A stretch of DNA of 62,183 nucleotides from NCBI GenBank assembly GCA_902794395.1, contig CADBHB010000015.1, forward strand, positions 1 to 62,183, read 5' to 3'. Made by a program: the position numbers and the translations under genes. The notes beneath the pieces were generated by a model. The model saw nothing but the letters and a program-made list of their open reading frames with translations, made no database searches and was not told the DNA's origin. Shown piece by piece: positions 1 through 62,183 of the stretch. Positions within the stretch are counted from its first letter, which is position 1; each line of letters starts with the position of its first letter. The stretch comes from an uncultured Ruminococcus sp. Its GTDB lineage: Bacteria > Bacillota > Clostridia > Oscillospirales > Acutalibacteraceae.

Positions 1-1
1 C

Positions 2-1597
2 AAAATGCTGCTGCCCGTTATGCGTTCGCTCGAAAAAATGCACGCGGAGAATATCATCCACCGCGACATTTCGCCCGATAACATCATGGTGCTCAGCGAC
101 GGCGGCGTCAAGCTGATGGACTTCGGCGCGGCGCGGCAGTTTTCGCAGGAAATGTCTCGTTCGCTTTCGGTGGTGCTCAAGCCGGGCTTCGCGCCCTTTG
201 AGCAGTACAGCCGCCGAGGCAAGCAGGGACCTTGGACGGACGTCTACGCTTTGTGCGCGACCTTATATAAATGTATCACGGACGTCACCCCTGTCGACTC
301 CCTTGACCGCGTTACTGCGGACGACCTGCAAAAGCCCTCGACTCTGGGAGCGGAAATCTCCGCAGGCCCGGAAGCCGTTCTGATGAAAGGGCTTGCCGTT
401 CAGCCGCAAGACCGCCTGCAAAGCGTGAGAGAGCTGATCGAAGCCGCGGAGACGGCTTTGAGCGATAAGCCGGCGGAAAAACCTGTCGAGAAGGAAAAAT
501 CCACGCCTGCGCCTCCCTTGCCGAAACAGCCGGAAGCAGAGGACAAAAACCGCACGGTCGCGGCAGACACACCGTTCACGCCGCAGCCCGATCCGGTCAA
601 GCCGCAGCCCGCGCCGGTCAAGAAAGACCCGCCCAAAAAGCGTGGTAAAAAGGCGGAGATCATTTCAATCGTTGCTATTACGTTGGTTATCGTCGTAGCA
701 GTGGTGTGTCTAATGCTATTTATCCCGAAAGCATCATTGAGCAAAAGCGAGTTGCAAGCTATACGCGAAAAGCTGCCGGCGCAGACAACGATCGGTGCGG
801 GGGAATGGGACACTGTCGGACTGAAAGCATATGGTACGGTTGTTGCGACGGGATGTAATAATGGCGGTCAATGCGACGTCAACGATTGGAAGGATATTGT
901 TGCGGTAAGCGCTGGCGATTATCACACTGTCGGTCTGAAAACAAACGGTACGGTCATCGCAACAGGTTATAATGACCATGGTCAATGTGATGTCAGCGCT
1001 TGGAAAGACATCGTTGCGGTAAGTGCGGGAACTGATCACACTGTCGGCTTAAAATCAGACGGAACGGTCATCGCAACAGGTAATAATGACTATGGTCAAT
1101 GTGATGTCAGCGCTTGGAAAGACATTGTCGCGGTAAGTGCGGGAAGTGTTCACACTGTCGGCTTGAAATCAGACGGAACGGTCGTTGCAACAGGTAATAA
1201 TGACTATGGTCAATGTGATGTCAGCGCTTGGAAAGACATCGTCGCGGTAAGTGCGGGATGGGAGCACACTGTCGGCTTAAAATCAGACGGAACGGTCGTT
1301 GCGGTGGGAAGCAATTTATACGGTCAATGCGACGTCAGCGATTGGAAAAATATTGTCGCTGTCAGTGCAGGTTCTTATCATACTGTCGGCTTGAAAGCAG
1401 ACGGAACGGTCGTTGCGGCGGGAGGCTATTTATACGATCAATGCGACGTTGGCGATTGGAAAGACATCGTCGCTGTCAGTGCAGGTCATTATCATACTGT
1501 CGGCTTGAAATCAGACGGAACGGTCGTTGCGGTGGGATGCAATTCAGACGGTCAATGCGACGTCGACGACTGGACAAACATCAAAGTTCCATCATAA
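2..1597 (+). CDS. Membrane Ser/Thr protein kinase with extracellular RCC1-type repeats (5' truncated)
   Basis: The reading frame is open to the window edge, so the kinase N-lobe lies outside. Visible are the catalytic loop HRDISPDN and the DFG motif (about residues 19-41 counted from the first Met at base 5), the rest of the C-lobe to about 150, a Pro/Lys-rich linker, and one membrane segment near 219-241. The extracellular part is seven tandem repeats of 38 residues (114 bp at the DNA level), each with HTVGLKSDGTV, GQCDV and DWKDIVAVSAG blocks. This is the RCC1 beta-propeller type, and seven blades would close one propeller. Known family role: Hanks-type kinases phosphorylate cell-division and wall proteins, usually sensing through PASTA domains; here RCC1 repeats replace them. 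The FHA-SEDS gene downstream is a plausible partner (inference). Middle repeats are nearly identical in DNA, suggesting recent amplification. Confidence 0.9.
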   Translation, partial: KMLLPVMRSLEKMHAENIIHRDISPDNIMVLSDGGVKLMDFGAARQFSQEMSRSLSVVLKPGFAPFEQYSRRGKQGPWTDVYALCATLYKCITDVTPVDSLDRVTADDLQKPSTLGAEISAGPEAVLMKGLAVQPQDRLQSVRELIEAAETALSDKPAEKPVEKEKSTPAPPLPKQPEAEDKNRTVAADTPFTPQPDPVKPQPAPVKKDPPKKRGKKAEIISIVAITLVIVVAVVCLMLFIPKASLSKSELQAIREKLPAQTTIGAGEWDTVGLKAYGTVVATGCNNGGQCDVNDWKDIVAVSAGDYHTVGLKTNGTVIATGYNDHGQCDVSAWKDIVAVSAGTDHTVGLKSDGTVIATGNNDYGQCDVSAWKDIVAVSAGSVHTVGLKSDGTVVATGNNDYGQCDVSAWKDIVAVSAGWEHTVGLKSDGTVVAVGSNLYGQCDVSDWKNIVAVSAGSYHTVGLKADGTVVAAGGYLYDQCDVGDWKDIVAVSAGHYHTVGLKSDGTVVAVGCNSDGQCDVDDWTNIKVPS

Positions 1598-1605
1598 TAT
1601 AAAGC

Positions 1606-1641
1606 AAAGCGCTTCGCTTTCACGGCGGGGCGCTCTTTTTT
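1606..1641 (+). terminator. Probable intrinsic terminator after the kinase gene
   Basis: AGCGC at 1608-1612 can pair with GCGCT at 1630-1634 and is followed by a six-T run. A competing small hairpin (AAAGCG/CGCTTT, 1606-1620) overlaps it. The stem is short, so the call is moderate. Confidence 0.45.
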
Positions 1642-1705
1642 GAATTGAAAACTGGAAATCTTTAGGAAAACCTTTGCACAAACAATGAACCTCTGCAGCA
1701 TTTTC

Positions 1706-1730
1706 GGGCGCATACACGGGTGCGCCCCTG
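1706..1730. repeat. REP-like palindrome (intergenic copy)
   Basis: GGGCGCA and TGCGCCC form a 7-bp stem around an 8-base loop, followed by CCTGCGG. The form matches the palindromes inside the two RAYT transposase genes near 46.6 and 49.6 kb (GGGCG...CGCCCC). No other feature was seen in 1642-1795. Confidence 0.5.
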
Positions 1731-1795
1731 CGGCATTACCGAAACATTGATGTTCAGCTGTGCGGATGACGGTTTCCGTAGCCGCGCCGAAACAC

Positions 1796-1824
1796 TTGAC
1801 TTTTTCTTCCACTTGCGGTATTAT
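1796..1824 (+). promoter_or_regulatory. Promoter of the FHA-SEDS gene
   Basis: TTGACT (1796-1801), a 17-bp spacer and TATTAT (1819-1824) form a good vegetative promoter. Transcription would start near 1831, so an ATG at 1830 cannot be the start codon. The TTG at 1866 with AAGGAGG at 1851 fits. Confidence 0.7.
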
Positions 1825-1865
1825 CTAATATGTATAGCTATCTGAATAATAAGGAGGTCCGGCTT

Positions 1866-3545
1866 TTGTTTGATACGTCAGTTGTATTTGACGCGGGCGT
1901 TGTGGGTCTGCGCATGCTTATGCCCCTGTTCGCGATCGTGATCGTATATCAATGCTACGCGGCTATGCGCCGCCGCAGACGTCCGGAGAAGCCGCTTGTT
2001 TCTCTTTATAACCCAAACACGGGCGGCATGATACCCGTAGTTTTCTGGGAAAATTCCATAGGACGCAGCAAGGCGAGCGACATAATCGTCAACGACCTTT
2101 CGGTGTCCCGCAATCACTGCGTGCTGCTGCGCCGCAGCGCGGGCTGGTTTATCTCGGACGTCGGTTCCCTTACGGGCACCTTCGTCAACGGCGTGCGTGT
2201 TAACGGACGCGCGCAGGTGCTTATCGACGACATAATCACGGTAGGCAACACCGAGTATCAGCTCAAGCGCGGCGATGACTTCACCTCTCCGCTGCGCACC
2301 AACTGGTTTTTCTCCAAGGTCAGCGACAAGCCCGCTATCCAGGCGTGGAAGCTGATGCTCATGGTCACGCTGTTCCATCTGTTCATGGCGGTCGAGGCTA
2401 TGTTCTGGAACGACGGCACAAACGTCTACTCGCCGCTGGTACTCTTTTTTGCCCTGGCGGCAGTGGAATGGGGCTTCTTTTCCGTTTCTTATTTCGCGCT
2501 CAGGCGCGTCAACTTCGAGCTTGAGGCACTGGGGCTGTTCCTAACGGGCATCGGCGTAATGATGCTGGTGCGCCAGGTCGAGCGCTCCGCCTATGTGCAG
2601 CTTATCGCTTCGGGCATCGGTATAGCGCTTTACTGCGTTATCATCAAGTTTATTGAGGACCCCGACCGCAGCGACAAAATTCGCATCCCCGTGATGATCG
2701 CGGCGGTGGTGTTCCTGTCTACGAGCATCCTGCTGGGCAAGGTGACCAACGGCGCCGCCAACTGGGTGTACATCGGCTCAATATCCTTCCAGCCCTCTGA
2801 GTTCGTAAAAACCATTTTCATTTTTATAGGCGCGGGCGCGCTGGATAAATTGCAGACAAAGCGCAACCTGATAGAGTTCATCATCTTTTCCATAGTATGT
2901 GTGGGACTCTGCGCCCTCATGGGCGACTTCGGCACCGCGCTCATCTTCTTCGTGACCTTCCTGCTCATCGCGTTCATGCGTTCGGGCGACATCAAAACCG
3001 TCATCCTCGCGGTGGCGGCGGCGGTGTTCGGCGTGGTCATCGTGCTGCGATTCAAACCCTACGTCGCAAGCCGCTTTGAGGCGTGGCGACACGTTTGGGA
3101 ATACGCCAACGACCCCGGCGGCTACCAGCAGGTGCGCGTGCTGACCTATGTCGCCAGCGGCGGACTGTTCGGCGTAGGCATCGGCAACGGCTATTTCAAG
3201 CAGTATTTCGCCTCGGAAAGCGACTTGGTGTTCGGTTTGGTGTCCGAGGAAATGGGCGTAATAGTCGCCATTGTCATCGCGCTCGCGGTGGCGCTGCTGA
3301 TGATATACGCGCGCGCCATAGCCACCCGCACCCGCAGCACCTTCTACTCCATCTCGTCCTGCTGCGCCGCGGGACTTTTGGTGGTGCAGCTTTCGCTCAA
3401 TATTTTCGGCGCTACCGACATTCTGCCCCTCACGGGCGTCACCTTCCCGTTCATCAGCTCGGGCGGTTCCAGCATAATCTCCTGCTGGGGACTGCTGGCA
3501 TTCATAAAGGCGGCGGATGAACGCACATATTCGATAAAGCGCTAG
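1866..3545 (+). CDS. FHA-domain SEDS peptidoglycan polymerase (FtsW/RodA family)
   Basis: The start is TTG at 1866: AAGGAGGT sits 8 bases upstream, and the in-frame ATG at 1830 falls at the predicted transcription start. After one N-terminal membrane segment comes an FHA domain (about residues 55-125) with GRS, SVSRNH and NGV motifs, which binds phosphothreonine. A multi-pass SEDS region follows; its C-terminal hallmarks are GGLFGVGIGNG, ESDLVFGLVSEEMG and PFISSGGSS. SEDS proteins polymerise lipid II glycan strands with a class B PBP partner, which is the next gene. The FHA fusion plus the upstream kinase suggests phospho-dependent control (inference). The length of about 560 residues fits a SEDS core of about 400 plus the FHA module. 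Confidence 0.93.
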   Translation: MFDTSVVFDAGVVGLRMLMPLFAIVIVYQCYAAMRRRRRPEKPLVSLYNPNTGGMIPVVFWENSIGRSKASDIIVNDLSVSRNHCVLLRRSAGWFISDVGSLTGTFVNGVRVNGRAQVLIDDIITVGNTEYQLKRGDDFTSPLRTNWFFSKVSDKPAIQAWKLMLMVTLFHLFMAVEAMFWNDGTNVYSPLVLFFALAAVEWGFFSVSYFALRRVNFELEALGLFLTGIGVMMLVRQVERSAYVQLIASGIGIALYCVIIKFIEDPDRSDKIRIPVMIAAVVFLSTSILLGKVTNGAANWVYIGSISFQPSEFVKTIFIFIGAGALDKLQTKRNLIEFIIFSIVCVGLCALMGDFGTALIFFVTFLLIAFMRSGDIKTVILAVAAAVFGVVIVLRFKPYVASRFEAWRHVWEYANDPGGYQQVRVLTYVASGGLFGVGIGNGYFKQYFASESDLVFGLVSEEMGVIVAIVIALAVALLMIYARAIATRTRSTFYSISSCCAAGLLVVQLSLNIFGATDILPLTGVTFPFISSGGSSIISCWGLLAFIKAADERTYSIKR

Positions 3546-3563
3546 GGCGTTTTATCTGAGGTC

Positions 3564-3604
3564 AAGAGCGTTTCTCAAACGAAACGCGGCTCTTTACCTT
3601 TTTC
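3564..3604 (+). terminator. Terminator between SEDS and PBP genes
   Basis: AAGAGC/GCTCTT plus GTTTC/GAAAC form a bulged stem at 3564-3594, followed by TTTACCTTTTT. It would cut transcription or set a ratio between the SEDS and PBP genes. Confidence 0.6.
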
Positions 3605-3640
3605 ATCAACTCTCAACTCCTTTTGAAAGGCGGTGGGTAT

Positions 3641-5038
3641 ATGAAACGAATCTTACGACGCAGCACACTGGTGCTGATATTTACAATCGCGTTTATCGTG
3701 GGCATCGGCTTCTTTACCGTAGAACTGGTGATGGGTGCCAAGGATTGGATAGCCCAGCCCTACAATGCCCATGTTTCCGGCTCAAGCGGCCTGGAAGAAG
3801 CGGGCAAGATACTTGACCGCAACGGCAACGTTCTCGCCGAGACCGTAGACGGCGAACGGATGTACAACGGCGACGAGGGCGTGCGGCGCGCGCTGCTCCA
3901 TACGGTGGGCGACAACAGCCTGAATATCTCCACGGCGGTGCAGAGCAAGTACCGCTCGCTGCTCACCAATTACAGCCTTATCTGGGGACTTAATATGCCG
4001 CAGTCCATGCGCACCTCGCGCGACATCACCCTCACTGTGGACGCCCCCACCTGCAAGACCGCTTATGAGGCGCTGGAGACTACGGGCTGCAAAGGCGCCT
4101 GCGTCATTTACAACTACAAGACGGGCGAGGTTATCTGCTCGGTCAGCAACCCGAGCTACGACCCGCAGAACCCTCCCGAGATAACCGAGGAGAACCAGAG
4201 CGAGTACGACGGCGTTTATCTGGACAACGTGCTGTCGTCCGCCTTCACGCCCGGCTCCATATTCAAGATAGTCACCGCGGCGGCGGCGCTTGAAAACAAC
4301 GCTCCGCTGCTAAGTCAGCCGTCTATCTGCTACTGCAACGGCACCGAGACCTTCGGCAGCAGCGACGTGCACTGCTACGGCTGGATGCCTCACGGCAGCG
4401 TCGACCTCAGGCGCGCCATGTCGGAATCGTGCAACATCGCCTTCGCGCATCTGGCGCTCGACGTCGGCCCCGAAAAAATGCAGTCGATGGCGGATAAGAT
4501 AGGCATAAACAGCTCCTTCAACGTCGACGACACCCCCACAGCCAAGGGTCACTACAAGGCGCCAGAAACGGACGATAACGTGCTGGCGTGGACCGGTATC
4601 GGACAGGGCTTTGACGAGTATGAGGACAAGGTCAATCCTATGCAGATGGCGGTCATCTGCGGAGCTATTGCTAACCGCGGCTCCGCCATGAACCCAACAT
4701 ATATCAAGAGCGGTACGGGCGGAATTTTGGAAATGATGGGCATAAAGCATAACGAGTCCCATAACCTTATCAACTCCGACACCGCGCAGAAGGTAGACGA
4801 CGTCATGCCCTCCTACACGCTCGGCGGCGTCAACGCTCATGCCAAAACCGGCACCGCGGAGATAGACGTTTCAAACAACATCAACAACGCGTGGTTCGTG
4901 GGCTATTCCACCGAAGCCGACTGTCCGCTCGCCTTTGCCTGCGTTGTGGCGCGCACCAACGGAATCGGCGACAACACCGCCCGTCCCATAGTGGACGCGG
5001 CTATGGCTCAGGCGGCAAAGGCTGTCAGAGGTTATTAA
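3641..5038 (+). CDS. Class B penicillin-binding protein (PbpA-like transpeptidase)
   Basis: The ATG at 3641 is chosen because the GGCGGTGGG ribosome site lies just before it; a TTG at 3623 is in frame but lies upstream of that site. One N-terminal membrane anchor (about 8-30) is followed by a transpeptidase domain. The active serine is in TPGSIFK (S206, K209), the SxN motif is SCN (263-265) and the KTG box is near residue 402. At about 465 residues it is short and resembles the PbpA class paired with RodA. It cross-links stem peptides outside the membrane. The preceding SEDS gene is its natural partner. Confidence 0.92.
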   Translation: MKRILRRSTLVLIFTIAFIVGIGFFTVELVMGAKDWIAQPYNAHVSGSSGLEEAGKILDRNGNVLAETVDGERMYNGDEGVRRALLHTVGDNSLNISTAVQSKYRSLLTNYSLIWGLNMPQSMRTSRDITLTVDAPTCKTAYEALETTGCKGACVIYNYKTGEVICSVSNPSYDPQNPPEITEENQSEYDGVYLDNVLSSAFTPGSIFKIVTAAAALENNAPLLSQPSICYCNGTETFGSSDVHCYGWMPHGSVDLRRAMSESCNIAFAHLALDVGPEKMQSMADKIGINSSFNVDDTPTAKGHYKAPETDDNVLAWTGIGQGFDEYEDKVNPMQMAVICGAIANRGSAMNPTYIKSGTGGILEMMGIKHNESHNLINSDTAQKVDDVMPSYTLGGVNAHAKTGTAEIDVSNNINNAWFVGYSTEADCPLAFACVVARTNGIGDNTARPIVDAAMAQAAKAVRGY

Positions 5039-5077
5039 CAGTATATTATACATTTAATATAGAAAGGAAATCATTCC

Positions 5078-7951
5078 ATGGCAAACTTTTTAAAAGCGCT
5101 GTTCGGCAATTACAGCAAACGCGAGGTAAAGCGTGTCCAGCCCATAGCGGACAAGGTGCTCGCGCTGGAGAGCAAATACGCTGAAATGTCGGAGAGCGAA
5201 CTGAAAAACCAAACGGCGCTCCTCAAAGAACGCCTTGCTAACGGCGAAACCACCGACGACATCCTGCCCGACGCATTTGCAGTCTGCCGCGAGGCAAGCT
5301 GGCGCGTGCTGGGCATGAAGCACTTCCCCGTACAGGTGGTCGGCGGCGTGGTGCTCCATCAGGGACGTATCGCCGAAATGAAAACAGGTGAAGGTAAAAC
5401 TCTGGTGGCGACCCTGCCCGCCTACCTCAACGCGCTCACGGGCGACGGCGTACACATAGTCACCGTCAACGACTACCTTGCCCGCCGCGACTCCGAGTGG
5501 ATGGGCAAGCTCTACAAGTACCTCGGTCTAAAGGTCGGTCTTATCGTCCATGACCTCGACAACGACGGCAGAAAGGAAGCCTACAACGCCGACATCACCT
5601 ACGGCACCAACAACGAGCTGGGCTTTGACTACCTGCGCGACAACATGGTCGTTTATAAAGAAAACAAGGTGCAGCGCGGCCACGCCTTCGCCATCGTCGA
5701 CGAGGTCGACTCCATCCTGATAGACGAAGCGCGTACCCCTCTCATCATCTCGGGCAAGGGCGACAAATCCACCGACCTCTATGAAAAGGCGGACCGCCTT
5801 GCCAAGACCCTGAAGCTGGAGCGCTTCACCGAGATCGACTCCAAGGAGGACATGGACGCCTACTACGCCGAAAACGGCATAGATTACGTCGTGGATGAAA
5901 AGCAAAAGACCGCTACCCTCACCCAGCTCGGCGTTAAAAAGGCGGAGGAATACTTCGGCATCGACAACCTCACCGACCCCGAAAACCTCACGCTCCAGCA
6001 CCACGTCAACCAGGCTATCAAGGCAAACGGCGTTATGAAGCTCGACGTCGACTATGTAGTCAAGGACGGCGAGGTAATCATCGTCGACGAATTTACCGGC
6101 CGTCTTATGTACGGCAGACGCTTCAACGAGGGTCTGCATCAGGCTATCGAAGCCAAGGAAGGCGTTAAGGTGCAGAGCGAGAGCAAGACCCTTGCCACCA
6201 TCACCTTCCAAAACTATTTCCGCCTTTACAAAAAGCTCTCGGGCATGACCGGTACAGGTCAGACCGAGTCCGAGGAATTTCAGGAGATTTACAAGCTCGA
6301 CGTTGTTGAGATACCCACCAACAAGCCCGTTATCCGCATCGATATGCCCGACTCCGTATTTAAGACCGAAAACGGCAAGTTCAATGCCGTTATCGACCAG
6401 ATAGTCGAGGTGCACGAAAAGGGTCAGCCCGTGCTGGTCGGCACCATCTCCATAGAAAAGTCCGAGCACCTATCAAAGATGCTCAAGCGCCGCGGCATCA
6501 AGCACAATGTGCTCAACGCCAAGCAGCACGAGAAGGAAGCCGAGATAATCGCGCAGGCGGGTAAATTCGGCGCCGTTACCATAGCCACCAACATGGCGGG
6601 CCGCGGAACCGACATCATACTCGGCGGTAATGCCGAGTATATGGCAAAGGCATCCATGCGCAAGCAGGGCTATCCCGAGGAGCTGATAGAGGAGGCTACC
6701 GGTTACGCCGAGACAGATAACGAGGAGATCCTCGAAGCGAGAAAGACCTTCCGGGAGCTTAACGAAAAATATAAGGACGAGATCAAGGACGAAGCCGATC
6801 AGGTGCGCGAAGCGGGCGGCTTGATGATAATCGGCACCGAGCGCCACGAGTCCCGCCGAATCGACAACCAGCTGCGCGGCCGTTCCGGTCGTCAGGGCGA
6901 CCCGGGCGTCAGCCGCTTCTTCCTCTCCACCGAGGACGACCTGATGCGACTCTTCGGCGGCGACCGCATGAAGGCGATGATGGACCGCATGAACGTCGAT
7001 GAGGACACGCCCATCGAAAACAAAATGCTCACCAACATCATCGAGAACTCTCAGGAAAAGGTAGAGCTGCGCAACTTCGGCATACGTAAGGACGTCCTCC
7101 AGTACGATGACGTGCTCAACCGCCAGCGTGAGATCATCTACGGTCAGCGAGACCAGGTGCTCAACGGCGAGGACCTTCACGACACCGTGCTCAAGATGCT
7201 CAACGACACCATCGACACCTCCGTTACCCACTACCTGCCCGAGGGCGACAAGGAAAACTGGAATTACCAGAGCCTTGTTGAGTACTACAAGGGCTGGATA
7301 ATCACCGACGAGGAGAAATACAAGCTCGACGCCGACGACCTTGAGGAAATGGACGCCGACGAGATCGGTCAGATGATAAAGGACGACGCGCTCGCCATCT
7401 TCAAGGCGAACGACGAGCTGCTTCCGGCGGAGACCATCCGCGAAATGGAGCGCGTCTACCTGCTCAAGAGCGTTGACACCCACTGGATGGATCATATCGA
7501 CGCGATGGATCAGCTCAAGTCGGGCATCCACCTGCGCTCCTACGGTCAGCACGACCCCGTCGTAGAGTACCGTCTTGAGGGCTTCGATATGTTTGACGAG
7601 ATGATCGAGAACATCCGCGAGGACACCGTCAAGCTCATGCTCATCATGCCCAAGCGCGTATATGAGATCCAGAAGCGCCAGGAGGCGATAGAAGCCGCGC
7701 GCAAGGCGGCGGAAAAGCAGGCGGCGGCAGCCCATCAGGTCATGCTTAACAAGGGCGAGGAGAAGCCTCAGCCCAACGCCGTGCAGGCGGCGCTCAAGCG
7801 CGAGCAGGTGGCAAAGCCCACTCAGACCTCGGGCGACGGCACCGACACCCAAAACAAAACCGTCCGCAAGGGCAAAAAGGTCGGCAGAAACGACCCCTGT
7901 CCCTGCGGCAGCGGCAAAAAGTACAAAAAGTGCTGCGGACGCGACGCTTGA
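5078..7951 (+). CDS. secA: Preprotein translocase ATPase SecA
   Basis: Full-length SecA of 957 residues. Visible are Walker A TGEGKT (about 105-110), the DEVDS box with [11 protein letters not shown], the GRGTDI and [10 protein letters not shown] helicase motifs, and a C-terminal zinc module ([13 protein letters not shown]). SecA drives secretory proteins through SecYEG using ATP at the inner face of the membrane. The AGAAAGG site lies 9-15 bases before ATG. It would serve the many exported proteins encoded downstream but is a housekeeping gene. Confidence 0.98.
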
Positions 7952-7970
7952 AAATAAGTCAAAACTCCTG

Positions 7971-8006
7971 CGGAGCCGACTGTGTAAGTCGGCTCCGCTG
8001 TTGTTT
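7971..8006 (+). terminator. Strong terminator after secA
   Basis: An 11-bp perfect stem (CGGAGCCGACT / AGTCGGCTCCG) with a 5-base loop, followed by a T-rich stretch. It separates secA from the SipW locus. Confidence 0.85.
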
Positions 8007-8123
8007 TGTCCGAAAAAGTGAAAATCTAGGCAAAGCCACACCCTTTAGTCAAACTGCGAAAGCATTATATCACAAAACTATCAAATAACTTGCACAAAAG
8101 CGTCACGAATATTTTGTCAATCC

Positions 8124-8183
8124 ATACGAAAATATACTTTTTATACGAAAATAATTGATTTGCGTTGTAAAAAATAGTAAAAT
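8124..8183 (+). promoter_or_regulatory. Promoter and tandem upstream sites of the SipW-type locus
   Basis: TTGATT (8155-8160), 17 bp, TAAAAT (8178-8183). Just upstream the 11-mer ATACGAAAATA occurs twice (8124-8134 and 8143-8153), spaced 19 bp start to start, so both copies face nearly the same side of the helix. This fits a dimeric activator or repressor site (inference). The 5' leader would be about 45 bases. Confidence 0.55.
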
Positions 8184-8233
8184 TTAAAGTGTATAAAAGG
8201 CTAAATACGTAAAAAGCAAAAGGAGTGATGACA

Positions 8234-9064
8234 ATGGGACTGTTTAAAAAAGCGGTTGACCGTTTGGTCAGTGACAAAGTGCCCCATAAACGGCGCAAAA
8301 GAATGATTATCTTTGTTGCCCTCATCACGGTGCTCTCCATGGTCACCTCCACCGTCGCGTGGTTCACCGTCAACACCTTCGCGGGTGTCAAGGTGTTTGA
8401 AATCAACATCAGCACGGGGCAACAGCTCAAGGTTTCCATGGAAAACCACGGCACGGACTTGGAAAAATACACCAATATAATCACTAATGAGATGGTCAAC
8501 AGCTATCTCGGCAAATACAACACCACGCTCAACGACCTGCTCCTTGCTCCCGTCACCACCAACAACGGCACCACCTTTACCTATCAAAGGGGGCAGGAGG
8601 TCAAGGAAAACGAGCAGGGCACCTATCTTGAGTTCAAGTGCTGGTTCATCGGCACCTGCGATATGTACGTCCACCTCACCACCGAGGGCAACAACAACGA
8701 CGACGGCAACGGAGTCGGCACTACCCGCATCACCTCCAGTTCCCCGGCGCCTCAAAGCGAGATCGTGCAGGCTGTGCGCATGAGCTTCGACGCCAACGAC
8801 AACGACAACAGCTACAAAACCTGGGAGCCTAACAAAGGTGCGCAGGTCACATCCCTGACAACTTTCGATCTTCCCGGCGGCACGATGGTCTACGGCGCTG
8901 AAAATCAGCTTTTCCACCTCAATGCGCTTGAACCCAAGGAGGTCACGCTCCGCTTGTGGATGGAGGGCGAAGATCCCCAGTGTGACGACGACGTCAAGGG
9001 CGCGCAGATGTCTGTCGAGCTTTCTTTCGTTGCCTGCAACGAGCACGGCGAACCTATTACATAA
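8234..9064 (+). CDS. SipW-type secreted or anchored protein, W-x-E-G-x-D family (paralogue A)
   Basis: The start at ATG 8234 is 8 bases after AGGAG; ATG 8228 and GTG 8225 are in frame but too close. A basic N-terminus and one hydrophobic segment (about 20-38) end in TSTVAWFTVNTF, the AWF signature seen at SipW-type cleavage sites. The mature part is beta-rich, with Asn/Asp-rich loops. Near the C-terminus is LWMEGEDPQCDDD followed by a final beta-strand; this block recurs in five other proteins of the locus. It is the first gene after the promoter. A fibre or matrix subunit is inferred from the family resemblance; the exact role is unknown. Confidence 0.75.
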   Translation: MGLFKKAVDRLVSDKVPHKRRKRMIIFVALITVLSMVTSTVAWFTVNTFAGVKVFEINISTGQQLKVSMENHGTDLEKYTNIITNEMVNSYLGKYNTTLNDLLLAPVTTNNGTTFTYQRGQEVKENEQGTYLEFKCWFIGTCDMYVHLTTEGNNNDDGNGVGTTRITSSSPAPQSEIVQAVRMSFDANDNDNSYKTWEPNKGAQVTSLTTFDLPGGTMVYGAENQLFHLNALEPKEVTLRLWMEGEDPQCDDDVKGAQMSVELSFVACNEHGEPIT

Positions 9065-9106
9065 CCACATCATTCAATAATCCACAACAAACGGAGGTGC
9101 AGCACC

Positions 9107-9913
9107 TTGGCTTTCGGAAAAAAGAATAATCCCGTAACTCCCGAGGAGGTCGCCGATCTCGGTTTCAAGCATGAAGTCCAGGCAGCGAAGGATAAAAACT
9201 CCTCCGTATACGACCACTTCCATTCGCAGGAGAACGCAAAGGCGGTGGCAGACGCGAAAAAGCGCAAAAAGCGCTACGCCATCATCCTTGCGGCTCTGCT
9301 CGGAACACTCATTGTGCTATATATCGTTTCAATGCTCCGCACCCAATGGGGCGACCTCACCATCTCGGTCGGCAAGGTGTATGACGGCAAAACCATCATG
9401 CTCTGCGAAAACGCTGATTTTGAGGACGGAGTAAAGGTCAACCTCAACGGCGGAGTTATCAAGGACGTCACCAACATCACCAAGGACTGGATCCCCGCGG
9501 GCGTGGATGACGAAAAGGACGGTCAGCACAACGGAGAAAACTACCTCGCCTACACCTTCTATTTGAAGAATACCGGCGAGAAGGATCTCGAATACAACAC
9601 TACCTTCAATATCACGGGCGCCACCAAGTCCGCCGACGAAGCGGTACGCTTCCAAATCTACCGCAACGGCGAGGATCAGGTGTTTGCCAAGGGTCAGTAT
9701 GACGACCGCTCAAAGCCCGAGGAGGACGCTACGGCGTTTGTAGATGACAAAACCGTCTACACCGCGCAGGCAACGCCTTTAAAGGCGGGTGAGGTCGACA
9801 AATACACCGTCGTCATTTGGATCGAGGGCAACGACCCTCAGTGCGTTGACGATATCCGAGGCGGCACCGTTCGCTCTCATATGGTATTCGACGTCGTGCC
9901 CGACGTCAAGTAA
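9107..9913 (+). CDS. Membrane-anchored W-x-E-G-x-D family protein (paralogue B)
   Basis: The start is TTG at 9107 with GGAGGTG 7 bases upstream. Unlike its neighbours it has a long charged cytoplasmic N-terminus (about 60 residues) before one membrane helix (about 62-82) and no AWF cleavage motif, so it probably stays anchored. The extracellular domain ends with VIWIEGNDPQCVDD and a closing strand, matching the C-terminal block of paralogues A, C and E. It could be the base or anchor of a fibre built from its relatives (inference). It lies 42 bp after paralogue A in the same transcript. Confidence 0.72.
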   Translation: MAFGKKNNPVTPEEVADLGFKHEVQAAKDKNSSVYDHFHSQENAKAVADAKKRKKRYAIILAALLGTLIVLYIVSMLRTQWGDLTISVGKVYDGKTIMLCENADFEDGVKVNLNGGVIKDVTNITKDWIPAGVDDEKDGQHNGENYLAYTFYLKNTGEKDLEYNTTFNITGATKSADEAVRFQIYRNGEDQVFAKGQYDDRSKPEEDATAFVDDKTVYTAQATPLKAGEVDKYTVVIWIEGNDPQCVDDIRGGTVRSHMVFDVVPDVK

Positions 9914-9978
9914 ACTTGTATCATTGGTTTTCAAGCGTGGATGCTGGACGCGCGCGAAAACTGCGATAGAATAAAAAC

Positions 9979-9993
9979 TGCCGAAAAACGGCA
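9979..9993 (+). other. Small hairpin in the leader of the major subunit gene
   Basis: TGCCG/CGGCA around five A residues, followed by an A-run and then the AAGGAGG ribosome site. It is a weak stem; it may mark an RNA processing point but has no U-run for termination. Confidence 0.3.
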
Positions 9994-10018
9994 AAAAAAT
10001 TTTAAGGAGGATTTCTCT

Positions 10019-10810
10019 ATGACAAAATCTAGAAAGAGGATGCTTATTTCCTCGATCGCAATGCTTTTGGTTGCTCTCGTAGCTCTTGGCTCCGCGACCT
10101 ACGCATGGTTCTCAATCTCTAAGACCGTTAAGGCTGACACAATGCAGGTAAAAGCTATCGCTGCAGCCGGTCTTGAAATTTCAAAAGAGGCTGACGCTAA
10201 CTATAGCCCCACAAGAGTAAGCTTCTCCGGTACCACAGAGATCAAGCCCGTTTCGTGGGTTCCTGATGCGTCTCAAACCAACCATGGATTTGTTCCTTCC
10301 GGTAACATCGATTCTCCTGGCGGCGGATGGACTGGCGCTTACAAGGACACCAACCTGACTCCTTCCACTGACGCTCAGAACGCCTACTTCAAGACCTTTG
10401 ATGTATGGGTAAGATCAGCTCAGGAAGGTACCAAGCGTGTATCCCACGGCGTATCTGCGACTGTAAAGGTTGAGGATACCGGTACAACCAACAACGCTAA
10501 GACGTTTGTTCGTGCTTATCTGATTGATAACAGCACCACTACTAACAGCCAGACTTTCTCTAACGCTGTTGAAACAACTGCAGCTATCAGCGGTGCGACT
10601 GCCGGAACAACCACTGATGTTTCTTCCATCGCGTTCGGCACTGCCAAAACCGTAACCGCTACTCCCGCTGTTGCATCTGCTGCAGCTACTGACGAAGGTA
10701 TCCATTACACACTCGTTCTTTGGTTCGAGGGAACTGATGCTCAGTGCGTAGACGGAAACAAAGAGGCTGTTGCTAACGTAACTGTTGAGTTTACCGCTAC
10801 CGATATGTAA
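10019..10810 (+). CDS. Probable major SipW-type fibre subunit (paralogue C)
   Basis: ATG at 10019 follows AAGGAGG. A 263-residue protein with a textbook SipW-type signal: KSRKR, a hydrophobic stretch, then SATYAWFSISKT. The mature chain is rich in Ala, Thr and Ser, beta-type, and ends with LWFEGTDAQCVDG and a last strand. Codon use is unlike its neighbours: GCT, GTA and CGT-type codons dominate where flanking genes use GCC, GGC and CGC. That is typical of very highly expressed genes. With the strong RNA hairpins directly downstream, this suggests it is the abundant structural subunit (inference). TasA/camelysin-type matrix proteins are the nearest known analogues. Confidence 0.75.
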   Translation: MTKSRKRMLISSIAMLLVALVALGSATYAWFSISKTVKADTMQVKAIAAAGLEISKEADANYSPTRVSFSGTTEIKPVSWVPDASQTNHGFVPSGNIDSPGGGWTGAYKDTNLTPSTDAQNAYFKTFDVWVRSAQEGTKRVSHGVSATVKVEDTGTTNNAKTFVRAYLIDNSTTTNSQTFSNAVETTAAISGATAGTTTDVSSIAFGTAKTVTATPAVASAAATDEGIHYTLVLWFEGTDAQCVDGNKEAVANVTVEFTATDM

Positions 10811-10859
10811 TATAACCTAACGTTTTATTACGTAACATTCTTTAATTAAATTTATTGCG

Positions 10860-10888
10860 CCCCGCGCCGGGATCGGCTCGGCGCGGGG
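10860..10888 (+). terminator. GC-rich hairpin after the major subunit gene (partial terminator or stabiliser)
   Basis: CCCCGCGCCG pairs perfectly with CGGCGCGGGG (10 bp, 9-base loop). No U-run follows, so it may protect the upstream mRNA rather than stop the polymerase. Confidence 0.55.
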
Positions 10889-10891
10889 GAC

Positions 10892-10935
10892 TGAAAAGCG
10901 AGTGCCCTGACAGCACAGGGCAAGCTTGCTTTTCA
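10892..10935 (+). other. Second hairpin before the signal peptidase gene
   Basis: TGAAAAGC pairs with GCTTTTCA and, inside an internal loop, GCCCTG pairs with CAGGGC. With the preceding hairpin it forms a structured barrier between the abundant subunit and the peptidase gene. Confidence 0.5.
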
Positions 10936-10964
10936 ATAATATCAGGAAATGAGGAAACCCCAAA

Positions 10965-11747
10965 ATGAATTCAAAAGTGAGAAAAGTCATCAATATCATT
11001 GTCGACGTGCTTGTTGTTATTGTGCTGTTGTTCTCAGCCTTAACGCTGACATTGGCACTGACCTCCAGAGCGTCGGGCGGGGTTCCCAACGTTTTCGGCA
11101 AATCTCCCATCGGAGTCCAAACAAACTCCATGCACGGCAGTCAAAAGGACAGCTTTGACAAGGACGACCTGATAATTTGCTCCAAAGTTAAGGATGTTAA
11201 TGCAAATTCCTTTAAGGAGGGCGACATCATCACCTTCCAGCAGGATATAAACGGTGACGGTGTTAAAGAACTGGTCACCCACCGCATTTACAGGGTAAAT
11301 GAGGACGGTTCCTATTGGACAAAGGGCGACAACAACTCGACCTACGACCAGGACCCCTCAAACAGCATTGTGTTCCCCAATAAATATTATTACGATGTTT
11401 TGGCGGTATATCACGGCACCCGTATCCCGAAAATCGGAGGCTTTATTAATCTCCTGCAAACTCAAAAGGGCTTCTTCTTCGTCATTCTCCTGCCCATGAT
11501 CCTCTTCTTCATTTACCAGGCGATCCGCGTGGTGCTCAACGCTATGGCGTACAGCAAGGAGAAGGGAATAGAGCAGGCAAAGGCGGCAGTCGCCAACGCC
11601 GAGCTCACCGAGGAACAGAAGAAAAGGGCTATCGAGGAATACCTTGCCGCCCAAAAGGGCGAAAAGGCCGAGGCTCCCGAAGATCCGGAGCCCGAAGACT
11701 CAGAGCCCCAAGACTCAGAGTCCCAAGACTCAGAGTCTGAAGCTTGA
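10965..11747 (+). CDS. sipW: SipW-type (ER-type) signal peptidase I, copy 1
   Basis: A 260-residue S26 peptidase. Ser55 in TNSM is the nucleophile, His106 in VTHRIYRV replaces the usual bacterial Lys (the ER/archaeal Ser-His form that defines SipW), and Asp122 lies in WTKGDN. One N-terminal helix (about 10-32) and one C-terminal helix (about 165-190) flank the catalytic domain, with a charged cytoplasmic tail. The tail ends in a 15-bp tandem repeat (EDSEP/QDSES units). It would cleave the AWF-type signals of the neighbouring proteins outside the membrane. The upstream hairpins probably keep its level below that of the subunit. Confidence 0.9.
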   Translation: MNSKVRKVINIIVDVLVVIVLLFSALTLTLALTSRASGGVPNVFGKSPIGVQTNSMHGSQKDSFDKDDLIICSKVKDVNANSFKEGDIITFQQDINGDGVKELVTHRIYRVNEDGSYWTKGDNNSTYDQDPSNSIVFPNKYYYDVLAVYHGTRIPKIGGFINLLQTQKGFFFVILLPMILFFIYQAIRVVLNAMAYSKEKGIEQAKAAVANAELTEEQKKRAIEEYLAAQKGEKAEAPEDPEPEDSEPQDSESQDSESEA

Positions 11748-11797
11748 TTTCCGTGCGAAGTCGGGGGTTGACATCCTCAGCTCCCAAGTAGTTTTAT

Positions 11798-11903
11798 GGT
11801 GTAACCAAGAGCATACGGTATATCAGCAGTACCGTCTGCTCCAGCGTTACCCATGGATAAGTAAACAGTGTATAGTGCACTGTGAACGGCGGGTTAAGCC
11901 CGC
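11798..11903 (+). ncRNA. Structured RNA element between sipW and the AAA+ gene
   Basis: A nested stem: GTAAC/GTTAC (plus GG/CC), GAGCA/TGCTC and ACGGTA/TACCGT enclose a 9-base loop at 11798-11852. It is followed by ACAGTG/CACTGT (11865-11883) and GCGGG/CCCGC (11889-11903). I do not recognise a known family. It could be a leader of the AAA+ gene, a small RNA or a mobile palindromic unit. Confidence 0.4.
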
Positions 11904-11984
11904 GCCTTTCCCGCGCCGCAGGCGCATAAGTAAATGTTTCTTAAAGCTCCGATTTCGAGTTGGAGCCAATCGACCCGAAACCCT

Positions 11985-12012
11985 GCACCGTGCACCCCGC
12001 ACCGTGCACAAA
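11985..12012. repeat. Two tandem GCACCGTGCAC units
   Basis: GCACCGTGCACCCC is followed directly by GCACCGTGCACAAA. A related CCGTGCACCGTA lies at 13650-13662 on the other side of the AAA+ gene. They look like remnants of a simple intergenic repeat. Confidence 0.5.
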
Positions 12013-12041
12013 AATAAACGGTATTTTTCAAGGAGAAAACT

Positions 12042-13574
12042 ATGGATAATGTATTTCAATTTCTCTTTCAATTTCTGGGACAATTCTTCGGTTCCATCTG
12101 GAACGGTTTTGTCACCATGCTCGGGGCGTTCAATATCCCCGAATACATCAGTATCATCACCCGCTATACCACTACATTGGGCGGTGTAGCATGGGTAATT
12201 GCGATCATCGCCATTGTGCTGCTGGTTGCGGTTCTCGGCTTTATCGTATTCCTTATAGTTGTTTCCTTGAAGAAATCCATCAGAAACCGCCGCGCGCGCA
12301 AAGATGCGGGCTCTCTGGTAAAAGAGGTTCAGGCTCTCAACCGTGAGGTAATGCGTCTCAATCTCGAAAAAGATAAGATCCTTTCCATGAAGGTTTCTCA
12401 AATCGGCCTCAATCCCAACGAGATCTCCGAGCTTACCGGCGAGGAAATCGAGGCTCTCAACAAGGGTCAGGGAGAAGAGGACGAGGATACCGGCGGCATC
12501 CGCTTCCTCAAGCTCACCAAGCTCGACGAGATCTGGGCAGATTATCAGCCGCCCGTATACGACAACGAGATCACGCTCCCCGAGTTCTGCGACCGCTTCC
12601 GTTTGTTTGCTTGCTCACGTCTTGGCTTGTTCTACGACATCACCATGATCCGCCGCTTCGTGGCAGCCTTCGCTTCAACCCGTTTGATCGTTCTCCAAGG
12701 TATTTCCGGTACAGGTAAAACCTCGCTGGCTTACGCCTTTGGTAAGTACGTCAGCAACCCGTCGGTAATCACACCGGTACAGCCCTCGTGGCGTGACCGT
12801 TCCGAGCTGTTCGGCTACTTCAACGAATTTACCAAGAAGTATAACGAGACCGAGCTGCTCCGCGCCATGTATGAGGCGAGATTCAACGAGAATGTCTATC
12901 TGGTCATCCTCGATGAAATGAACATCGCGCGTGTTGAGTACTACTTCGCTGAGATGTTGTCCATCCTCGAAATGCCGCGCCGCGATGAGTGGATCGTTGA
13001 CCTTGTTCCCTCCCAGTGGAAAAACGACCCCAAGCTGCTTCAAAACGGCAAGTTCACCTTGCCTCCCAATATGTGGTACTGCGGTACCATCAACAACGAT
13101 GACTCGACCTTCGCCGTTACCGATAAGGTATACGACCGTGCTATGCCTATCAACATCGACAACAAGGGCGTTGCTTTCGAGGCGCCCGACACTCCGCCTG
13201 TCGTCATAAACTACCATCACTTTGAGGCTATCCTCAACAAGGCAAAAGCCGAAAATCCTGTTTCGCAGGATGTGCTCAATAAACTCGCTCTCGTTGACGA
13301 CTACATCATCGCGCATTTCCGCGTAGCTTTCGGTAACCGTATTATGAAGCAAATCAAGGACTATGTTCCCGCTTATGTCGGTACCGGCGGCACCGAGGTA
13401 GACGGTCTGGACTACATCCTTGCGCGTAAGGTACTGCGTAAGTTTGAGGCTCTCAACCTCTCCTACATCCGCGACGAGATCGACGGACTTATCGCCTATA
13501 TGGATGAACTGTTCGGCGAAGAGAATATGAATGAGTGTAAGGATTATCTCCGTATGCTCAAGAAGCTTGTTTAA
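12042..13574 (+). CDS. Membrane-anchored McrB-like AAA+ ATPase
   Basis: 510 residues. One strong membrane helix (about 49-75) replaces the DNA-recognition domain of classical McrB. After a short coiled region comes an AAA_5/McrB-type motor: Walker A GISGTGKTS (220-228), Walker B VILDEMN (287-293, the McrB-style LDEMN), sensor I GTINNDDS (348-355) and a candidate Arg finger in DRAMPI (366). Classical McrB is a GTPase that powers a restriction complex; nucleotide choice here cannot be read. It sits between sipW copy 1 and a DUF2357-like gene, in a locus of exported proteins, with AAGGAG before its ATG. I infer a motor working at the inner membrane face, perhaps in fibre export or assembly. Confidence 0.8.
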   Translation: MDNVFQFLFQFLGQFFGSIWNGFVTMLGAFNIPEYISIITRYTTTLGGVAWVIAIIAIVLLVAVLGFIVFLIVVSLKKSIRNRRARKDAGSLVKEVQALNREVMRLNLEKDKILSMKVSQIGLNPNEISELTGEEIEALNKGQGEEDEDTGGIRFLKLTKLDEIWADYQPPVYDNEITLPEFCDRFRLFACSRLGLFYDITMIRRFVAAFASTRLIVLQGISGTGKTSLAYAFGKYVSNPSVITPVQPSWRDRSELFGYFNEFTKKYNETELLRAMYEARFNENVYLVILDEMNIARVEYYFAEMLSILEMPRRDEWIVDLVPSQWKNDPKLLQNGKFTLPPNMWYCGTINNDDSTFAVTDKVYDRAMPINIDNKGVAFEAPDTPPVVINYHHFEAILNKAKAENPVSQDVLNKLALVDDYIIAHFRVAFGNRIMKQIKDYVPAYVGTGGTEVDGLDYILARKVLRKFEALNLSYIRDEIDGLIAYMDELFGEENMNECKDYLRMLKKLV

Positions 13575-13690
13575 TCTCACATTTTTACTTGCGGGATGTC
13601 AACTTCGGCATCCCTCAAGGTGCTTCTTTTAAAGCACCGTTAATTATTTACCGTGCACCGTAAACCAAACAAAGACGAGGTGAAGTTGTT

Positions 13691-16243
13691 TTGGAAAATT
13701 TTGACCAGTACTACCGTTCATATAAATATATGCAAAAGCACCTCGCTACCGATTTTACCGCCAACTATCTCACCGCGAACATGGTGGATAACGATAAGGG
13801 AGAGGACATCCTCTCAGGTAAGCTCCATGAAAAGGTAATCGACATGGAGTGGGTCACCGAAATCGAGGACACGCTTCCCTATATCGAAAAGGCGATCGAC
13901 GAGCAGCGCCGCTTCATTATCGAGAATAATGAGGTTTACCGCATCGACAAAGCTAAAATCATCAACAAGGACTCTGTAAAGCACCTCATTCAGCACACCA
14001 ACTTCATCGACAACATCGACGATAAGGGCAAGGTCACTCCCAACAAGGTGCTGACCATCGAGCGCGAGGACAGCTTTGAGACCTACGAAAACCGTTTCTT
14101 GATAACGCTTATCGAAAAAGCGCTCGAATTCGTTGCCGATAAGTACCGCAAAATGGTCGACGCGCCCACCGATACCTATAATAAGGTGGAAATGGAGCGC
14201 GACCTCGTGCTCAACAACCAGCGCGTTACATTTAAAATGGAATATTCCAACGAGGTAAAGGACGCAGAGGCGTCACAGCTCGACGTCAAGGACTATGAAA
14301 AGCTCTCCGACTTCGACCGTGTACGCCGTATCCGCGAAAAACTCAACTCCTTCCTCGGCACCGATATGATGCAGGCACTCAAAAAGTGCATCCGCGTCAA
14401 GCCCCCTATCAACCGAACCAACCTGATGACCAAGAACCCCAACTACAAGGCGGGTCTGGATCTGTTTACCTACCTCGGCGCCTACAACAAGCCGGGTTAC
14501 GAGATCATCGGCAAGGACTTCTCGGGTAAAATGGATAAAGAGGTGCAGGAAGCCGTTTACATCTCTCAGGGCTTCCAGCATTTTATGATAACCATCGCCA
14601 CCAACCCCGCGCTCAGACGTCTCCTTGAGGAACGCTATCAGGAGAACAAGTCCGGTCACGGCAAGGCGGGCGACCGAGAGATAGAAGAGATGATCGAAAA
14701 CGTCCGCAAGGAGGAGCTGAAGCTCAGACTCCAGGAGATACGCGAACGCGAAAAGATCATCCGCGAACAAAAGGCTGAGATCGCCGCTCTCAAGCGCGAG
14801 ATCGAAAAGCGCGACAAGACCATAGAATCCCTCAAGAGTAACATCCGCGCTCTGGAGGATCGCATAAAGGAACTCGAAAACGAGCTGCAAAAGGTCAAAG
14901 CAGAGCTGATAAAGGCGAAGGAACGCATCGCCGAACTCGAGGCAAAGGTCGCCGAGCTCGAAGCGCGCATCGCAGAACTCGAAGCTCAGGTAGCGGCATT
15001 ACAGGCAAAAGTCGCCGAACTCGAGGAGATCAAGGCTCAGCTCGAGGCGAAGATCGTCGAGCTGGAAGGTATCATCGAGGAACAGAAGGCGCGTATCGCC
15101 GAACTCGAAGGCATCGTAGCTCAGCAGAAGGCACGCATCGAAGAACTCGAGGCATATGTAGCCGAGCTGGAGAAAACCAAGGCTATGCTCGAGGAGCGGG
15201 TCGCTTCCCTTGAGGCGGAAAACGCTCAGCAAAAAGCGACAATTGCGGCGCACGAGGCGACCATCGCTTCACAGCTTGCCGCTATCGAAGGACTCAATCA
15301 GGAGATCGCCTCCGCAAAGTCGCAGATCACCGATCTCACCTCTACTCTCGCGCAGCGTGACGCCACCATCGCTACTCAGACCGCAAGGATCACCGAGCTC
15401 GACAATAACGTCGCTCAGCTCGCTGCCGATCTGGCGACCGAAAAGCAGGAGCGCGCCGCTGATGTCGAAGCGGCAAACGCCGCCGCAAAGGCAAAAGAGG
15501 AAGAGCTCAACAAGCTCTTTGACGGCGAGAGAGCATACCTTGAAAACAAGCATAAAAAAGAGCTTGAGCAGCTTGAAGCCAACCACCAGGCGGCGATGGC
15601 TAAGCTCGATAAGCAAAAAGAGGCAGAAAAAGCCCGTATCCAGAAGGATGCCGACGGCCGCGTAAGAGCTGCGCAGAAAGAAGCCGAGAAGAAGGCGAGA
15701 GCGCAGATCAAAACAGAGGTCCAAAAGGCTCAGGGCGAGGCTAAAAAGGCTGAAAGAAAAGCCAACGAAACCGCTGCCTTCTATAAGCGTGAGCTCAAGA
15801 TCGACCGCGGCAACGACGGAGCGTTCAAGTTCGACTTCCCCGTCGGTGCGCTGGGTGTTCAGGAACTTAAGGCGGTGTCACTCGCCGCGGCCGGTTCCGA
15901 CATGAGTTTGTTGCCTAACAACAGCAAGATTGCCTGCGTTTATCTTATTCAGGATAATAAAAAGGTCACCGTTTATAACGGCAGACATAATAAGCTTGAG
16001 GTCGTCAAAAACCTTCGCGGCGCCTCTTCCTTTGACGAATGTAAGGATTTGGTCAAGCAGTTGCTTGCAAACGCCGACAAGAGCTGTGCATATCTGTCTT
16101 ATAAGTCGGTAGACAAAAACTATATAAGCAATTTTGCCGCCTTCCTAAAATCTGACGCCGGCTTCAGCGTCACTCAAAACTTCCATAACAAGGCGCAAAA
16201 GAGCGGCAAATCTATCATCGGTATCTATTTTTATAGAGGTTAA
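13691..16243 (+). CDS. DUF2357-like protein with very long coiled coil
   Basis: Start TTG 13691 with GAGGTG 8 bases before. The N-terminal 300 residues resemble the DUF2357/McrC-partner family: ETYENRFLITLIEKAL near 140 and a PPINRTNL-KNPNYKAG stretch near 240. Residues about 325-700 are almost unbroken heptads (repeats of AELEAKVAELEAR), enough for a rod of roughly 50 nm if fully helical (arithmetic inference). A globular C-terminus of about 150 residues shows no PD-(D/E)XK nuclease signature that I can find. DUF2357 proteins normally pair with McrB-like ATPases, as here with the preceding gene. Loss of the nuclease and gain of a rod suggest a structural role rather than restriction. Confidence 0.7.
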   Translation: MENFDQYYRSYKYMQKHLATDFTANYLTANMVDNDKGEDILSGKLHEKVIDMEWVTEIEDTLPYIEKAIDEQRRFIIENNEVYRIDKAKIINKDSVKHLIQHTNFIDNIDDKGKVTPNKVLTIEREDSFETYENRFLITLIEKALEFVADKYRKMVDAPTDTYNKVEMERDLVLNNQRVTFKMEYSNEVKDAEASQLDVKDYEKLSDFDRVRRIREKLNSFLGTDMMQALKKCIRVKPPINRTNLMTKNPNYKAGLDLFTYLGAYNKPGYEIIGKDFSGKMDKEVQEAVYISQGFQHFMITIATNPALRRLLEERYQENKSGHGKAGDREIEEMIENVRKEELKLRLQEIREREKIIREQKAEIAALKREIEKRDKTIESLKSNIRALEDRIKELENELQKVKAELIKAKERIAELEAKVAELEARIAELEAQVAALQAKVAELEEIKAQLEAKIVELEGIIEEQKARIAELEGIVAQQKARIEELEAYVAELEKTKAMLEERVASLEAENAQQKATIAAHEATIASQLAAIEGLNQEIASAKSQITDLTSTLAQRDATIATQTARITELDNNVAQLAADLATEKQERAADVEAANAAAKAKEEELNKLFDGERAYLENKHKKELEQLEANHQAAMAKLDKQKEAEKARIQKDADGRVRAAQKEAEKKARAQIKTEVQKAQGEAKKAERKANETAAFYKRELKIDRGNDGAFKFDFPVGALGVQELKAVSLAAAGSDMSLLPNNSKIACVYLIQDNKKVTVYNGRHNKLEVVKNLRGASSFDECKDLVKQLLANADKSCAYLSYKSVDKNYISNFAAFLKSDAGFSVTQNFHNKAQKSGKSIIGIYFYRG

Positions 16244-16246
16244 GCT

Positions 16247-17440
16247 ATGAAGAAAAAGACAAGCCCCAAGCGGCATTTGCTTTTGACTAAAAACTTCATA
16301 ATGATGCTTGTCATGCTTGTCGTTATCATCGTGGCTATCAGTGCGTGGTTTACACAGTATAAAACCGTTGACGCCACTAACATTTCGGTAAAGGCTGAAT
16401 CGTCCGAAATAGATATTGCGCAGTCTATCAAAACTTATAATGCCGACGGAACGGTCAAGACGGACGGTCCGGGCGTATTTGGTTCCGAAGTCGTTTTCCA
16501 GGTTCCGGTCGATTTCGGCAAGTTCACAAAGGACTGCACCGGCGACGGAGTTAATTTGATCGTTCCCGAGTTCAATGTCACCAATGACTATGAAAGCGTC
16601 CGGAAAAACGGCGGTAAAGAGGTTAACGAAAACCTTTCGGCGTCAGACGCGTTGTCAAATGTTGATTCCGCGCGCCAGCATAGTTTGCATCCGGAAAATG
16701 ATCCGCCGGAGTATCAGTATCTTGAATTTGATTTTTACGTACGTTCAAAGAATAAGGAATTAAAATTGATGCCTGAAACACGGGTTGTAGCTTCTACCGA
16801 AGCCGGCGGCAGCAGTTTATCGACTGTTCCCGAAGGCAAGAAGAGCGAATACGGTAACTTTAATGTCGACGGTTTAGTGGGCGCGATTCGGGTTTCTCTC
16901 ATCGGTCAAGGTTGCACCTCCGTCAATCAGGCTTGGGAGAACGGCTCGTTGGTCACGGACGGCGAAAGAGCTCCTTCTTCGGCGCGAAACGCTGCGGAAC
17001 GTCAGCTTCTTTGGCTGCCCCGTCCGGATGTCCATTTGGATATAAATCCAAATGAAGGAGACGTTTCAAACTGGGGCTTTTCCACAGGTGTTACCAGTCA
17101 GCAGTTTAACGGCGAAACCTATAAAGCGGCATATTACACCGGCACTTCTTCGGGCGTCGTTTTGAATCCCGAGGATGAAGACGCGGTCGTGTCCAGAGGC
17201 ACAGCCACCGAAAGTGGTGTTCAGGTGAAATCCTTGGGTCAATATGTAAACATTACTGATTTTACCTATTCTAACCAATTGTCTCCGATCAGCTTGGTTG
17301 TCAACGGTTCGGATATATCGGTTACAGACAATTACTATGTCACCAAATACAAGATGAAGGTCTGGATCGAGGGTACGGATACCGAGGCACGCCGCGCCAT
17401 GGATGGCGGAAAATTTAACATTAAGCTTTATTTCGCGTAA
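16247..17440 (+). CDS. SipW-type protein, W-x-E-G-x-D family (paralogue D)
   Basis: ATG lies 3 bases after the stop of the coiled-coil gene and its AGAGGTT site lies inside that gene's end, so translation is probably coupled. The signal region has lysines, a hydrophobic core and AISAWFTQYKT. The 397-residue chain is beta-rich and ends with KVWIEGTDTEARR plus a final strand; the Cys of the motif is replaced. Coupling ties the motor pair to the fibre proteins. Probably a minor subunit or tip protein; unproven. Confidence 0.7.
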   Translation: MKKKTSPKRHLLLTKNFIMMLVMLVVIIVAISAWFTQYKTVDATNISVKAESSEIDIAQSIKTYNADGTVKTDGPGVFGSEVVFQVPVDFGKFTKDCTGDGVNLIVPEFNVTNDYESVRKNGGKEVNENLSASDALSNVDSARQHSLHPENDPPEYQYLEFDFYVRSKNKELKLMPETRVVASTEAGGSSLSTVPEGKKSEYGNFNVDGLVGAIRVSLIGQGCTSVNQAWENGSLVTDGERAPSSARNAAERQLLWLPRPDVHLDINPNEGDVSNWGFSTGVTSQQFNGETYKAAYYTGTSSGVVLNPEDEDAVVSRGTATESGVQVKSLGQYVNITDFTYSNQLSPISLVVNGSDISVTDNYYVTKYKMKVWIEGTDTEARRAMDGGKFNIKLYFA

Positions 17441-17490
17441 ATAAGGCTGTTTATACCATTACATATCCAATCAAGAAAAGAGGTGAGATT

Positions 17491-18795
17491 ATGGGCAAAG
17501 GCGCAAAAGCGGCATTTTGCGGGACCAAAGCGTTTTTTAAGCGCTGCCGTAAACCGATAAGAAGAGTGTTGCTGTCCGTGATCTCGCTTGTTATTGTTTC
17601 GGTTTTGCTTGTTACCATGTCTTTTTCATGGTTTTCAATCAAAACCTCCGAGCTCGACGCCTACGACTTCGAGCTGGACTGCGGCAAGGGCTTACGCGTA
17701 AACGATACCGGTACCAGCCAACTCTCCTTTACGGAAGTGGACAATTACCTTACGCCCGCTTCATCGGTCACAGGCATGAACCTGTATTTCCCCACAGATG
17801 GGTCGGATTTTTCTCAGACCACGGCAAATATGACCTTTCGCAGTGCCAACGTAGGCGACAAAAACCAAAACTACATTCAAATCGATTTTACTCTTACCGC
17901 ACAGCAAAACCACACTGCTCTCTACATTAACGAAGAAAAAACCAGCATTATGGTAAAGTCCAGTAACGAGCAGAATTACAGCACCGCACAGGCGGGAGCG
18001 CTGCGGGCGGCTTTATGGTCATCTACGGCTGAAGACGGAGTACCCAACACACCTATAGTCTTCAATCCCACTTCCAGCACACTGTATACCGCTGCTGTGG
18101 AGGACGTTGACCGTTCCACGGGTGCCTTCATCAGCTCAGGCAGACAAGTCGCTCACACCTTCAGCGAATACTCATTCGGCGGCACGCCCGTTGCGACTCT
18201 TGACAGAGGCATAGAAACCAAGTTTTCCTATATCATATGGCTTGAAGGCACCGACCCTAAGTGTACCGACAAGATCAAAGACAAGGATATACAAATAAAA
18301 TTGGCGTTCACTACCTCTTGGGATAAGACCGAAACCATCCGTTTTCAGGATGATACGAACGGTGAATGGATCAAGTCCATGCTCAACGGCAACAACGCAA
18401 CACATACCCTCACGCTGCACTACGAGGAAGTTCAGACAGTTAACGGTACCGATCAGCCGACAGGCAGCTATATGGATTTCAATATGTATCCGTTAAACGC
18501 ACAGACCGATAATGTTTGGTCCTGTAATATCCCGGGCGATATGAGAAAGAATATTTCCTTCATTCTGCGTCCCAAGAGTGGCAGCAACGACCAGCGTATC
18601 TATAAATTCACCTACAGCAGCAAAGTTGCGGGAGAAACAACGCTCAACCGTGGTTCCAACAGGCTATATGTAGCGCAAGATGGTCAGTATATTGCCAATA
18701 ACTACGAAACCTGCAAGGGCTACTGGGTAGCCATCGGCGACAGCGACGGCGCCGGTCACGACAACGGCGGCGGACTCGACGGCGACGACTTCTAA
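17491..18795 (+). CDS. SipW-type protein, W-x-E-G-x-D family (paralogue E) with extra C-terminal domain
   Basis: AGAGGTGAG precedes the ATG. A long basic N-terminus, a hydrophobic helix (about 28-45) and FSWFSIKTS form the SipW-type signal. The family block IIWLEGTDPKCTD occurs near residue 250 rather than at the end; about 165 residues follow as a second beta domain (IRFQDDTNGEWIKS onward), ending in a Gly/Asp-rich tail. It may present an added binding module on a fibre subunit. No enzyme motif is seen. Confidence 0.7.
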   Translation: MGKGAKAAFCGTKAFFKRCRKPIRRVLLSVISLVIVSVLLVTMSFSWFSIKTSELDAYDFELDCGKGLRVNDTGTSQLSFTEVDNYLTPASSVTGMNLYFPTDGSDFSQTTANMTFRSANVGDKNQNYIQIDFTLTAQQNHTALYINEEKTSIMVKSSNEQNYSTAQAGALRAALWSSTAEDGVPNTPIVFNPTSSTLYTAAVEDVDRSTGAFISSGRQVAHTFSEYSFGGTPVATLDRGIETKFSYIIWLEGTDPKCTDKIKDKDIQIKLAFTTSWDKTETIRFQDDTNGEWIKSMLNGNNATHTLTLHYEEVQTVNGTDQPTGSYMDFNMYPLNAQTDNVWSCNIPGDMRKNISFILRPKSGSNDQRIYKFTYSSKVAGETTLNRGSNRLYVAQDGQYIANNYETCKGYWVAIGDSDGAGHDNGGGLDGDDF

Positions 18796-18822
18796 TCTAA
18801 AACACAACAAGGAGGTGACACT

Positions 18823-20946
18823 GTGAAAAAGAGGTTCAACATCAAAACAAAATTCGGCAGAAAAAGCATCCTGTTTGCAACAGTGTCCATCCTGTTGATG
18901 GTTTTGCTGACAATCAGCGGCACCTCAAGCTGGATCGAGGATGTTTCTCAGGTAGAATTCAAATCGAACGATGATTCTCAGCAGACGCCCGTACATATCG
19001 GCAGCAAAGTCTTAAAATCCGACGCGGTTATGAAGTCAAACCCCACAGGAACCACTGAGGTCAACCTCGAGCATTACTTCAACAAGTCGGGCGACATGCA
19101 CCTCTCTCCCTGCTACGGCGACGGCGAAAACTTCTATTTCCCCGTAGATCAGCAGAGTGTCAGCAACAGCGTATCCTACCGCACCGGCACCAAGGACGAC
19201 GCGAACGTCAACTATCTCAGCGCCACCTTCCGTATCCAATCCGAAGGCGCGGCGACCGCCTATTGGTTTGAAAAATCAGGCAACGACCACGACACGCCCT
19301 ATGTCACCTTTAAAGACCGTGATAACGTAACAGCGACAAATCCCGAAACGGGCGAGCCTACCAACTATGGGACAGTATCCGGACTTGACCAATATCTGCG
19401 CATTTCAGTCACCATCGACGGCGCTACAAACGTTTATGCGCTCAATTCCAACGGGCAGTATAATACTGTTTCCGGTGGTAACACACTGTCTACTGTCACC
19501 GGTCGCCGCATAGATCAATACACATATTACACGGAAGCCTTCAATGACAACAGTCCCGAGCAGTATTATAAAAACACGGCAAACGTGAACAACAAGCCTA
19601 ATCAGGGTGCCGGCTACAACCTCAACGGCAATACTCTGTTCACAGTCAATAAGCTTGATTCTTCAAACGCGAACACTATAAAAACCGTTACGGTAAAACT
19701 GTGGCTCGAGTATAACAACAGCGGCGTCAGTGCCGCGGATCTTGCTTCCGTCAACCTCAACTTTGTTTCCTCCCATGCAAAAACCAGAAGGATTTATGTG
19801 AAGGATGCGACGGTTTGGCAGGATAATTACGCCCAGCCAAAATGGTTGTCTCATAATGGCTCCAGTGATAACACCGCCGGTCTGTTTTGGGTTTTAAAAG
19901 ATGATTCAAGCGTTCACTATAAGTTGAACAGAGTTAGCAGCTCGTCTGATTACTATTATGTAGATGTTCCTGCGGTGTATAATAACGCGGCGTTCAAGCT
20001 ATCAAGACGCAGTTCAACGACATGGAATGGCAGTTCAGAGTGGGACAAATGGGAAACGACCTTCCCCAATACGTTCCACAGCGAGACCTATACCGTGTAT
20101 TCCACCGACTTTGCCACATGGGAGCCTGCCTCCAACGTGCACGTGGTCTATTTTACGGACTCTGCTTTCTTTGGAAGTAATCATGTATATGATTATATGT
20201 GGGACAGCGCAAGTGTCATAAACAATAATGACATCAACGCCAAGGTCGTTAAAAACGCGAACTGGCCCGGCGTGAAAATGAACGCCAAGATGAAAACCAA
20301 AACCGCTTCTCAAAGCCTGGATACCTATGCGTTTTTCTACAACGCTGATTATGACCGTATTATCTTCAACGATGGTGATTTGGTAACTGGTCAAAACCAA
20401 GAATACCAAACGCAGGACTTGTGGTTGACTGACAGTCAGGGAAACCCATTAAACTTGGTCAACGGCACCTTTGATATGACCACCTTGACGTGGTTCCATA
20501 CAAATCCGACGAATACCTCAACTTGGTCTAGTAGAATGCCAACCTATAGCACCGCCTACATCGATGGCAACTTTTCCACCAATAATGCGTGGAAAAAAAC
20601 ACGGTTTGCCTATGGCGGCGAGTATGTCAATACAACCGGAAACGCATTTAAGGACACAAGCGCCAACAATATGTTGTGTAAGGTTTATATTAAATCAGAA
20701 TTGTCCGCAAGCAACGCTGGTGATTATCAGTTTGTTATCCATTACAATGGCAATACATATAAGACTTGGGCAGATAACGGTCATTTGAATTTATATGCCG
20801 GCGGTTCTGTAGAAATGTATCCCGAGGGCGGCAATAATAACAGCCATGTTATTTGTAAAGGACTGGATAAAGGTGTGTATCGTTTTTATTTAAAGCCTAT
20901 TGCAAATAATGGCATACAGGTATACCTTGTTGCCGGCGAGAATTGA
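18823..20946 (+). CDS. SipW-type surface protein with CBM26-like starch-binding module (paralogue F)
   Basis: GTG start with AAGGAGGTGA upstream. The signal helix is followed by SGTSSWIEDVS, a divergent AWF site. The N-terminal half is a family domain closing with VKLWLEYNNSG near residue 295. The region about 435-560 resembles CBM26: VHVVYFTDSAFF, DYMWDS, ANWPGVKM, YAFFYNADYDRIIFNDGD. CBM26 modules bind alpha-glucans. A further beta domain follows to residue 707. A fibre-associated glycan-binding component is inferred. Base composition is slightly more AT-rich towards the 3' end. Confidence 0.7.
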   Translation: MKKRFNIKTKFGRKSILFATVSILLMVLLTISGTSSWIEDVSQVEFKSNDDSQQTPVHIGSKVLKSDAVMKSNPTGTTEVNLEHYFNKSGDMHLSPCYGDGENFYFPVDQQSVSNSVSYRTGTKDDANVNYLSATFRIQSEGAATAYWFEKSGNDHDTPYVTFKDRDNVTATNPETGEPTNYGTVSGLDQYLRISVTIDGATNVYALNSNGQYNTVSGGNTLSTVTGRRIDQYTYYTEAFNDNSPEQYYKNTANVNNKPNQGAGYNLNGNTLFTVNKLDSSNANTIKTVTVKLWLEYNNSGVSAADLASVNLNFVSSHAKTRRIYVKDATVWQDNYAQPKWLSHNGSSDNTAGLFWVLKDDSSVHYKLNRVSSSSDYYYVDVPAVYNNAAFKLSRRSSTTWNGSSEWDKWETTFPNTFHSETYTVYSTDFATWEPASNVHVVYFTDSAFFGSNHVYDYMWDSASVINNNDINAKVVKNANWPGVKMNAKMKTKTASQSLDTYAFFYNADYDRIIFNDGDLVTGQNQEYQTQDLWLTDSQGNPLNLVNGTFDMTTLTWFHTNPTNTSTWSSRMPTYSTAYIDGNFSTNNAWKKTRFAYGGEYVNTTGNAFKDTSANNMLCKVYIKSELSASNAGDYQFVIHYNGNTYKTWADNGHLNLYAGGSVEMYPEGGNNNSHVICKGLDKGVYRFYLKPIANNGIQVYLVAGEN

Positions 20947-20989
20947 TGTAAGTTTTTCACAATAATTTGATTTTAAAGGTGGTGATATC

Positions 20990-22312
20990 ATGAACACAAC
21001 AAAAAAGCTCTTTGCGTTGATGCTGATCGGCGTGTTGCTGGTGGTCAGCTTTGTGCCGTCTACGTTTTCATGGTATCCTCACAACGACACAGAGGAAGGC
21101 AAAAGTATCCACTATGCCGATGATTTGGAGCTTTCTTTAAAAACGGCTTCTGATTCGGTTTCTATGTCAACGGTCACCTGTGACAAAAACGGTTTGGTTT
21201 CCAACACCAATACGGTAACGGGAATCAGCGCAAATGCGGGCACCGTTGTATATTATAAAACTACTATAGAAAACAGTGGTTCCGATCCTGTTATGGTCGA
21301 TCTTGAGACGCTGAATCTCCCTAACAACGCTGATTTTGCTATAGGTACTTTCAGCCCCACCATCAACGAAAAGGCGTTTGCGTCGCGTGCCGTGCGCTCC
21401 AAGGTGTCGGATGATAAGGTGCGTGTCTATTTCAAGACCAACAGCTCCATGGCCTCTTATTGGGCGGTCGATAACGGCAGACTTCTGAGGGAAGCAGGAA
21501 CATACATGCCCGACGGTTCAACACCGACCTCAACAGCGGCTGCAGGTTCTTCTTCTCAAACAAGCAGCAGCACAGGCACGACCAATGATATCAATATTTC
21601 ATATACGGTTGACGGCAAAGAAGTTCAAATGATGATGACCCGCACCAACTCTTCCAACTATGATACCATTACCGACGATAGCGGTACCAACAAGGTGTAT
21701 TACGCCGACATTCCTTCCGGTACCGAGAAGTTCTATTTCTTCAACCATTGGTATCTGCGTTCCGCCTCCAACCGCGAGTGGAACCGCACGATTGATATTA
21801 CCGACCTCTCCGCCGGCAAGCTGTATTATCTTACGGGTCAAAGTGTAGACAACCAGTGGAAGGAATACAAGTCAAGAGATGTTGACCACACCCTTGTTGC
21901 AGTCAACAACTATTACAAATCCGTCCGCATGAGCTTGGGCAACAGCATTTTTGCCGACATCAGCCTCAAAAAGGACAGCGATACAGAGGACGAGGAGTTT
22001 GTTCCCGATTATTACGGCAACAGCATTTCTTACAGTGTGTATTCGGGATCAAGTTATGTGTCTGTTAACAAGGATGGTTTGATCACGCCTAAGGCGGCAG
22101 GTACCGCTACGGTTAGAACCACCATAACCGGACGCTATGGAGATACGCGTATATTAGACACCACGGTGTATATCCCGACGAATATAGATCAGGTGCCCAT
22201 CATCAAAAATGTGCGTGTTCCGGAGGGTGACAGCGTCGATGTTTATTGGTACGCGCGCAACAACAGCAGTACTGAGCGTATGTCGACCGGTGCGATTTTC
22301 TTAACGATTTAA
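20990..22312 (+). CDS. SipW-type secreted protein with Ser/Thr linker and BIG2-like domain
   Basis: AAAGGTGG precedes ATG. The signal MNTTKKLF... ends with PSTFSWYPHND, again a SipW-type site. Domain 1 (about 35-170) is beta-rich, with an ENSGSDPVMVDLETL stretch typical of camelysin/TasA-like folds. A Ser/Thr/Ala linker (about 180-205) follows, then a beta domain, and a BIG2-like Ig fold (about 345-400) with VSVNKDGLITPKAAGTATV. It lacks the W-x-E-G-x-D block. Likely an accessory adhesin or fibre component processed by the next gene product. Confidence 0.68.
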   Translation: MNTTKKLFALMLIGVLLVVSFVPSTFSWYPHNDTEEGKSIHYADDLELSLKTASDSVSMSTVTCDKNGLVSNTNTVTGISANAGTVVYYKTTIENSGSDPVMVDLETLNLPNNADFAIGTFSPTINEKAFASRAVRSKVSDDKVRVYFKTNSSMASYWAVDNGRLLREAGTYMPDGSTPTSTAAAGSSSQTSSSTGTTNDINISYTVDGKEVQMMMTRTNSSNYDTITDDSGTNKVYYADIPSGTEKFYFFNHWYLRSASNREWNRTIDITDLSAGKLYYLTGQSVDNQWKEYKSRDVDHTLVAVNNYYKSVRMSLGNSIFADISLKKDSDTEDEEFVPDYYGNSISYSVYSGSSYVSVNKDGLITPKAAGTATVRTTITGRYGDTRILDTTVYIPTNIDQVPIIKNVRVPEGDSVDVYWYARNNSSTERMSTGAIFLTI

Positions 22313-22327
22313 CTGGATGGAATTTGA

Positions 22328-23152
22328 TTGAAAACAAATAATACAAAAAAAGAAGAAAAGACAAAAAATATACAAACAGAAACTCAAAGCGGCGAAAAAA
22401 AATCGCCGCTTAAAGTCGTTATAAAAGTAGTTAAAATCATAAAGAATACCATTCTTGTTATCATACTTGCGGCTCTGCTATGCCTGCTTGCCGTAATTTT
22501 GACGGCGCGCATGAACGGTGAAACTCCGACCCTCTTCGGCTACACCGTTTACCGCGTCAGCTCGGCGAGCATGACGCCCTACCTAAAGGTCGGCGACATC
22601 ATTCTGTGTCAAAAGTGCGACCCGATGAAGCTGCGCGACGGTGATGTAATAACCTATAACGGAAAAAGCGGACAGTTTGCCGGCAAGCGTGTAACGCACC
22701 GCGTTATCAAAGAACCCTACTACAATGAAAACGACGGCAAGTATTATCTGCTTACCAAGGGCGACGATAACCCCGCCGAGGATACGCCCATCACTACCTC
22801 TCAGGTAACGGGCAAAATGCTGAGAAAGATCGACATGTTAAAGAGCGTGTATGACTTCTTTGTCACGCCGTGGGGTCTGTTGACGCTGATCGGGTTGATT
22901 ATTCTGGTGTTTTTCGGAGAGATCATAAATTTTGTCAAGGCGTTGTTCGGCATTGAAGTCGAAGAAGAGGAGCACGAGGACATACAAGATGTGATAGAGC
23001 GCGTGCAGCGCGAGGAAGCCGAAAAGCAGGCGGCTTTGGAGGAAAATGCCCAACGGGTTTCAAAATCCGAAGGATATGAGGAAGCGGAAGAGAGCTTTGA
23101 AAACAGCATTGAAGAGAGTCAGACCTCCGCGGAAAACGACGAAAACAAATAA
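22328..23152 (+). CDS. sipW: SipW-type (ER-type) signal peptidase I, copy 2
   Basis: TTG start 15 bp after the previous stop, with a weak GGATGG site. Catalytic residues: Ser81 in SASMTP, His124 in VTHRV (in place of Lys) and Asp146 in TKGDDN. One helix at about 38-60 and one at about 180-205; the tail is very acidic (runs of Glu) and cytoplasmic. It differs from copy 1 in having a longer basic N-terminus. Two such peptidases bracket the locus, so each may serve a subset of substrates. Confidence 0.88.
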   Translation: MKTNNTKKEEKTKNIQTETQSGEKKSPLKVVIKVVKIIKNTILVIILAALLCLLAVILTARMNGETPTLFGYTVYRVSSASMTPYLKVGDIILCQKCDPMKLRDGDVITYNGKSGQFAGKRVTHRVIKEPYYNENDGKYYLLTKGDDNPAEDTPITTSQVTGKMLRKIDMLKSVYDFFVTPWGLLTLIGLIILVFFGEIINFVKALFGIEVEEEEHEDIQDVIERVQREEAEKQAALEENAQRVSKSEGYEEAEESFENSIEESQTSAENDENK

Positions 23153-23168
23153 AACTAGACCGATAGCA

Positions 23169-23203
23169 GCGAGAGCCTTCCTTGCGGAGGACTCTCGCTT
23201 TGT
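23169..23203 (+). terminator. Terminator closing the SipW-type locus
   Basis: GCGAGAG pairs with CTCTCGC, with CTTCC/GGAGG inside, followed by TTTGT. It ends the unit that began at about 8190. Confidence 0.75.
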
Positions 23204-23282
23204 AATATAGGTCAAAAATCCGACGGTAAATTTATGCAAGGCGACAATTTGCGTAAATAATGCACAAAAATACTATAGCCTA

Positions 23283-23311
23283 TTGAGAAAATCAATGTCT
23301 TATGCTAAAAT
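23283..23311 (+). promoter_or_regulatory. Promoter of the 2210-residue protein gene
   Basis: TTGAGA (23283-23288), 17 bp, TAAAAT (23306-23311) with an extended TG element at 23303-23304. The leader would be about 85 bases. Confidence 0.7.
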
Positions 23312-23402
23312 TATGATATATAACTATGGGATAGTATAACTTTTTCTAATAGCAAGTTATCATTATAAACAGACAAGAATCCCCAATAACGGAGGTATCG
23401 TT

Positions 23403-26400
23403 ATGAAGCAAAATAAAGTGCGGTTTTCAAGATCGGCTATGTCAGTGCTCTTGGCGCTGTGTATGCTTGTGTCCTGCTGTATGGTGGCGCTGATTCCTAC
23501 CGACGCGGCAAAGGTGGAAAGTGAGGGGGTGGGTACCAACCGTGATGTTTACTTTACGCCGTACCACGGCGGCGAAGGTGCGGGCTGGATCAAAGATAAT
23601 GTGAAGATTGGTGCGCATTTCCAGTATGCAACAAATTCATGGGCTTCCAGACAAGGCTCTGACACCGGTCGTACGCAGGGCGGTCAGAGAGTATATAAAG
23701 TAACCGTTTTTGAAGACTACGGTGGATTGGATAATCTTTATTTCAGACGTGACAGCCTTGATAGCAATAATTCTAACGAGCAGCATGCGATTAATGGCTG
23801 GTCTGCAACAAGTAATTGGGCAGGAAAATACTATAACGGTTCTTCATGGGTATCTTTGTCCTACGATACCTTTAAACTCAAAAATAATGGCAATGATCTT
23901 GCGACATTTACGAACAGCTCCGGACGCGTGTACACAGCGACCGCAACTTTATCGGCGGGAACGACCTATAAGCTGAATGTTCACGACGGCACGAATTACT
24001 GGGCGAACAGCAGTGCCGGTACGCTGAGCAGCAGCGGCAATGAAACGTTGTACCGTTATGGCTCCGGCGGCAGCGCGGATTGTCTTACTATCACCGCACC
24101 CGTAACCGGCAGCTACAGCTTTACCTGGACGCTGAACGGCGCGGGTAGCCGCGAGGACGCGGGTACTCTGGCGGTCACCTTCCCGACAACATATACTGTC
24201 AGCTACTCGCTCGGTTCCAATGTGACAAAGGGAACCATTACCGGCGGCGATGACAACGGCAGCGGCACCATCACCGCTGTTTCGGGCAGCAACGTTGTCA
24301 TTAACGTCAGCTACGCAAGTGGATATGAATATGACAGCGCGAATTCCTCGCTGGGCGGCGCGACAGCGAGCAACAGCAATACGACATTTACCTTCAGCAG
24401 TATTTCGTCAAACAAAACCATTTCTATCGTCGCGAAGCAGAGCGCCTTTACGGTCACCGTGCAGGCGGGAACGGGAGGTTCTATATCGGGCACCACGAGC
24501 TTTACGGGCTTGACTTCCGGCGGCGGAGGTACTATTACCGCTGTGCCTGATACAGCAAACAACTATGTGTTCTCGGGCTGGACGGCAAACCCTGCCGGCA
24601 ACATCACCTTTGCCAGCTCGGGCTCGGCGACGACTACCTTTGAGGCGACCGGCGCGGCGACGATCACCGCGAACTTTACACAGGAGACATTGTATCCGGT
24701 GACGGTTTATTTGGATGGTTCCACGGCGTCCACCGTAAACGCGGGCAGTACGATCAATCCCGAGATCACGCGCACGGATCGTTCGCTTGATGACTACGAT
24801 TTTACCGGATGGACGCTGAACGGCAACGTGCAGCTGGCTTCGGGTTATTCAACCTCCGACCCGACCATCAAGATCAGCGCGACGGGCAGCGGCGGCACGG
24901 TCACCGCGAACTACAACCATGTGGATTACGTGTATTTTTACGCGGGCGTTCAGGATAACTGGAACGGCGCCGTGCGGGCAAAGCTTGGCAACACCGAGTT
25001 GACTGCCGCAAACACCTATTTGTACAATTCTTATCGAAACGACGGAAGTAATCACGGCGGTACCACCGGAAGCTTGGCGATCTACAACGCGAGCGGAAAT
25101 ACATTAGGCGGAGAGGCTACCTGGTATTACGTAGCGATTTTCCGTGTTCCGGCAAGTTCTACGGGAAAAATCTATGTCGGCACCAACAACGCTTGGGTAG
25201 ACTGCGGCAATATCCATACCGACAAAAACGGCTACGGCTACTTTGCCTCCAGCTATTCCGATAACAATAACTTTTCGGTCGTTCTAAGTCCGCATGAGGT
25301 AACGGCGGTCACACTTAATAAATCCGATTATGACGGCGATGAAACTATTACTGTCAGCAAGACGGAAACAGTTTATTCCGGAACAAAAACAGCAGGTCAG
25401 GACGACTTTACCTACACCTATGAGCTGGTGAACTCCGGTACGAATGCGGTGGTAAAAACGCTGGGTACGGACTTGCCTTCCAGCACAGGTAACTATACCT
25501 TTGTGCCCGATCAAAAGAATATCGCCGCGGGCAGCTACAAGATTGTCATCCATACGCGTGACTCGACAACCGGCAAGATCCATAATTCCTGCGCATCAAG
25601 CACCTTTACCATTCAAACAACTCCGACACAGTCGACTGTGTCCGCGAGCGCGACTAACGGCAGCGTGACTTCGCGCAGCTATACCTACAAAAACGGCTCC
25701 GCAACGAGCTTCAACAACGGCGCCAGCCTGAGAGCGGGTTCGGTTGTCACGCTGACGTATACGCTGAACAACGGCTATACACAGGGCACCACCACGCCGA
25801 CAGGCATCGCGTCCTCGGCGCTTACAGAGAGTTATAATTCCACTACCCGCGTGCTGACCATCACGTTCACCGTTCCCTCCGGCGGTACGGCGATCACGAT
25901 CTCTCACACGGCGAGTGAGATCACACATTCCGTGATTGTGAAACGGCGTTATTATCAATCCAACGGCACGACGCAAATCACCGTGGACAGCTCGGCTTAC
26001 CAAACACTGACCGGCGTTGGTATCTCTACCGCGAAGTCAACCAATGCCGCACCTACGATGGAAAACTATACATTCTGGAAATTTACCCTTCCGTCGGGTG
26101 TAACGCTAAAGACCGGTGATTTGACGACCGCTGCTGCCATTTCCGTTAACGCGACGGTGGATAACGCAACGATCTATATCGATTATAAGGAAACGCTGTA
26201 TACTTTGACTCTGGTGAATCAGGGCAGCCACGGTACTATCAAGCAGAGCGGCAGCTCCACGGCGCTTTCCTCCATTCAGGTGGGCAATGTAACCGGCGTT
26301 ACTCTGGTAGCTACGCCTAACGAGGGTTATCAGTTTAGTTCGTGGGCAAAAACGACGAATGCCTCGGCTATTACGATCGGCAACGCGTCGAGCAACTCGA

Positions 26401-29400
26401 CAACCTTCAAAATCAGCGGCAACGCAACGGTGACGGCGCAGTACACGGCGGTTCAATATACCATCAGTGCTTCGGGAAGCCCCGCGTCCGGCGCGATATC
26501 GCTGACCACCACCGACACCGGCGGCTCCTCAAAAACCGGCGGTGAGATCGACGATCTGTTTGAGATCAGGGTGACGGTGAACACAGCCGGCGGCTATGTG
26601 CTTGACAGCACACCGATCACCTTCCAATCGGGAACCGGATATGCCGCTCCGACACTGCAAAGCGGTTATCCTACCAACTCGGGGTCAAGCTATGTGTTCC
26701 GCTATAGTCTAAACGCGGGCAACGCGATTGCCACGGTCCATTTCAAGGCGGCTACCCCTACGCTGAGCAATGTGAGGATCAGGGACAACACCCATCTGAA
26801 CACAGATATCGACAGCTGCACGATATATGCCGATAACGCGATAGTTAACCACTATTATTTGCAGCCGGTATACGCGACAGCTTCGACCGACAGTTTTTCC
26901 ACCTTGAGCTACGCGACAAAAACGACCGGCGGAACCGCTATAGGCAGCAGCACGTCAACGCCGTGTACAATCAACGCAAGCTCATCGATCGTCCCGACAT
27001 CCGAAACGGGCACGGTCACCTATAAATTCTATGTTACCGCGACAAACGAGCCCGCGGGCGTAACGTCGAAGTCGACCACTTACACCTATACCATCAGCGT
27101 CTCGTTCAATAATAAGCAAAGAGCATTTTTCAACCTGAGCAAGATATATAACAAACTGCTGCGCGAGAGCACATCGGGCAACGCCTATTATTCGGATGCG
27201 GCGACGCAGATCGCGAACTACAATACTGCTTATGACGCGGCGACAAGCTTTTACGGCAACGGCAGTGTATGGCCCGCGTATAACGACACGGCTTCTACCA
27301 CGGTATATACGGATTTGACGAACGCTTTGACCACGCTGATGTCTAAGGCGAATATGACGACGGTGTATGTGCTGTCGAATGTGGCGAACACAGCGACAAA
27401 TACGCCGGTGAATGTCACGTTCTCGACAAACGGCAACGACACCGACTGGAAGCATCTGATGATGTACTCGATCTATGACGAGTTGAAAACAAGCGGCAGA
27501 AAGAAGATTTCCGATAGTTTCGACAACTACGCGTTCCACACGAATTACGACGGCGTCGTGAAAAACAGCTCGGGAACAGCCACCTATTATATGTATACAT
27601 TCAGTTACGCCGGCAGAGCAAAATTCCAGATTTGGAAGGGCACTGCGGCAGCTGATCCGACATTCGCGGAGAACAAGAAGCTGACAGGCGTTGTGACAAG
27701 CGCGACGGACATCGGCGAGAAGTACTATGTGGATGTATATAATGTCACTGTGGGTTCCGGCTCGGAGACAAGCTGCTCGATATGGGCGGACTTCGGTCAT
27801 GAAAGAACCACCACGGGCAAGCAGTTTTTGGAGATCAACGAAACTAAACCCGGCGATTACATCAAGAATACTATGTTCGGTATTCAGGAAACCGGTTCGG
27901 TCATAACTTCCCGCGGCAGAGCGAATGTGTATAAGAACAACACGGTGTTTACCATTTACGGTCCCATCGGCAAGGCAGGCGCTGAAACGGTGGACCTGAA
28001 ATCTGCCGATTTCACCAGCCCGAAGCAGGGCAAATACAGGATCACCTACACCACTCAATTCGGTACAAAGGCGAACGGAACCTCTTATTATGAGGCTACC
28101 TCGACCTTCTATCTGTGGGTCGCCTATGACGATGTGACGGTATATGTTGACATGAACGACAACGTCGGTACGCCGATTTTGAACTTTGAATACCAAGCGG
28201 ATCAAAACGGTTTACCGGTTACGTCCGGCGGTACAGCCGCGTATTTGCCCTACGAGATGGATTTGATGACGGGCAGCGAGTCGGTGTATAAATACACGGT
28301 GAAAACCTCTAAGCTGAAGGATGATTATCATATCGCATTTAGCTCACTTGTTCCGCTGAATATCTGCTATATCACGGTGGAGAACCGTAAAATCGGACTG
28401 AATTCGGGCGGCTTTGACATCACCAACGAAGCGCGTATCTCGGGCGAGGTGTGGCTGAAGGCGGATTCCACGCACCTGACGACCTTTAAGACGCTCGGCT
28501 ACGGCTCGGTGACAAGCAGCTTTGTGGCGGTTACCGAGGACGCCAATCACAAGGTTATTTCCGCTGCGGTGAAGAATATGCGCGGCACGGGCATCGTGAC
28601 CGACGACGAGGAGATCTTCCACGCAAAATACGCGGCAAGCGGCACGGACGACAGTCTGGACGACTTCGGCTATGTCTTGAATGTCACGATGAATCCCGAA
28701 GCTTCCAACGGCGGCAACACCTACTACTTCGACAGATGGATGAAGCTGCAGACGCCCGGCGACGGCTTGACTGTCGACACCAACGGAAAGCTGGCGAAGA
28801 ATGACAATAACAAAACGCCGCTGAATATGAGCGGTGCGGTGGAATATGAAAGCAGACAGGATATGAGCTTCACCTCGCCGTTCCCATACAGCGACGGCGA
28901 CGGCGACTACACCTATGTGGCGCTGTATAAGCTGGCGCAGTCGGGTGACAGCACTGTGCGTGTAGAGGCGACCTTTGAGTTTGAGGACTACGACACCTCC
29001 GACGGCAACTATATCTATGACCAGAACAAGACGACCGTTCCGGCTTCGTACACCAAGACGATAAAGGTGACGGGTCAGACATTTGCACAGGCGCAGACAA
29101 ATATTGATTCTATTGTCAGAGCTAATCTGCCGCATATCGAGAGCAACTACTTTGATTACACCATTCAGACCGCACCCATCACCATCGGCTCGAACGGCGC
29201 CATCGCCGCAGAGAGCAAGATCAAGGTAACGGCGCAGTTTACCGAGACGCCGCATCCGTATACGATCATATTGAAAAACGGAAGCAATGCTATTGTGGGT
29301 TCGCCGCATGAAGGATACTATCAGCAGACTGTAGAGTTGACAGCGCCGAGCGGGGTTTCCAATCCCGTCTGGAAGGACAGCAAGGGCAATATCATCGGCT

Positions 29401-30035
29401 CGGGCGCGACCTACACCGCGCGCTATGTTGCCAGCGGCTTTGAAACAGGCGACGGCACCCCAACAGGCACCGACTGTCAGATCATCAAAGTCGAGGCGGG
29501 CAGTGCGAACGCTTCGGATCACACCTCGGTCGTGACCAACAGCACCACCACCATCGAAAACAGCGGCTCCAATGAGATCCTGCACCACAACTTCTATATT
29601 GTAGATTACTGTGCGGAAGGCGATCTGATAGGCGGCGGCGTGCTGTTCGCAACAGGAACCTACAGCGGCAATACGTGGTCGTATCGTCAGACGAACGCCG
29701 CGACGGTGCTTACGGATACGACTTCACGCAGAACCTACATCAACGGCATTCTGAACGGCACCTATGATACGGAATATACCGCGCAGACGATCAACAACGT
29801 CGGTTTCCGCTACAAGCCGTTTAAGGAAAGCGAGGATGTGTTCCGCTATTCCGACATCCAAGGGGCATATCAGACGGTTTATGAGGGCACGAATGTCAAC
29901 TCGACAAATTATGCCGGACAGAAGCTGAGATTGTTCTCGTTCATGGTGTATAAGACGGTTTCCGGCGGAACAACGACCTATACCATCGTACCGTCCGAGG
30001 GCTACGGTGAAGTGGACAGATATATCGCGCATTAA
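23403..30035 (+). CDS. Giant secreted repeat protein (2210 aa), putative adhesin
   Basis: CGGAGG precedes the ATG. A classical Sec signal (about 1-36, ending TDAAK) rather than an AWF-type one. An N-terminal domain begins DVYFTPYHGGEGAGW. Several beta modules follow, including InlB-B/'bacterial repeat' types near 355-430 and 950-1040 (GTGGSI, NYVFSGWTANP, GYQFSSWAKT). A helical stretch near 1235-1300 (QRAFFNLSKIYNKLL) resembles FIVAR-like spacers. Later modules are Thr/Asn/Gly-rich. There is no LPXTG motif, C-terminal membrane helix or dockerin, so attachment is unclear. It has its own promoter directly downstream of the SipW locus, so a functional link is plausible but unproven. Confidence 0.72.
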   Translation: MKQNKVRFSRSAMSVLLALCMLVSCCMVALIPTDAAKVESEGVGTNRDVYFTPYHGGEGAGWIKDNVKIGAHFQYATNSWASRQGSDTGRTQGGQRVYKVTVFEDYGGLDNLYFRRDSLDSNNSNEQHAINGWSATSNWAGKYYNGSSWVSLSYDTFKLKNNGNDLATFTNSSGRVYTATATLSAGTTYKLNVHDGTNYWANSSAGTLSSSGNETLYRYGSGGSADCLTITAPVTGSYSFTWTLNGAGSREDAGTLAVTFPTTYTVSYSLGSNVTKGTITGGDDNGSGTITAVSGSNVVINVSYASGYEYDSANSSLGGATASNSNTTFTFSSISSNKTISIVAKQSAFTVTVQAGTGGSISGTTSFTGLTSGGGGTITAVPDTANNYVFSGWTANPAGNITFASSGSATTTFEATGAATITANFTQETLYPVTVYLDGSTASTVNAGSTINPEITRTDRSLDDYDFTGWTLNGNVQLASGYSTSDPTIKISATGSGGTVTANYNHVDYVYFYAGVQDNWNGAVRAKLGNTELTAANTYLYNSYRNDGSNHGGTTGSLAIYNASGNTLGGEATWYYVAIFRVPASSTGKIYVGTNNAWVDCGNIHTDKNGYGYFASSYSDNNNFSVVLSPHEVTAVTLNKSDYDGDETITVSKTETVYSGTKTAGQDDFTYTYELVNSGTNAVVKTLGTDLPSSTGNYTFVPDQKNIAAGSYKIVIHTRDSTTGKIHNSCASSTFTIQTTPTQSTVSASATNGSVTSRSYTYKNGSATSFNNGASLRAGSVVTLTYTLNNGYTQGTTTPTGIASSALTESYNSTTRVLTITFTVPSGGTAITISHTASEITHSVIVKRRYYQSNGTTQITVDSSAYQTLTGVGISTAKSTNAAPTMENYTFWKFTLPSGVTLKTGDLTTAAAISVNATVDNATIYIDYKETLYTLTLVNQGSHGTIKQSGSSTALSSIQVGNVTGVTLVATPNEGYQFSSWAKTTNASAITIGNASSNSTTFKISGNATVTAQYTAVQYTISASGSPASGAISLTTTDTGGSSKTGGEIDDLFEIRVTVNTAGGYVLDSTPITFQSGTGYAAPTLQSGYPTNSGSSYVFRYSLNAGNAIATVHFKAATPTLSNVRIRDNTHLNTDIDSCTIYADNAIVNHYYLQPVYATASTDSFSTLSYATKTTGGTAIGSSTSTPCTINASSSIVPTSETGTVTYKFYVTATNEPAGVTSKSTTYTYTISVSFNNKQRAFFNLSKIYNKLLRESTSGNAYYSDAATQIANYNTAYDAATSFYGNGSVWPAYNDTASTTVYTDLTNALTTLMSKANMTTVYVLSNVANTATNTPVNVTFSTNGNDTDWKHLMMYSIYDELKTSGRKKISDSFDNYAFHTNYDGVVKNSSGTATYYMYTFSYAGRAKFQIWKGTAAADPTFAENKKLTGVVTSATDIGEKYYVDVYNVTVGSGSETSCSIWADFGHERTTTGKQFLEINETKPGDYIKNTMFGIQETGSVITSRGRANVYKNNTVFTIYGPIGKAGAETVDLKSADFTSPKQGKYRITYTTQFGTKANGTSYYEATSTFYLWVAYDDVTVYVDMNDNVGTPILNFEYQADQNGLPVTSGGTAAYLPYEMDLMTGSESVYKYTVKTSKLKDDYHIAFSSLVPLNICYITVENRKIGLNSGGFDITNEARISGEVWLKADSTHLTTFKTLGYGSVTSSFVAVTEDANHKVISAAVKNMRGTGIVTDDEEIFHAKYAASGTDDSLDDFGYVLNVTMNPEASNGGNTYYFDRWMKLQTPGDGLTVDTNGKLAKNDNNKTPLNMSGAVEYESRQDMSFTSPFPYSDGDGDYTYVALYKLAQSGDSTVRVEATFEFEDYDTSDGNYIYDQNKTTVPASYTKTIKVTGQTFAQAQTNIDSIVRANLPHIESNYFDYTIQTAPITIGSNGAIAAESKIKVTAQFTETPHPYTIILKNGSNAIVGSPHEGYYQQTVELTAPSGVSNPVWKDSKGNIIGSGATYTARYVASGFETGDGTPTGTDCQIIKVEAGSANASDHTSVVTNSTTTIENSGSNEILHHNFYIVDYCAEGDLIGGGVLFATGTYSGNTWSYRQTNAATVLTDTTSRRTYINGILNGTYDTEYTAQTINNVGFRYKPFKESEDVFRYSDIQGAYQTVYEGTNVNSTNYAGQKLRLFSFMVYKTVSGGTTTYTIVPSEGYGEVDRYIAH

Positions 30036-30047
30036 AGGAGGATGAAC

Positions 30048-30476
30048 ATGAAAAGAATTCTTTGCGCCGCTTTGGCGGCAGTACTCCTCCTGAGTGTGAT
30101 TCTGTGCGGCTGCGCGCCGCCGGTGGACAAAACTCCCGACAAGTATACTGATATAAAATGGGTGACTCCCGACTACAGCTTCCGTTTCAACCCTGATGAC
30201 GACTGCAAGGGCAACTTCAACTTTGGCGATACCAAGTACAATATTCAGGTGAAGTTTGAGAAATCACACGTCACCGTCACCGACATCGACAAAGATCAAA
30301 AGCTGTTTGAGGGCGAATGGATGTATGAGGACGGCAATCACCTGTATATCCACAGCGTGAAGTACAATACGGAGGATTACGAGGAGATGAAAAAGAACTA
30401 CTCCGAGTTTTTCCGGTTGCATCAGGAATCGCTGAAAAAGGACAATACCGAAGGAACACAGGAAGAAACGAAATAA
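30048..30476 (+). CDS. Small lipoprotein
   Basis: ATG 30048 is chosen over 30042 because AAAGGAGG ends at 30041. The signal ends in a lipobox (LCGC), so the mature protein would be lipid-anchored. About 120 mature residues with alternating strands (YSFRFNPDDDCKGNFNFGDTKY, shortened here) and a charged tail. It starts 12 bp after the giant gene and shares its transcript. Function unknown; it might help place or cap the giant protein at the membrane. Confidence 0.68.
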   Translation: MKRILCAALAAVLLLSVILCGCAPPVDKTPDKYTDIKWVTPDYSFRFNPDDDCKGNFNFGDTKYNIQVKFEKSHVTVTDIDKDQKLFEGEWMYEDGNHLYIHSVKYNTEDYEEMKKNYSEFFRLHQESLKKDNTEGTQEETK

Positions 30477-30485
30477 ACCAAAGGG

Positions 30486-30511
30486 CGGAAGCTTTTGCTT
30501 CCGTCTTTTAG
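30486..30511 (+). terminator. Terminator between lipoprotein and LRR-dockerin genes
   Basis: CGGAAGC/GCTTCCG around TTTT, followed by TCTTTT. It ends only 3 bases before the AAGGAGG of the next gene, so read-through may feed that gene. Confidence 0.65.
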
Positions 30512-30526
30512 GTAAGGAGGAATTGT

Positions 30527-31546
30527 ATGAAAGCTTCCAAGAGGATGCTGGCTGTTTTGCTGGCGCTGTTGCTGGGCGCAGGCGTTATCCACGCGGGCGT
30601 GCTGGTGTCGTATGCCGATACCTTCTTTGACGCGGGCGATTTTCGCTTTGCCGTCACGTCGGGCGACGCGGTGTCGGTGGCGGCGTATTACGGAAACAGC
30701 ACAGAGGTGACGCTGCCCGCTGAAGTGAACGGCAGGGCGGTGACAGGCGTGTACAGCCGCTGCTTTGAGAACAACGCATCGGTCACGTCTGTGACGCTTC
30801 CCGAAGGCTATACCTCTGTAGGCGCGTTTGCCTTTTGCGGCTGCCAAAGCCTAACCCAAGTCACCCTGCCCTCAACACTGAAAAGCATCGGCCTTATGGC
30901 GTTCAACGACTGCGCGGCGCTTGAGGATATTGACCTTGCGCAGACGGACCTGCGCAGTATCGGCTTCGCGGCTTTCAATAATTGCTTTGCGCTGGAGAGC
31001 GTGATAATGCCCGACACACTGACGTCGCTGGGAGAAAACGCCTTTTGCAACTGCGCGTCCCTGAGCGAGCTGCGGCTGTCCGGGAATTTGGCGGTCATTT
31101 CCGAGTATGCGTTTTACGGCTGCTCGGCGCTGACAGACGTTGCTTTCCCCGCTTTGGTGAACAAGCTCGACACAAGCTGTTTTGAAAACGCGGCGCTTAC
31201 AGGCGTATTTGTGCCCGACACGGTGACTTCGGTCGGCGAGAACGCGTTTGCTCCGTCCAATGCCATCGTGTGCTTCAGCGGGTCTGCGGCTGCGCAGTAC
31301 TGCGCGGACAGCGGCTCACAGGCGGCGGTTGTTTTGGCGAAAATCGCCGGAGACGCTAATTCGGACGGCAAGGTAAATGTCAATGACGTTACCTCGATAC
31401 AGCGCCACCTCGCCGAAGTAGAGATCCTTACGGAGTATGAAATGCTGATGGCGGACGTGAACGGTGATAAATCCGTGAATGTGTCAGACGCGACGATGAT
31501 ACAGGGGTATCTGGCGGAATATGACATCGTGTTCGTGGAGCTGTGA
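30527..31546 (+). CDS. Secreted BspA-type leucine-rich-repeat protein with C-terminal type I dockerin
   Basis: A Sec signal (about 1-31) is followed by BspA-like LRRs (about 60-265) with repeating AF-C-SLT-V-LP units. A dockerin follows with two calcium loops (GDANSDGKVNVNDVTSIQ and ADVNGDKSVNVSDATMIQ). LRRs of this kind bind proteins or host surfaces; the dockerin should dock to a cohesin-bearing scaffold not present in this window. The second loop reads DVNGDKSVNVSD, close to consensus. AAGGAGG precedes ATG. Confidence 0.88.
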   Translation: MKASKRMLAVLLALLLGAGVIHAGVLVSYADTFFDAGDFRFAVTSGDAVSVAAYYGNSTEVTLPAEVNGRAVTGVYSRCFENNASVTSVTLPEGYTSVGAFAFCGCQSLTQVTLPSTLKSIGLMAFNDCAALEDIDLAQTDLRSIGFAAFNNCFALESVIMPDTLTSLGENAFCNCASLSELRLSGNLAVISEYAFYGCSALTDVAFPALVNKLDTSCFENAALTGVFVPDTVTSVGENAFAPSNAIVCFSGSAAAQYCADSGSQAAVVLAKIAGDANSDGKVNVNDVTSIQRHLAEVEILTEYEMLMADVNGDKSVNVSDATMIQGYLAEYDIVFVEL

Positions 31547-31548
31547 GA

Positions 31549-31872
31549 ATGGCAGACAGCATGTACGATAAAATCTACCGCGCGGTGATGGCGGTCCCCG
31601 CGGGGTATGTGGCGACCTATGGTCAGATTGCGGCGATGGCGGGTAACGGCAACGCCGCCCGCGTGGTGGGCAACGCCCTGCACGTCAATCCCGCGCCCGG
31701 TACTATACCCTGTCACCGCGTTGTGAACGCCAAGGGGCGGCTGGCGCCGCACTTTGCCTTCGGCGGCGAAGGAGAACAGCAAAGGCTGCTTGAAGCTGAG
31801 GGTGTGGAGGTCGTCGATCACCATGTTGACCTGCAAAAGTATCAGTACAAAGGAGTTGCGCATGAAAACTGA
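31549..31872 (+). CDS. Methylated-DNA-cysteine methyltransferase domain protein (Ogt/MGMT-like)
   Basis: ATG 31549 lies 8 bases after GGAG, inside the end of the previous gene. Only the DNA-binding/active-site domain (107 residues) is present: YDKIYRAVMAVPAGYVATYG, then PCHRVV with the methyl-acceptor Cys55. Alkyltransferase-like ATL proteins have Trp in that place, so Cys suggests real alkyl transfer from O6-alkylguanine. The family's N-terminal domain is missing. It overlaps the next gene by 11 bp, so the two are co-translated. Confidence 0.83.
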   Translation: MADSMYDKIYRAVMAVPAGYVATYGQIAAMAGNGNAARVVGNALHVNPAPGTIPCHRVVNAKGRLAPHFAFGGEGEQQRLLEAEGVEVVDHHVDLQKYQYKGVAHEN

Positions 31873-32653
31873 GGTCATTGACGGCGGCAAGGCATTTGAC
31901 TTTGGCAGGACGTCCGACGACTATGCCCGTTACCGCGATATTTACCCCGACAGCATGTACGAAAAGCTGAAAGCGTTCGGCGTGGGGAAGAGCGGGCAGG
32001 AGATCCTGGATTTGGGCAGCGGCACGGCGGTGCTGCCCATGCGGCTGTACCACACCGGCGCGCGCTTTACGGCTACCGACATTTCCGAGAATCAAATACG
32101 CGCCGGAGAGCGGCTCGCCGCTCAAAAGGGGATGGAAAACATCCGCTTTCGCGTCTGTTCCGCGGAGACTACGGGCTTTGAGGAAAATAGCTTTGACGCG
32201 GTGACAGCGGCACAGTGCTTTCAGTATTTTGACGCGGAAAAGGCTGCGTCGGAGATTTTGCGCGTGTTGAAGCCGCAGGGCTTGTTCTGCAAGATTTTTA
32301 TGGATTGGCTGCCCTTTGAGGACGCGGTCATCGGCGAAATGGAAAGCCTTGTTCTGCGATATAACCCGACATGGAGCGGCGGCGGTTTTGAGCGCTTCCG
32401 CTATGCCTATCCGCGCTGGGCGGAGGGTAGGTTCGAGATAAACACCATCCACTCCTACAACACGGTGCTCACGTTTTCAAAGGAAGCGTGGCTTGGTCGG
32501 GTCAGGAGCTGCCGAGGCGTCGGCGCGAGCCTGCCGGAGGATGAGCTGCGGGCGTTCACCGAAGAATATCGGCAGATGCTTGAAAAATACGACGAGCCGC
32601 TGCGGCTCAAACACCAAATACATATCGAAATATATCGCTCACTGAAGCGTTGA
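31862..32653 (+). CDS. Class I SAM-dependent methyltransferase
   Basis: ATG 31862 follows AAAGGAG and is preferred to upstream starts inside the alkyltransferase gene. 263 residues with motif I LDLGSGTAVL (about 46-55), motif II ATDIS, and FDAVTAAQCFQYFD / LRVLKPQG typical of the methyltransferase-11 group. The substrate is unknown. It overlaps the alkyltransferase-like gene by 11 bp. Confidence 0.85.
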   Translation: MKTEVIDGGKAFDFGRTSDDYARYRDIYPDSMYEKLKAFGVGKSGQEILDLGSGTAVLPMRLYHTGARFTATDISENQIRAGERLAAQKGMENIRFRVCSAETTGFEENSFDAVTAAQCFQYFDAEKAASEILRVLKPQGLFCKIFMDWLPFEDAVIGEMESLVLRYNPTWSGGGFERFRYAYPRWAEGRFEINTIHSYNTVLTFSKEAWLGRVRSCRGVGASLPEDELRAFTEEYRQMLEKYDEPLRLKHQIHIEIYRSLKR

Positions 32654-32659
32654 GCAGAA

Positions 32660-32697
32660 AAAACACCGCACTGCCTTTTACGGCGGCGCGGTGTTTT
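32660..32697. terminator. Bidirectional terminator
   Basis: AAAACACCGC pairs with GCGGTGTTTT; the A-run on one side and T-run on the other allow use by the methyltransferase gene and by the minus-strand broken gene that ends at 32712. Confidence 0.75.
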
Positions 32698-32711
32698 GCG
32701 ATGTTTTTTAT

Positions 32712-33072
32712 TTACAATGAGCGGAGGTACACGTAGTCGATAACCACGAACAAGGGCGTCAGTGCGTTGCCGTTCTTGTCGCACAAAAAGCTCGAGCTGT
32801 CTTTTCCGAAATAGGCGACCTTTTTCTTGCCGATGGCTTCCGCCGGCACGTGGACGGCAGGCGATTTGCCGCTTTTGAGCACGGTGACTCTTTGCCGTTG
32901 TATTTGAAGGGAATGGTGACGGAGGCAGGCGCGTCCTGCTTGATGAGGCAGAGCATCCCCTCGGCATAGATTTTTGAAAATGTGCATACGGATAATCGAA
33001 ATCGGCACATTTTATTTCATCCGGTAGATCCGTCAGGCGGACTGATGCAACGGAGCGTGACGTGATTTGCAT
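32712..33072 (-). pseudogene. Frameshifted small hypothetical gene
   Basis: Three minus-strand frames join into one sensible protein of about 120 residues: LTDLPDEIKCADFDYPYAHFQ, then KIYAEGMLCLIKQDAP, then RVTVLKSGKSPAVHVPAE to DYVYLRSL. The joins need one extra A each, at the A/T runs near 32971-32975 and near 32887. Both are single-base losses in homopolymers, so a sequencing error is possible. No family recognised. Confidence 0.55.
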
Positions 33073-33095
33073 TTTTTGAGAAGATGTGCTATAAT
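33067..33095 (+). promoter_or_regulatory. Promoter of the HAD phosphatase gene
   Basis: TTGCAT (33067-33072), 17 bp, TATAAT (33090-33095). It overlaps the start of the minus-strand broken gene. Confidence 0.7.
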
Positions 33096-33136
33096 ATGGG
33101 TGATTGATGTGTAATAAGTGACTCGGGAGAGGTATT

Positions 33137-33946
33137 ATGGATTACAAATTGATCGCGCTCGATATTGACGGCACCCTGACCAATTCCAGAAAGGAGATCA
33201 CGCCGCGCACGCGTTACGCGCTGCTTGAGGCGCAGGCACAGGGAAAGCGGCTGATACTCGCCTCGGGACGGCATCCGCTGGGCGTGCTTCCGATCGCGCA
33301 GGACCTGCGCATGGACAGCTACGGCGGCTATATCATGTCCTTCAACGGCGGGAAAATCATCGAGTGCGCTACCGGACGCACGATGGTGACCAAGCTGTTT
33401 CCGCGCGAGTATTTGCCCGACATCATCAGCGTGCTTCAGGACTCTAACATCACTGTCATCACCTGGGACGACAAGCGCATTTACGCCAACAACAAGGTGA
33501 ACGATTACACCGATGTGGAAAAAGATGTGCTTAAGATCGAAATGGTGACGGTGGACGACTTTTTGTCGAGCATCAAGTTTGAGATCAACAAGATCCTGCT
33601 TGCGGGCGAGCCCGACGAGCTGGACGAGTACCAGAAGATCCTCGGCAAACGCTATGACGGGCTGCTTGAGGTATATAAAAGCGCGCCGTATTTTTTGGAG
33701 CTTATGCCCTTCGGCGTTTCAAAGGGCTCTATGCTTCCGCTGCTGCTGGAAAAGCTGGGGGTAACTCGCGACGAGCTGATAGCCTTCGGCGACCACTACA
33801 ACGACATGACTATGATCGGCTACGCCGGCATGGGCGTGGCGATGGGCAACGGCGAGCCTGAAATCAAAAAAATCGCCAACTACGTCTGCGAGTCCAACGA
33901 CGAGGACGGCATAGCGCAGACTTTGCAGCGGTTTGTGTTGAAATAA
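33137..33946 (+). CDS. Cof-type HAD-superfamily phosphatase
   Basis: 269 residues. Motif I DIDGTLTNS (nucleophile Asp9), motif II LASGR, Lys in SKGSML, motif IV GDHYNDMTMI. The C2B cap lies between motifs II and III. Cof-type enzymes dephosphorylate sugar phosphates, nucleotides or pyridoxal phosphate in the cytoplasm; the substrate cannot be told. GAGAGG precedes ATG. Monocistronic. Confidence 0.92.
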   Translation: MDYKLIALDIDGTLTNSRKEITPRTRYALLEAQAQGKRLILASGRHPLGVLPIAQDLRMDSYGGYIMSFNGGKIIECATGRTMVTKLFPREYLPDIISVLQDSNITVITWDDKRIYANNKVNDYTDVEKDVLKIEMVTVDDFLSSIKFEINKILLAGEPDELDEYQKILGKRYDGLLEVYKSAPYFLELMPFGVSKGSMLPLLLEKLGVTRDELIAFGDHYNDMTMIGYAGMGVAMGNGEPEIKKIANYVCESNDEDGIAQTLQRFVLK

Positions 33947-33954
33947 TTTGTTTC

Positions 33955-33980
33955 ACGGAGCGGTTTTCCGCTCCGTTTAT
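33955..33980 (+). terminator. Terminator after HAD phosphatase
   Basis: ACGGAGCGG/CCGCTCCGT around TTTT, then TTATCTTCTTT. Confidence 0.8.
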
Positions 33981-34034
33981 CTTCTTTGGTAATTTATTGC
34001 TTAGTTCCAAAGGTATTTTGTGCGTTTTTGCGAT

Positions 34035-34063
34035 TTGCCTTTTTCTGAAAAGTATGGTATAAT
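34035..34063 (+). promoter_or_regulatory. Promoter of the citrate synthase gene
   Basis: TTGCCT (34035-34040), 17 bp, TATAAT (34058-34063). Confidence 0.75.
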
Positions 34064-34111
34064 AATAGTTCAGAAAGATTTGCATGAAGAATACGAGAGG
34101 AAGTGATAACT

Positions 34112-35482
34112 ATGGCGAATACGGAATGGGAGTACTCGGATATTATCCCCGCGATCGATACACTTGCGGAAAAGATGACGGCAAACTCAAAAATTGACAT
34201 CGGTCTGTACAGCAAGTACGATGTAAAGCGAGGTCTGCGCGACATTGACGGTAAGGGTGTACTTACGGGCTTGACCGATATTTCCACCATCAAGCAGAAC
34301 GAGCTGATCGATGGCAAGCTGGTGCCCTGCGACGGCGTGCTGTCCTACCGCGGTTATAACGTAAAGGACATCGTCAACGGCATTATGAAGGATAACCGCT
34401 TTGGTTTTGAGGAGGTCGTCTATCTGCTTCTGTTCGGCGAGCTGCCTTCCGCAGAAGAGCTTAAAAGCTTTAAGGAGCTGTTGGTGCGCTACAGAACGCT
34501 TCCCCAGAATTTTGTGCGTGACGTCATTTTAAAGGCGCCCAGCCATGATATGATGAACACCATAGCGCGCAGTGTGCTGACGTTGTTTTGCTATGACAAA
34601 AACGCCAACGACATCTCTATAAACAATGTGCTCCGCCAGTGTGTTCAGCTTATCTCCGTATTCCCGCTGCTGTCGGTTTACGGCTATCACGCATATAATC
34701 ACTATATCAACGACAAGAGCCTCTACATCCACTACGCCGAGCCAACTATGTCCACAGCGGAGGTTATCCTTTCGCTGCTGCGTCCCGACCGCAAGTACAC
34801 CGAGCTTGAGGCAAAGGTGCTGGATATGGCGCTGATTTTGCATATGGAGCACGGCGGCGGTAACAACTCCACCTTCACCACCCACGTGGTCACCTCCTCG
34901 GGCACCGATACCTATTCGGCTATCTCGGCGGCGCTGGCGTCGCTTAAGGGTCCCAAGCACGGCGGCGCTAACGTCAAGGTGTATGAGATGTTTGAGGATC
35001 TGAAGCAGAATGTTTCCGACTGGACGGACGACGATGCTATCGAGAACTACCTTGAAAAGCTGCTCGACCGTAAGGTGTTTGATAAAAAGGGTCTGATCTA
35101 CGGTATGGGTCACGCGGTATACACCATCAGCGACCCCCGTCAGCGCATCCTAAAGGGCGCTGTGCAGACGCTGGCGCACGTGGAAGGCTATTCCAAGGAC
35201 TTTGACCTTTACGAGCGCGTTGAGCGTTTGGCGCCGATAGTTATCGGCAAAAAGAGGAAGATATACAAGGGCGTCGCCTCAAATGTCGACTTCTACAGCG
35301 GCTTGCTCTACAGTATGCTCGACATCCCCTGCGAGCTGTATACCCCGCTGTTCGCCACCGCGCGTATCGCGGGCTGGAGCGCCCACCGCTTGGAGGAGCT
35401 TATAAACGCGGGCAAGATAATCCGTCCCGCTTATATGAGCATTTCCACGGAAAAGGAATACACACCGTTAAATCAAAGATAA
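34112..35482 (+). CDS. Citrate (or 2-methylcitrate) synthase
   Basis: ATG 34112 after GAGGAAG; the upstream GTG 34103 is too close. 456 residues. The catalytic histidines are in EHGGGNNSTFT and GPKHGGANVK, with GMGHAVYTISDPR and the Asp in SNVDFYSG near the C-terminus. It condenses acetyl-CoA with oxaloacetate in the cytoplasm, supplying 2-oxoglutarate and so glutamate, the precursor for the arginine operon in this window (pathway knowledge; no co-regulation seen). The N-terminal extension is longer than in short bacterial forms. Confidence 0.9.
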   Translation: MANTEWEYSDIIPAIDTLAEKMTANSKIDIGLYSKYDVKRGLRDIDGKGVLTGLTDISTIKQNELIDGKLVPCDGVLSYRGYNVKDIVNGIMKDNRFGFEEVVYLLLFGELPSAEELKSFKELLVRYRTLPQNFVRDVILKAPSHDMMNTIARSVLTLFCYDKNANDISINNVLRQCVQLISVFPLLSVYGYHAYNHYINDKSLYIHYAEPTMSTAEVILSLLRPDRKYTELEAKVLDMALILHMEHGGGNNSTFTTHVVTSSGTDTYSAISAALASLKGPKHGGANVKVYEMFEDLKQNVSDWTDDDAIENYLEKLLDRKVFDKKGLIYGMGHAVYTISDPRQRILKGAVQTLAHVEGYSKDFDLYERVERLAPIVIGKKRKIYKGVASNVDFYSGLLYSMLDIPCELYTPLFATARIAGWSAHRLEELINAGKIIRPAYMSISTEKEYTPLNQR

Positions 35483-35485
35483 TCA

Positions 35486-35512
35486 AAAGGCGGCCGCAAA
35501 GGTCGCCTTTTT
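35486..35512 (+). terminator. Terminator after citrate synthase
   Basis: AAAGGCG and CGCCTTT form the stem with CC/GG inside, followed by TTTTT. Confidence 0.7.
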
Positions 35513-35525
35513 AGGGTTTGAAAAT

Positions 35526-36203
35526 ATGAAAAAAATTATGTTGTGGCAGCGGATGGTGCACCATGCCGCGTGTATCATCGGCGGATTTTGGGCGGGATAT
35601 ACCATCTATAATCACGCGGATATTTTCGCAAATGCCCAAACAGGAAACCTTATACACCTGGTTATAAGCTCGTTTAAGGGGAGGCTCACTCTCGTCGGCT
35701 TGATGGCACTTTGCTTTTTGGTGTATTGCGGCGGCAACGTGTTCTATGTGCTGGTGCGCCGCAAGGTGCGCGTCAGCATGAAGATAGTAAGCCTTATCTG
35801 CTCCTCCGCGGCGGTCATCGTCGTGGGTGCGTTGCCCTTTGTGCGCTGCGATTATCTCGCCTGTTACCCGATCGTTTTTGTGGCGCCGATCCAGTGGAAC
35901 GCCTTTAAAATCGCCAACGGCAATTCAAGCTCCACCATATTCTCCTCAAACAACGTGCGACAGGCGGCGATGCTTACGACGCGCTACGTGCTCGGCAAAG
36001 ACAAAAGCACCGGCGCGAAGGCGAGGTTTTACTGGCTGACACTGCTGTTTTTCCACTTGGGAGTCGCGTTTTCCTGCGCGGTGAGCATGCTGTTCGGCGT
36101 ATACGGCATTTGGTTCTGCTTTGTGCCGATAGCACTGACAGCGGCGGCGTATTACCGCTATCAAAGCGAAAAGCTAAGGGTGGCGGCGCTGGTCAATGCG
36201 TGA
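35526..36203 (+). CDS. DUF1275 (YoaK-type) membrane protein
   Basis: 225 residues, about six membrane segments. ANAQTGNLIHL near residue 36 and the SNNVRQAA region are DUF1275 hallmarks. The family is of unknown transport or membrane function. There is no clear ribosome site beyond AGGG about 11 bases before the ATG, and it probably reads through the terminator of the citrate synthase gene. Confidence 0.8.
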   Translation: MKKIMLWQRMVHHAACIIGGFWAGYTIYNHADIFANAQTGNLIHLVISSFKGRLTLVGLMALCFLVYCGGNVFYVLVRRKVRVSMKIVSLICSSAAVIVVGALPFVRCDYLACYPIVFVAPIQWNAFKIANGNSSSTIFSSNNVRQAAMLTTRYVLGKDKSTGAKARFYWLTLLFFHLGVAFSCAVSMLFGVYGIWFCFVPIALTAAAYYRYQSEKLRVAALVNA

Positions 36204-36240
36204 TTTGTATCGCGTGATTTATGTTGCGCAAAATGCTTAC

Positions 36241-36274
36241 GTAAGAAAAAGCCTTCTCCGCGATGAGAAGGCTT
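36241..36274. terminator. Convergent terminator
   Basis: AAGCCTTCTC pairs with GAGAAGGCTT (10 bp, 6-base loop). On the minus strand the stem is followed by TTTTTC, serving the CpXC gene; the plus strand may use it for the DUF1275 gene. Confidence 0.75.
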
Positions 36275-36375
36275 AAAATATTTGACCCGCCGTTGATGAC
36301 GGCTTGCTTTATAGCTGCCTTTCCAAAGGCGCACTGATGCAACGTCCCGTTGCCGGAGGAAGCGCCCGCCGGCGC

Positions 36376-37077
36376 CTAGTCCTCTTTCAGCTTGTTCAGC
36401 TTTTCTATCTGCTTTGCGCGCTTGTAGCGGTAGAGGATGTTTTCCGCCCACTCGCTGTCTATCTTGATGAAGCCCTTGAGGCGCTTGTCCTTTATTGCAA
36501 AGCGCTCTACGATGTCCTTTGACTTGCCGTAGATCTCAAGTCTGGCGGTCTGCACATAGGGCGCGCGCTCTTCACCCGTGAAGTAGGTGAAGCCCATGGT
36601 GTTGCTTTCGCGGTCGTACATCGAAAGATACCCCTCGTGTACCTCAACGTCGCCCAGCTTTTTGGACACGGTCTGGCTGATGGCTACCTTGGTCAGCTCC
36701 ACCGCCATGTCGTCGAGGCGCGACTCAAAAATAAATATTTTTTCTTTAAACGAATTAAAGTCGGACACCACGCGCTTGTTTATGTTGCGGATATTGCTGT
36801 ATTTTTCCTCAAGCTCCTTGTCGCAGAGCTGAAAGCGGTCGATTTTGGGGATGAGATATACCATAAAGCGGTTTTTCATATCGTTGTATAGGATGGGGTA
36901 GGTGAGCCTTGCCTGATAGCCGCAGGAGGGACACGTCCAGGCAAAGAGCGTGCCGTCAAGGACGCGCTCGCGGTAGCTCTTGTGCTTGGTGACATTGACG
37001 CCGGTGTATATCTCCGCTTTTCCAAGCTCGCCGCACATGGGGCAGACGACCGCCTTGTTGACCTTGTTTTCTGACAT
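36376..37077 (-). CDS. CpXC-domain protein
   Basis: 233 residues. Two zinc-binding pairs, CPMCG near residue 12 and CPSCG near 49, are spaced as in the CpXC domain. The remaining 170 residues are mixed helix/strand without membrane segments. AGAGGAGCGGG precedes the start. Function unknown. It diverges from the coiled gene at 37245. Confidence 0.75.
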   Translation of the reverse strand: MSENKVNKAVVCPMCGELGKAEIYTGVNVTKHKSYRERVLDGTLFAWTCPSCGYQARLTYPILYNDMKNRFMVYLIPKIDRFQLCDKELEEKYSNIRNINKRVVSDFNSFKEKIFIFESRLDDMAVELTKVAISQTVSKKLGDVEVHEGYLSMYDRESNTMGFTYFTGEERAPYVQTARLEIYGKSKDIVERFAIKDKRLKGFIKIDSEWAENILYRYKRAKQIEKLNKLKED

Positions 37078-37119
37078 TTGAACCCGCTCCTCTCGATTCT
37101 GTAGGATGATTTCATTAAT

Positions 37120-37148
37120 ATTATATCAATTCCATTGATTTTTAACAA
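37120..37148 (-). promoter_or_regulatory. Promoter of the CpXC gene
   Basis: On the minus strand TTGTTA (37148-37143), 17 bp, TATAAT (37125-37120). Confidence 0.6.
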
Positions 37149-37166
37149 GTTATTTTTAAAAAAATG

Positions 37167-37195
37167 TTGATTTTATTGAAAATATCTGTCATAAT
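37167..37195 (+). promoter_or_regulatory. Promoter of the helical protein gene at 37245
   Basis: TTGATT (37167-37172), 17 bp, CATAAT (37190-37195). It faces away from the CpXC promoter. Confidence 0.6.
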
Positions 37196-37244
37196 AATAG
37201 CGGAAATGCTTTCGCAGAGAATAATTTCATCGGAGGAATGAATT

Positions 37245-37757
37245 ATGACGTTTTTAGATACATTGAAAGAGGGCATCGGCACAGCGGTGGACACCATCTC
37301 TACCGTCGCGCAGAACCTTATCGAGAAGAACCGCACCAACGCTAAGCTCAGCCGCCTGAGATCGGTCATGAAGAGCGAGAGCGAGCTGATGAACCGCGCC
37401 TATATCGCGCTGGGCAAGGGCTATTACGAGCAGATAAAGCGCGGCGAAGCGCCCAACAACGAGCGCGAGGAAAAGCTGGTGCAGCTTATCGACAACTGCA
37501 AGGCGAAGATCGCTAAGGCGAGAGATTGTTACAGGCAGATAGTGGAAAGCCGCAACGAGTTTTTGTACAACACCGCGGTGGAGAAGGTAGAAGCCGATGA
37601 CTACCAGCAGGAGGATGTGGTGGACATTACCGTCGCCTGCTCCAATGAGAACGAGTATGCGTCCAGCCCCTTTCCCAAGGAGAGCAAAAAGGACGTGGTA
37701 GAGGAGATCGCCGACGAGTTTATTGACGACGAGTCGCCGATCGACGAGCTGTTTTAA
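37245..37757 (+). CDS. Hypothetical helical protein
   Basis: 170 residues, no signal peptide. The N-terminal 115 residues are predicted helical with many Lys/Glu pairs (a short coiled coil near 30-105); the C-terminus is acidic and disordered. GGAGGAATG precedes ATG. The layout recalls small cytoplasmic proteins often found with zinc-ribbon genes in Clostridia, and it shares a divergent control region with the CpXC (zinc-binding) gene. No family assigned. Confidence 0.65.
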   Translation: MTFLDTLKEGIGTAVDTISTVAQNLIEKNRTNAKLSRLRSVMKSESELMNRAYIALGKGYYEQIKRGEAPNNEREEKLVQLIDNCKAKIAKARDCYRQIVESRNEFLYNTAVEKVEADDYQQEDVVDITVACSNENEYASSPFPKESKKDVVEEIADEFIDDESPIDELF

Positions 37758-37766
37758 TCAGCGATA

Positions 37767-37793
37767 ACTAATACTAAACTCAAATAAAAAATA
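37767..37793. repeat. Dispersed repeat, copy 1 (inverted relative to 59660)
   Basis: These 27 bases are the exact reverse complement of 59660-59686. The following stretch to 37925 holds no gene; it includes GCAAGGC/GCCTTGC (37840-37857) and looks like intergenic repeat sequence. Confidence 0.6.
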
Positions 37794-37944
37794 AACAATC
37801 TTTGCGGTCTATTTTCCGCAATACTTCGTTGTCGTCCTTGCAAGGCGCCAGCCTTGCGGCGTCCTTCGCCTCGTCTTGCGAAAAATATCCTCGTGTTTAT
37901 TTGCCCGCAAAACCGCCCGTGGGCGCTTGCGCAGGATAACAAAA

Positions 37945-37967
37945 AGGCTGTCGATAAAACGACAGCC
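37945..37967 (-). terminator. Terminator of the DUF6465 gene
   Basis: GGCTGTCG/CGACAGCC, 8 bp. On the minus strand it is followed by TTTTTG. Confidence 0.7.
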
Positions 37968-38013
37968 GCTTTTGTTGAAATTGTGTTGTGTGAAATTGTG
38001 TGGGGTCGCCGAA

Positions 38014-38406
38014 TTAGCAGAAGAAAACGTCCATTTCGCCCTCTTCGCCGTCAGCAACAAAGTAAGCTTTGCTTTCGTCGGGCTTGAGATAAACCGCGAA
38101 CTCTTTGGCATCCTTGCCGTAGGTCGCCTTAACATTGGCGATAACCTCGTCAACAGCTACCTGAACGCCGCCGTACTCTACAAAGAAGTTTACCTTAGTT
38201 TCAGCGGGCTTCTTGGGAGCGGTCTTCTTGGGAGCAGCCTTTTTGGGAGCAGCCTTCTTGGCAGCCTTCTTCTCCTCGACCTTCTCGGCAACAGCCTCGG
38301 CAGCAGCCTTAACTTCTTCTACAGCCTTTGATGCTTTAGTCGCTTTGGTTGTTTTCTTGGTTTCTTTCTCGGCTGTTTCAGCAGCAGCCTTTTTGGTTCT
38401 TGGCAT
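38014..38406 (-). CDS. DUF6465-like protein with histone-H1-like Lys/Ala tail
   Basis: The start is MPRTKK at 38406, with AGAGGGA upstream; in-frame codons further up lie inside the promoter. The first 75 residues are Lys/Ala/Glu-rich with AAPKK repeats, like histone H1 tails. The C-terminal 55 residues form a small domain (VNFFVEYGG, VYLKPDESKAYFVADG) that I recall as DUF6465 of Ruminococcaceae. Nucleic-acid association is possible from the tail but unproven. The near-consensus promoter implies high expression. Confidence 0.7.
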   Translation of the reverse strand: MPRTKKAAAETAEKETKKTTKATKASKAVEEVKAAAEAVAEKVEEKKAAKKAAPKKAAPKKTAPKKPAETKVNFFVEYGGVQVAVDEVIANVKATYGKDAKEFAVYLKPDESKAYFVADGEEGEMDVFFC

Positions 38407-38467
38407 CGATAATCCCTCTTTCCAATTATTTTGATATTTTATTATAGTATTCTTTGCCTGTGATACC

Positions 38468-38495
38468 ATTATACACCATCAAAGTTATTTGTCAA
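38468..38495 (-). promoter_or_regulatory. Near-consensus promoter of the DUF6465 gene
   Basis: Minus strand TTGACA (38495-38490), 16 bp, TATAAT (38473-38468). Both hexamers are perfect. Confidence 0.8.
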
Positions 38496-38627
38496 TAAGT
38501 ACAAATTATTTTTGTCGCTTAGTACATATTTCAAGAAAATACAAATTTCAGTTGGTTAATTTTAACAATATATTTTGGGACTTTTTGTAGATAATACAGT
38601 ATTGACAGGTGCATACATAGTATTCCG

Positions 38628-38725
38628 TTGAAAATATCGGGCGGTTGTGGTAAAATGGTTTGGAGTATTTTAGCTTAGGGCAATACCGCGCAAATCGCGG
38701 CGTGTTCACTGTTCACGCGGTATGG
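38628..38725 (+). promoter_or_regulatory. Promoter and leader hairpin of the AEC transporter gene
   Basis: TTGAAA (38628-38633), 17 bp, TAAAAT (38651-38656). The leader has ATACCGCG (38683-38690) pairing with CGCGGTAT (38716-38723), ending 16 bases before the AAAGGGTGAGG ribosome site. Confidence 0.55.
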
Positions 38726-38751
38726 TCTTAACCGAAAAAAGGGTGAGGGCT

Positions 38752-39690
38752 TTGTTTGCTGAGAATTTTATCCTGATCGCCCAACAGGTGTTGGTGCTGT
38801 TTATTCTTATTGCGGTCGGCTTTGCCTGCGGCAAGTTCGGCGTCATCACCGAGCGGGCGTCGAAGAAGATGACCGACATAGTGCTTTATGTGGTGACGCC
38901 CTGTGTCATGGTGAACGCCTTTCAGCGGGAGTTTTCGGTTTCGCTGTTGGGCAAGGTGTTTTTGGCGGCGGGCATAGCCGCGGCAATAATGACCGTATCC
39001 ATAATAGCGGCGCGGCTGATAATCCACGACAAAAGCGAAGCGCGCAAAAAGGTGCTGCGTTTCGCGGTGATTTTCTCCAACTGCGGCTTTATGTCGCTGC
39101 CGCTGCAAAAAGCTTTGCTCGGCGACAGCGGGCAGTTTTTCGGCGCGATATTCGTCGCGGTGTTCAATGTGTTCTGCTGGACATACGGCCTTGTGGATAT
39201 GAGCGGCGACATAAAGCAGCTCTCGCTGAAAAAGATCGTGCTCAACCCGGGCATCATAGGCGTTGCGGCGGCGGTAGCGCTGTTTGTCTGCCGCGTTCAG
39301 CTGCCCGTGGTTATCGGAGAGCCGGTGTGGCACCTCGCCAACCTCAACACGCCGCTGCCTATGCTGATAATCGGCTTTTATCTGTCCAACGCGCAGTTCA
39401 AGCGCGCCTTTACCGACGTCGGGGCGTATCTGGCTATGGCGCTGCGGCTGGCGGTCATCCCGCTGGCGGTGCTGTTTGCGATGGCGCCCTTCGGACTTGA
39501 CCGCGACATGGTAATCGCCTTTGTTATCGCCTCATCGGCGCCTACAGCGGCAACGACGACCATGTTTTCCGCTAAGTTCGACCGCGACGTGGAGCTTTCG
39601 GTCAGTGTTGTGGCAGCGTCAACGCTGCTGTCTATCGTCACGATGCCCCTGGTGGTGTCGCTTGCGTATACGGTGTGCCCCGCGGCGTAG
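38752..39690 (+). CDS. AEC-family (auxin efflux carrier-like) transporter
   Basis: TTG 38752 is preferred: AAAGGGTGAGG ends just before it, while ATG 38722 has no ribosome site and lies in the leader hairpin. About 310 residues and ten membrane segments; VTPCVMVNAF in helix 2 and SSAPTAATTTMFS near the end match the family. AEC carriers move organic or amino acids out of or into the cell; the substrate is unknown. The WYL regulator gene follows after 17 bp and may control it. Confidence 0.82.
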   Translation: MFAENFILIAQQVLVLFILIAVGFACGKFGVITERASKKMTDIVLYVVTPCVMVNAFQREFSVSLLGKVFLAAGIAAAIMTVSIIAARLIIHDKSEARKKVLRFAVIFSNCGFMSLPLQKALLGDSGQFFGAIFVAVFNVFCWTYGLVDMSGDIKQLSLKKIVLNPGIIGVAAAVALFVCRVQLPVVIGEPVWHLANLNTPLPMLIIGFYLSNAQFKRAFTDVGAYLAMALRLAVIPLAVLFAMAPFGLDRDMVIAFVIASSAPTAATTTMFSAKFDRDVELSVSVVAASTLLSIVTMPLVVSLAYTVCPAA

Positions 39691-39707
39691 GATAAGGAGG
39701 AAGTGTA

Positions 39708-40715
39708 ATGGCACGTAAATCAAGGCAGAAGGAAAAGCTGCTGTATTTGCAGAAGATAATGCTTGAGAAAACCGACGAAAACCACGCGCTGACCATCAAC
39801 GAGATCATAGACCTTTTGGCCTCCTACGGCATTGAAACCGAGCGCAAGGCTCTGTATGACGATCTGCAGATACTCGAGTCCTTTGGGCTTGATATTTGCC
39901 GCACCCGCGACACTACCGTGCGCTACTTTGTAGGAAGCCGAGAGTTTGAATTGCCCGAGCTGAAGCTGCTGGTGGATGCAATCCAAAGTTCTAAATTCGT
40001 CACCCACAGCAAAAGTCTTAAACTGATAAAAAAATTAGAGGGGCTGGTCAGTGAGAATGATGGTAAGTTGCTCCAGCGAGAGGTCGTTGTGACCAACAGA
40101 GTCAAAACTTTTAATGAACAAATTTATTATAATGTAGACGAGATCCACACCGCGATAAACGAGAACAAGAAGGTATCATTCCGATATATGAAGTGGGCGG
40201 TGGATTTCTCAAAAAGCCCGAAAATTGTCAAAAAAGAGCGTCACGAGGGAAAAAACTATATAGTATCACCCTATGCTCTGTGCTGGGATGACGAGAATTA
40301 TTACCTGGTAGGATATGACTCTGAGACTGAAAAAATCAAGCATTTTCGGGCTGACAAAATGGAGAAAATAAGTATAATAAACTCATTACGGGATAACACG
40401 GGAAAATATGCAAAATTTAACCTGGCACATTACGCCAAAAGCGTCTTTTCAATGTTTGGCGGAGAGGAGTGCGAGGTGAAGCTCAGTGTTGACAATGATT
40501 TGATCGGAGTCATTGTTGACCGCTTCGGAACCGACATTTTTATTTACAAGGAGTCGGAGAATTCATTTTTGGTAAATTTGCGTGTTGTCCTGAGCCCGCA
40601 GTTCTACGCTTGGCTGTTCGGACTTGGACTAAAGGTACGGGTATTATCTCCGAAAAAGGCAATTGATGCATACAAAGACAAAATTAAGGAATTGAACTCC
40701 TTATATAATGTTTAA
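39708..40715 (+). CDS. WYL-domain transcriptional regulator
   Basis: AAGGAGG precedes ATG. N-terminal winged helix (about 10-70, ERKALYDDLQILE), then a WYL domain (about 140-215, VSPYALCWDDENYYLVGYD) and a C-terminal WCX-like extension. WYL regulators sense small ligands or nucleotides. Base composition changes near 40000: the first 300 bp are GC-rich like the flanks, the rest is clearly AT-richer, suggesting a mosaic origin. Confidence 0.87.
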   Translation: MARKSRQKEKLLYLQKIMLEKTDENHALTINEIIDLLASYGIETERKALYDDLQILESFGLDICRTRDTTVRYFVGSREFELPELKLLVDAIQSSKFVTHSKSLKLIKKLEGLVSENDGKLLQREVVVTNRVKTFNEQIYYNVDEIHTAINENKKVSFRYMKWAVDFSKSPKIVKKERHEGKNYIVSPYALCWDDENYYLVGYDSETEKIKHFRADKMEKISIINSLRDNTGKYAKFNLAHYAKSVFSMFGGEECEVKLSVDNDLIGVIVDRFGTDIFIYKESENSFLVNLRVVLSPQFYAWLFGLGLKVRVLSPKKAIDAYKDKIKELNSLYNV

Positions 40716-40759
40716 ATAATTGTTTTATTGTTATTTGTTGATGAAATCACAAAAAATCA

Positions 40760-40788
40760 TTGACAAAACAAGATTTTGCCTGTATTAT
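40760..40788 (+). promoter_or_regulatory. Promoter of the AraC-type gene
   Basis: TTGACA (40760-40765), 17 bp, TATTAT (40783-40788). Confidence 0.75.
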
Positions 40789-40865
40789 AGTATTGTAAGA
40801 TAGAGTTACTATCTCTATCCGAATTTGAAGCGTTTTTACATCAAAAACAGAAAGGGGTGTATCAA

Positions 40866-41708
40866 ATGAGCTTGGAATTAATGCATTCAACTTCCGCATC
40901 TAACTCGGTCTTTCGTGTAGCTTGTGGCGAGATGGTTCTCAACGAGAAGCAGAATCTCCACAACGAGGCGGTATTTGGGCTTGTTCGTGAGGGCAATTTG
41001 GGTATCAGCATCGATGACCAAACCATGGATCTGGCAAAGAATGATATTTACTTCATTTCTCCAAACCGTAAGTATCGATTCAACAATCATGAAGATGCTG
41101 TGATAGACATCATCAGTCTCAACTTCTCCAATGCAACTGCAGTCAGTCAGGACTACATTCCGCAAAGCATCATTCGCGCACTTGTAAACGGTAACTGTTC
41201 ATCGTTTGCAAAAGTATCCCCCGGCGAGAACAGCTATTCCTTTATGCATGGCGCGTTTGACGATGTAAAGAGGGCCGAAACCGAAAAACCTGACTATTTC
41301 CAATTGCAGGTTTACAGCAAAATGTACGGCTTGTTCTATGAGCTTTTCTCAAACAAGTACATCAAGATCCTTGATGTCGAAATGAGAAGTAAAAAGTATC
41401 GCGCGCTGCTGAGAGTGACCCACTACATTGACGAGCACTACAGTGACGGTGTTTCTTTGGAAGAGGTGGCTGAGGCCACAGGCATCAGCAGATACTATGT
41501 CTCGCATTTGTTTAAGGAACTTATGGACAACACTTTCGTCGGTTATGTCAATGAGCTTCGCCTCAATCATGCGGCTATGCTTTTGGCGGCTACCGACAGT
41601 CCGATCATTGAAATCGCTTCCAAGTCCGGATTCAACAACCTGTCCAACTTTAACAGAGCTTTTAAAATGTACTTCGGCAAAACTCCTTCTATGTACAGAA
41701 AAGGCTGA
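40866..41708 (+). CDS. AraC-family transcriptional regulator
   Basis: ATG 40866 after AAAGGGGTG. 280 residues: an N-terminal cupin-like sensor (about 20-110) and two C-terminal helix-turn-helix motifs (about 185-280) with SLEEVAEATGISRYYVSHLFKE and the signature IIEIASKSGFNNLSNFNRAFK. No neighbouring operon suggests its target; the ligand is unknown. Confidence 0.9.
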   Translation: MSLELMHSTSASNSVFRVACGEMVLNEKQNLHNEAVFGLVREGNLGISIDDQTMDLAKNDIYFISPNRKYRFNNHEDAVIDIISLNFSNATAVSQDYIPQSIIRALVNGNCSSFAKVSPGENSYSFMHGAFDDVKRAETEKPDYFQLQVYSKMYGLFYELFSNKYIKILDVEMRSKKYRALLRVTHYIDEHYSDGVSLEEVAEATGISRYYVSHLFKELMDNTFVGYVNELRLNHAAMLLAATDSPIIEIASKSGFNNLSNFNRAFKMYFGKTPSMYRKG

Positions 41709-41717
41709 CCAAACAAA

Positions 41718-41746
41718 ATACACCGTGCTTATGCACGGTGTATTTT
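41718..41746 (+). terminator. Terminator after the AraC-type gene
   Basis: ATACACCGTGC/GCACGGTGTAT, 11 bp around TTAT, then TTT. The 160 bases that follow hold no gene. Confidence 0.8.
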
Positions 41747-41901
41747 CGATTTTGCTGATATGATTTCTTGCTCGGCACTCCCGAGGTGTTGCGCGGCGGG
41801 CGAAAAAGCCGAAAAAAACAGAGTGCTGAAAACTTCTGTTTTCAATGAAAAGTTATCCAAAGGCAGGTTCAGTTGCGGGGTACGTTTGTATAAGATACCA
41901 C

Positions 41902-41930
41902 TTGAATGAAACGGGAACTTGTGTTACAAT
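41902..41930 (+). promoter_or_regulatory. Promoter of the SleB-like hydrolase gene
   Basis: TTGAAT (41902-41907), 17 bp, TACAAT (41925-41930). Confidence 0.65.
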
Positions 41931-41966
41931 AGAAAAAAGAAATAATATGTAGCTTTTCAGGTGCTT

Positions 41967-42785
41967 ATGAAGATCAAAGAGTTTTTTAAGGATAAAAAGA
42001 ATATAATCATGGTGGTATGTGTTTTGGTCGTAGCGGCGCTCCTGTTTGTGCACTCGACCATAACCAACAGCGTAATGCAAGCCAAAAGCAGCGCGTCCGC
42101 GGAGCCTACCTCAAACATCAATCCGCATTACAAGGAAATAATGGAGAACGGCGCCGCCGCGTTGACTCAGGACACCACCTCGATGGCGGAAAACACCACC
42201 TCCACGGCAACTTCCGAAACAAAGGCGGCTACCACCGCCGCGCCCACCACGGTGCCTAAAACGACCACCCGCGCCACGCGTCCTACTACGCAGCCGAGCA
42301 CCGGTGCCAGCATCCCCTTTGCCACGGCGATCAAGCCCGAAACGCCCGCCGACTACAACGCGCAGTGGGAGCTGGGCTATCTGGTGGCGATCGACAATCC
42401 CGACACCTCGTATCAGTGTGCCAAGGTCGAGCTGACCGAGGAGGACAGAGATCTGCTGGAGCGCCTTTGCATGGGCGAGTTCGGCTCGGGCGGCTTTATC
42501 GGCGCCTCGCTTATCGCTCAGGCGGTAAAGGATGCTATGTGCTTTGACGGCTACACCAGTGTGCAGCAGGTCATCACCCAGTGCCGCTACACGGGCAGCA
42601 CCTCAATGGGCACAACCGACGAGTGCCGCCAGGCGGTGCGCTATATCTTTGACGAAAACCACGACGCGGTGCAGCACCGCATTATGTACATGTACGCGCC
42701 TAACATGGTGCAGAGCGCATTTCACGAGAGCCAGAATTTCATTTTGTCCTATCAGCAGGTGCGCTTCTTCGACAGATGGGGCTGA
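41967..42785 (+). CDS. Membrane-anchored SleB-like cell-wall hydrolase
   Basis: ATG 41967 (GTG 41961 is an alternative; the ribosome site is weak). One N-terminal helix (about 13-32), a Thr/Ala/Pro-rich linker (about 60-118), then a domain of about 120 residues resembling the SleB/hydrolase-2 fold: LLERLCMGEFGSGG with the catalytic-type Glu, then a YTSVQQVITQCRY stretch. SleB enzymes are lytic transglycosylases acting on cortex or vegetative wall; the linker reaches through the wall. Vegetative or sporulation use cannot be told. Confidence 0.72.
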   Translation: MKIKEFFKDKKNIIMVVCVLVVAALLFVHSTITNSVMQAKSSASAEPTSNINPHYKEIMENGAAALTQDTTSMAENTTSTATSETKAATTAAPTTVPKTTTRATRPTTQPSTGASIPFATAIKPETPADYNAQWELGYLVAIDNPDTSYQCAKVELTEEDRDLLERLCMGEFGSGGFIGASLIAQAVKDAMCFDGYTSVQQVITQCRYTGSTSMGTTDECRQAVRYIFDENHDAVQHRIMYMYAPNMVQSAFHESQNFILSYQQVRFFDRWG

Positions 42786-42818
42786 GTGATCGGACGACTA
42801 TCCTTGATATGAATGACT

Positions 42819-42847
42819 AAGGGCTGACTTATTGAGTCAGCCCTTTT
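42819..42847 (+). terminator. Terminator after the hydrolase gene
   Basis: AAGGGCTGAC/GTCAGCCCTT, 10 bp, followed by TTT. Confidence 0.85.
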
Positions 42848-42915
42848 TCGTCCTTGCCGCCGCTTGAGATTAAAACGCATGCGCGGCAGATATATAACCT
42901 GTTTTACCAAAGAAT

Positions 42916-42941
42916 AAAAGCGCCCTGTCCCGGGCGCTTTT
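42916..42941 (-). terminator. Terminator of the arginine operon
   Basis: AAAAGCGCCC/GGGCGCTTTT just beyond argF; on the minus strand the T-run follows the stem. Confidence 0.75.
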
Positions 42942-42951
42942 GTGTTGCTTA

Positions 42952-43881
42952 TTATTCTTCCTCGTCTTTTTTGTCAAGCAGGCACTCGACGAGTACGGCT
43001 TTTTGCGCGTGAAGGCGGTTTTCCGCTTCCTCAAAGATCTCGTCCGCGTGGGCTTCAAAGACCTCGGCGGTGATCTCCTCGCCGCGGTGAGCGGGCAGGC
43101 AGTGGAGCACCATGCACTCGTCGTTGGTTACAGCCATCAGCTTGTCGTTTACCTGATAGACGCCCGCGAATACCGCTTCGCGCGCCTTCTTTTCTTCCTC
43201 CTGACCCATGGACGCCCATACGTCGGTATAGATAACGTCGGCATTCTTCGCCGCTTCCATCGGGTCGTTGACGATCTCGAACCTGTCGCCGAACTGCTTG
43301 CCGAATTCCATGATGTGCTCGGGCGGGAAGTAGCCGTCGGGGCACGCCGCCGAGAAGGACATGCCCATGCGCAGAGCGCCTACCGCAAGGGAGTTGAGCA
43401 TGTTGTTGCCGTCGCCGATGAAGCACATTTTGAGTCCCTCAAGCTTGCCCTTGCACTCGCGGATGGTCATTAAGTCCGCAAGCACCTGGCAGGGGTGACA
43501 GTAGTCGGTAAGACCGTTGATGATCGGGATGGAGCCGTACTTAGCCAGCGATTCTACCTCGCTCTGGGCGAAGGTGCGGATCATTATCGCGTCTACGAAG
43601 CGCGACAGCACGCGCGCGGTGTCCTCAACAGGCTCGCCTCTGCCTATCTGCAGGTCGTTGGAGCTGAGAAAGAGGGGATAGCCGCCAAGCTGGGTCATGC
43701 CCACCTCAAAGGAAACGCGGGTGCGGGTGCTGGATTTCTCAAAGATCATGCCCAGTGTCTTGCCCGCGAGCAGCTTGTGTTCGATGCCGTGCTTTTGTTC
43801 GTATTTGAGCTGGTCGGCGAGGTTGAGGGTGCGGGTTATCTCCTCCGCTGACCAGTCCTCAAGCTTCAATAGGTGTTTCAT
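42952..43881 (-). CDS. argF: Ornithine carbamoyltransferase
   Basis: 309 residues. The carbamoyl phosphate site is SSTRTRVSFE (about 49-58), HPCQVLAD is near 129 and the ornithine loop HCLPAHRGEE near 263. Makes citrulline from ornithine. It overlaps argD by 4 bp (ATGA), so the two are translationally coupled. Last gene of the operon. Confidence 0.96.
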   Translation of the reverse strand: MKHLLKLEDWSAEEITRTLNLADQLKYEQKHGIEHKLLAGKTLGMIFEKSSTRTRVSFEVGMTQLGGYPLFLSSNDLQIGRGEPVEDTARVLSRFVDAIMIRTFAQSEVESLAKYGSIPIINGLTDYCHPCQVLADLMTIRECKGKLEGLKMCFIGDGNNMLNSLAVGALRMGMSFSAACPDGYFPPEHIMEFGKQFGDRFEIVNDPMEAAKNADVIYTDVWASMGQEEEKKAREAVFAGVYQVNDKLMAVTNDECMVLHCLPAHRGEEITAEVFEAHADEIFEEAENRLHAQKAVLVECLLDKKDEEE

Positions 43882-45050
43882 TTTGTATTCTCCTTTAGTG
43901 TTTTTTCAAGTATGGAAACCGCTTCGCTCAGTTCCTCGGCGGTGATCGTCAAAGGCGGCAGCATACGGAGCAGGTCTTTGGCGGTGATTATCAGCAGACC
44001 GTTCTCAACGCATTTTACAGCCATGTCGTGGGCGTCGCCGTCTATCTCGATACCGACCATCAGACCCAGACGGCGTACGTTCTTTACAAGGTAGAGCTTT
44101 CTGAGTTCTTTTTCGAGGAAGGCGCCCTTTTCTTCAACGGCGCTGAGGAAGCTGTCGTCGGCGATGGTGTCGAGCACATAATTAGCTCCCGCGCAAACCA
44201 CGGGATTCGCCCCGAAGGTGGTGCCGTGTGTGGAGGGCGACATCACGTTTTTAAGCTTGTCACCGCACAGGCATACGCCTATGGGCAGTCCGCCGCCCAG
44301 ACCTTTGGCAACGGTCATCAAATCGGGCTTTACGCCGTAGTGCTCATGGGCAAAGAGCTTGCCGGTCCTGCCGACGCCTGTCTGCACCTCGTCGATAATA
44401 AGCAGGATGTCCTGCATTTCGCAGATTTTGGCAACGCTCTGCACAAACTCCCTGTCGAGGATGTTTACTCCGCCTTCACCCTGAACGACCTCCAGCATGA
44501 TGGCGCAGGTTTTTTCGTCAACGTGGTTTTTCACGTCGTCAATGTTGTTGGGCTCGGCATATTTGAAGCCCTCGGTGAAGGGAAAGAAGAAGTTGTGGAA
44601 AACCTCCTGACCCGTTGCCGCCAGCGTTGTTACGGTTCTGCCGTGGAAGGAATTTTTGAGGGTGATTATCTCGTTGCGTTCGGCGCCGTATTTTTCAAAG
44701 CTGTATTTGCGGGCGGTTTTGATGGCGCACTCGTTCGCCTCCGCGCCGCTGTTGCCGAAGCAGACCTTTGCCAGCCCCGTAAGGTTGCAGAGCTTTTCGG
44801 CCAGGTCGCTCGCCTGCTTGCTGTAAAAATAGTTGGAGATATGCTGGATGGTACCCGCCTGAGCGGTTATAGCCTTTACCCAGCCCTCGTCGCAGTAGCC
44901 GAGGCTGTTGACGCCGATGCCTGAGCTGACGTCGATGTAGCGCTTGCCATCCTCGTCATAGGCTACGGCGCCTTTGCCGCTTTTCAGAGCGACGTCGTAG
45001 CGGCCGTAGGTGTGCATGATGTACTGTAAGTCTTTTTCTTTGGTGTTCAT
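43878..45050 (-). CDS. argD: Acetylornithine aminotransferase
   Basis: 390 residues, class III PLP enzyme. GNSGAEANE binds the cofactor phosphate, IIDEVQTGVGRTG carries the PLP-ring Asp, and the Lys in TVAKGLGGG forms the Schiff base. Converts N-acetylglutamate semialdehyde to N-acetylornithine. GAGGGGG precedes ATG. Confidence 0.95.
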   Translation of the reverse strand: MNTKEKDLQYIMHTYGRYDVALKSGKGAVAYDEDGKRYIDVSSGIGVNSLGYCDEGWVKAITAQAGTIQHISNYFYSKQASDLAEKLCNLTGLAKVCFGNSGAEANECAIKTARKYSFEKYGAERNEIITLKNSFHGRTVTTLAATGQEVFHNFFFPFTEGFKYAEPNNIDDVKNHVDEKTCAIMLEVVQGEGGVNILDREFVQSVAKICEMQDILLIIDEVQTGVGRTGKLFAHEHYGVKPDLMTVAKGLGGGLPIGVCLCGDKLKNVMSPSTHGTTFGANPVVCAGANYVLDTIADDSFLSAVEEKGAFLEKELRKLYLVKNVRRLGLMVGIEIDGDAHDMAVKCVENGLLIITAKDLLRMLPPLTITAEELSEAVSILEKTLKENTK

Positions 45051-45099
45051 TTTATCCCCCTCGTTCGCCGGTTAGTGATCTGTAAGCGGACGCTGCGCC

Positions 45100-45537
45100 T
45101 CATTTGTTGGAGCCATCCGCGTTTTGATAGCTGAAAATATACACATCGTCGCGCTTGATAAAGCCGAAGTCGCTCCAAAACTTTTGCCCTGTTTCGTTAT
45201 TTTGGTAGCAGAAGATATGGGTTTTCTCAATGCCCTCCGCCCGAATATTGGCGATCGCCTTTTCGGCGAGGGCGTGACCGATACGGCGGCGGCGATAGTC
45301 GGGCAGCACCGCCATGTGGTGGATGAAGCCGCGCCTGCCGTCGTGACCCGCCAGCACGGTGCCGATAATTTTTCCGTCGGCGACCGCCACCTGCGACAGA
45401 CCCTCGTTGCGTTTGAGATAGCGCTCGATCTGAGACCGCTCGTCAGCCGAGGAAAGCGCGCGCTTTGAGGTGATCTGCCACATAGCGAAGATCTCGTCGT
45501 AGTCGTCGATTGTCATGGGTCGGATGGTTATATTCAT
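45100..45537 (-). CDS. GNAT-family N-acetyltransferase inside the arg operon
   Basis: 145 residues with the acetyl-CoA loop RRRRIGHALAEKAI (about 82-95) and FWSDFGF near the end. GAGGAAA precedes ATG. Its place between argB and argD, in the same direction with about 50-bp gaps, makes a role in arginine synthesis possible, for instance glutamate acetylation, but the general GNAT fold gives no substrate. ArgJ may already supply that activity. Confidence 0.85.
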   Translation of the reverse strand: MNITIRPMTIDDYDEIFAMWQITSKRALSSADERSQIERYLKRNEGLSQVAVADGKIIGTVLAGHDGRRGFIHHMAVLPDYRRRRIGHALAEKAIANIRAEGIEKTHIFCYQNNETGQKFWSDFGFIKRDDVYIFSYQNADGSNK

Positions 45538-45592
45538 AGGATTTCCTCAAAATGGATTGAAATTGCGTTTTATGAAATGCTTCTGCGAAGCT

Positions 45593-46447
45593 TTAATAGA
45601 ACATGGTGCCGATGCCCTCGTCGCTGAACAGCTCCAGCAGGATGGAGTGCTCCAGTCTGCCGTCGATGATGTGGGCGCGGTTGACGCCGTTGCGCACCGC
45701 CTCCACGCAGCAGTCTATCTTGGGTATCATGCCGCCCTTGATGATGCCGTCGCGCTTGAGCATGGGCACCTCGCTGACGTTCACCACGGGGATAAGGCTT
45801 TCGTCGTCGTTGACGTCGCGCAGCAGACCGCGGATGTCGGTCATCAAAATCAGCTTTTTTGCGCCGAGCTTAGCGGCTATCTGTGCCGCGGCGAGGTCGG
45901 CGTTGATGTTGTAGACGTTGCCGTCGTAGCCGCCCGCGACTGTGGCTACTATGGGGATATAGCCGTTTTCCATCGCGTTTTGCAGTGGCTCGGGATTGAC
46001 CTCGCGTATCTCGCCCACAAAGCCCAAATCAGCCGCGCCTGCCACCAGCTTATCCGCCATAAGCAGTCTGCCGTCCAGACCGCAGAGTCCCAGCGCCTTG
46101 CCGCCGTGGCTGTCCAGCAGCTGCACAAGGCTTTTGTTGACCTTGCCCGCAAGCACCATCTGAACGATGTCGATGGTCTCCTGATCGGTGACGCGCATGC
46201 CGTTTTCAAATTTGCTCTCCTTGCCTACGGCGTTGAGCATAGCGTTTATCTCGGGGCCGCCGCCGTGCACCAGCACAACGTTGATGCCGACCAGCTGCAT
46301 CAGCACCAGGTCGCTCATCACCGCGGATTTGAGATTATCGTTGAGCATCGCGTTGCCGCCGTATTTTACGACGATCGTCTCGCCCGTCCATTTTTTGATA
46401 TAGGGCATAGCCTGAATAAGCACCTTTGCCCGTTTTTGATTGTCCAT
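45593..46447 (-). CDS. argB: Acetylglutamate kinase
   Basis: 284 residues. VVKYGGNAM near 25-33, LVHGGGPEI (about 59-67), GRLLMADKL and the final EGIGTMF motif identify ArgB. It phosphorylates N-acetylglutamate, usually the arginine-inhibited step. CGGAGCG precedes ATG. It lies 18 bp after RAYT copy 1. Confidence 0.96.
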   Translation of the reverse strand: MDNQKRAKVLIQAMPYIKKWTGETIVVKYGGNAMLNDNLKSAVMSDLVLMQLVGINVVLVHGGGPEINAMLNAVGKESKFENGMRVTDQETIDIVQMVLAGKVNKSLVQLLDSHGGKALGLCGLDGRLLMADKLVAGAADLGFVGEIREVNPEPLQNAMENGYIPIVATVAGGYDGNVYNINADLAAAQIAAKLGAKKLILMTDIRGLLRDVNDDESLIPVVNVSEVPMLKRDGIIKGGMIPKIDCCVEAVRNGVNRAHIIDGRLEHSILLELFSDEGIGTMFY

Positions 46448-46652
46448 GGTATTTACGCTCCGTTATTATGATTGAATATAGAATGAATCTTCGTCCCATT
46501 TAAAGGGATTGTTTGTAATATACTCGTAAATAAATCGGTACTCCTTTTCATTTCTGACCACCCGGTCGTGAAACGATTTTTGCCAAACACTTATCCCTGT
46601 GCTTTTGGTGACGGCACCTTTAAACTGTTGAATCACGTGGGAAATCGATGGT

Positions 46653-46676
46653 GTAGGGGCGAGCAGTGCTCGCCCG
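46653..46676. repeat. REP-like palindrome 1a inside RAYT copy 1
   Basis: GTAGGGGCGAGCA then GTGCTCGCCCG; the core GGGCGAGCA...TGCTCGCCC is self-complementary. It is the exact reverse complement of 46826-46849. Confidence 0.8.
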
Positions 46677-46825
46677 TTGTTGCTATAGAAATAGGACAAC
46701 AGAAGATGAACATGGTTTGGCATAATAACATAATTATCGACTTTAATGTACCGGTACATTTGAGAAATACAATGGATTTTCTCGTCGATAGTGTATCCGA
46801 TACGGGAAAAATGAGAGGTCGATCC

Positions 46826-46849
46826 CGGGCGAGCACTGCTCGCCCCTAC
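46826..46849. repeat. REP-like palindrome 1b inside RAYT copy 1
   Basis: Exact inverted copy of 46653-46676, 149 bp away, ending CGCCCCTAC. Together they bracket the middle of the transposase gene. Confidence 0.8.
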
Positions 46850-46959
46850 ATCCCAAAAGAGCCATTTTCTGTCCTTTGAGCAGATGGTAATAAAATAGAC
46901 TCCCGGTTCGGAATAATCATAGTTTTTCAAACGGTTTCGTTTTCGCTTCGGTATTTCCA

Positions 46960-48240
46960 TTACGTCCTGTAATCGCCGTTGATCTTAACGTAATCGTAGG
47001 TGAGGTCGCAGCCGTAGGCTTCGGCTGTTCCGTCGCCGTCGCCGAGGGAAATGAGGATGGTGATCTCGTTTTCGAGGAGGATCTTTTCCGCCTTCTCTTC
47101 GTCAAATTGCAGGCCGCAGCCGTTTTGACAGACGAGTATCTCGCCCGCTGCGGAGCGGTAGGCGACGTCTATCTTTTTGACGTCCTTAACCTCGGCGCCG
47201 CTGTAGCCGATGGCGCAGAGCACGCGTCCGCAGTTGGCGTCCGCACCGAACATAGCCGCCTTGACCAAGCTGGAGCAGATAACGCTTTTTGCTATGGTTT
47301 TTGCCGCCTGCTCGTCTTTGGCGCCCTGAACGTCACAAATCAGCAGCTTGGTGGCGCCCTCGCCGTCGGCGGCGAGCTGCTTTGCTACCGCCTTGAACGC
47401 GGCGGTCAGCGCCTCCAAAAAGCTGTAGTAGTCGTCGTTTTTCTCGGTGATCTCCGCGTTGCCGGCGTAGCCGGAGGCGAGGATCGCCAGTGTGTCGTTG
47501 GTGGAGGTGTCGCCGTCCACGCTGACCATATTGTAGCTCACGTCCGCCGCCGCGACCAGCGCTTCCTTCAGCATTTCGGAGGAGATCGCCGCGTCGGTGG
47601 TGACGAAGGAGAGGGTAGTGCCCATGTTGATATGGATCATGCCGCTGCCCTTGGCTATGCCGCCGATGGTAACGGTTTTGCCGCCTATTACGGTCCTGAC
47701 CGCCCATTCCTTTTTAACGGTGTCGGTGGTCATAATGGCTTCCGCCGCGTCTGCGCTGCCGTTTTCGGAGAGCAGGCTTTTAAGCTTTTGAACATTGTTC
47801 TCTATCGGCTCAAGCGGCAAAGGCTGACCTATAACGCCCGTGGAGGCGACGATGACGTCTTTTTCGTCGATGCCCAGCGCGTCCGCCGCGAGCTTTGCCA
47901 TAGCTGCCGCCTTTTCGTAGCCGTCGGGATTGCAGGCGTTGGCGTTGCCCGAGTTGACGATCACCGCCTGCGCCTTGCCGTTTTTCAGGTGCTCCTGTGT
48001 AACATAGATGGTGTCGGACTTTACAAGGTTGCGGGTGAAGATAGCCGCGGCGTTGCAGACCTTGTCGCAGGCGATAAGCGCCAGATCGCGCTTGCCGTTG
48101 GGGATAACGGGCGACTCGTTCTTCTTAGCTGCCTTGGTGATGGCGTCGGAGGTCGCCTGTTTAACGCCCGCGCAGACGCCCGCGGCGGTAAAGCCCTGCG
48201 GCGCGGTTACGCCGCCGTCAATGAAGGTATATTTGTTCAT
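46960..48240 (-). CDS. argJ: Glutamate N-acetyltransferase / ornithine acetyltransferase
   Basis: The start is ATG at 48240 (MNKYTFIDGGVTAPQGF, the usual ArgJ N-terminus); upstream in-frame sequence is not ArgJ-like. 426 residues. KGSGMIHINMGTTL holds the self-cleavage site; the nucleophile would be Thr208, here after Gly rather than the usual Ala. It moves acetyl from N-acetylornithine to glutamate (the cyclic route). The stop overlaps the RAYT start. Confidence 0.95.
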   Translation of the reverse strand: MNKYTFIDGGVTAPQGFTAAGVCAGVKQATSDAITKAAKKNESPVIPNGKRDLALIACDKVCNAAAIFTRNLVKSDTIYVTQEHLKNGKAQAVIVNSGNANACNPDGYEKAAAMAKLAADALGIDEKDVIVASTGVIGQPLPLEPIENNVQKLKSLLSENGSADAAEAIMTTDTVKKEWAVRTVIGGKTVTIGGIAKGSGMIHINMGTTLSFVTTDAAISSEMLKEALVAAADVSYNMVSVDGDTSTNDTLAILASGYAGNAEITEKNDDYYSFLEALTAAFKAVAKQLAADGEGATKLLICDVQGAKDEQAAKTIAKSVICSSLVKAAMFGADANCGRVLCAIGYSGAEVKDVKKIDVAYRSAAGEILVCQNGCGLQFDEEKAEKILLENEITILISLGDGDGTAEAYGCDLTYDYVKINGDYRT

Positions 48241-48308
48241 AATAGTTTCCTTTTGAATTGAAAATCGAAGCGGTTCAACACAATTCCGCATTCCGAATCC
48301 CGAATTAT

Positions 48309-49343
48309 TTAAAATGCCGGCGGGACGATGACCAAACCGGTTTTTTCGTCTAAGCCAAATATGAGGTTCATGTTCTGGATAGCCTGACCTGCCGCGCCCT
48401 TGACCATGTTGTCGATGGCGGCGCAGGCTACCAGCTTGCCGGCGCGCTTGTCGTGGTGGATGGAGATGTCGCAGAAGTTGGAGTAGCGCACGTTGTGGAT
48501 GTCGGCACACTTGCCGTCGTCGAGCAGGCGGACAAAGAATTCGTCCTTGTAGTAGTCCTCATACGCCTTGCGGATGTCCTCAAAGCTCACGCCGTCCTTA
48601 ATGTCGGCGTAAACCGTCGCCAGAATGCCTCGGTTGACGGGCAGCAGGTGCGGCACGAAGGTGATGGTCACGTCCTCGCCGCTGAGCTTGGAGAGCGTCT
48701 GCTCGATCTCCGGCGTGTGGCGGTGGCTTGCGACCTTGTAGGCGTGGAAGCCCTCGTTGAGCTCGGGGAAGTGGCTGCCCTGGGTGGGCTTTCTGCCTGC
48801 GCCCGTGACGCCGCTTTTGCAGTCGCAGATGATGCCCTTGGTGCTTACCAGTCCCTTGGCGATCGCGGGCGCGATGGCAAGGGGAGAACAGGTGGTGTAG
48901 CAGCCGGGGTTGGCGATAAGGCGCTTGCCCTTGATGTTCTCGCGGAAAAACTCGGGCAGACCGTAGACGCTCTGCTCGTGCAGCTCCTTGTCGAGGAAGG
49001 TGCCGCCGTACCATTCGGTGTATTCATCCTCGCTCTCGAGGCGGAAGTCCGCGCCGAGGTCGATGAAGGCTTTGCCTGCCGCCATGCACTGCGCGGCAAG
49101 CTCCTGTGAAAGACCGTGGGGGAGCGCGGCGAAGATAACGTCGCTCTTTTCCACCACCGCGGTTTGGTTTTCACAAATCATATCGTTTAAAAAGGTGTAG
49201 GCGGGGTAAACGTCGCTGAGCCTTTGTCCTTCAAAGGAGACCGAGCTGATCGCCGCGATCTCCGCCTCGGGGTGCGCGGTCAAAAGCCGCACCAGCTCCG
49301 CGCCGGCATAGCCCGTAGCGCCTACTATTCCTGCTTTTATCAT
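48309..49343 (-). CDS. argC: N-acetyl-gamma-glutamyl-phosphate reductase
   Basis: 344 residues. GATGYAGAELVRLL binds NADPH; the catalytic Cys is in NPGCYTT (about residue 147); HRHTPEIEQ and PHLLPVNRGI are family blocks. AAGGACTG precedes ATG, and the gene begins 5 bp after the end of RAYT copy 2. Confidence 0.96.
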   Translation of the reverse strand: MIKAGIVGATGYAGAELVRLLTAHPEAEIAAISSVSFEGQRLSDVYPAYTFLNDMICENQTAVVEKSDVIFAALPHGLSQELAAQCMAAGKAFIDLGADFRLESEDEYTEWYGGTFLDKELHEQSVYGLPEFFRENIKGKRLIANPGCYTTCSPLAIAPAIAKGLVSTKGIICDCKSGVTGAGRKPTQGSHFPELNEGFHAYKVASHRHTPEIEQTLSKLSGEDVTITFVPHLLPVNRGILATVYADIKDGVSFEDIRKAYEDYYKDEFFVRLLDDGKCADIHNVRYSNFCDISIHHDKRAGKLVACAAIDNMVKGAAGQAIQNMNLIFGLDEKTGLVIVPPAF

Positions 49344-49563
49344 AGTTTTCAGTCCTTTATTTGAAAGTGCTTTTCAAAGAACCATCTTGCGGGGTTATCC
49401 TCAATGTATTTCCGAATGTCATACAAATCGGCTTCACCTCGAATAATATGTTCAAAATAGTTCCTTTGCCAGATGTGTTTATCAAAAGGAGGCAGTATGC
49501 CGCTTTTGACAAGCTTGATGTACTCGTTTGTCGTTTGGGTTTTGAACCACCGGATGATACTGT

Positions 49564-49589
49564 GTAGGGGCGGACCCGTGTGTCCGCCC
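49564..49589. repeat. REP-like palindrome 2a inside RAYT copy 2
   Basis: GTAG followed by GGGCGGAC/GTCCGCCC around CCGTGT. Same GTAGGGGCG start as 1a. Confidence 0.75.
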
Positions 49590-49718
49590 TCCGGATGATT
49601 TATCCATACGATCATATGGATATGGTCGGGCATGATACAATGATAATCTATTCTCAAATCATCAAACTTTGATTCCAACGCCAACATTTTTTCTTCGATC
49701 ATAGCTCCTGCTGTGTTT

Positions 49719-49744
49719 GGGCGCACACATGGGTGCGCCCCTAC
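49719..49744. repeat. REP-like palindrome 2b inside RAYT copy 2
   Basis: GGGCGCAC/GTGCGCCC followed by CTAC, opposite in direction to 2a, 129 bp apart. Confidence 0.75.
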
Positions 49745-49884
49745 GTACTGGATAGAACCAAAGAGCTTTGCCCGATCGTAGGTGCAGATCGTGACGTAGT
49801 ACGCGCCGTTTTGAGCATAATCATAGTTGGGCAATCGCAATTGTTTGCGTCGCTTTTGTTGAGGATGATCGCTTTCCATGCCTT

Positions 49885-51261
49885 TTATAATGTATTCGCT
49901 ATCTCTTTTACGCGCTGCGCCTGCGCCTTGACCAGATCGGGCGCGGGGCCGCCGAAGGCGGTGCGCTGTGAAACGCATTTTTCAAGGGAGATGGCGTTGT
50001 AGACGTCGTCGGTAAAGACGTCGCAGACGGCTTGGTACTCCTCAAGCGGGAGGTTCTCCAAATCGGTGCCCAACTCGATGCAGCGGGCTACCAGCTCGCC
50101 TGTCGCCTTGTACGCGTCGCGGAAGGGCACGCCGTTTTTGGTCAGCCAGTCGGCGCAGTCGGTGGCGTTGATGAATCCGCCGGCGGCAGCTTTTCTCATG
50201 TTCTCCGGAATGACGCGCATGGTGTCGAGCATCGGGGTAAAGGCGGTCAGGCACATCTTGACGGTGTCCACCGCGTCGAATATCGCTTCCTTGTCCTCCT
50301 GCATATCCTTGTTGTAGGCGAGGGCTATGCCCTTCATCACGGTCAGCAGGGTCATGGTGTCGCCGAATACGCGACCGCTTTTGCCGCGCACCAGCTCGGC
50401 TATGTCGGGGTTCTTTTTCTGCGGCATGATAGAGGAGCCGGTGGAAAAGGCGTCGTCAAGCTCCACAAACTTGAACTCCCAGCTGCACCACATTATGATC
50501 TCCTCGGAGAAGCGGCTGAGGTGCACCATGATGATCGACAGCGCCGAGGCAAATTCTATGCAGAAGTCGCGGTCGGAAACACCGTCGAGCGAGTTGTTGG
50601 TCACGCGGTCAAAGCCGAGCAGACCGGCGGTGACGGTGCGGTCGATGGGGTAGGTGGTGCCAGCCAGCGCGCAGGAGCCTAGCGGCATTTCGTCCATGCG
50701 CTTCAGGCAGTCCTCCAGTCGGGAAACGTCGCGCAGGAGCATTTCGCCGTAGGCGAGCAGGTGATGGCCGAACACGATGGGCTGCGCCCTTTGCAGGTGG
50801 GTGTAGCCGGGCATGACGGTGTCGCTGTATTTCTCAGCCTTGTCGGCGATGACTTTTATGAGGTCAACTACCAGCTCCTTGACATTTAAGACCTCTTTTT
50901 TGAGATAGAGCTTTATATCCAGCGCCACCTGATCGTTGCGGCTGCGCGAGGTGTGTAGCCGCTTGCCGTTGTCGCCGATGCGGCGCGTCAGCTCACCCTC
51001 GATGAAGGTGTGGATGTCCTCTGCCTCCATGTCAAACGGCAGCGCGCCCGACTCGATGTCGGCGAGGATGCCTTTTAGTCCCTGAATGATGTCGGCGCTG
51101 CTCTCCTCGCTGATGATGCCGCATTTGCCGAGCATCGTCGCGTGGGCTATGCTGCCCTCGATGTCCTCGCGGTACATGCGGCTGTCAAAGGAAATGGATG
51201 AGTTGAAGTCGTTGGTGGTTTTTGAGAGCTCCTTTTTGAAGCGTCCTTTCCAAAGTTGCAT
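49885..51261 (-). CDS. argH: Argininosuccinate lyase
   Basis: 458 residues. SRNDQVALD, HLQRAQP and the signature GSSIMPQKKNPD (catalytic Ser loop) are present. It splits argininosuccinate to arginine and fumarate. GAGGTAA precedes ATG. Confidence 0.97.
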   Translation of the reverse strand: MQLWKGRFKKELSKTTNDFNSSISFDSRMYREDIEGSIAHATMLGKCGIISEESSADIIQGLKGILADIESGALPFDMEAEDIHTFIEGELTRRIGDNGKRLHTSRSRNDQVALDIKLYLKKEVLNVKELVVDLIKVIADKAEKYSDTVMPGYTHLQRAQPIVFGHHLLAYGEMLLRDVSRLEDCLKRMDEMPLGSCALAGTTYPIDRTVTAGLLGFDRVTNNSLDGVSDRDFCIEFASALSIIMVHLSRFSEEIIMWCSWEFKFVELDDAFSTGSSIMPQKKNPDIAELVRGKSGRVFGDTMTLLTVMKGIALAYNKDMQEDKEAIFDAVDTVKMCLTAFTPMLDTMRVIPENMRKAAAGGFINATDCADWLTKNGVPFRDAYKATGELVARCIELGTDLENLPLEEYQAVCDVFTDDVYNAISLEKCVSQRTAFGGPAPDLVKAQAQRVKEIANTL

Positions 51262-51292
51262 TTGTTACCTCATATCTGTAAAAACACGTTGT

Positions 51293-51315
51293 GGGGCAGG
51301 TAAAAAACCTGCCCC
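51293..51315 (-). other. Hairpin between argG and argH
   Basis: GGGGCAGGT/ACCTGCCCC, 9 bp, 5-base loop. On the minus strand a T-rich stretch follows some bases later, so it may lower read-through into argH or stabilise argG mRNA. Confidence 0.5.
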
Positions 51316-51339
51316 GAACAAGTTGGATATATGATGATT

Positions 51340-52563
51340 TTATTTGATAAGACCCTTTTTCGCGCGGACCTTGATGGGCAGACCGAACAGGTTGATGAAG
51401 CCTGCGCTGTCGTTCTGGTTGTAGACCTCGTCCTCGTCAAAGGTGGCGATCTCCTCGTCGTAGAGGCTGTAGGGACTGGTGACGCCCGCGTCGATGATGT
51501 TGCCCTTGTAGAGCTTGAGCTTCACGTCGCCGGTCACGTACTCCTGTGTGCTGTCCACGAACGCGCTCATGGCTTCGCGCAGGGGAGTGTACCACTTGCC
51601 GTCGTAAACCAGATCGGCAAAGGTGTTGGCGAGGTTCTTCTTGTAGTGCAGGGTGTCCTTGTCCAGGCAGATCTCCTCGAGCTTGTTGTGAGCCGCGAAG
51701 AGGATGGTGCCGCCGGGAGTTTCATATACGCCGCGCGCCTTCATGCCGACCAGACGGTTCTCTACGATGTCGGTGATGCCGATGCCGTTTCTGCCGCCGA
51801 TCTCATTGAGCTTCTCGATGACGGCGACCGACTCGGTGTCTTCGCCGTTGATCTGTGTGGGGATGCCCTTTTCAAAGTGGATGGTCACATATTCGGGCTT
51901 GTCGGGCGCCTGTTCGGGAGAAACGCCCATCTCGAGGAAGCCTTCCTTGTTGTACATAGGCTCGTTGGCGGGATCCTCGAGGTCAAGACCCTCGTGGCTG
52001 AGGTGCCAGAGGTTTTTATCCTTGGAGTAGTTGGTCTCTCTGTTGATCTTGAGCGGGATACCCTTTTTCTCGGCGTATTCTATTTCGTCCTCACGGGACT
52101 TGAATTCCCAGGTCCTCCAGGGAGCGATTATCTTCATATCGGGAGCGTAAGCCTTGATGGCAAGCTCAAAACGCACCTGATCGTTGCCCTTGCCGGTGCA
52201 GCCGTGGCAAATTGCGTCGGCGCCTTCCGCCTTGGCGATCTCAACGATCCTTTTGGCGATAACGGGACGCGCGAAGGAGGTGCCCAGCAGATACTTGCCC
52301 TCGTATACCGCGCCCGCCTTAACGGTGGGGAATACATACTCCTCGACAAATTCTTTGTTCAAATCTTCGATGTAGAGCTTGGACGCGCCTGTTTTGATAG
52401 CCTTTTCCTCCAGACCGTCAAGCTCGGTGCCCTGACCGACGTTGCCGGATACCGCGATTACCTCGCAGCCGTCATAGTTTTCCTTGAGCCAGGGGATGAT
52501 GATGGAAGTGTCCAAACCGCCCGAATAGGCGAGCACTACTTTTTTGATTTTGTTGTCAGCCAT
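51340..52563 (-). CDS. argG: Argininosuccinate synthase
   Basis: The start is MADNKIKK at 52563, with GGAGG 8-9 bases upstream; earlier in-frame codons fall near the promoter. 407 residues with the ATP loop AYSGGLDTS (about 13-21), GNVGQGTE and KGNDQVRFE. It joins citrulline and aspartate. First gene of the arginine operon. Confidence 0.97.
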
Positions 52564-52599
52564 ATTGATTCCTCCATATAGTTTTATATCACGAATACC

Positions 52600-52650
52600 A
52601 TTATACACCATAACGGCGAAAAATCAAGAGTTTATCTGAATAAATATTCA
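52600..52650 (-). promoter_or_regulatory. argG promoter with ARG box
   Basis: Minus strand TTGATT (52627-52622), 16 bp, TATAAT (52605-52600). TGAATAAATATTCA at 52637-52650 is a perfect palindrome matching the ArgR/AhrC operator type. Confidence 0.7.
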
Positions 52651-52774
52651 ATTTTTAAGCTTTGCACAAAAAAGAAAAAATTGTGATATAATTTTAGTGA
52701 TATAGCCGAATTATCTTGAAAAATCGCCTCGTATAATGAAATATAGCTATGTTTTATCGTGGCGCATTTTCTGA

Positions 52775-52859
52775 TGAATATTCAGAAATCCCTTAAAAAT
52801 ATACAGAATAATGAATATTTTCGAGAATGTGTTGAATATTATTCAAAATATGATATAAT
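52775..52859 (+). promoter_or_regulatory. ARG-box cluster and promoter of the flavin reductase gene
   Basis: TGAATATTCA (52775-52784) and TTGAATATTATTCAA (52832-52846) are ArgR-type sites. The second covers the -35 TTGAAT (52832-52837), which pairs with TATAAT (52854-52859) at 16 bp. The rest of 52651-52774 is AT-rich with no gene; a further GATATAAT lies near 52685. Confidence 0.55.
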
Positions 52860-52908
52860 AATAGAAAAGACCATAGCATATAGTTTTTATCGAAAGGAAT
52901 GATGTTTT

Positions 52909-53418
52909 ATGGCAGTGTTCAAGACTTTATCACCGCAGGAGATCACGGACAATCCCTTCAAGCTTATCGGTTCCGACTGGGGCTTGGTCACAGCGGGAAC
53001 ACCCGACAGCTTCAACACGATGACCGTCAGCTGGGGCGGCGTGGGTATCATGTGGAACAAGCCCGCGGCTTTTACTTTCATCCGCCCGCAGCGCTACACC
53101 TTTGGCTTTTTGGAGGAGAAAGAGCGCTTCTCGATAAGCTTTTTCGACGACAGCTTCCGCAAGGCGCTCGCTTTCTGCGGCTCCAAGAGCGGCAGAGACG
53201 TTGACAAGGTAAAGGAAACGGGGCTGACCCCCGCGTTCACCGAGGACGGCGTGCCCTATTTTGAGGAGGCGCGGCTGGTTTTGGTGTGCAAAAAGCTGTA
53301 CGGACAGTTTTTGGATGAGGAAAGCGTGATCGAAGGCGAAACGGTTCTAAAGCAGTACAACGGAGACGACTGGCACAAAATGTATATCAGCGAGATAACG
53401 GAGGTTCTCGCCAAGTAA
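52909..53418 (+). CDS. Flavin reductase-like (flavoredoxin-type) protein
   Basis: 169 residues. NTMTVSWGGVGIMWNKP and FIRPQRYTFGFLEE are typical FMN-binding split-barrel motifs. It likely binds FMN and reduces it or passes electrons; the partner is unknown. GAAAGGAATGATG precedes ATG. The ARG box over its promoter suggests arginine-linked control (inference). Confidence 0.85.
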   Translation: MAVFKTLSPQEITDNPFKLIGSDWGLVTAGTPDSFNTMTVSWGGVGIMWNKPAAFTFIRPQRYTFGFLEEKERFSISFFDDSFRKALAFCGSKSGRDVDKVKETGLTPAFTEDGVPYFEEARLVLVCKKLYGQFLDEESVIEGETVLKQYNGDDWHKMYISEITEVLAK

Positions 53419-53439
53419 AAAGGTAAGGAGTAATCGACA

Positions 53440-55809
53440 ATGAAACGGACAGCGAAAAAAATCATCGGAATCGCACTGTGCGTCTGCCTGATGCTTTCCA
53501 TGGCTGCCCTGAATATCCCCGTCGCCTCGGCGGCGGCAGGCACAGTGACGCTCGATTTCAGCGGCGCAGTGAATTCCTACGGCAAAAGAGACATTTTACA
53601 GCAGTATGTATGCAGCAGCGGCAACGACATAAAGCTGCTCAACGGGAAAAAGCTTTATCGCTACAGTATTTCCCAAAACACCTTTAATCAGGAATACACC
53701 TTCCCAAATCCGGAGGATATTAATCCCGCCGCCGAACAGTACGGCTCTGTCAGGGTGTATGACGGCGTTCAGGCGGCGTATGTCAACGAACAGACAGGCA
53801 AGCTCTACTATGCCTATGACAAGTACCGCATGTTCAACAAGCGCGAGGGTCTGGCGGTGGAGATCATCACCTACGACCTTGAGCAGGCAAGGGTGGTGTC
53901 CACACTGACCGTCACGGGCGAAAACCTGATGTCTGTCGGCGCGGACAACAACGGCAGGATCTTTCTTGCGACGCGCGCGCAGTTCGCGGACATCGGCAAT
54001 CCCACGGCACTGTATGTTTACAGCGCTGACGGGGCAGAGCTGGCGCAGATGACGCTGGATAACCCCATCGACACCTTCTGCGGCTTTGCGGGCGGCGGCA
54101 GGTTCTACTTTGCGGAATCACAGTACACGGTGCTGGCAAACAACCGCTTCCGCGTTGACAGAAGGCTGCGCAGCTGTGTCCTTGACGGCAGCGCGCTGAA
54201 TCTGGGCGGCTATCTGTGCAGTCTGGATTATTACTACAACCAGCCCGCCAAGGTGCTGGGCGGCAGTTATGTCGCGAATTTCACCACACGGCTTTATGAC
54301 GTGCAGACCGGCGCCTCCGCTTACTATTTCGCGGGGACCTCGGCGAGTGAACAGGAGTTTTATAAAAAGCACAACACCCCGAACGCGGTGCTCGACAACA
54401 ACGTGCTTTACGTGCTGCGCGACAGCCATTATATCATGGGCTACGATCTCGACAGTACGATGCCGGTCGCAAGCTACCGCACCGACGACACGGTGTTCAG
54501 TATCATACCGCGCGGCAGCGGCGTTATGGCGCTGCTGAAAAACGGCAGCGAATACAGCTACCGCTATATCGCATTCGACGATTTTACCCACCCTCAGGAA
54601 AAGGCGCTCAACCTCAACGAGAGCTCTGTGTATCAGCGCAGTCAGGCTGAGATAGTTCAGCGTTTCGCACAGGCGGTGCCCTCGGACTACAGCGCCCGGT
54701 TTTATTCCGAGAGAGGCTCGGCAAACTCTCCGTATAAGGAGTTCACTCTGACCGACGAAACCAAGGAGAATCTTGTGCGGGCGGCAAGCTATTACCGCTG
54801 GCTTGAGGGGCTAAGCGGCTTCTCCTCCTCCGACGCGACCACCTGGAGCAACGCCGCCAAGGGCGCGGTGCTGGTAGACAAGTCGGTGCGGCTGACGCAC
54901 GAGCTGTCGCATACTCCGCCGCGTCCGGACGATATGGATGAGGCGTTTTATGAGGCGGGCTATACCGCCACCTCCTCCAGCAACATCGCCTTCGGCTTCT
55001 CGGACGGCCAGCACGCTATCATCGATCTGCTGCGCGGCTTCCTCAACGACGAGGGCTACAACATCCCCGGACACCGCGACACCTTTATGACCCGCAACGC
55101 CGACCGCTTTGCCGCGGGCTATACGGACTACGGCGCGGTGAACACTATCCAGCTGAGTGGCGACCCCAATCCCAAGGGCTATTCTACCTTGGGCAACAAT
55201 CAGCCCGCGTACGCGTGGCCCGCTCCGGGTTACTTCCCCGAGGAGGAGATCTCCACCACCTCTGTCTGGACCATCAACCTAAACACCGATCACGTTGCGC
55301 TGTCGCCAAAGGCGTTTTACGTAAAGATCACCGATGTTCAGACCGGCGAGACATTTCTCCGCGACTCAAACGAAACAGGACTTTTTTCCACCGACAAGTG
55401 GGGCAAGTTTATTTCCTTCCTGCCGCCAGAGGCGCAGAGCTACAGCGGCAAGCAGTATAAGGTAGAGGTGTTCAACCTCGCCGACAGCGAAGGGCTGCCC
55501 CTTACGCTTGAGTATACCGTGAACTTTTTCAGCTATACAGACCCGATAATGATAGACGGCAAGACTTATATCGCCGACGAATACGGCGTGCTGACAGAGC
55601 AGCTCACCTATATGCTCGGTGACGCCAACGAGGACGGCAGGGTGACTATTAATGACGTTACGATGATCCAGCGCTATCTTTCGGAGCTGGTAACTCTTTC
55701 CGCCGCAGGGCGCTTGGCGGCGGATGTCAGCAAAGACGGCAATATCACCATAGATGATGTCACGATGATACAGCGGTATCTGGCAAAATACATCAGTAGC
55801 TTCGATTAA
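53440..55809 (+). CDS. Secreted beta-propeller/CAP-like protein with C-terminal dockerin
   Basis: AAGGAG precedes ATG. Sec signal (about 1-32). Residues 60-400 hold propeller-like repeats (LYYAYDK, RIFLATRAQF, VLYVLRDSHY). Residues about 430-600 look like a CAP/SCP domain: AASYYRWLEGLSGF, THELSHTP, then PGHRDTFMTRNADRFAAGYTDYG. The C-terminus (about 725-789) is a type I dockerin with two near-identical loops (GDANEDGRVTINDVTMIQRY and DVSKDGNITIDDVTMIQRY). It should be part of a cellulosome- or amylosome-like complex through a cohesin elsewhere. Confidence 0.82.
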   Translation: MKRTAKKIIGIALCVCLMLSMAALNIPVASAAAGTVTLDFSGAVNSYGKRDILQQYVCSSGNDIKLLNGKKLYRYSISQNTFNQEYTFPNPEDINPAAEQYGSVRVYDGVQAAYVNEQTGKLYYAYDKYRMFNKREGLAVEIITYDLEQARVVSTLTVTGENLMSVGADNNGRIFLATRAQFADIGNPTALYVYSADGAELAQMTLDNPIDTFCGFAGGGRFYFAESQYTVLANNRFRVDRRLRSCVLDGSALNLGGYLCSLDYYYNQPAKVLGGSYVANFTTRLYDVQTGASAYYFAGTSASEQEFYKKHNTPNAVLDNNVLYVLRDSHYIMGYDLDSTMPVASYRTDDTVFSIIPRGSGVMALLKNGSEYSYRYIAFDDFTHPQEKALNLNESSVYQRSQAEIVQRFAQAVPSDYSARFYSERGSANSPYKEFTLTDETKENLVRAASYYRWLEGLSGFSSSDATTWSNAAKGAVLVDKSVRLTHELSHTPPRPDDMDEAFYEAGYTATSSSNIAFGFSDGQHAIIDLLRGFLNDEGYNIPGHRDTFMTRNADRFAAGYTDYGAVNTIQLSGDPNPKGYSTLGNNQPAYAWPAPGYFPEEEISTTSVWTINLNTDHVALSPKAFYVKITDVQTGETFLRDSNETGLFSTDKWGKFISFLPPEAQSYSGKQYKVEVFNLADSEGLPLTLEYTVNFFSYTDPIMIDGKTYIADEYGVLTEQLTYMLGDANEDGRVTINDVTMIQRYLSELVTLSAAGRLAADVSKDGNITIDDVTMIQRYLAKYISSFD

Positions 55810-55841
55810 GGCGATACCGCGCGTTTATCGGCGCTTGTTCA

Positions 55842-55880
55842 AGGCAGGGGCGGTTTGTGTCGCCCCTGCCCGATTTTTTT
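55842..55880 (+). terminator. Terminator after the CAP-dockerin gene
   Basis: GGCAGGGGCG/CGCCCCTGCC, 10 bp, then CGATTTTTTT. It ends 9 bases before the -35 of the 5S promoter. Confidence 0.85.
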
Positions 55881-55889
55881 AAAAAACCG

Positions 55890-55918
55890 TTGACAAACCG
55901 AAAACGATGTGCTATAAT
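55890..55918 (+). promoter_or_regulatory. Consensus promoter of the 5S rRNA
   Basis: TTGACA (55890-55895), 17 bp, TATAAT (55913-55918): perfect vegetative consensus. Confidence 0.85.
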
Positions 55919-55937
55919 CCCTCTTGTTGTTGAAAAA

Positions 55938-56053
55938 GTTGGTGTCGATGACGCTGAGGGTCCACCTGTTCCCATACCGAACACAGAAGTTAAGCTCAGT
56001 GGTGCCGAAAATAGTGCCTTGGCGACGAGGTGTGAAAATAGGGAGATGCCAAC
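55938..56053 (+). rRNA. rrf: 5S ribosomal RNA (isolated copy)
   Basis: The stretch contains CCACCTGTTCCCATACCGAA, then CACAGAAGTTAAGCTC, the conserved core of bacterial 5S rRNA. TTGGTGTC at the 5' end pairs with GATGCCAA at the 3' end (stem I). 116 bases. A T-rich run follows. No 16S, 23S or tRNA gene is next to it, so it is an orphan 5S with its own promoter. Confidence 0.95.
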
Positions 56054-56135
56054 ACCAATAGGGTGGGCGTTTTTTATTTTTTATTTTCCTGCCGAACATA
56101 CGGTACGGATGAACACACTATACGGGACGGCGGAT

Positions 56136-57194
56136 ATGAAGGATATTTTTGAACGGGAAACAAGCGTATGGCAGCGGCTTAAGCACTGCGGAAAGCCCGT
56201 GGTGCTCTACGGCATGGGCGACGGCGCCGACAAGGTGTTGGCGGCGTTTGAACGCTGCGGCATAAGACCGGCAGGGGTGATGGCGAGCGACGCCTTTGTG
56301 CGCGGGCAAAGCTTTCACGGGTTCACGGTAAAAAAAGAGAGCGATCTTGAGCGGGAGCTGGGCGACTTTGCCGTGGCGCTCTGCTTTGCCAGTCAGCTTC
56401 CCGAGGTGATGGAAACGATAAAAGCCGTCGCCGCGCGCCGCGAGCTGCTGGTGCCCGGCGTGCCTGTTTTCGGCGACAGGCTCTTTGACGAGGAGTTCAT
56501 AAACACCTGCCGCGAGGAAATTCAGGCGGCGTACGAGCTGCTTGCCGACGACCTCTCAAGGCGGGTTTACCGCGGCGTGCTGCGGTTTTATCATACGGGC
56601 GACCTCGCCGTCCTCGACAGCATAACCACCGAAAAGGAGGAGGCGTTCAGGGAGCTTTTGCGGCTCGGCGACAACGAGGTCTATGTGGATCTGGGGGCGT
56701 ACAACGGCGATACCATCGACGAGTTTTTGCGTGAAACGAAGGGCAAATACCGCAAGATCATCGCGCTGGAGCCCAACGCGAAGAACTTCTCAAAGCTGCG
56801 CGCGCACTGCGGCGGTATGGAGCGCACCGAGCTGTGGCAGCTGGGCGCGTGGAGCGAAACCGCGACCCTGCTGTTCAACAACAAGTCGGGGCGCAGCAGC
56901 GCCGTTGCCGACAGGGGAGTTGAAACCCGCGTTACGGCGGTGGACGCGCTGCTTTGCGGCATTTCGGCAACTTATGTCAAAGCCGACGTAGAGGGCGCCG
57001 ACGCCGAAACGCTGCTGGGCATGCGCCGTACGCTCGCGCAAAGCAGACCTAAGCTCAACTTCGCCGCCTATCATCGCTTTGAGGATATTTTCCGCCTGCC
57101 GCTGCTTATCCGACAGCTCAACCCCGACTACCGCGTGTATCTGCGGCACCACCCATACATCCCCGCGTGGGACACGAATTTATACTGCATATAA
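56136..57194 (+). CDS. FkbM-family methyltransferase
   Basis: ATG 56136 (MKDIFERETS) after GGGACGGCGG; ATG 56109 is possible, and further-upstream frames run through the 5S gene and are rejected. The N-terminal 130 residues form a Rossmann-like domain (VVLYGMGDGADKVLAAF). The C-terminal FkbM domain has VYVDLGAYNGDTIDEF and IIALEPNAKNFSKL, then YVKADVEGADAETLLGMR. FkbM enzymes O-methylate sugars or polyketides; the target is unknown. Such two-part proteins are common near capsule or sugar genes, but none is here. Confidence 0.85.
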   Translation: MKDIFERETSVWQRLKHCGKPVVLYGMGDGADKVLAAFERCGIRPAGVMASDAFVRGQSFHGFTVKKESDLERELGDFAVALCFASQLPEVMETIKAVAARRELLVPGVPVFGDRLFDEEFINTCREEIQAAYELLADDLSRRVYRGVLRFYHTGDLAVLDSITTEKEEAFRELLRLGDNEVYVDLGAYNGDTIDEFLRETKGKYRKIIALEPNAKNFSKLRAHCGGMERTELWQLGAWSETATLLFNNKSGRSSAVADRGVETRVTAVDALLCGISATYVKADVEGADAETLLGMRRTLAQSRPKLNFAAYHRFEDIFRLPLLIRQLNPDYRVYLRHHPYIPAWDTNLYCI

Positions 57195-57203
57195 TATAAT
57201 CAA

Positions 57204-57239
57204 AGAGCCGGCGCTCACCGTAAAGGTCGCGTCGGCTCT
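57204..57239. terminator. Convergent terminator
   Basis: AGAGCCG/CGGCTCT at the ends, with a GC-rich middle, between convergent genes ending at 57194 and 57244. Confidence 0.6.
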
Positions 57240-57243
57240 GTGT

Positions 57244-57849
57244 TTATTCATCGTAGAGAGAGTCGTTGTATGCGGTGTCCTCCTCCAGCATACGGTCGAT
57301 CTCTGCCATGTACTTGTCGTAGTCGAAGTCGTCGTCATCTATAGACGGCTTTTCCTTCGGCTCCTCCGGCTCGTCGTCGTAGTCGTAGCGCTCGGCTTCC
57401 GTTTCCTCAGCCGATTCCTGCTCCATTCTAAGGCGTTCGCGCTCGTCGCGGCGCTTGGCTCGCAGCATCAGCTTTTCCTGCTCCTGACGCTCCTGCTTTT
57501 CTTTTTTGCGGCGGTCGTCGCCGAATGCCAGGTCGCCCAAAAACTGCCCGAAAATACCGGCTACCAAATAGACGAAAAGCAATATAAGGTTGGTGACGCT
57601 GAAGCCTCCGCTGTAGATCATCGTAAACATAAAGGCGATGGGCGCCATAAGGGTGAACAAAAAGTCGATGCCGTGCTTTGCGCAGTAGGCTGCCGAGGTG
57701 ATGACCGCGGTGGTCAGCAGCACAAAGTAAAATGCGACGGGCCAAAACTTTCCGAGAGGTCCGCTTTTTATGAAAATCAGCGGCACAAGCAGAAAGACGG
57801 CAAAAATGACAATGGCATAAGGAAGATATTTCTTAACCAGTCCGTTCAT
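57244..57849 (-). CDS. Hypothetical membrane protein with charged cytoplasmic tail
   Basis: 201 residues. Four membrane segments in the first 110 residues, then a Lys/Arg/Glu coiled stretch (RRKKEKQERQEQEK) and an acidic Asp/Tyr-rich tail. GGAGG lies near the ATG. No family recognised. Confidence 0.7.
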   Translation of the reverse strand: MNGLVKKYLPYAIVIFAVFLLVPLIFIKSGPLGKFWPVAFYFVLLTTAVITSAAYCAKHGIDFLFTLMAPIAFMFTMIYSGGFSVTNLILLFVYLVAGIFGQFLGDLAFGDDRRKKEKQERQEQEKLMLRAKRRDERERLRMEQESAEETEAERYDYDDEPEEPKEKPSIDDDDFDYDKYMAEIDRMLEEDTAYNDSLYDE

Positions 57850-57887
57850 AAAAACCTCCAGACAGTGTATTTTTTCAGTTCACTGTC

Positions 57888-57916
57888 ATTATACTATCAT
57901 TGTCCGGAAAAATCAA
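57888..57916 (-). promoter_or_regulatory. Promoter of the membrane protein gene
   Basis: Minus strand TTGATT (57916-57911), 17 bp, TATAAT (57893-57888). Confidence 0.7.
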
Positions 57917-57968
57917 GGGCACCTTGGGGCGCTTTCTTTTTATACGGTAAAATGCCTGCGCGTACGCC

Positions 57969-57997
57969 TTGACATCCGTGACGATTTGGACTAAAAT
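57969..57997 (+). promoter_or_regulatory. Promoter of mgtE
   Basis: TTGACA (57969-57974), 17 bp, TAAAAT (57992-57997). The leader is about 215 bases, unusually long. Confidence 0.75.
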
Positions 57998-58035
57998 AAT
58001 ACTGTGCTTTATATGGCTAAACAAATCAATTGTGA

Positions 58036-58176
58036 GGTGAATTTTTAATGGACGCAGCCGGAAGTTTAGGCGTGGTTCCCGGGCGAAGTAGAAGTGAACG
58101 GCAGCTGCGTTCATTTCACCGACTCGATCTGATATGACTCAGATAAAAGCGCGGAGGGTTTTTATCTGGATCATAT
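58036..58176 (+). promoter_or_regulatory. Structured leader upstream of mgtE (candidate Mg2+-responsive RNA)
   Basis: GGTGAA (58036-58041) pairs with TTCACC (58115-58120), and ATGgACGCAGC (58048-58058) with GCTGCGTtCAT (58104-58114), enclosing a branched core with CCCGGGCGAAG. A second hairpin (58132-58148 with 58160-58176) has 16 of 17 positions paired. Known M-box riboswitches precede many mgtE genes, but I do not see the M-box GGUGAGGCUCC block. It may be a divergent M-box or another RNA class. Confidence 0.5.
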
Positions 58177-58217
58177 GCCCGCGAACGCGTCTTTCCGACT
58201 TATAAAGAGGAGGAGAG

Positions 58218-59600
58218 ATGATGGTTCAGGTAAACGTCACGTTGACGCAAACCATAAAAAAACTGCTCGAAGAGAAAAAGTTTTCCACTCTTCGGGACAT
58301 CCTCACCACCATGATGCCCTATGACATCGCGGCGGTGTTTGAGGAATTGCAGGATGAAAAAATGCCCATCCTGTTCAGACTGCTGCCAAAGGAGTTGGCG
58401 GCGGAGACCTTTGTTGAAATGGACGACGAAACGCAGGAGTTTCTCATTCACGGTTTTTCCGATTCCGAGCTGAAGGAGGTCGTTGACGAGCTGTTTGTAG
58501 ACGACGCCGTTGACCTCATAGAGGAAATGCCCGCCAACGTCGTCAAGCGTATCCTGCGCACCGCGGACAAGGATATGCGCAAGCAGATAAACGAACTGCT
58601 TAAATACCCCGAGGACAGCGCCGGTTCTATAATGACCACCGAGTTCATTTTGTTGCGCCCCGATATGACCGCCGAAATGGCTATCAAGCGCATCAGGCGC
58701 ACGGGCGTTGACAAGGAGACCATCTACACCTGTTATGTCAACGACGAAAACAACAGGCTTATAGGTATTACCACGGTCAAAGACCTGCTGCTCGCCAACG
58801 ACGACGATGTGGTGCGGGACATGATGGAGGAAAACGTCATTTCCGTTCACACCCTTGACGACCAGGAGCAGGTGGCGCAGATGTTCTCAAACTACGACTT
58901 TCTCGCCCTGCCGGTGGTGGACAACGAGCAGCGCATAGTCGGCATAGTCACCATCGACGACGCGATCGACGTAATCACCGAGGAAGCGACCGAGGATATC
59001 GAAAAGATGGCGGCGGTATTGCCGTCCGACAAGCCCTATATGAAAACGGGCGTGTTCGGCATTTACCGCAAGCGCGTGCCCTGGCTGCTGATACTGATGC
59101 TGTCGGCTACCTTTACCAGCATGATAATCACGTCGTTCGACAGCGTGCTGGCTCAAATAATTATCCTGTCGTCGTTCATCCCCATGATAACCGGCTCCGG
59201 CGGTAACGCCGGCTCTCAGGCGTCGGTGTCGGTCATCCGCGCCCTGTCGCTGGGAGAGATAGATTTCAAGAGCATATTCAAGGTGCTTTGGAAGGAGCTA
59301 CGCGTGGCTGTCCTCTGCGGTCTTACCTTGGGCGGCGCAAATTTTTTGAAGCTTTTGTTTTTCGATTTGCGCGGCTACGGCGGACAAGGCGAGCCTGTTT
59401 TGATAGCTATGGTGGTGTCGCTGACCCTGGTGGGCACCATCATTATGGCGAAGCTCGTCGGTTCCAGCCTGCCGCTGCTGGCAAAAAAGGTCGGCTTCGA
59501 CCCTGCCGTAATGGCAAACCCGCTGATAACCACGGTGTGCGACTCGCTGTCGCTGCTGATCTACTTCGCTGTTGCCACCTCGGTGCTGCCGGAGATATAA
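58218..59600 (+). CDS. mgtE: Magnesium transporter MgtE
   Basis: 460 residues; GAGGAGGAGAG precedes ATG. N-terminal helical Mg-sensing domain (about 1-135, with PYDIAAVFEELQDE and DDAVDLIEEMP), two CBS domains (about 140-265), then five membrane helices with PMITGSGGNAGSQASVSVIR, the family's pore signature. It imports Mg2+ and closes when internal Mg2+ is high. The long structured leader suggests RNA-level control. Confidence 0.95.
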   Translation: MMVQVNVTLTQTIKKLLEEKKFSTLRDILTTMMPYDIAAVFEELQDEKMPILFRLLPKELAAETFVEMDDETQEFLIHGFSDSELKEVVDELFVDDAVDLIEEMPANVVKRILRTADKDMRKQINELLKYPEDSAGSIMTTEFILLRPDMTAEMAIKRIRRTGVDKETIYTCYVNDENNRLIGITTVKDLLLANDDDVVRDMMEENVISVHTLDDQEQVAQMFSNYDFLALPVVDNEQRIVGIVTIDDAIDVITEEATEDIEKMAAVLPSDKPYMKTGVFGIYRKRVPWLLILMLSATFTSMIITSFDSVLAQIIILSSFIPMITGSGGNAGSQASVSVIRALSLGEIDFKSIFKVLWKELRVAVLCGLTLGGANFLKLLFFDLRGYGGQGEPVLIAMVVSLTLVGTIIMAKLVGSSLPLLAKKVGFDPAVMANPLITTVCDSLSLLIYFAVATSVLPEI

Positions 59601-59625
59601 TTTATTAGCTTAATACGATTCTTTT

Positions 59626-59655
59626 GGCTCGATACATATTGTATTGAGCCTTTTG
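59626..59655 (+). terminator. Terminator after mgtE
   Basis: GGCTCGATACA pairs with TGTATTGAGCC (one G-T pair), then TTTTGTG. Confidence 0.75.
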
Positions 59656-59659
59656 TGTC

Positions 59660-59686
59660 TATTTTTTATTTGAGTTTAGTATTAGT
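59660..59686. repeat. Dispersed repeat, copy 2
   Basis: Exact reverse complement of 37767-37793, about 22 kb away. It is followed by a 12-bp hairpin (GAACAAAAAACC/GGTTTTTTGTTC, 59702-59728), which looks like a bidirectional terminator. Confidence 0.6.
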
Positions 59687-59794
59687 CCAAATAAGCATTT
59701 TGAACAAAAAACCTGTGGTTTTTTGTTCGTTATAGCAGTGACCAAAGCGGATCGGTAAAGAACATTAATTACATAGCGAAAAAGGAGAATTATT

Positions 59795-60640
59795 ATGTTC
59801 TGTGACAAATGTGGAAATCAAATCAGCGACGACGCGATATTCTGACGTTTTTGCGGTACGCGTTTTGCGACCGCACAGCCTGCGGTACAGCCTGTTCAGG
59901 CAGCCCCCGCGCAGGCGGTCGGCTTTGGCAGCGCCGCCCGTCAGCAGGAGCCGGACGAGCTGGAAAAAGCCCGCCAGTTTGCCGCTGCGGTGTGGCCGCA
60001 CTACAGAAGCATCAACGACCGGCATGCAGAGCTGAACCGCCCGGAGGCACTGTGCAATCAAAAGGATGTGCTGTCTAATGTTTTGTTTTTTGTAGGCATG
60101 GGCTTATGCGGGCTGGGTCTGCTTTTGACACTGTTAAGTTTTATTATGCAACGCAACAGACTGGGAAATCTGTTTTTTGTGTGGTCGGCGCAGTGCTTGC
60201 ATGCATAGCTAAGCTTATCATAGCTCCTTCCGGAAAAAGACAGTTTGCGGCGAACGAGGAGGACTACAACCGCGTAGAAGCGACGATCAATAATGAGAGC
60301 AATTATTTGCAGAAGCTGCAGGCGTCTCCCGAGATCAAGCACAAGGCGGAGTATTACGGAAAATATTTCCCCAATGGCGATATGGACGAGGATGCGGTAG
60401 CCTATGTTATCGATCTGATCAAAACCAGAAGATGCGACAGCTTTAAGGAAGCCATCATTATGTATGATACCCACATGTATCAGCAGAAGCAGGAGAACAT
60501 CCGTGTGGCGATGCTCGAGGAGCAGCAGAAAACCACGCAAGCTGCCCGCTCCAGCGCGCGCGGCGGGTATCGCAGCAGCGGCGGCATCTATTTGCGCCAT
60601 CAATTCTTTCTGCAGGAATTGATTTCGGCAGTATGCTTGA
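59795..60640 (+). pseudogene. Zinc-ribbon membrane protein gene with in-frame TGA and frameshift
   Basis: AAAAGGAG precedes ATG. The frame reads MFCDKCGNQISDDAIF, then TGA where the third zinc Cys (TGC) is expected, then RFCGTRF. After an Ala/Gln linker and one membrane helix (LFFVGMGLCGLGLLL), the frame slips at the T6 run 60173-60178: restoring one T gives FFCVVGAVLACIAKL and then a helical tail (NRVEATINNESNYL). Two lesions favour decay. The Cys-to-TGA change also invites a selenocysteine reading, rejected here because of the frameshift and the zinc-site context. Confidence 0.7.
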
Positions 60641-60647
60641 AACATCA

Positions 60648-60680
60648 GGCGGCACGCAGATTTCTGCGTGCCGCCTTTTT
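60648..60680 (+). terminator. Terminator after the zinc-ribbon pseudogene
   Basis: GGCGGCACGCAG/CTGCGTGCCGCC, 12 bp, then TTTTT. It shows that the original gene ended before 60648. Confidence 0.85.
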
Positions 60681-61103
60681 GCGCGGTAAAACGACGAGTT
60701 TTGCTTTGCGTCGCGCGTATGCGGTTTTTCGTGCCGCCGCGCGGCGCTTTTGTTTCGGGAACAAAATGGACCTGACAGGTCCCGCCGCTGCGTAACAAAT
60801 GAATGTGATGATGCAAAAGTTGACTAAAAAGTTTAACATTTTTCAAAACCTCCCAAATGGTATACTTCGCTTGAATGAAAAAGTGAAGCTAATGTAAAAA
60901 CACGTTAGCAGTCATTTTTGTCCAAGCTGATTGAAATTAGAGCCTGTTTCGACGATGACAACGCCGAAACAAAGCATATTTAACTTAATTTTGCAATCGT
61001 CAGGGCATAGCAAAGCTGACAGACCGCCCCTCGATTTTGTCAAAGTGAAACCGACCTGCCTTATCAAGCAATATAGCCGGTCACTGCCCGCAAAATCGTT
61101 AGA
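60681..61103. other. Intergenic region, no gene seen
   Basis: Contains GTTTCG...CGAAAC near 60948-60970 and the 3' flank of the IS30-type element. Open frames here are short, without ribosome sites. The terminal inverted repeat of the element could not be placed with its other end outside the window. Confidence 0.4.
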
Positions 61104-62183
61104 TTACTTTGTTAATAAGGTGGGATTGAGATTGACCTCATCGGAGGGAATCGCATGTAACCCCAGCATTTTCAGAAGAAGTTTTACTTCCTCTCGTTCT
61201 TCCGCTTCAAACGGGGATTTGCCCCCGAGCTTTTCCCGTCTGGTGCTGTTAATATGGTTCATCAGCAGCACCATATCTTCCTGCGTGTAAGGGTTGAAGC
61301 TTTTGCCCTTACGCAGAACATAGCGGATGTATTCGTGGTTCTTTTCAAGCTGCGCTTTTTGCCACGAAGCCTGCGGATCACAGTAGAACAGCCGGGTTCT
61401 CTGCTCACCCTGATCTGTCCTTTCAAGCTCCTGCGTGTACTTGAACTCACTGCCGTTGTCAGTCAGGATAACCGGAAAGATTTTGCGGAAGTTTTCCACC
61501 CCGACAAGGCTTGTCAGGTAGTCTAACTGTTCCACAACCGTCGCCGCCTTGCCGTCTCTCATCAGCAAAATCAGCATCAGATTCGTTTTGCGAAACAGCA
61601 GCGTCAGCATCCGCTTTCCCTGCTCCCGGCATCCTTTGACCGTGTCCATCTCAACAATGTTAATATCAGGGTGCTTCTCCATATATTTCACAAAATCAAG
61701 GTAGGTTCGCGTCTGTCTGAACTTCTGGTTTTGAAACGCCTCGGATTCTTCGCGCTTCTTTTTCCTCTGCTTGTAGGATACCTTCCTGCGCAAGTCAAAG
61801 TTGTTGACCTTCAAACATCCCATGTCAATGTAGCGGTACAAGGTGCGCGGAGAAATACCGATTTCATCGCCGTGTTCCGCATAAATGTGCGAAATCGGCT
61901 GTCCTTTGCGGATCAACGGAGAAACGATCGAGTCAATGCGTTTCAGCTCGTCCTTGTCTGCGTGGGTTTTCTTTCTCGCCTTGGAATAACGCTTTTTGGA
62001 CATCGCGTCCGCTTGGTTCGCCATGTAGTAAAATCGGTCGCATTTGCATTTTCTGCGACGGGAACAAACATTGCAAACATACGGTGGCTTTTGGAGAACA
62101 GAGCAGGGCGAGTTGTCGTATTTGTTGCAAAGCTCTCTGCAATTAAAGTCAAAGCACCAGACACATTTGCGTTTGCAATCAAA
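61104..62183 (-). mobile_element. IS30-family transposase (5' end outside the window)
   Basis: The minus frame is open to the window edge. The part beyond the edge-side Met at 62024 is Cys-rich (CKRKCVWC, CNVCSRRRKCKC), a zinc-binding N-terminal region seen in this IS30 subgroup. A helix-turn-helix lies near GISPRTLYRYID. The DDE catalytic core shows VEMDTVKG, LTDNGSEF and the Glu in KNHEYIRYVLRKG. The gene appears intact as far as it can be seen. Confidence 0.88.

Follow-up and report, generated by a model that had tools for sequence, protein, structure and literature searches.

The window, the whole stretch of 62,183 nucleotides analysed here from an uncultured Ruminococcus sp., carries a gene pair encoding a McrB-like AAA+ NTPase and a DUF2357 protein, flanked by two SipW-type signal peptidases and candidate substrates among the neighbouring genes termed F1 to F7 (Table 1). 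Of these, F2 accompanies the pair most constantly, and about 58 of its residues are predicted to form a cytoplasmic tail.

Table 1. Position and character of the genes at the locus
Feature	Coordinates	Strand	Description
F1	8225..9064	+	Candidate SipW substrate; hydrophobic segment then STVAWF; WMEGED
F2	9107..9913	+	Membrane protein; hydrophobic segment 59-77; WIEGND near end
F3	9941..10810	+	Candidate SipW substrate; ATYAWF; WFEGTD
SipW-type signal peptidase 1	10965..11747	+	TIGR02228 62.2 bits (cut-off 51.85); NSM S55, THRI H106, TKGDNN D122
AAA+ protein	12042..13574	+	McrB-like AAA+ NTPase, 510 aa; predicted N-terminal membrane helix; NxD-type signature
DUF2357 partner	13691..16243	+	McrC N-terminal-like, 850 aa; coiled-coil rod; small C-terminal domain; no nuclease detected
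F4	16247..17440	+	Candidate SipW substrate; WIEGTD; 3 bp behind coiled-coil gene
F5	17491..18795	+	Candidate SipW substrate; SFSWF; WLEGTD
F6	18823..20946	+	Large candidate surface protein; less constant
F7	20990..22312	+	Candidate surface protein; STFSWY; least constant
SipW-type signal peptidase 2	22328..23152	+	TIGR02228 96.7 bits

Domains of the pair and its neighbours

Hydropathy places a single strong hydrophobic segment at residues 55-73 of the AAA+ protein, which has intact Walker A (GISGTGKT) and Walker B (LDEMN) motifs and an NxD-type signature (GTINNDDST ... KVYDRA) and resembles the solved McrB structures 6ut6 and 7vsr (E about 1e-6), in agreement with the original prediction of a membrane helix and a McrB-type Walker B in one gene. 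The charged stretch after the membrane segment looks helical, and together the two show a weak likeness to FtsL (FtsL_Actino, E 4e-4, 20.2 bits, cut-off 55). Among Pfam and NCBIfam matches up to E 1 there was no DNA-modification reader domain, the N-terminus being taken up by the membrane segment. GTxNxDxST is present in the window protein and in the relatives printed, and NNDDST was found in 124 AAA+ ORFs of the survey set; since ordinary Bacillota McrB rows also have NxD, the signature is not diagnostic of the SipW-linked clade. A membrane segment is predicted by hydropathy in 123/123 AAA+ ORFs versus 0/10 ordinary McrB proteins, rows that are not independent. The 123 comprise every ORF labelled AAA+ once the control and odd sets are set aside, and the flanks of some are too short to reveal SipW.

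In the partner, a scan limited to the N-terminal 330 residues places PF09823 (DUF2357) at residues 76-159 with 23.8 bits, just above its cut-off of 23.3; in the whole-protein scan it was not among the 25 of 31 matching families listed. The family lies above cut-off in 6/8 partners from other families and in 2/3 further partners scanned whole, and an ENRF-like DUF2357 motif occurs in 118 of 121 partner ORFs. The proposed DUF2357-like N-terminus is thus recovered, as is the long heptad region, with coiled-coil family matches across residues about 310 to 700 and 21-bp repeats at 14928-15026. A solved-structure search with the first 353 residues gave no useful match. Partner lengths range from 360 to 994 residues across the survey set and the proteins at loci L231, L232 and L235 (379, 373 and 360 residues) have little beyond the DUF2357 region, which weakens the earlier idea of the rod as a ruler or general scaffold; a universal ruler is rejected on these lengths.

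A nuclease in the C-terminus had been named beforehand as an observation that would overturn the original prediction. Family models gave no PD-(D/E)XK match in any of 18 SipW-linked partners, scanned whole or in part (six as tails only), and the last 180 residues of the window partner matched no nuclease family, so that the partner appears nuclease-free as far as family models reach. As a positive control, 7/9 ordinary McrB partners exceeded the PDDEXK_7 cut-off (nine of ten were used, L241 being left out; L246 fell just under the cut-off and L243 is truncated by a contig end). The L229 partner, scanned alongside the ordinary ones, had no match at all, and the partners at L228 and L085, which stand without SipW, had no nuclease match either. 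No nuclease was recognised among the subset of window neighbours scanned. PDDEXK_7 found no match in the window's own genome, an absence that is uninformative because no control genome matched. The short C-terminal domain resembles DegV as a lead only: PF02645 matched L073 with E 7.5e-5, below cut-off, and L074 with E 0.24, and hhalign against four DegV rows, one of which (L249) is probably a wrong ORF, gave E 0.02, or 0.0046 once L073 and L074 were added, with probabilities below 8%.

The coiled-coil gene stops at 16241-16243 and the next ATG lies at 16247, leaving a 3 bp gap, and AGAGGT, which resembles a ribosome site, is located within the end of the coiled-coil gene. This arrangement is as first described; the accompanying claim that the neighbours are fibre proteins was not upheld, as no family or structure match marks them as such. 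None of the window F proteins has a Pfam match above family cut-off, F2 and F3 profiles found no credible match among solved structures, the SipW-substrate model TIGR04088 matches 1/17 F3 proteins (E 0.0024) and the TapA model reaches only E 0.094 on F1. Both peptidases pass the TIGR02228 cut-off; on the two the SipW model NF046067 scores 95.4 and 84.3 bits, under its cut-off of 190.

Recurrence and exchange of the cassette

At the 46 public loci that extend 5 kb in either direction, SipW lies nearby in 46/46, the DUF2357 gene in 46/46 and F2 in 45/46, and eight loci of six other families (seven genomes, two loci coming from G822) showed SipW in 8/8, the DUF2357 gene in 8/8 and F2 in 7/8, whereas ten ordinary McrB controls, several of which stop at contig ends, had SipW in 0/10 and F2 in 0/10. 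The survey that had been suggested, for co-occurrence with SipW and W-x-E-G-x-D genes, found both at each of the 56 loci flanked by 3 kb in either direction, SipW being counted within 6.5 kb. The DUF2357 gene follows the AAA+ gene in 73/76 loci with 1.5 kb downstream, the exceptions in the linkage count being L207, without a called AAA+ ORF, and L195, L213 and L222, without a DUF2357 gene, and within the family linkage is kept at AAA+ identities as low as 49%. As the arrangement recurs in many genomes, it is more than a chance neighbourhood, an explanation that these counts and the controls reject. A defence-island setting had also been named in advance as counter-evidence; the neighbours that could be labelled were SipW and F genes, with labels that did not include defence models. 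These counts come from 80 of at least 585 confirmed relatives, with hit thresholds of E 1e-6 for the main set and 1e-4 for the distant and control sets and with search HMMs built from L049-L088, loci whose genomes in part recur among those counted; the survey rows are not independent, because the species overlap with those of the congeneric genome set.

In 100 congeneric genomes, the AAA+ and DUF2357 genes occurred together in 62, AAA+ alone in 2, the DUF2357 gene alone in 3 and neither in 33. Strong SipW (E up to 1e-14, a threshold picked after viewing the SipW results) accompanied AAA+ in 62, AAA+ stood without it in 2, SipW without AAA+ in 14 and neither in 22; relaxing the SipW limit to E 1e-3 shifts the four cells to 64, 0, 27 and 9, a weaker association. 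Conversely, L228, which has two AAA+ genes, and L229 carry the membrane segment although no SipW lies in the 20 kb covered there, so a membrane segment on a McrB-like AAA+ protein is not peculiar to SipW loci.

Compared across genomes, AAA+ correlates with the partner at rho 0.89 (54 genomes), with SecA at 0.72 (52 genomes) and with rpoB at 0.36 (43 genomes). Most genomes in which AAA+, rpoB or SecA matched only in part were excluded from these sets, and for many rpoB entries the value covers roughly the first 1013 of 1152 residues. The rpoB value rejects strict vertical inheritance, and the cassette is, judging from these comparisons, exchanged between lineages, as defence genes also are. When rows L086 and L087 are omitted, one change (78/24) accounts for the SipW-linked AAA+ proteins, and two are needed when both are included; a single origin is possible, if weakly supported.

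A proposed surface-protein role and its alternatives

The membrane location, the absence of a detected DNA-cutting partner domain and the regular export-gene neighbours together suggest that a defence-type machine was probably reused for surface structure. On the best reading of these sequences, the pair would be an NTP-driven membrane machine from a McrBC-like ancestor that makes SipW-processed surface proteins; that it is a nuclease-free, membrane-bound McrBC-type descendant of the CoCoPALM class, dedicated to such proteins, is judged probable, though far from certain. The proposed recruitment to the envelope is supported by SipW at 56/56 loci and by the membrane segment in 123/123 AAA+ ORFs. 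The AAA+ subunits would form a ring beneath the membrane, with the DUF2357 finger inside it setting off NTP hydrolysis in the manner of McrC. This ring may handle exported subunits while they are still in the cytoplasm or the membrane, by extraction, ordering or handover, its likeliest contact being the F2 tail, before SipW would cleave the subunits outside; both the coiled-coil tail and the C-terminal domain may be lineage-specific adaptors. Fibres are the presumed products of the locus and the F proteins stay candidates. A bolder version, in which the membrane-anchored McrB ring turns or pushes the nuclease-free McrC-type finger while rod and C-terminal domain relay the work through the F2 tail to growing surface filaments, would make the pair an NTP-driven motor for filament assembly that has no kinship with type IV pilus, sortase or chaperone-usher machines; it is considered quite improbable.

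Several observations count against the export-machine reading: strong SipW occurs without AAA+ in 14/100 congeneric genomes, no family or structure match marks the locus products as fibres, L228 and L229 have the membrane segment without SipW, polymerisation of SipW substrates is possible where no such motor is present, and the cassette is exchanged. If the export-machine reading holds, the pair should not cut DNA, and deleting it should cost the cell its surface proteins.

It is unlikely that the locus is a defence or conflict system, in which the membrane-tethered pair would sense phage at the envelope and the exported proteins would serve as effectors or shield. The AAA+ protein matches PDC-M26A (E 7.6e-42), though this is only a candidate family by PADLOC's own label; a near relative, L085, lies among genes matching the PADLOC models of Mokosh (MkoA) and PD-T4-6, relatives of its cassette are found on plasmids, and exchange between lineages also fits defence. 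The partners lack a nuclease match, however, linkage to SipW and F2 is regular (these neighbours being labelled without defence models), and the membrane form reached 80% coverage in 0/262 matching plasmid and 0/2 matching phage records. Similarly doubtful is a localisation or switch factor that positions the export machinery on the membrane and does not power assembly, like PcdA, a McrB-family protein co-opted as cell-division factor in S. aureus (PMC10602043). The weak FtsL_Actino likeness would agree with this, as would the position of the cassette after SecA in the window and in 4/20 congeneric neighbourhoods (L049, L050, L051, L059), but SecA linkage is not general, and the pair keeps both the NTPase motifs that are degraded in PcdA and the McrC-type partner that PcdA lacks in the account available (PMC10602043). 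It is highly improbable that the pair rides along in a surface-protein cassette as a passenger that contributes nothing to export or assembly, for while SipW does occur without AAA+, the linkage persists in divergent family members and in six other families.

Comparison with known systems

The pair shares its AAA+ domain, Walker motifs and DUF2357 activator with McrBC (type IV restriction), from which it differs by the membrane segment, the SipW context and the absence of a PD-(D/E)XK match. CoCoNuT likewise has an NxD McrB and coiled coils, and its McrC nuclease is sometimes inactive or lost; the membrane segment, the SipW context and the lack of a recognised nuclease among the window neighbours scanned set the present locus apart. 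PcdA also represents a McrB-family AAA+ protein shifted from restriction to an envelope task, and differs, as described in the text available, in its EVE domains as well as in its NTPase motifs and missing partner (PMC10602043).

The SipW-TasA and SipW-BsaA matrix systems equally combine a SipW-type peptidase with exported substrates in one locus. Recombinant BsaA made in E. coli polymerises (PMC7395162), which is the ground for the objection that polymerisation can do without a motor of this kind. The terms ATPase and McrB are absent from the main texts searched on these systems, so that, if the export-machine reading is right, SipW-dependent surface proteins would gain an energy source of a kind unmentioned there.

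The closest counterpart is the CoCoPALM class, which Bell et al. named while deferring its treatment, in one paragraph of main text without mechanism (Bell et al., 2024; PMC11090510); the initial statement that no such system had been described therefore does not stand. Two versions of that paper were the only open-licence literature found on the class. Its traits are an NxD McrB GTPase with a fused FtsB-like membrane and coiled-coil segment, association with a signal peptidase family and coiled coils usually fused to both homologues (PMC11090510). The window AAA+ protein and the relatives printed have the NxD signature, the window protein has a predicted membrane segment followed by a stretch that looks helical (FtsL models matching weakly, below cut-off, so that likeness to an FtsB-like segment is tentative), a signal peptidase lies at 56/56 loci and at 8/8 in six other families, and coiled-coil families match the window partner, those at L231, L232 and L235 being too short. 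By the traits in that main text the pair would belong to CoCoPALM, as part of the explanation judged probable above. Set against that description, the present loci have a SipW-type peptidase, no detected nuclease, a rod that is not shared by all relatives, and F2 as a fourth gene that is nearly constant. The class was thus already known, and what is new here is the F2/SipW/AAA+/DUF2357 core, the non-universal rod and the exchange of the cassette between lineages. If this is right, a restriction-type motor became an envelope machine in many gut Clostridia, and a named but little-explored class receives a concrete core.

Gene order and neighbourhood of the cassette

The window corresponds to a single contig from a genome of 2.2 Mb, whose relatives are filed mostly as uncultured Ruminococcus, Oscillospiraceae or Clostridia, with guts and rumens as the source of many. 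Downstream of FtsW, a penicillin-binding protein and the only full-length SecA of the genome lies a gene row encoded entirely on the plus strand: the candidate surface protein F1, the membrane protein F2, the candidate surface protein F3, a first SipW-type signal peptidase (SipW), the McrB-like AAA+ gene, its DUF2357 coiled-coil partner, the further candidates F4–F7, a second SipW and a 2210-residue protein. Cassette proteins were read against the SipW signal motif and the ER-type catalytic residues. In six related loci (L075, L077–L081), the place behind the DUF2357 gene that F4–F7 take up in the window is occupied by a giant ORF without a label. The motif ACCGTGCAC occurs three times in the window against 0.55 expected.

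Features with coordinates in the window and in two related loci
Sequence	Position	Feature	Remark
window	810-1582	tandem repeat inside ORF	unit 114 bp, 6.8 copies
window	1830-3545	FtsW/RodA-type protein	with FHA domain
window	9107-9913	F2	membrane protein
window	11980-12009	14-bp tandem unit	in gap 5' of AAA+ gene
window	12042-13574	AAA+ gene	McrB-like
window	13650-13658	further ACCGTGCAC copy	in gap 5' of coiled-coil gene
window	13691-16243	partner gene	DUF2357, coiled coil
window	15881-16240	counterpart of DegV-like region	placed by alignment
window	23403-30035	2210-residue protein	after second SipW; divergent InlB B-repeat type domain
window	30527-31546	dockerin domain	on leucine-rich-repeat protein
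window	55938-56054	5S rRNA gene	
L073	9072-9983	C-terminal domain of partner	weakly DegV-like
L074	6272-7183	C-terminal domain of partner	weakly DegV-like

The neighbourhood was surveyed in 80 public loci out of at least 585 confirmed relatives. A survey of Clostridia for co-occurrence of the pair with SipW and W-x-E-G-x-D genes had been proposed originally. Both a SipW and a W-x-E-G-x-D ORF lay within 6.5 kb in all 56 loci with 3 kb present on each side, and the DUF2357 gene followed the AAA+ gene in 73 of the 76 loci with 1.5 kb present downstream. Among loci with 5-kb flanks, SipW and DUF2357 were found in 46/46 and F2 in 45/46, followed by F3 (40/46), F1 and F4 (33/46 each), F5 (30/46), F6 (22/46) and F7 (10/46); eight loci from six other families showed SipW and DUF2357 in 8/8 and F2 in 7/8. 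Neither SipW nor F2 was found at ten ordinary McrB loci (0/10 for each). F2, whose hydrophobic segment starts at a median residue 55 (64 ORFs), is the best candidate for a direct contact of the pair.

The AAA+ protein and its partner

In the AAA+ protein a single hydrophobic segment (residues 55–73) precedes a charged stretch, which is followed by an AAA+ domain of McrB-like type. Among solved structures, McrB chains match the protein with E about 1e-6. For AAA_5 the isolated domain reaches 22.3 bits against a cut-off of 22, and the whole protein 21.3 bits, below the cut-off. One T-to-I change in Walker A is the only variation at the Walker and signature residues in an alignment of 27 sequences, whose identity to the window is 49–95%. 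The signature reads GTxNxDxST, followed by KVYDRA, and its NxD form is common to ordinary Bacillota McrB proteins too. Hydropathy predicts a membrane segment in 123/123 AAA+ ORFs of the set versus 0/10 ordinary McrB proteins, in keeping with the membrane helix originally proposed for this McrB-type motor.

The partner had been described as carrying a DUF2357-like N-terminus and no nuclease, and profile searches agree on both points. DUF2357 is marginal in the window (23.8 bits, cut-off 23.3) and clearer in eight related partners (34–53 bits), while those of L083, L233 and L234 gave no DUF2357 match; an ENRF-like motif is present in 118/121 partner ORFs. In 18 partners, some covered over their full length and others over a part, no match to the PD-(D/E)XK family models was found, whereas PDDEXK_7 exceeded its cut-off in 7/9 ordinary McrB partners used as a positive control. 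The middle part is a coiled coil and the tail is variable, with a C-terminal domain in 15/35 partners, as judged by eye from their alignment, and charged repeats in others; L231, L232 and L235 have short partners of 379, 373 and 360 residues. The C-terminal domain of some partners weakly resembles DegV proteins, which bind lipids (PF02645 on L073, E 7.5e-5, below cut-off); a comparison of profiles was no more than suggestive.

Distribution, exchange and descent

The AAA+ gene is present in 64 of 100 congeneric genomes and in 40 of the 50 good ones. Matches at any similarity, not all of the same type, occur in 29/200 genomes of the family; in the class 27/291 genomes match, several full-length and outside the host's family, and in the phylum 54/398, mostly over the AAA+ core only, the window's own genome excepted. 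Across the 100 congeners, AAA+ and the DUF2357 gene occur together in 62, AAA+ alone in 2, the DUF2357 gene alone in 3 and neither in 33. With strong SipW matches (E up to 1e-14) the counts are 62 with both, 2 with AAA+ only, 14 with SipW only and 22 with neither; a looser SipW limit of E 1e-3 changes these, in the same order, to 64, 0, 27 and 9.

AAA+ identity follows partner identity (rho 0.89, 54 genomes) and scarcely follows rpoB identity (rho 0.36, 43 genomes). Genome G061 is 95% identical to the window's host in rpoB but 76% in AAA+, and its cassette (L059) lies at the same site behind SecA, while G075 is 81% identical in rpoB but 91% in AAA+. Because of these and other disagreements, alleles of the cassette (window 8225–23152) appear to have been exchanged between lineages.

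Relatives without SipW include L085, plasmid proteins in similar gene rows, L228 and L229. Genes around L085 match Mokosh and PD-T4-6 models. The rows round L085, L253 and L254 are alike. L253 and L254 have a PP2C phosphatase; a kinase is annotated as such in L254 and is represented in L085 by PD-T4-6 matches, and a large AAA protein is represented there by MkoA matches. The rows also contain a protein of about 480–540 aa, the AAA+ and a partner, which is annotated as DUF2357 in L253 and falls below the DUF2357 cut-off in L085. At L228, one DUF2357 gene lies between two AAA+ genes of the membrane type, both with a predicted membrane segment, and no SipW was found in the 20 kb read. L229 combines a predicted membrane-bound AAA+ with an 834-aa partner, for which Pfam gave no match at E 0.01 or better, and no SipW was found nearby. 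Once two very long rows are left out of the tree, the SipW-linked group needs one change, with weak support (78/24), and 34/35 SipW-linked rows fall inside one 95/86 clade. A conflict-type ancestor is a likely, though not proven, origin.

Relation to known McrB systems

The pair had been thought to represent no described system; this view has to be given up, as the class CoCoPALM was already named by Bell et al. 2024 (PMC11090510), which, in the part available, defines it in one paragraph and defers it to a later paper. Since no later account was found in the open-licence literature searched, the pair is filed under this named, little-explored class.

For McrBC, the available part of one study describes a McrC finger that plugs the McrB hexamer, with hydrolysis set off one site at a time, and proposes a stepwise rotation of McrC (PMC7680126). 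Judged by sequence, the parts needed for such hydrolysis are kept in the pair. Since, in addition, no nuclease was seen and the ring protein would be tied to the membrane by its predicted segment, the simplest inference is that the NTPase work of the pair may be spent on the candidate exported proteins encoded alongside. The recruitment of a McrB protein to a role in the envelope has been seen before, in PcdA, as far as the available part of its description goes (PMC10602043).
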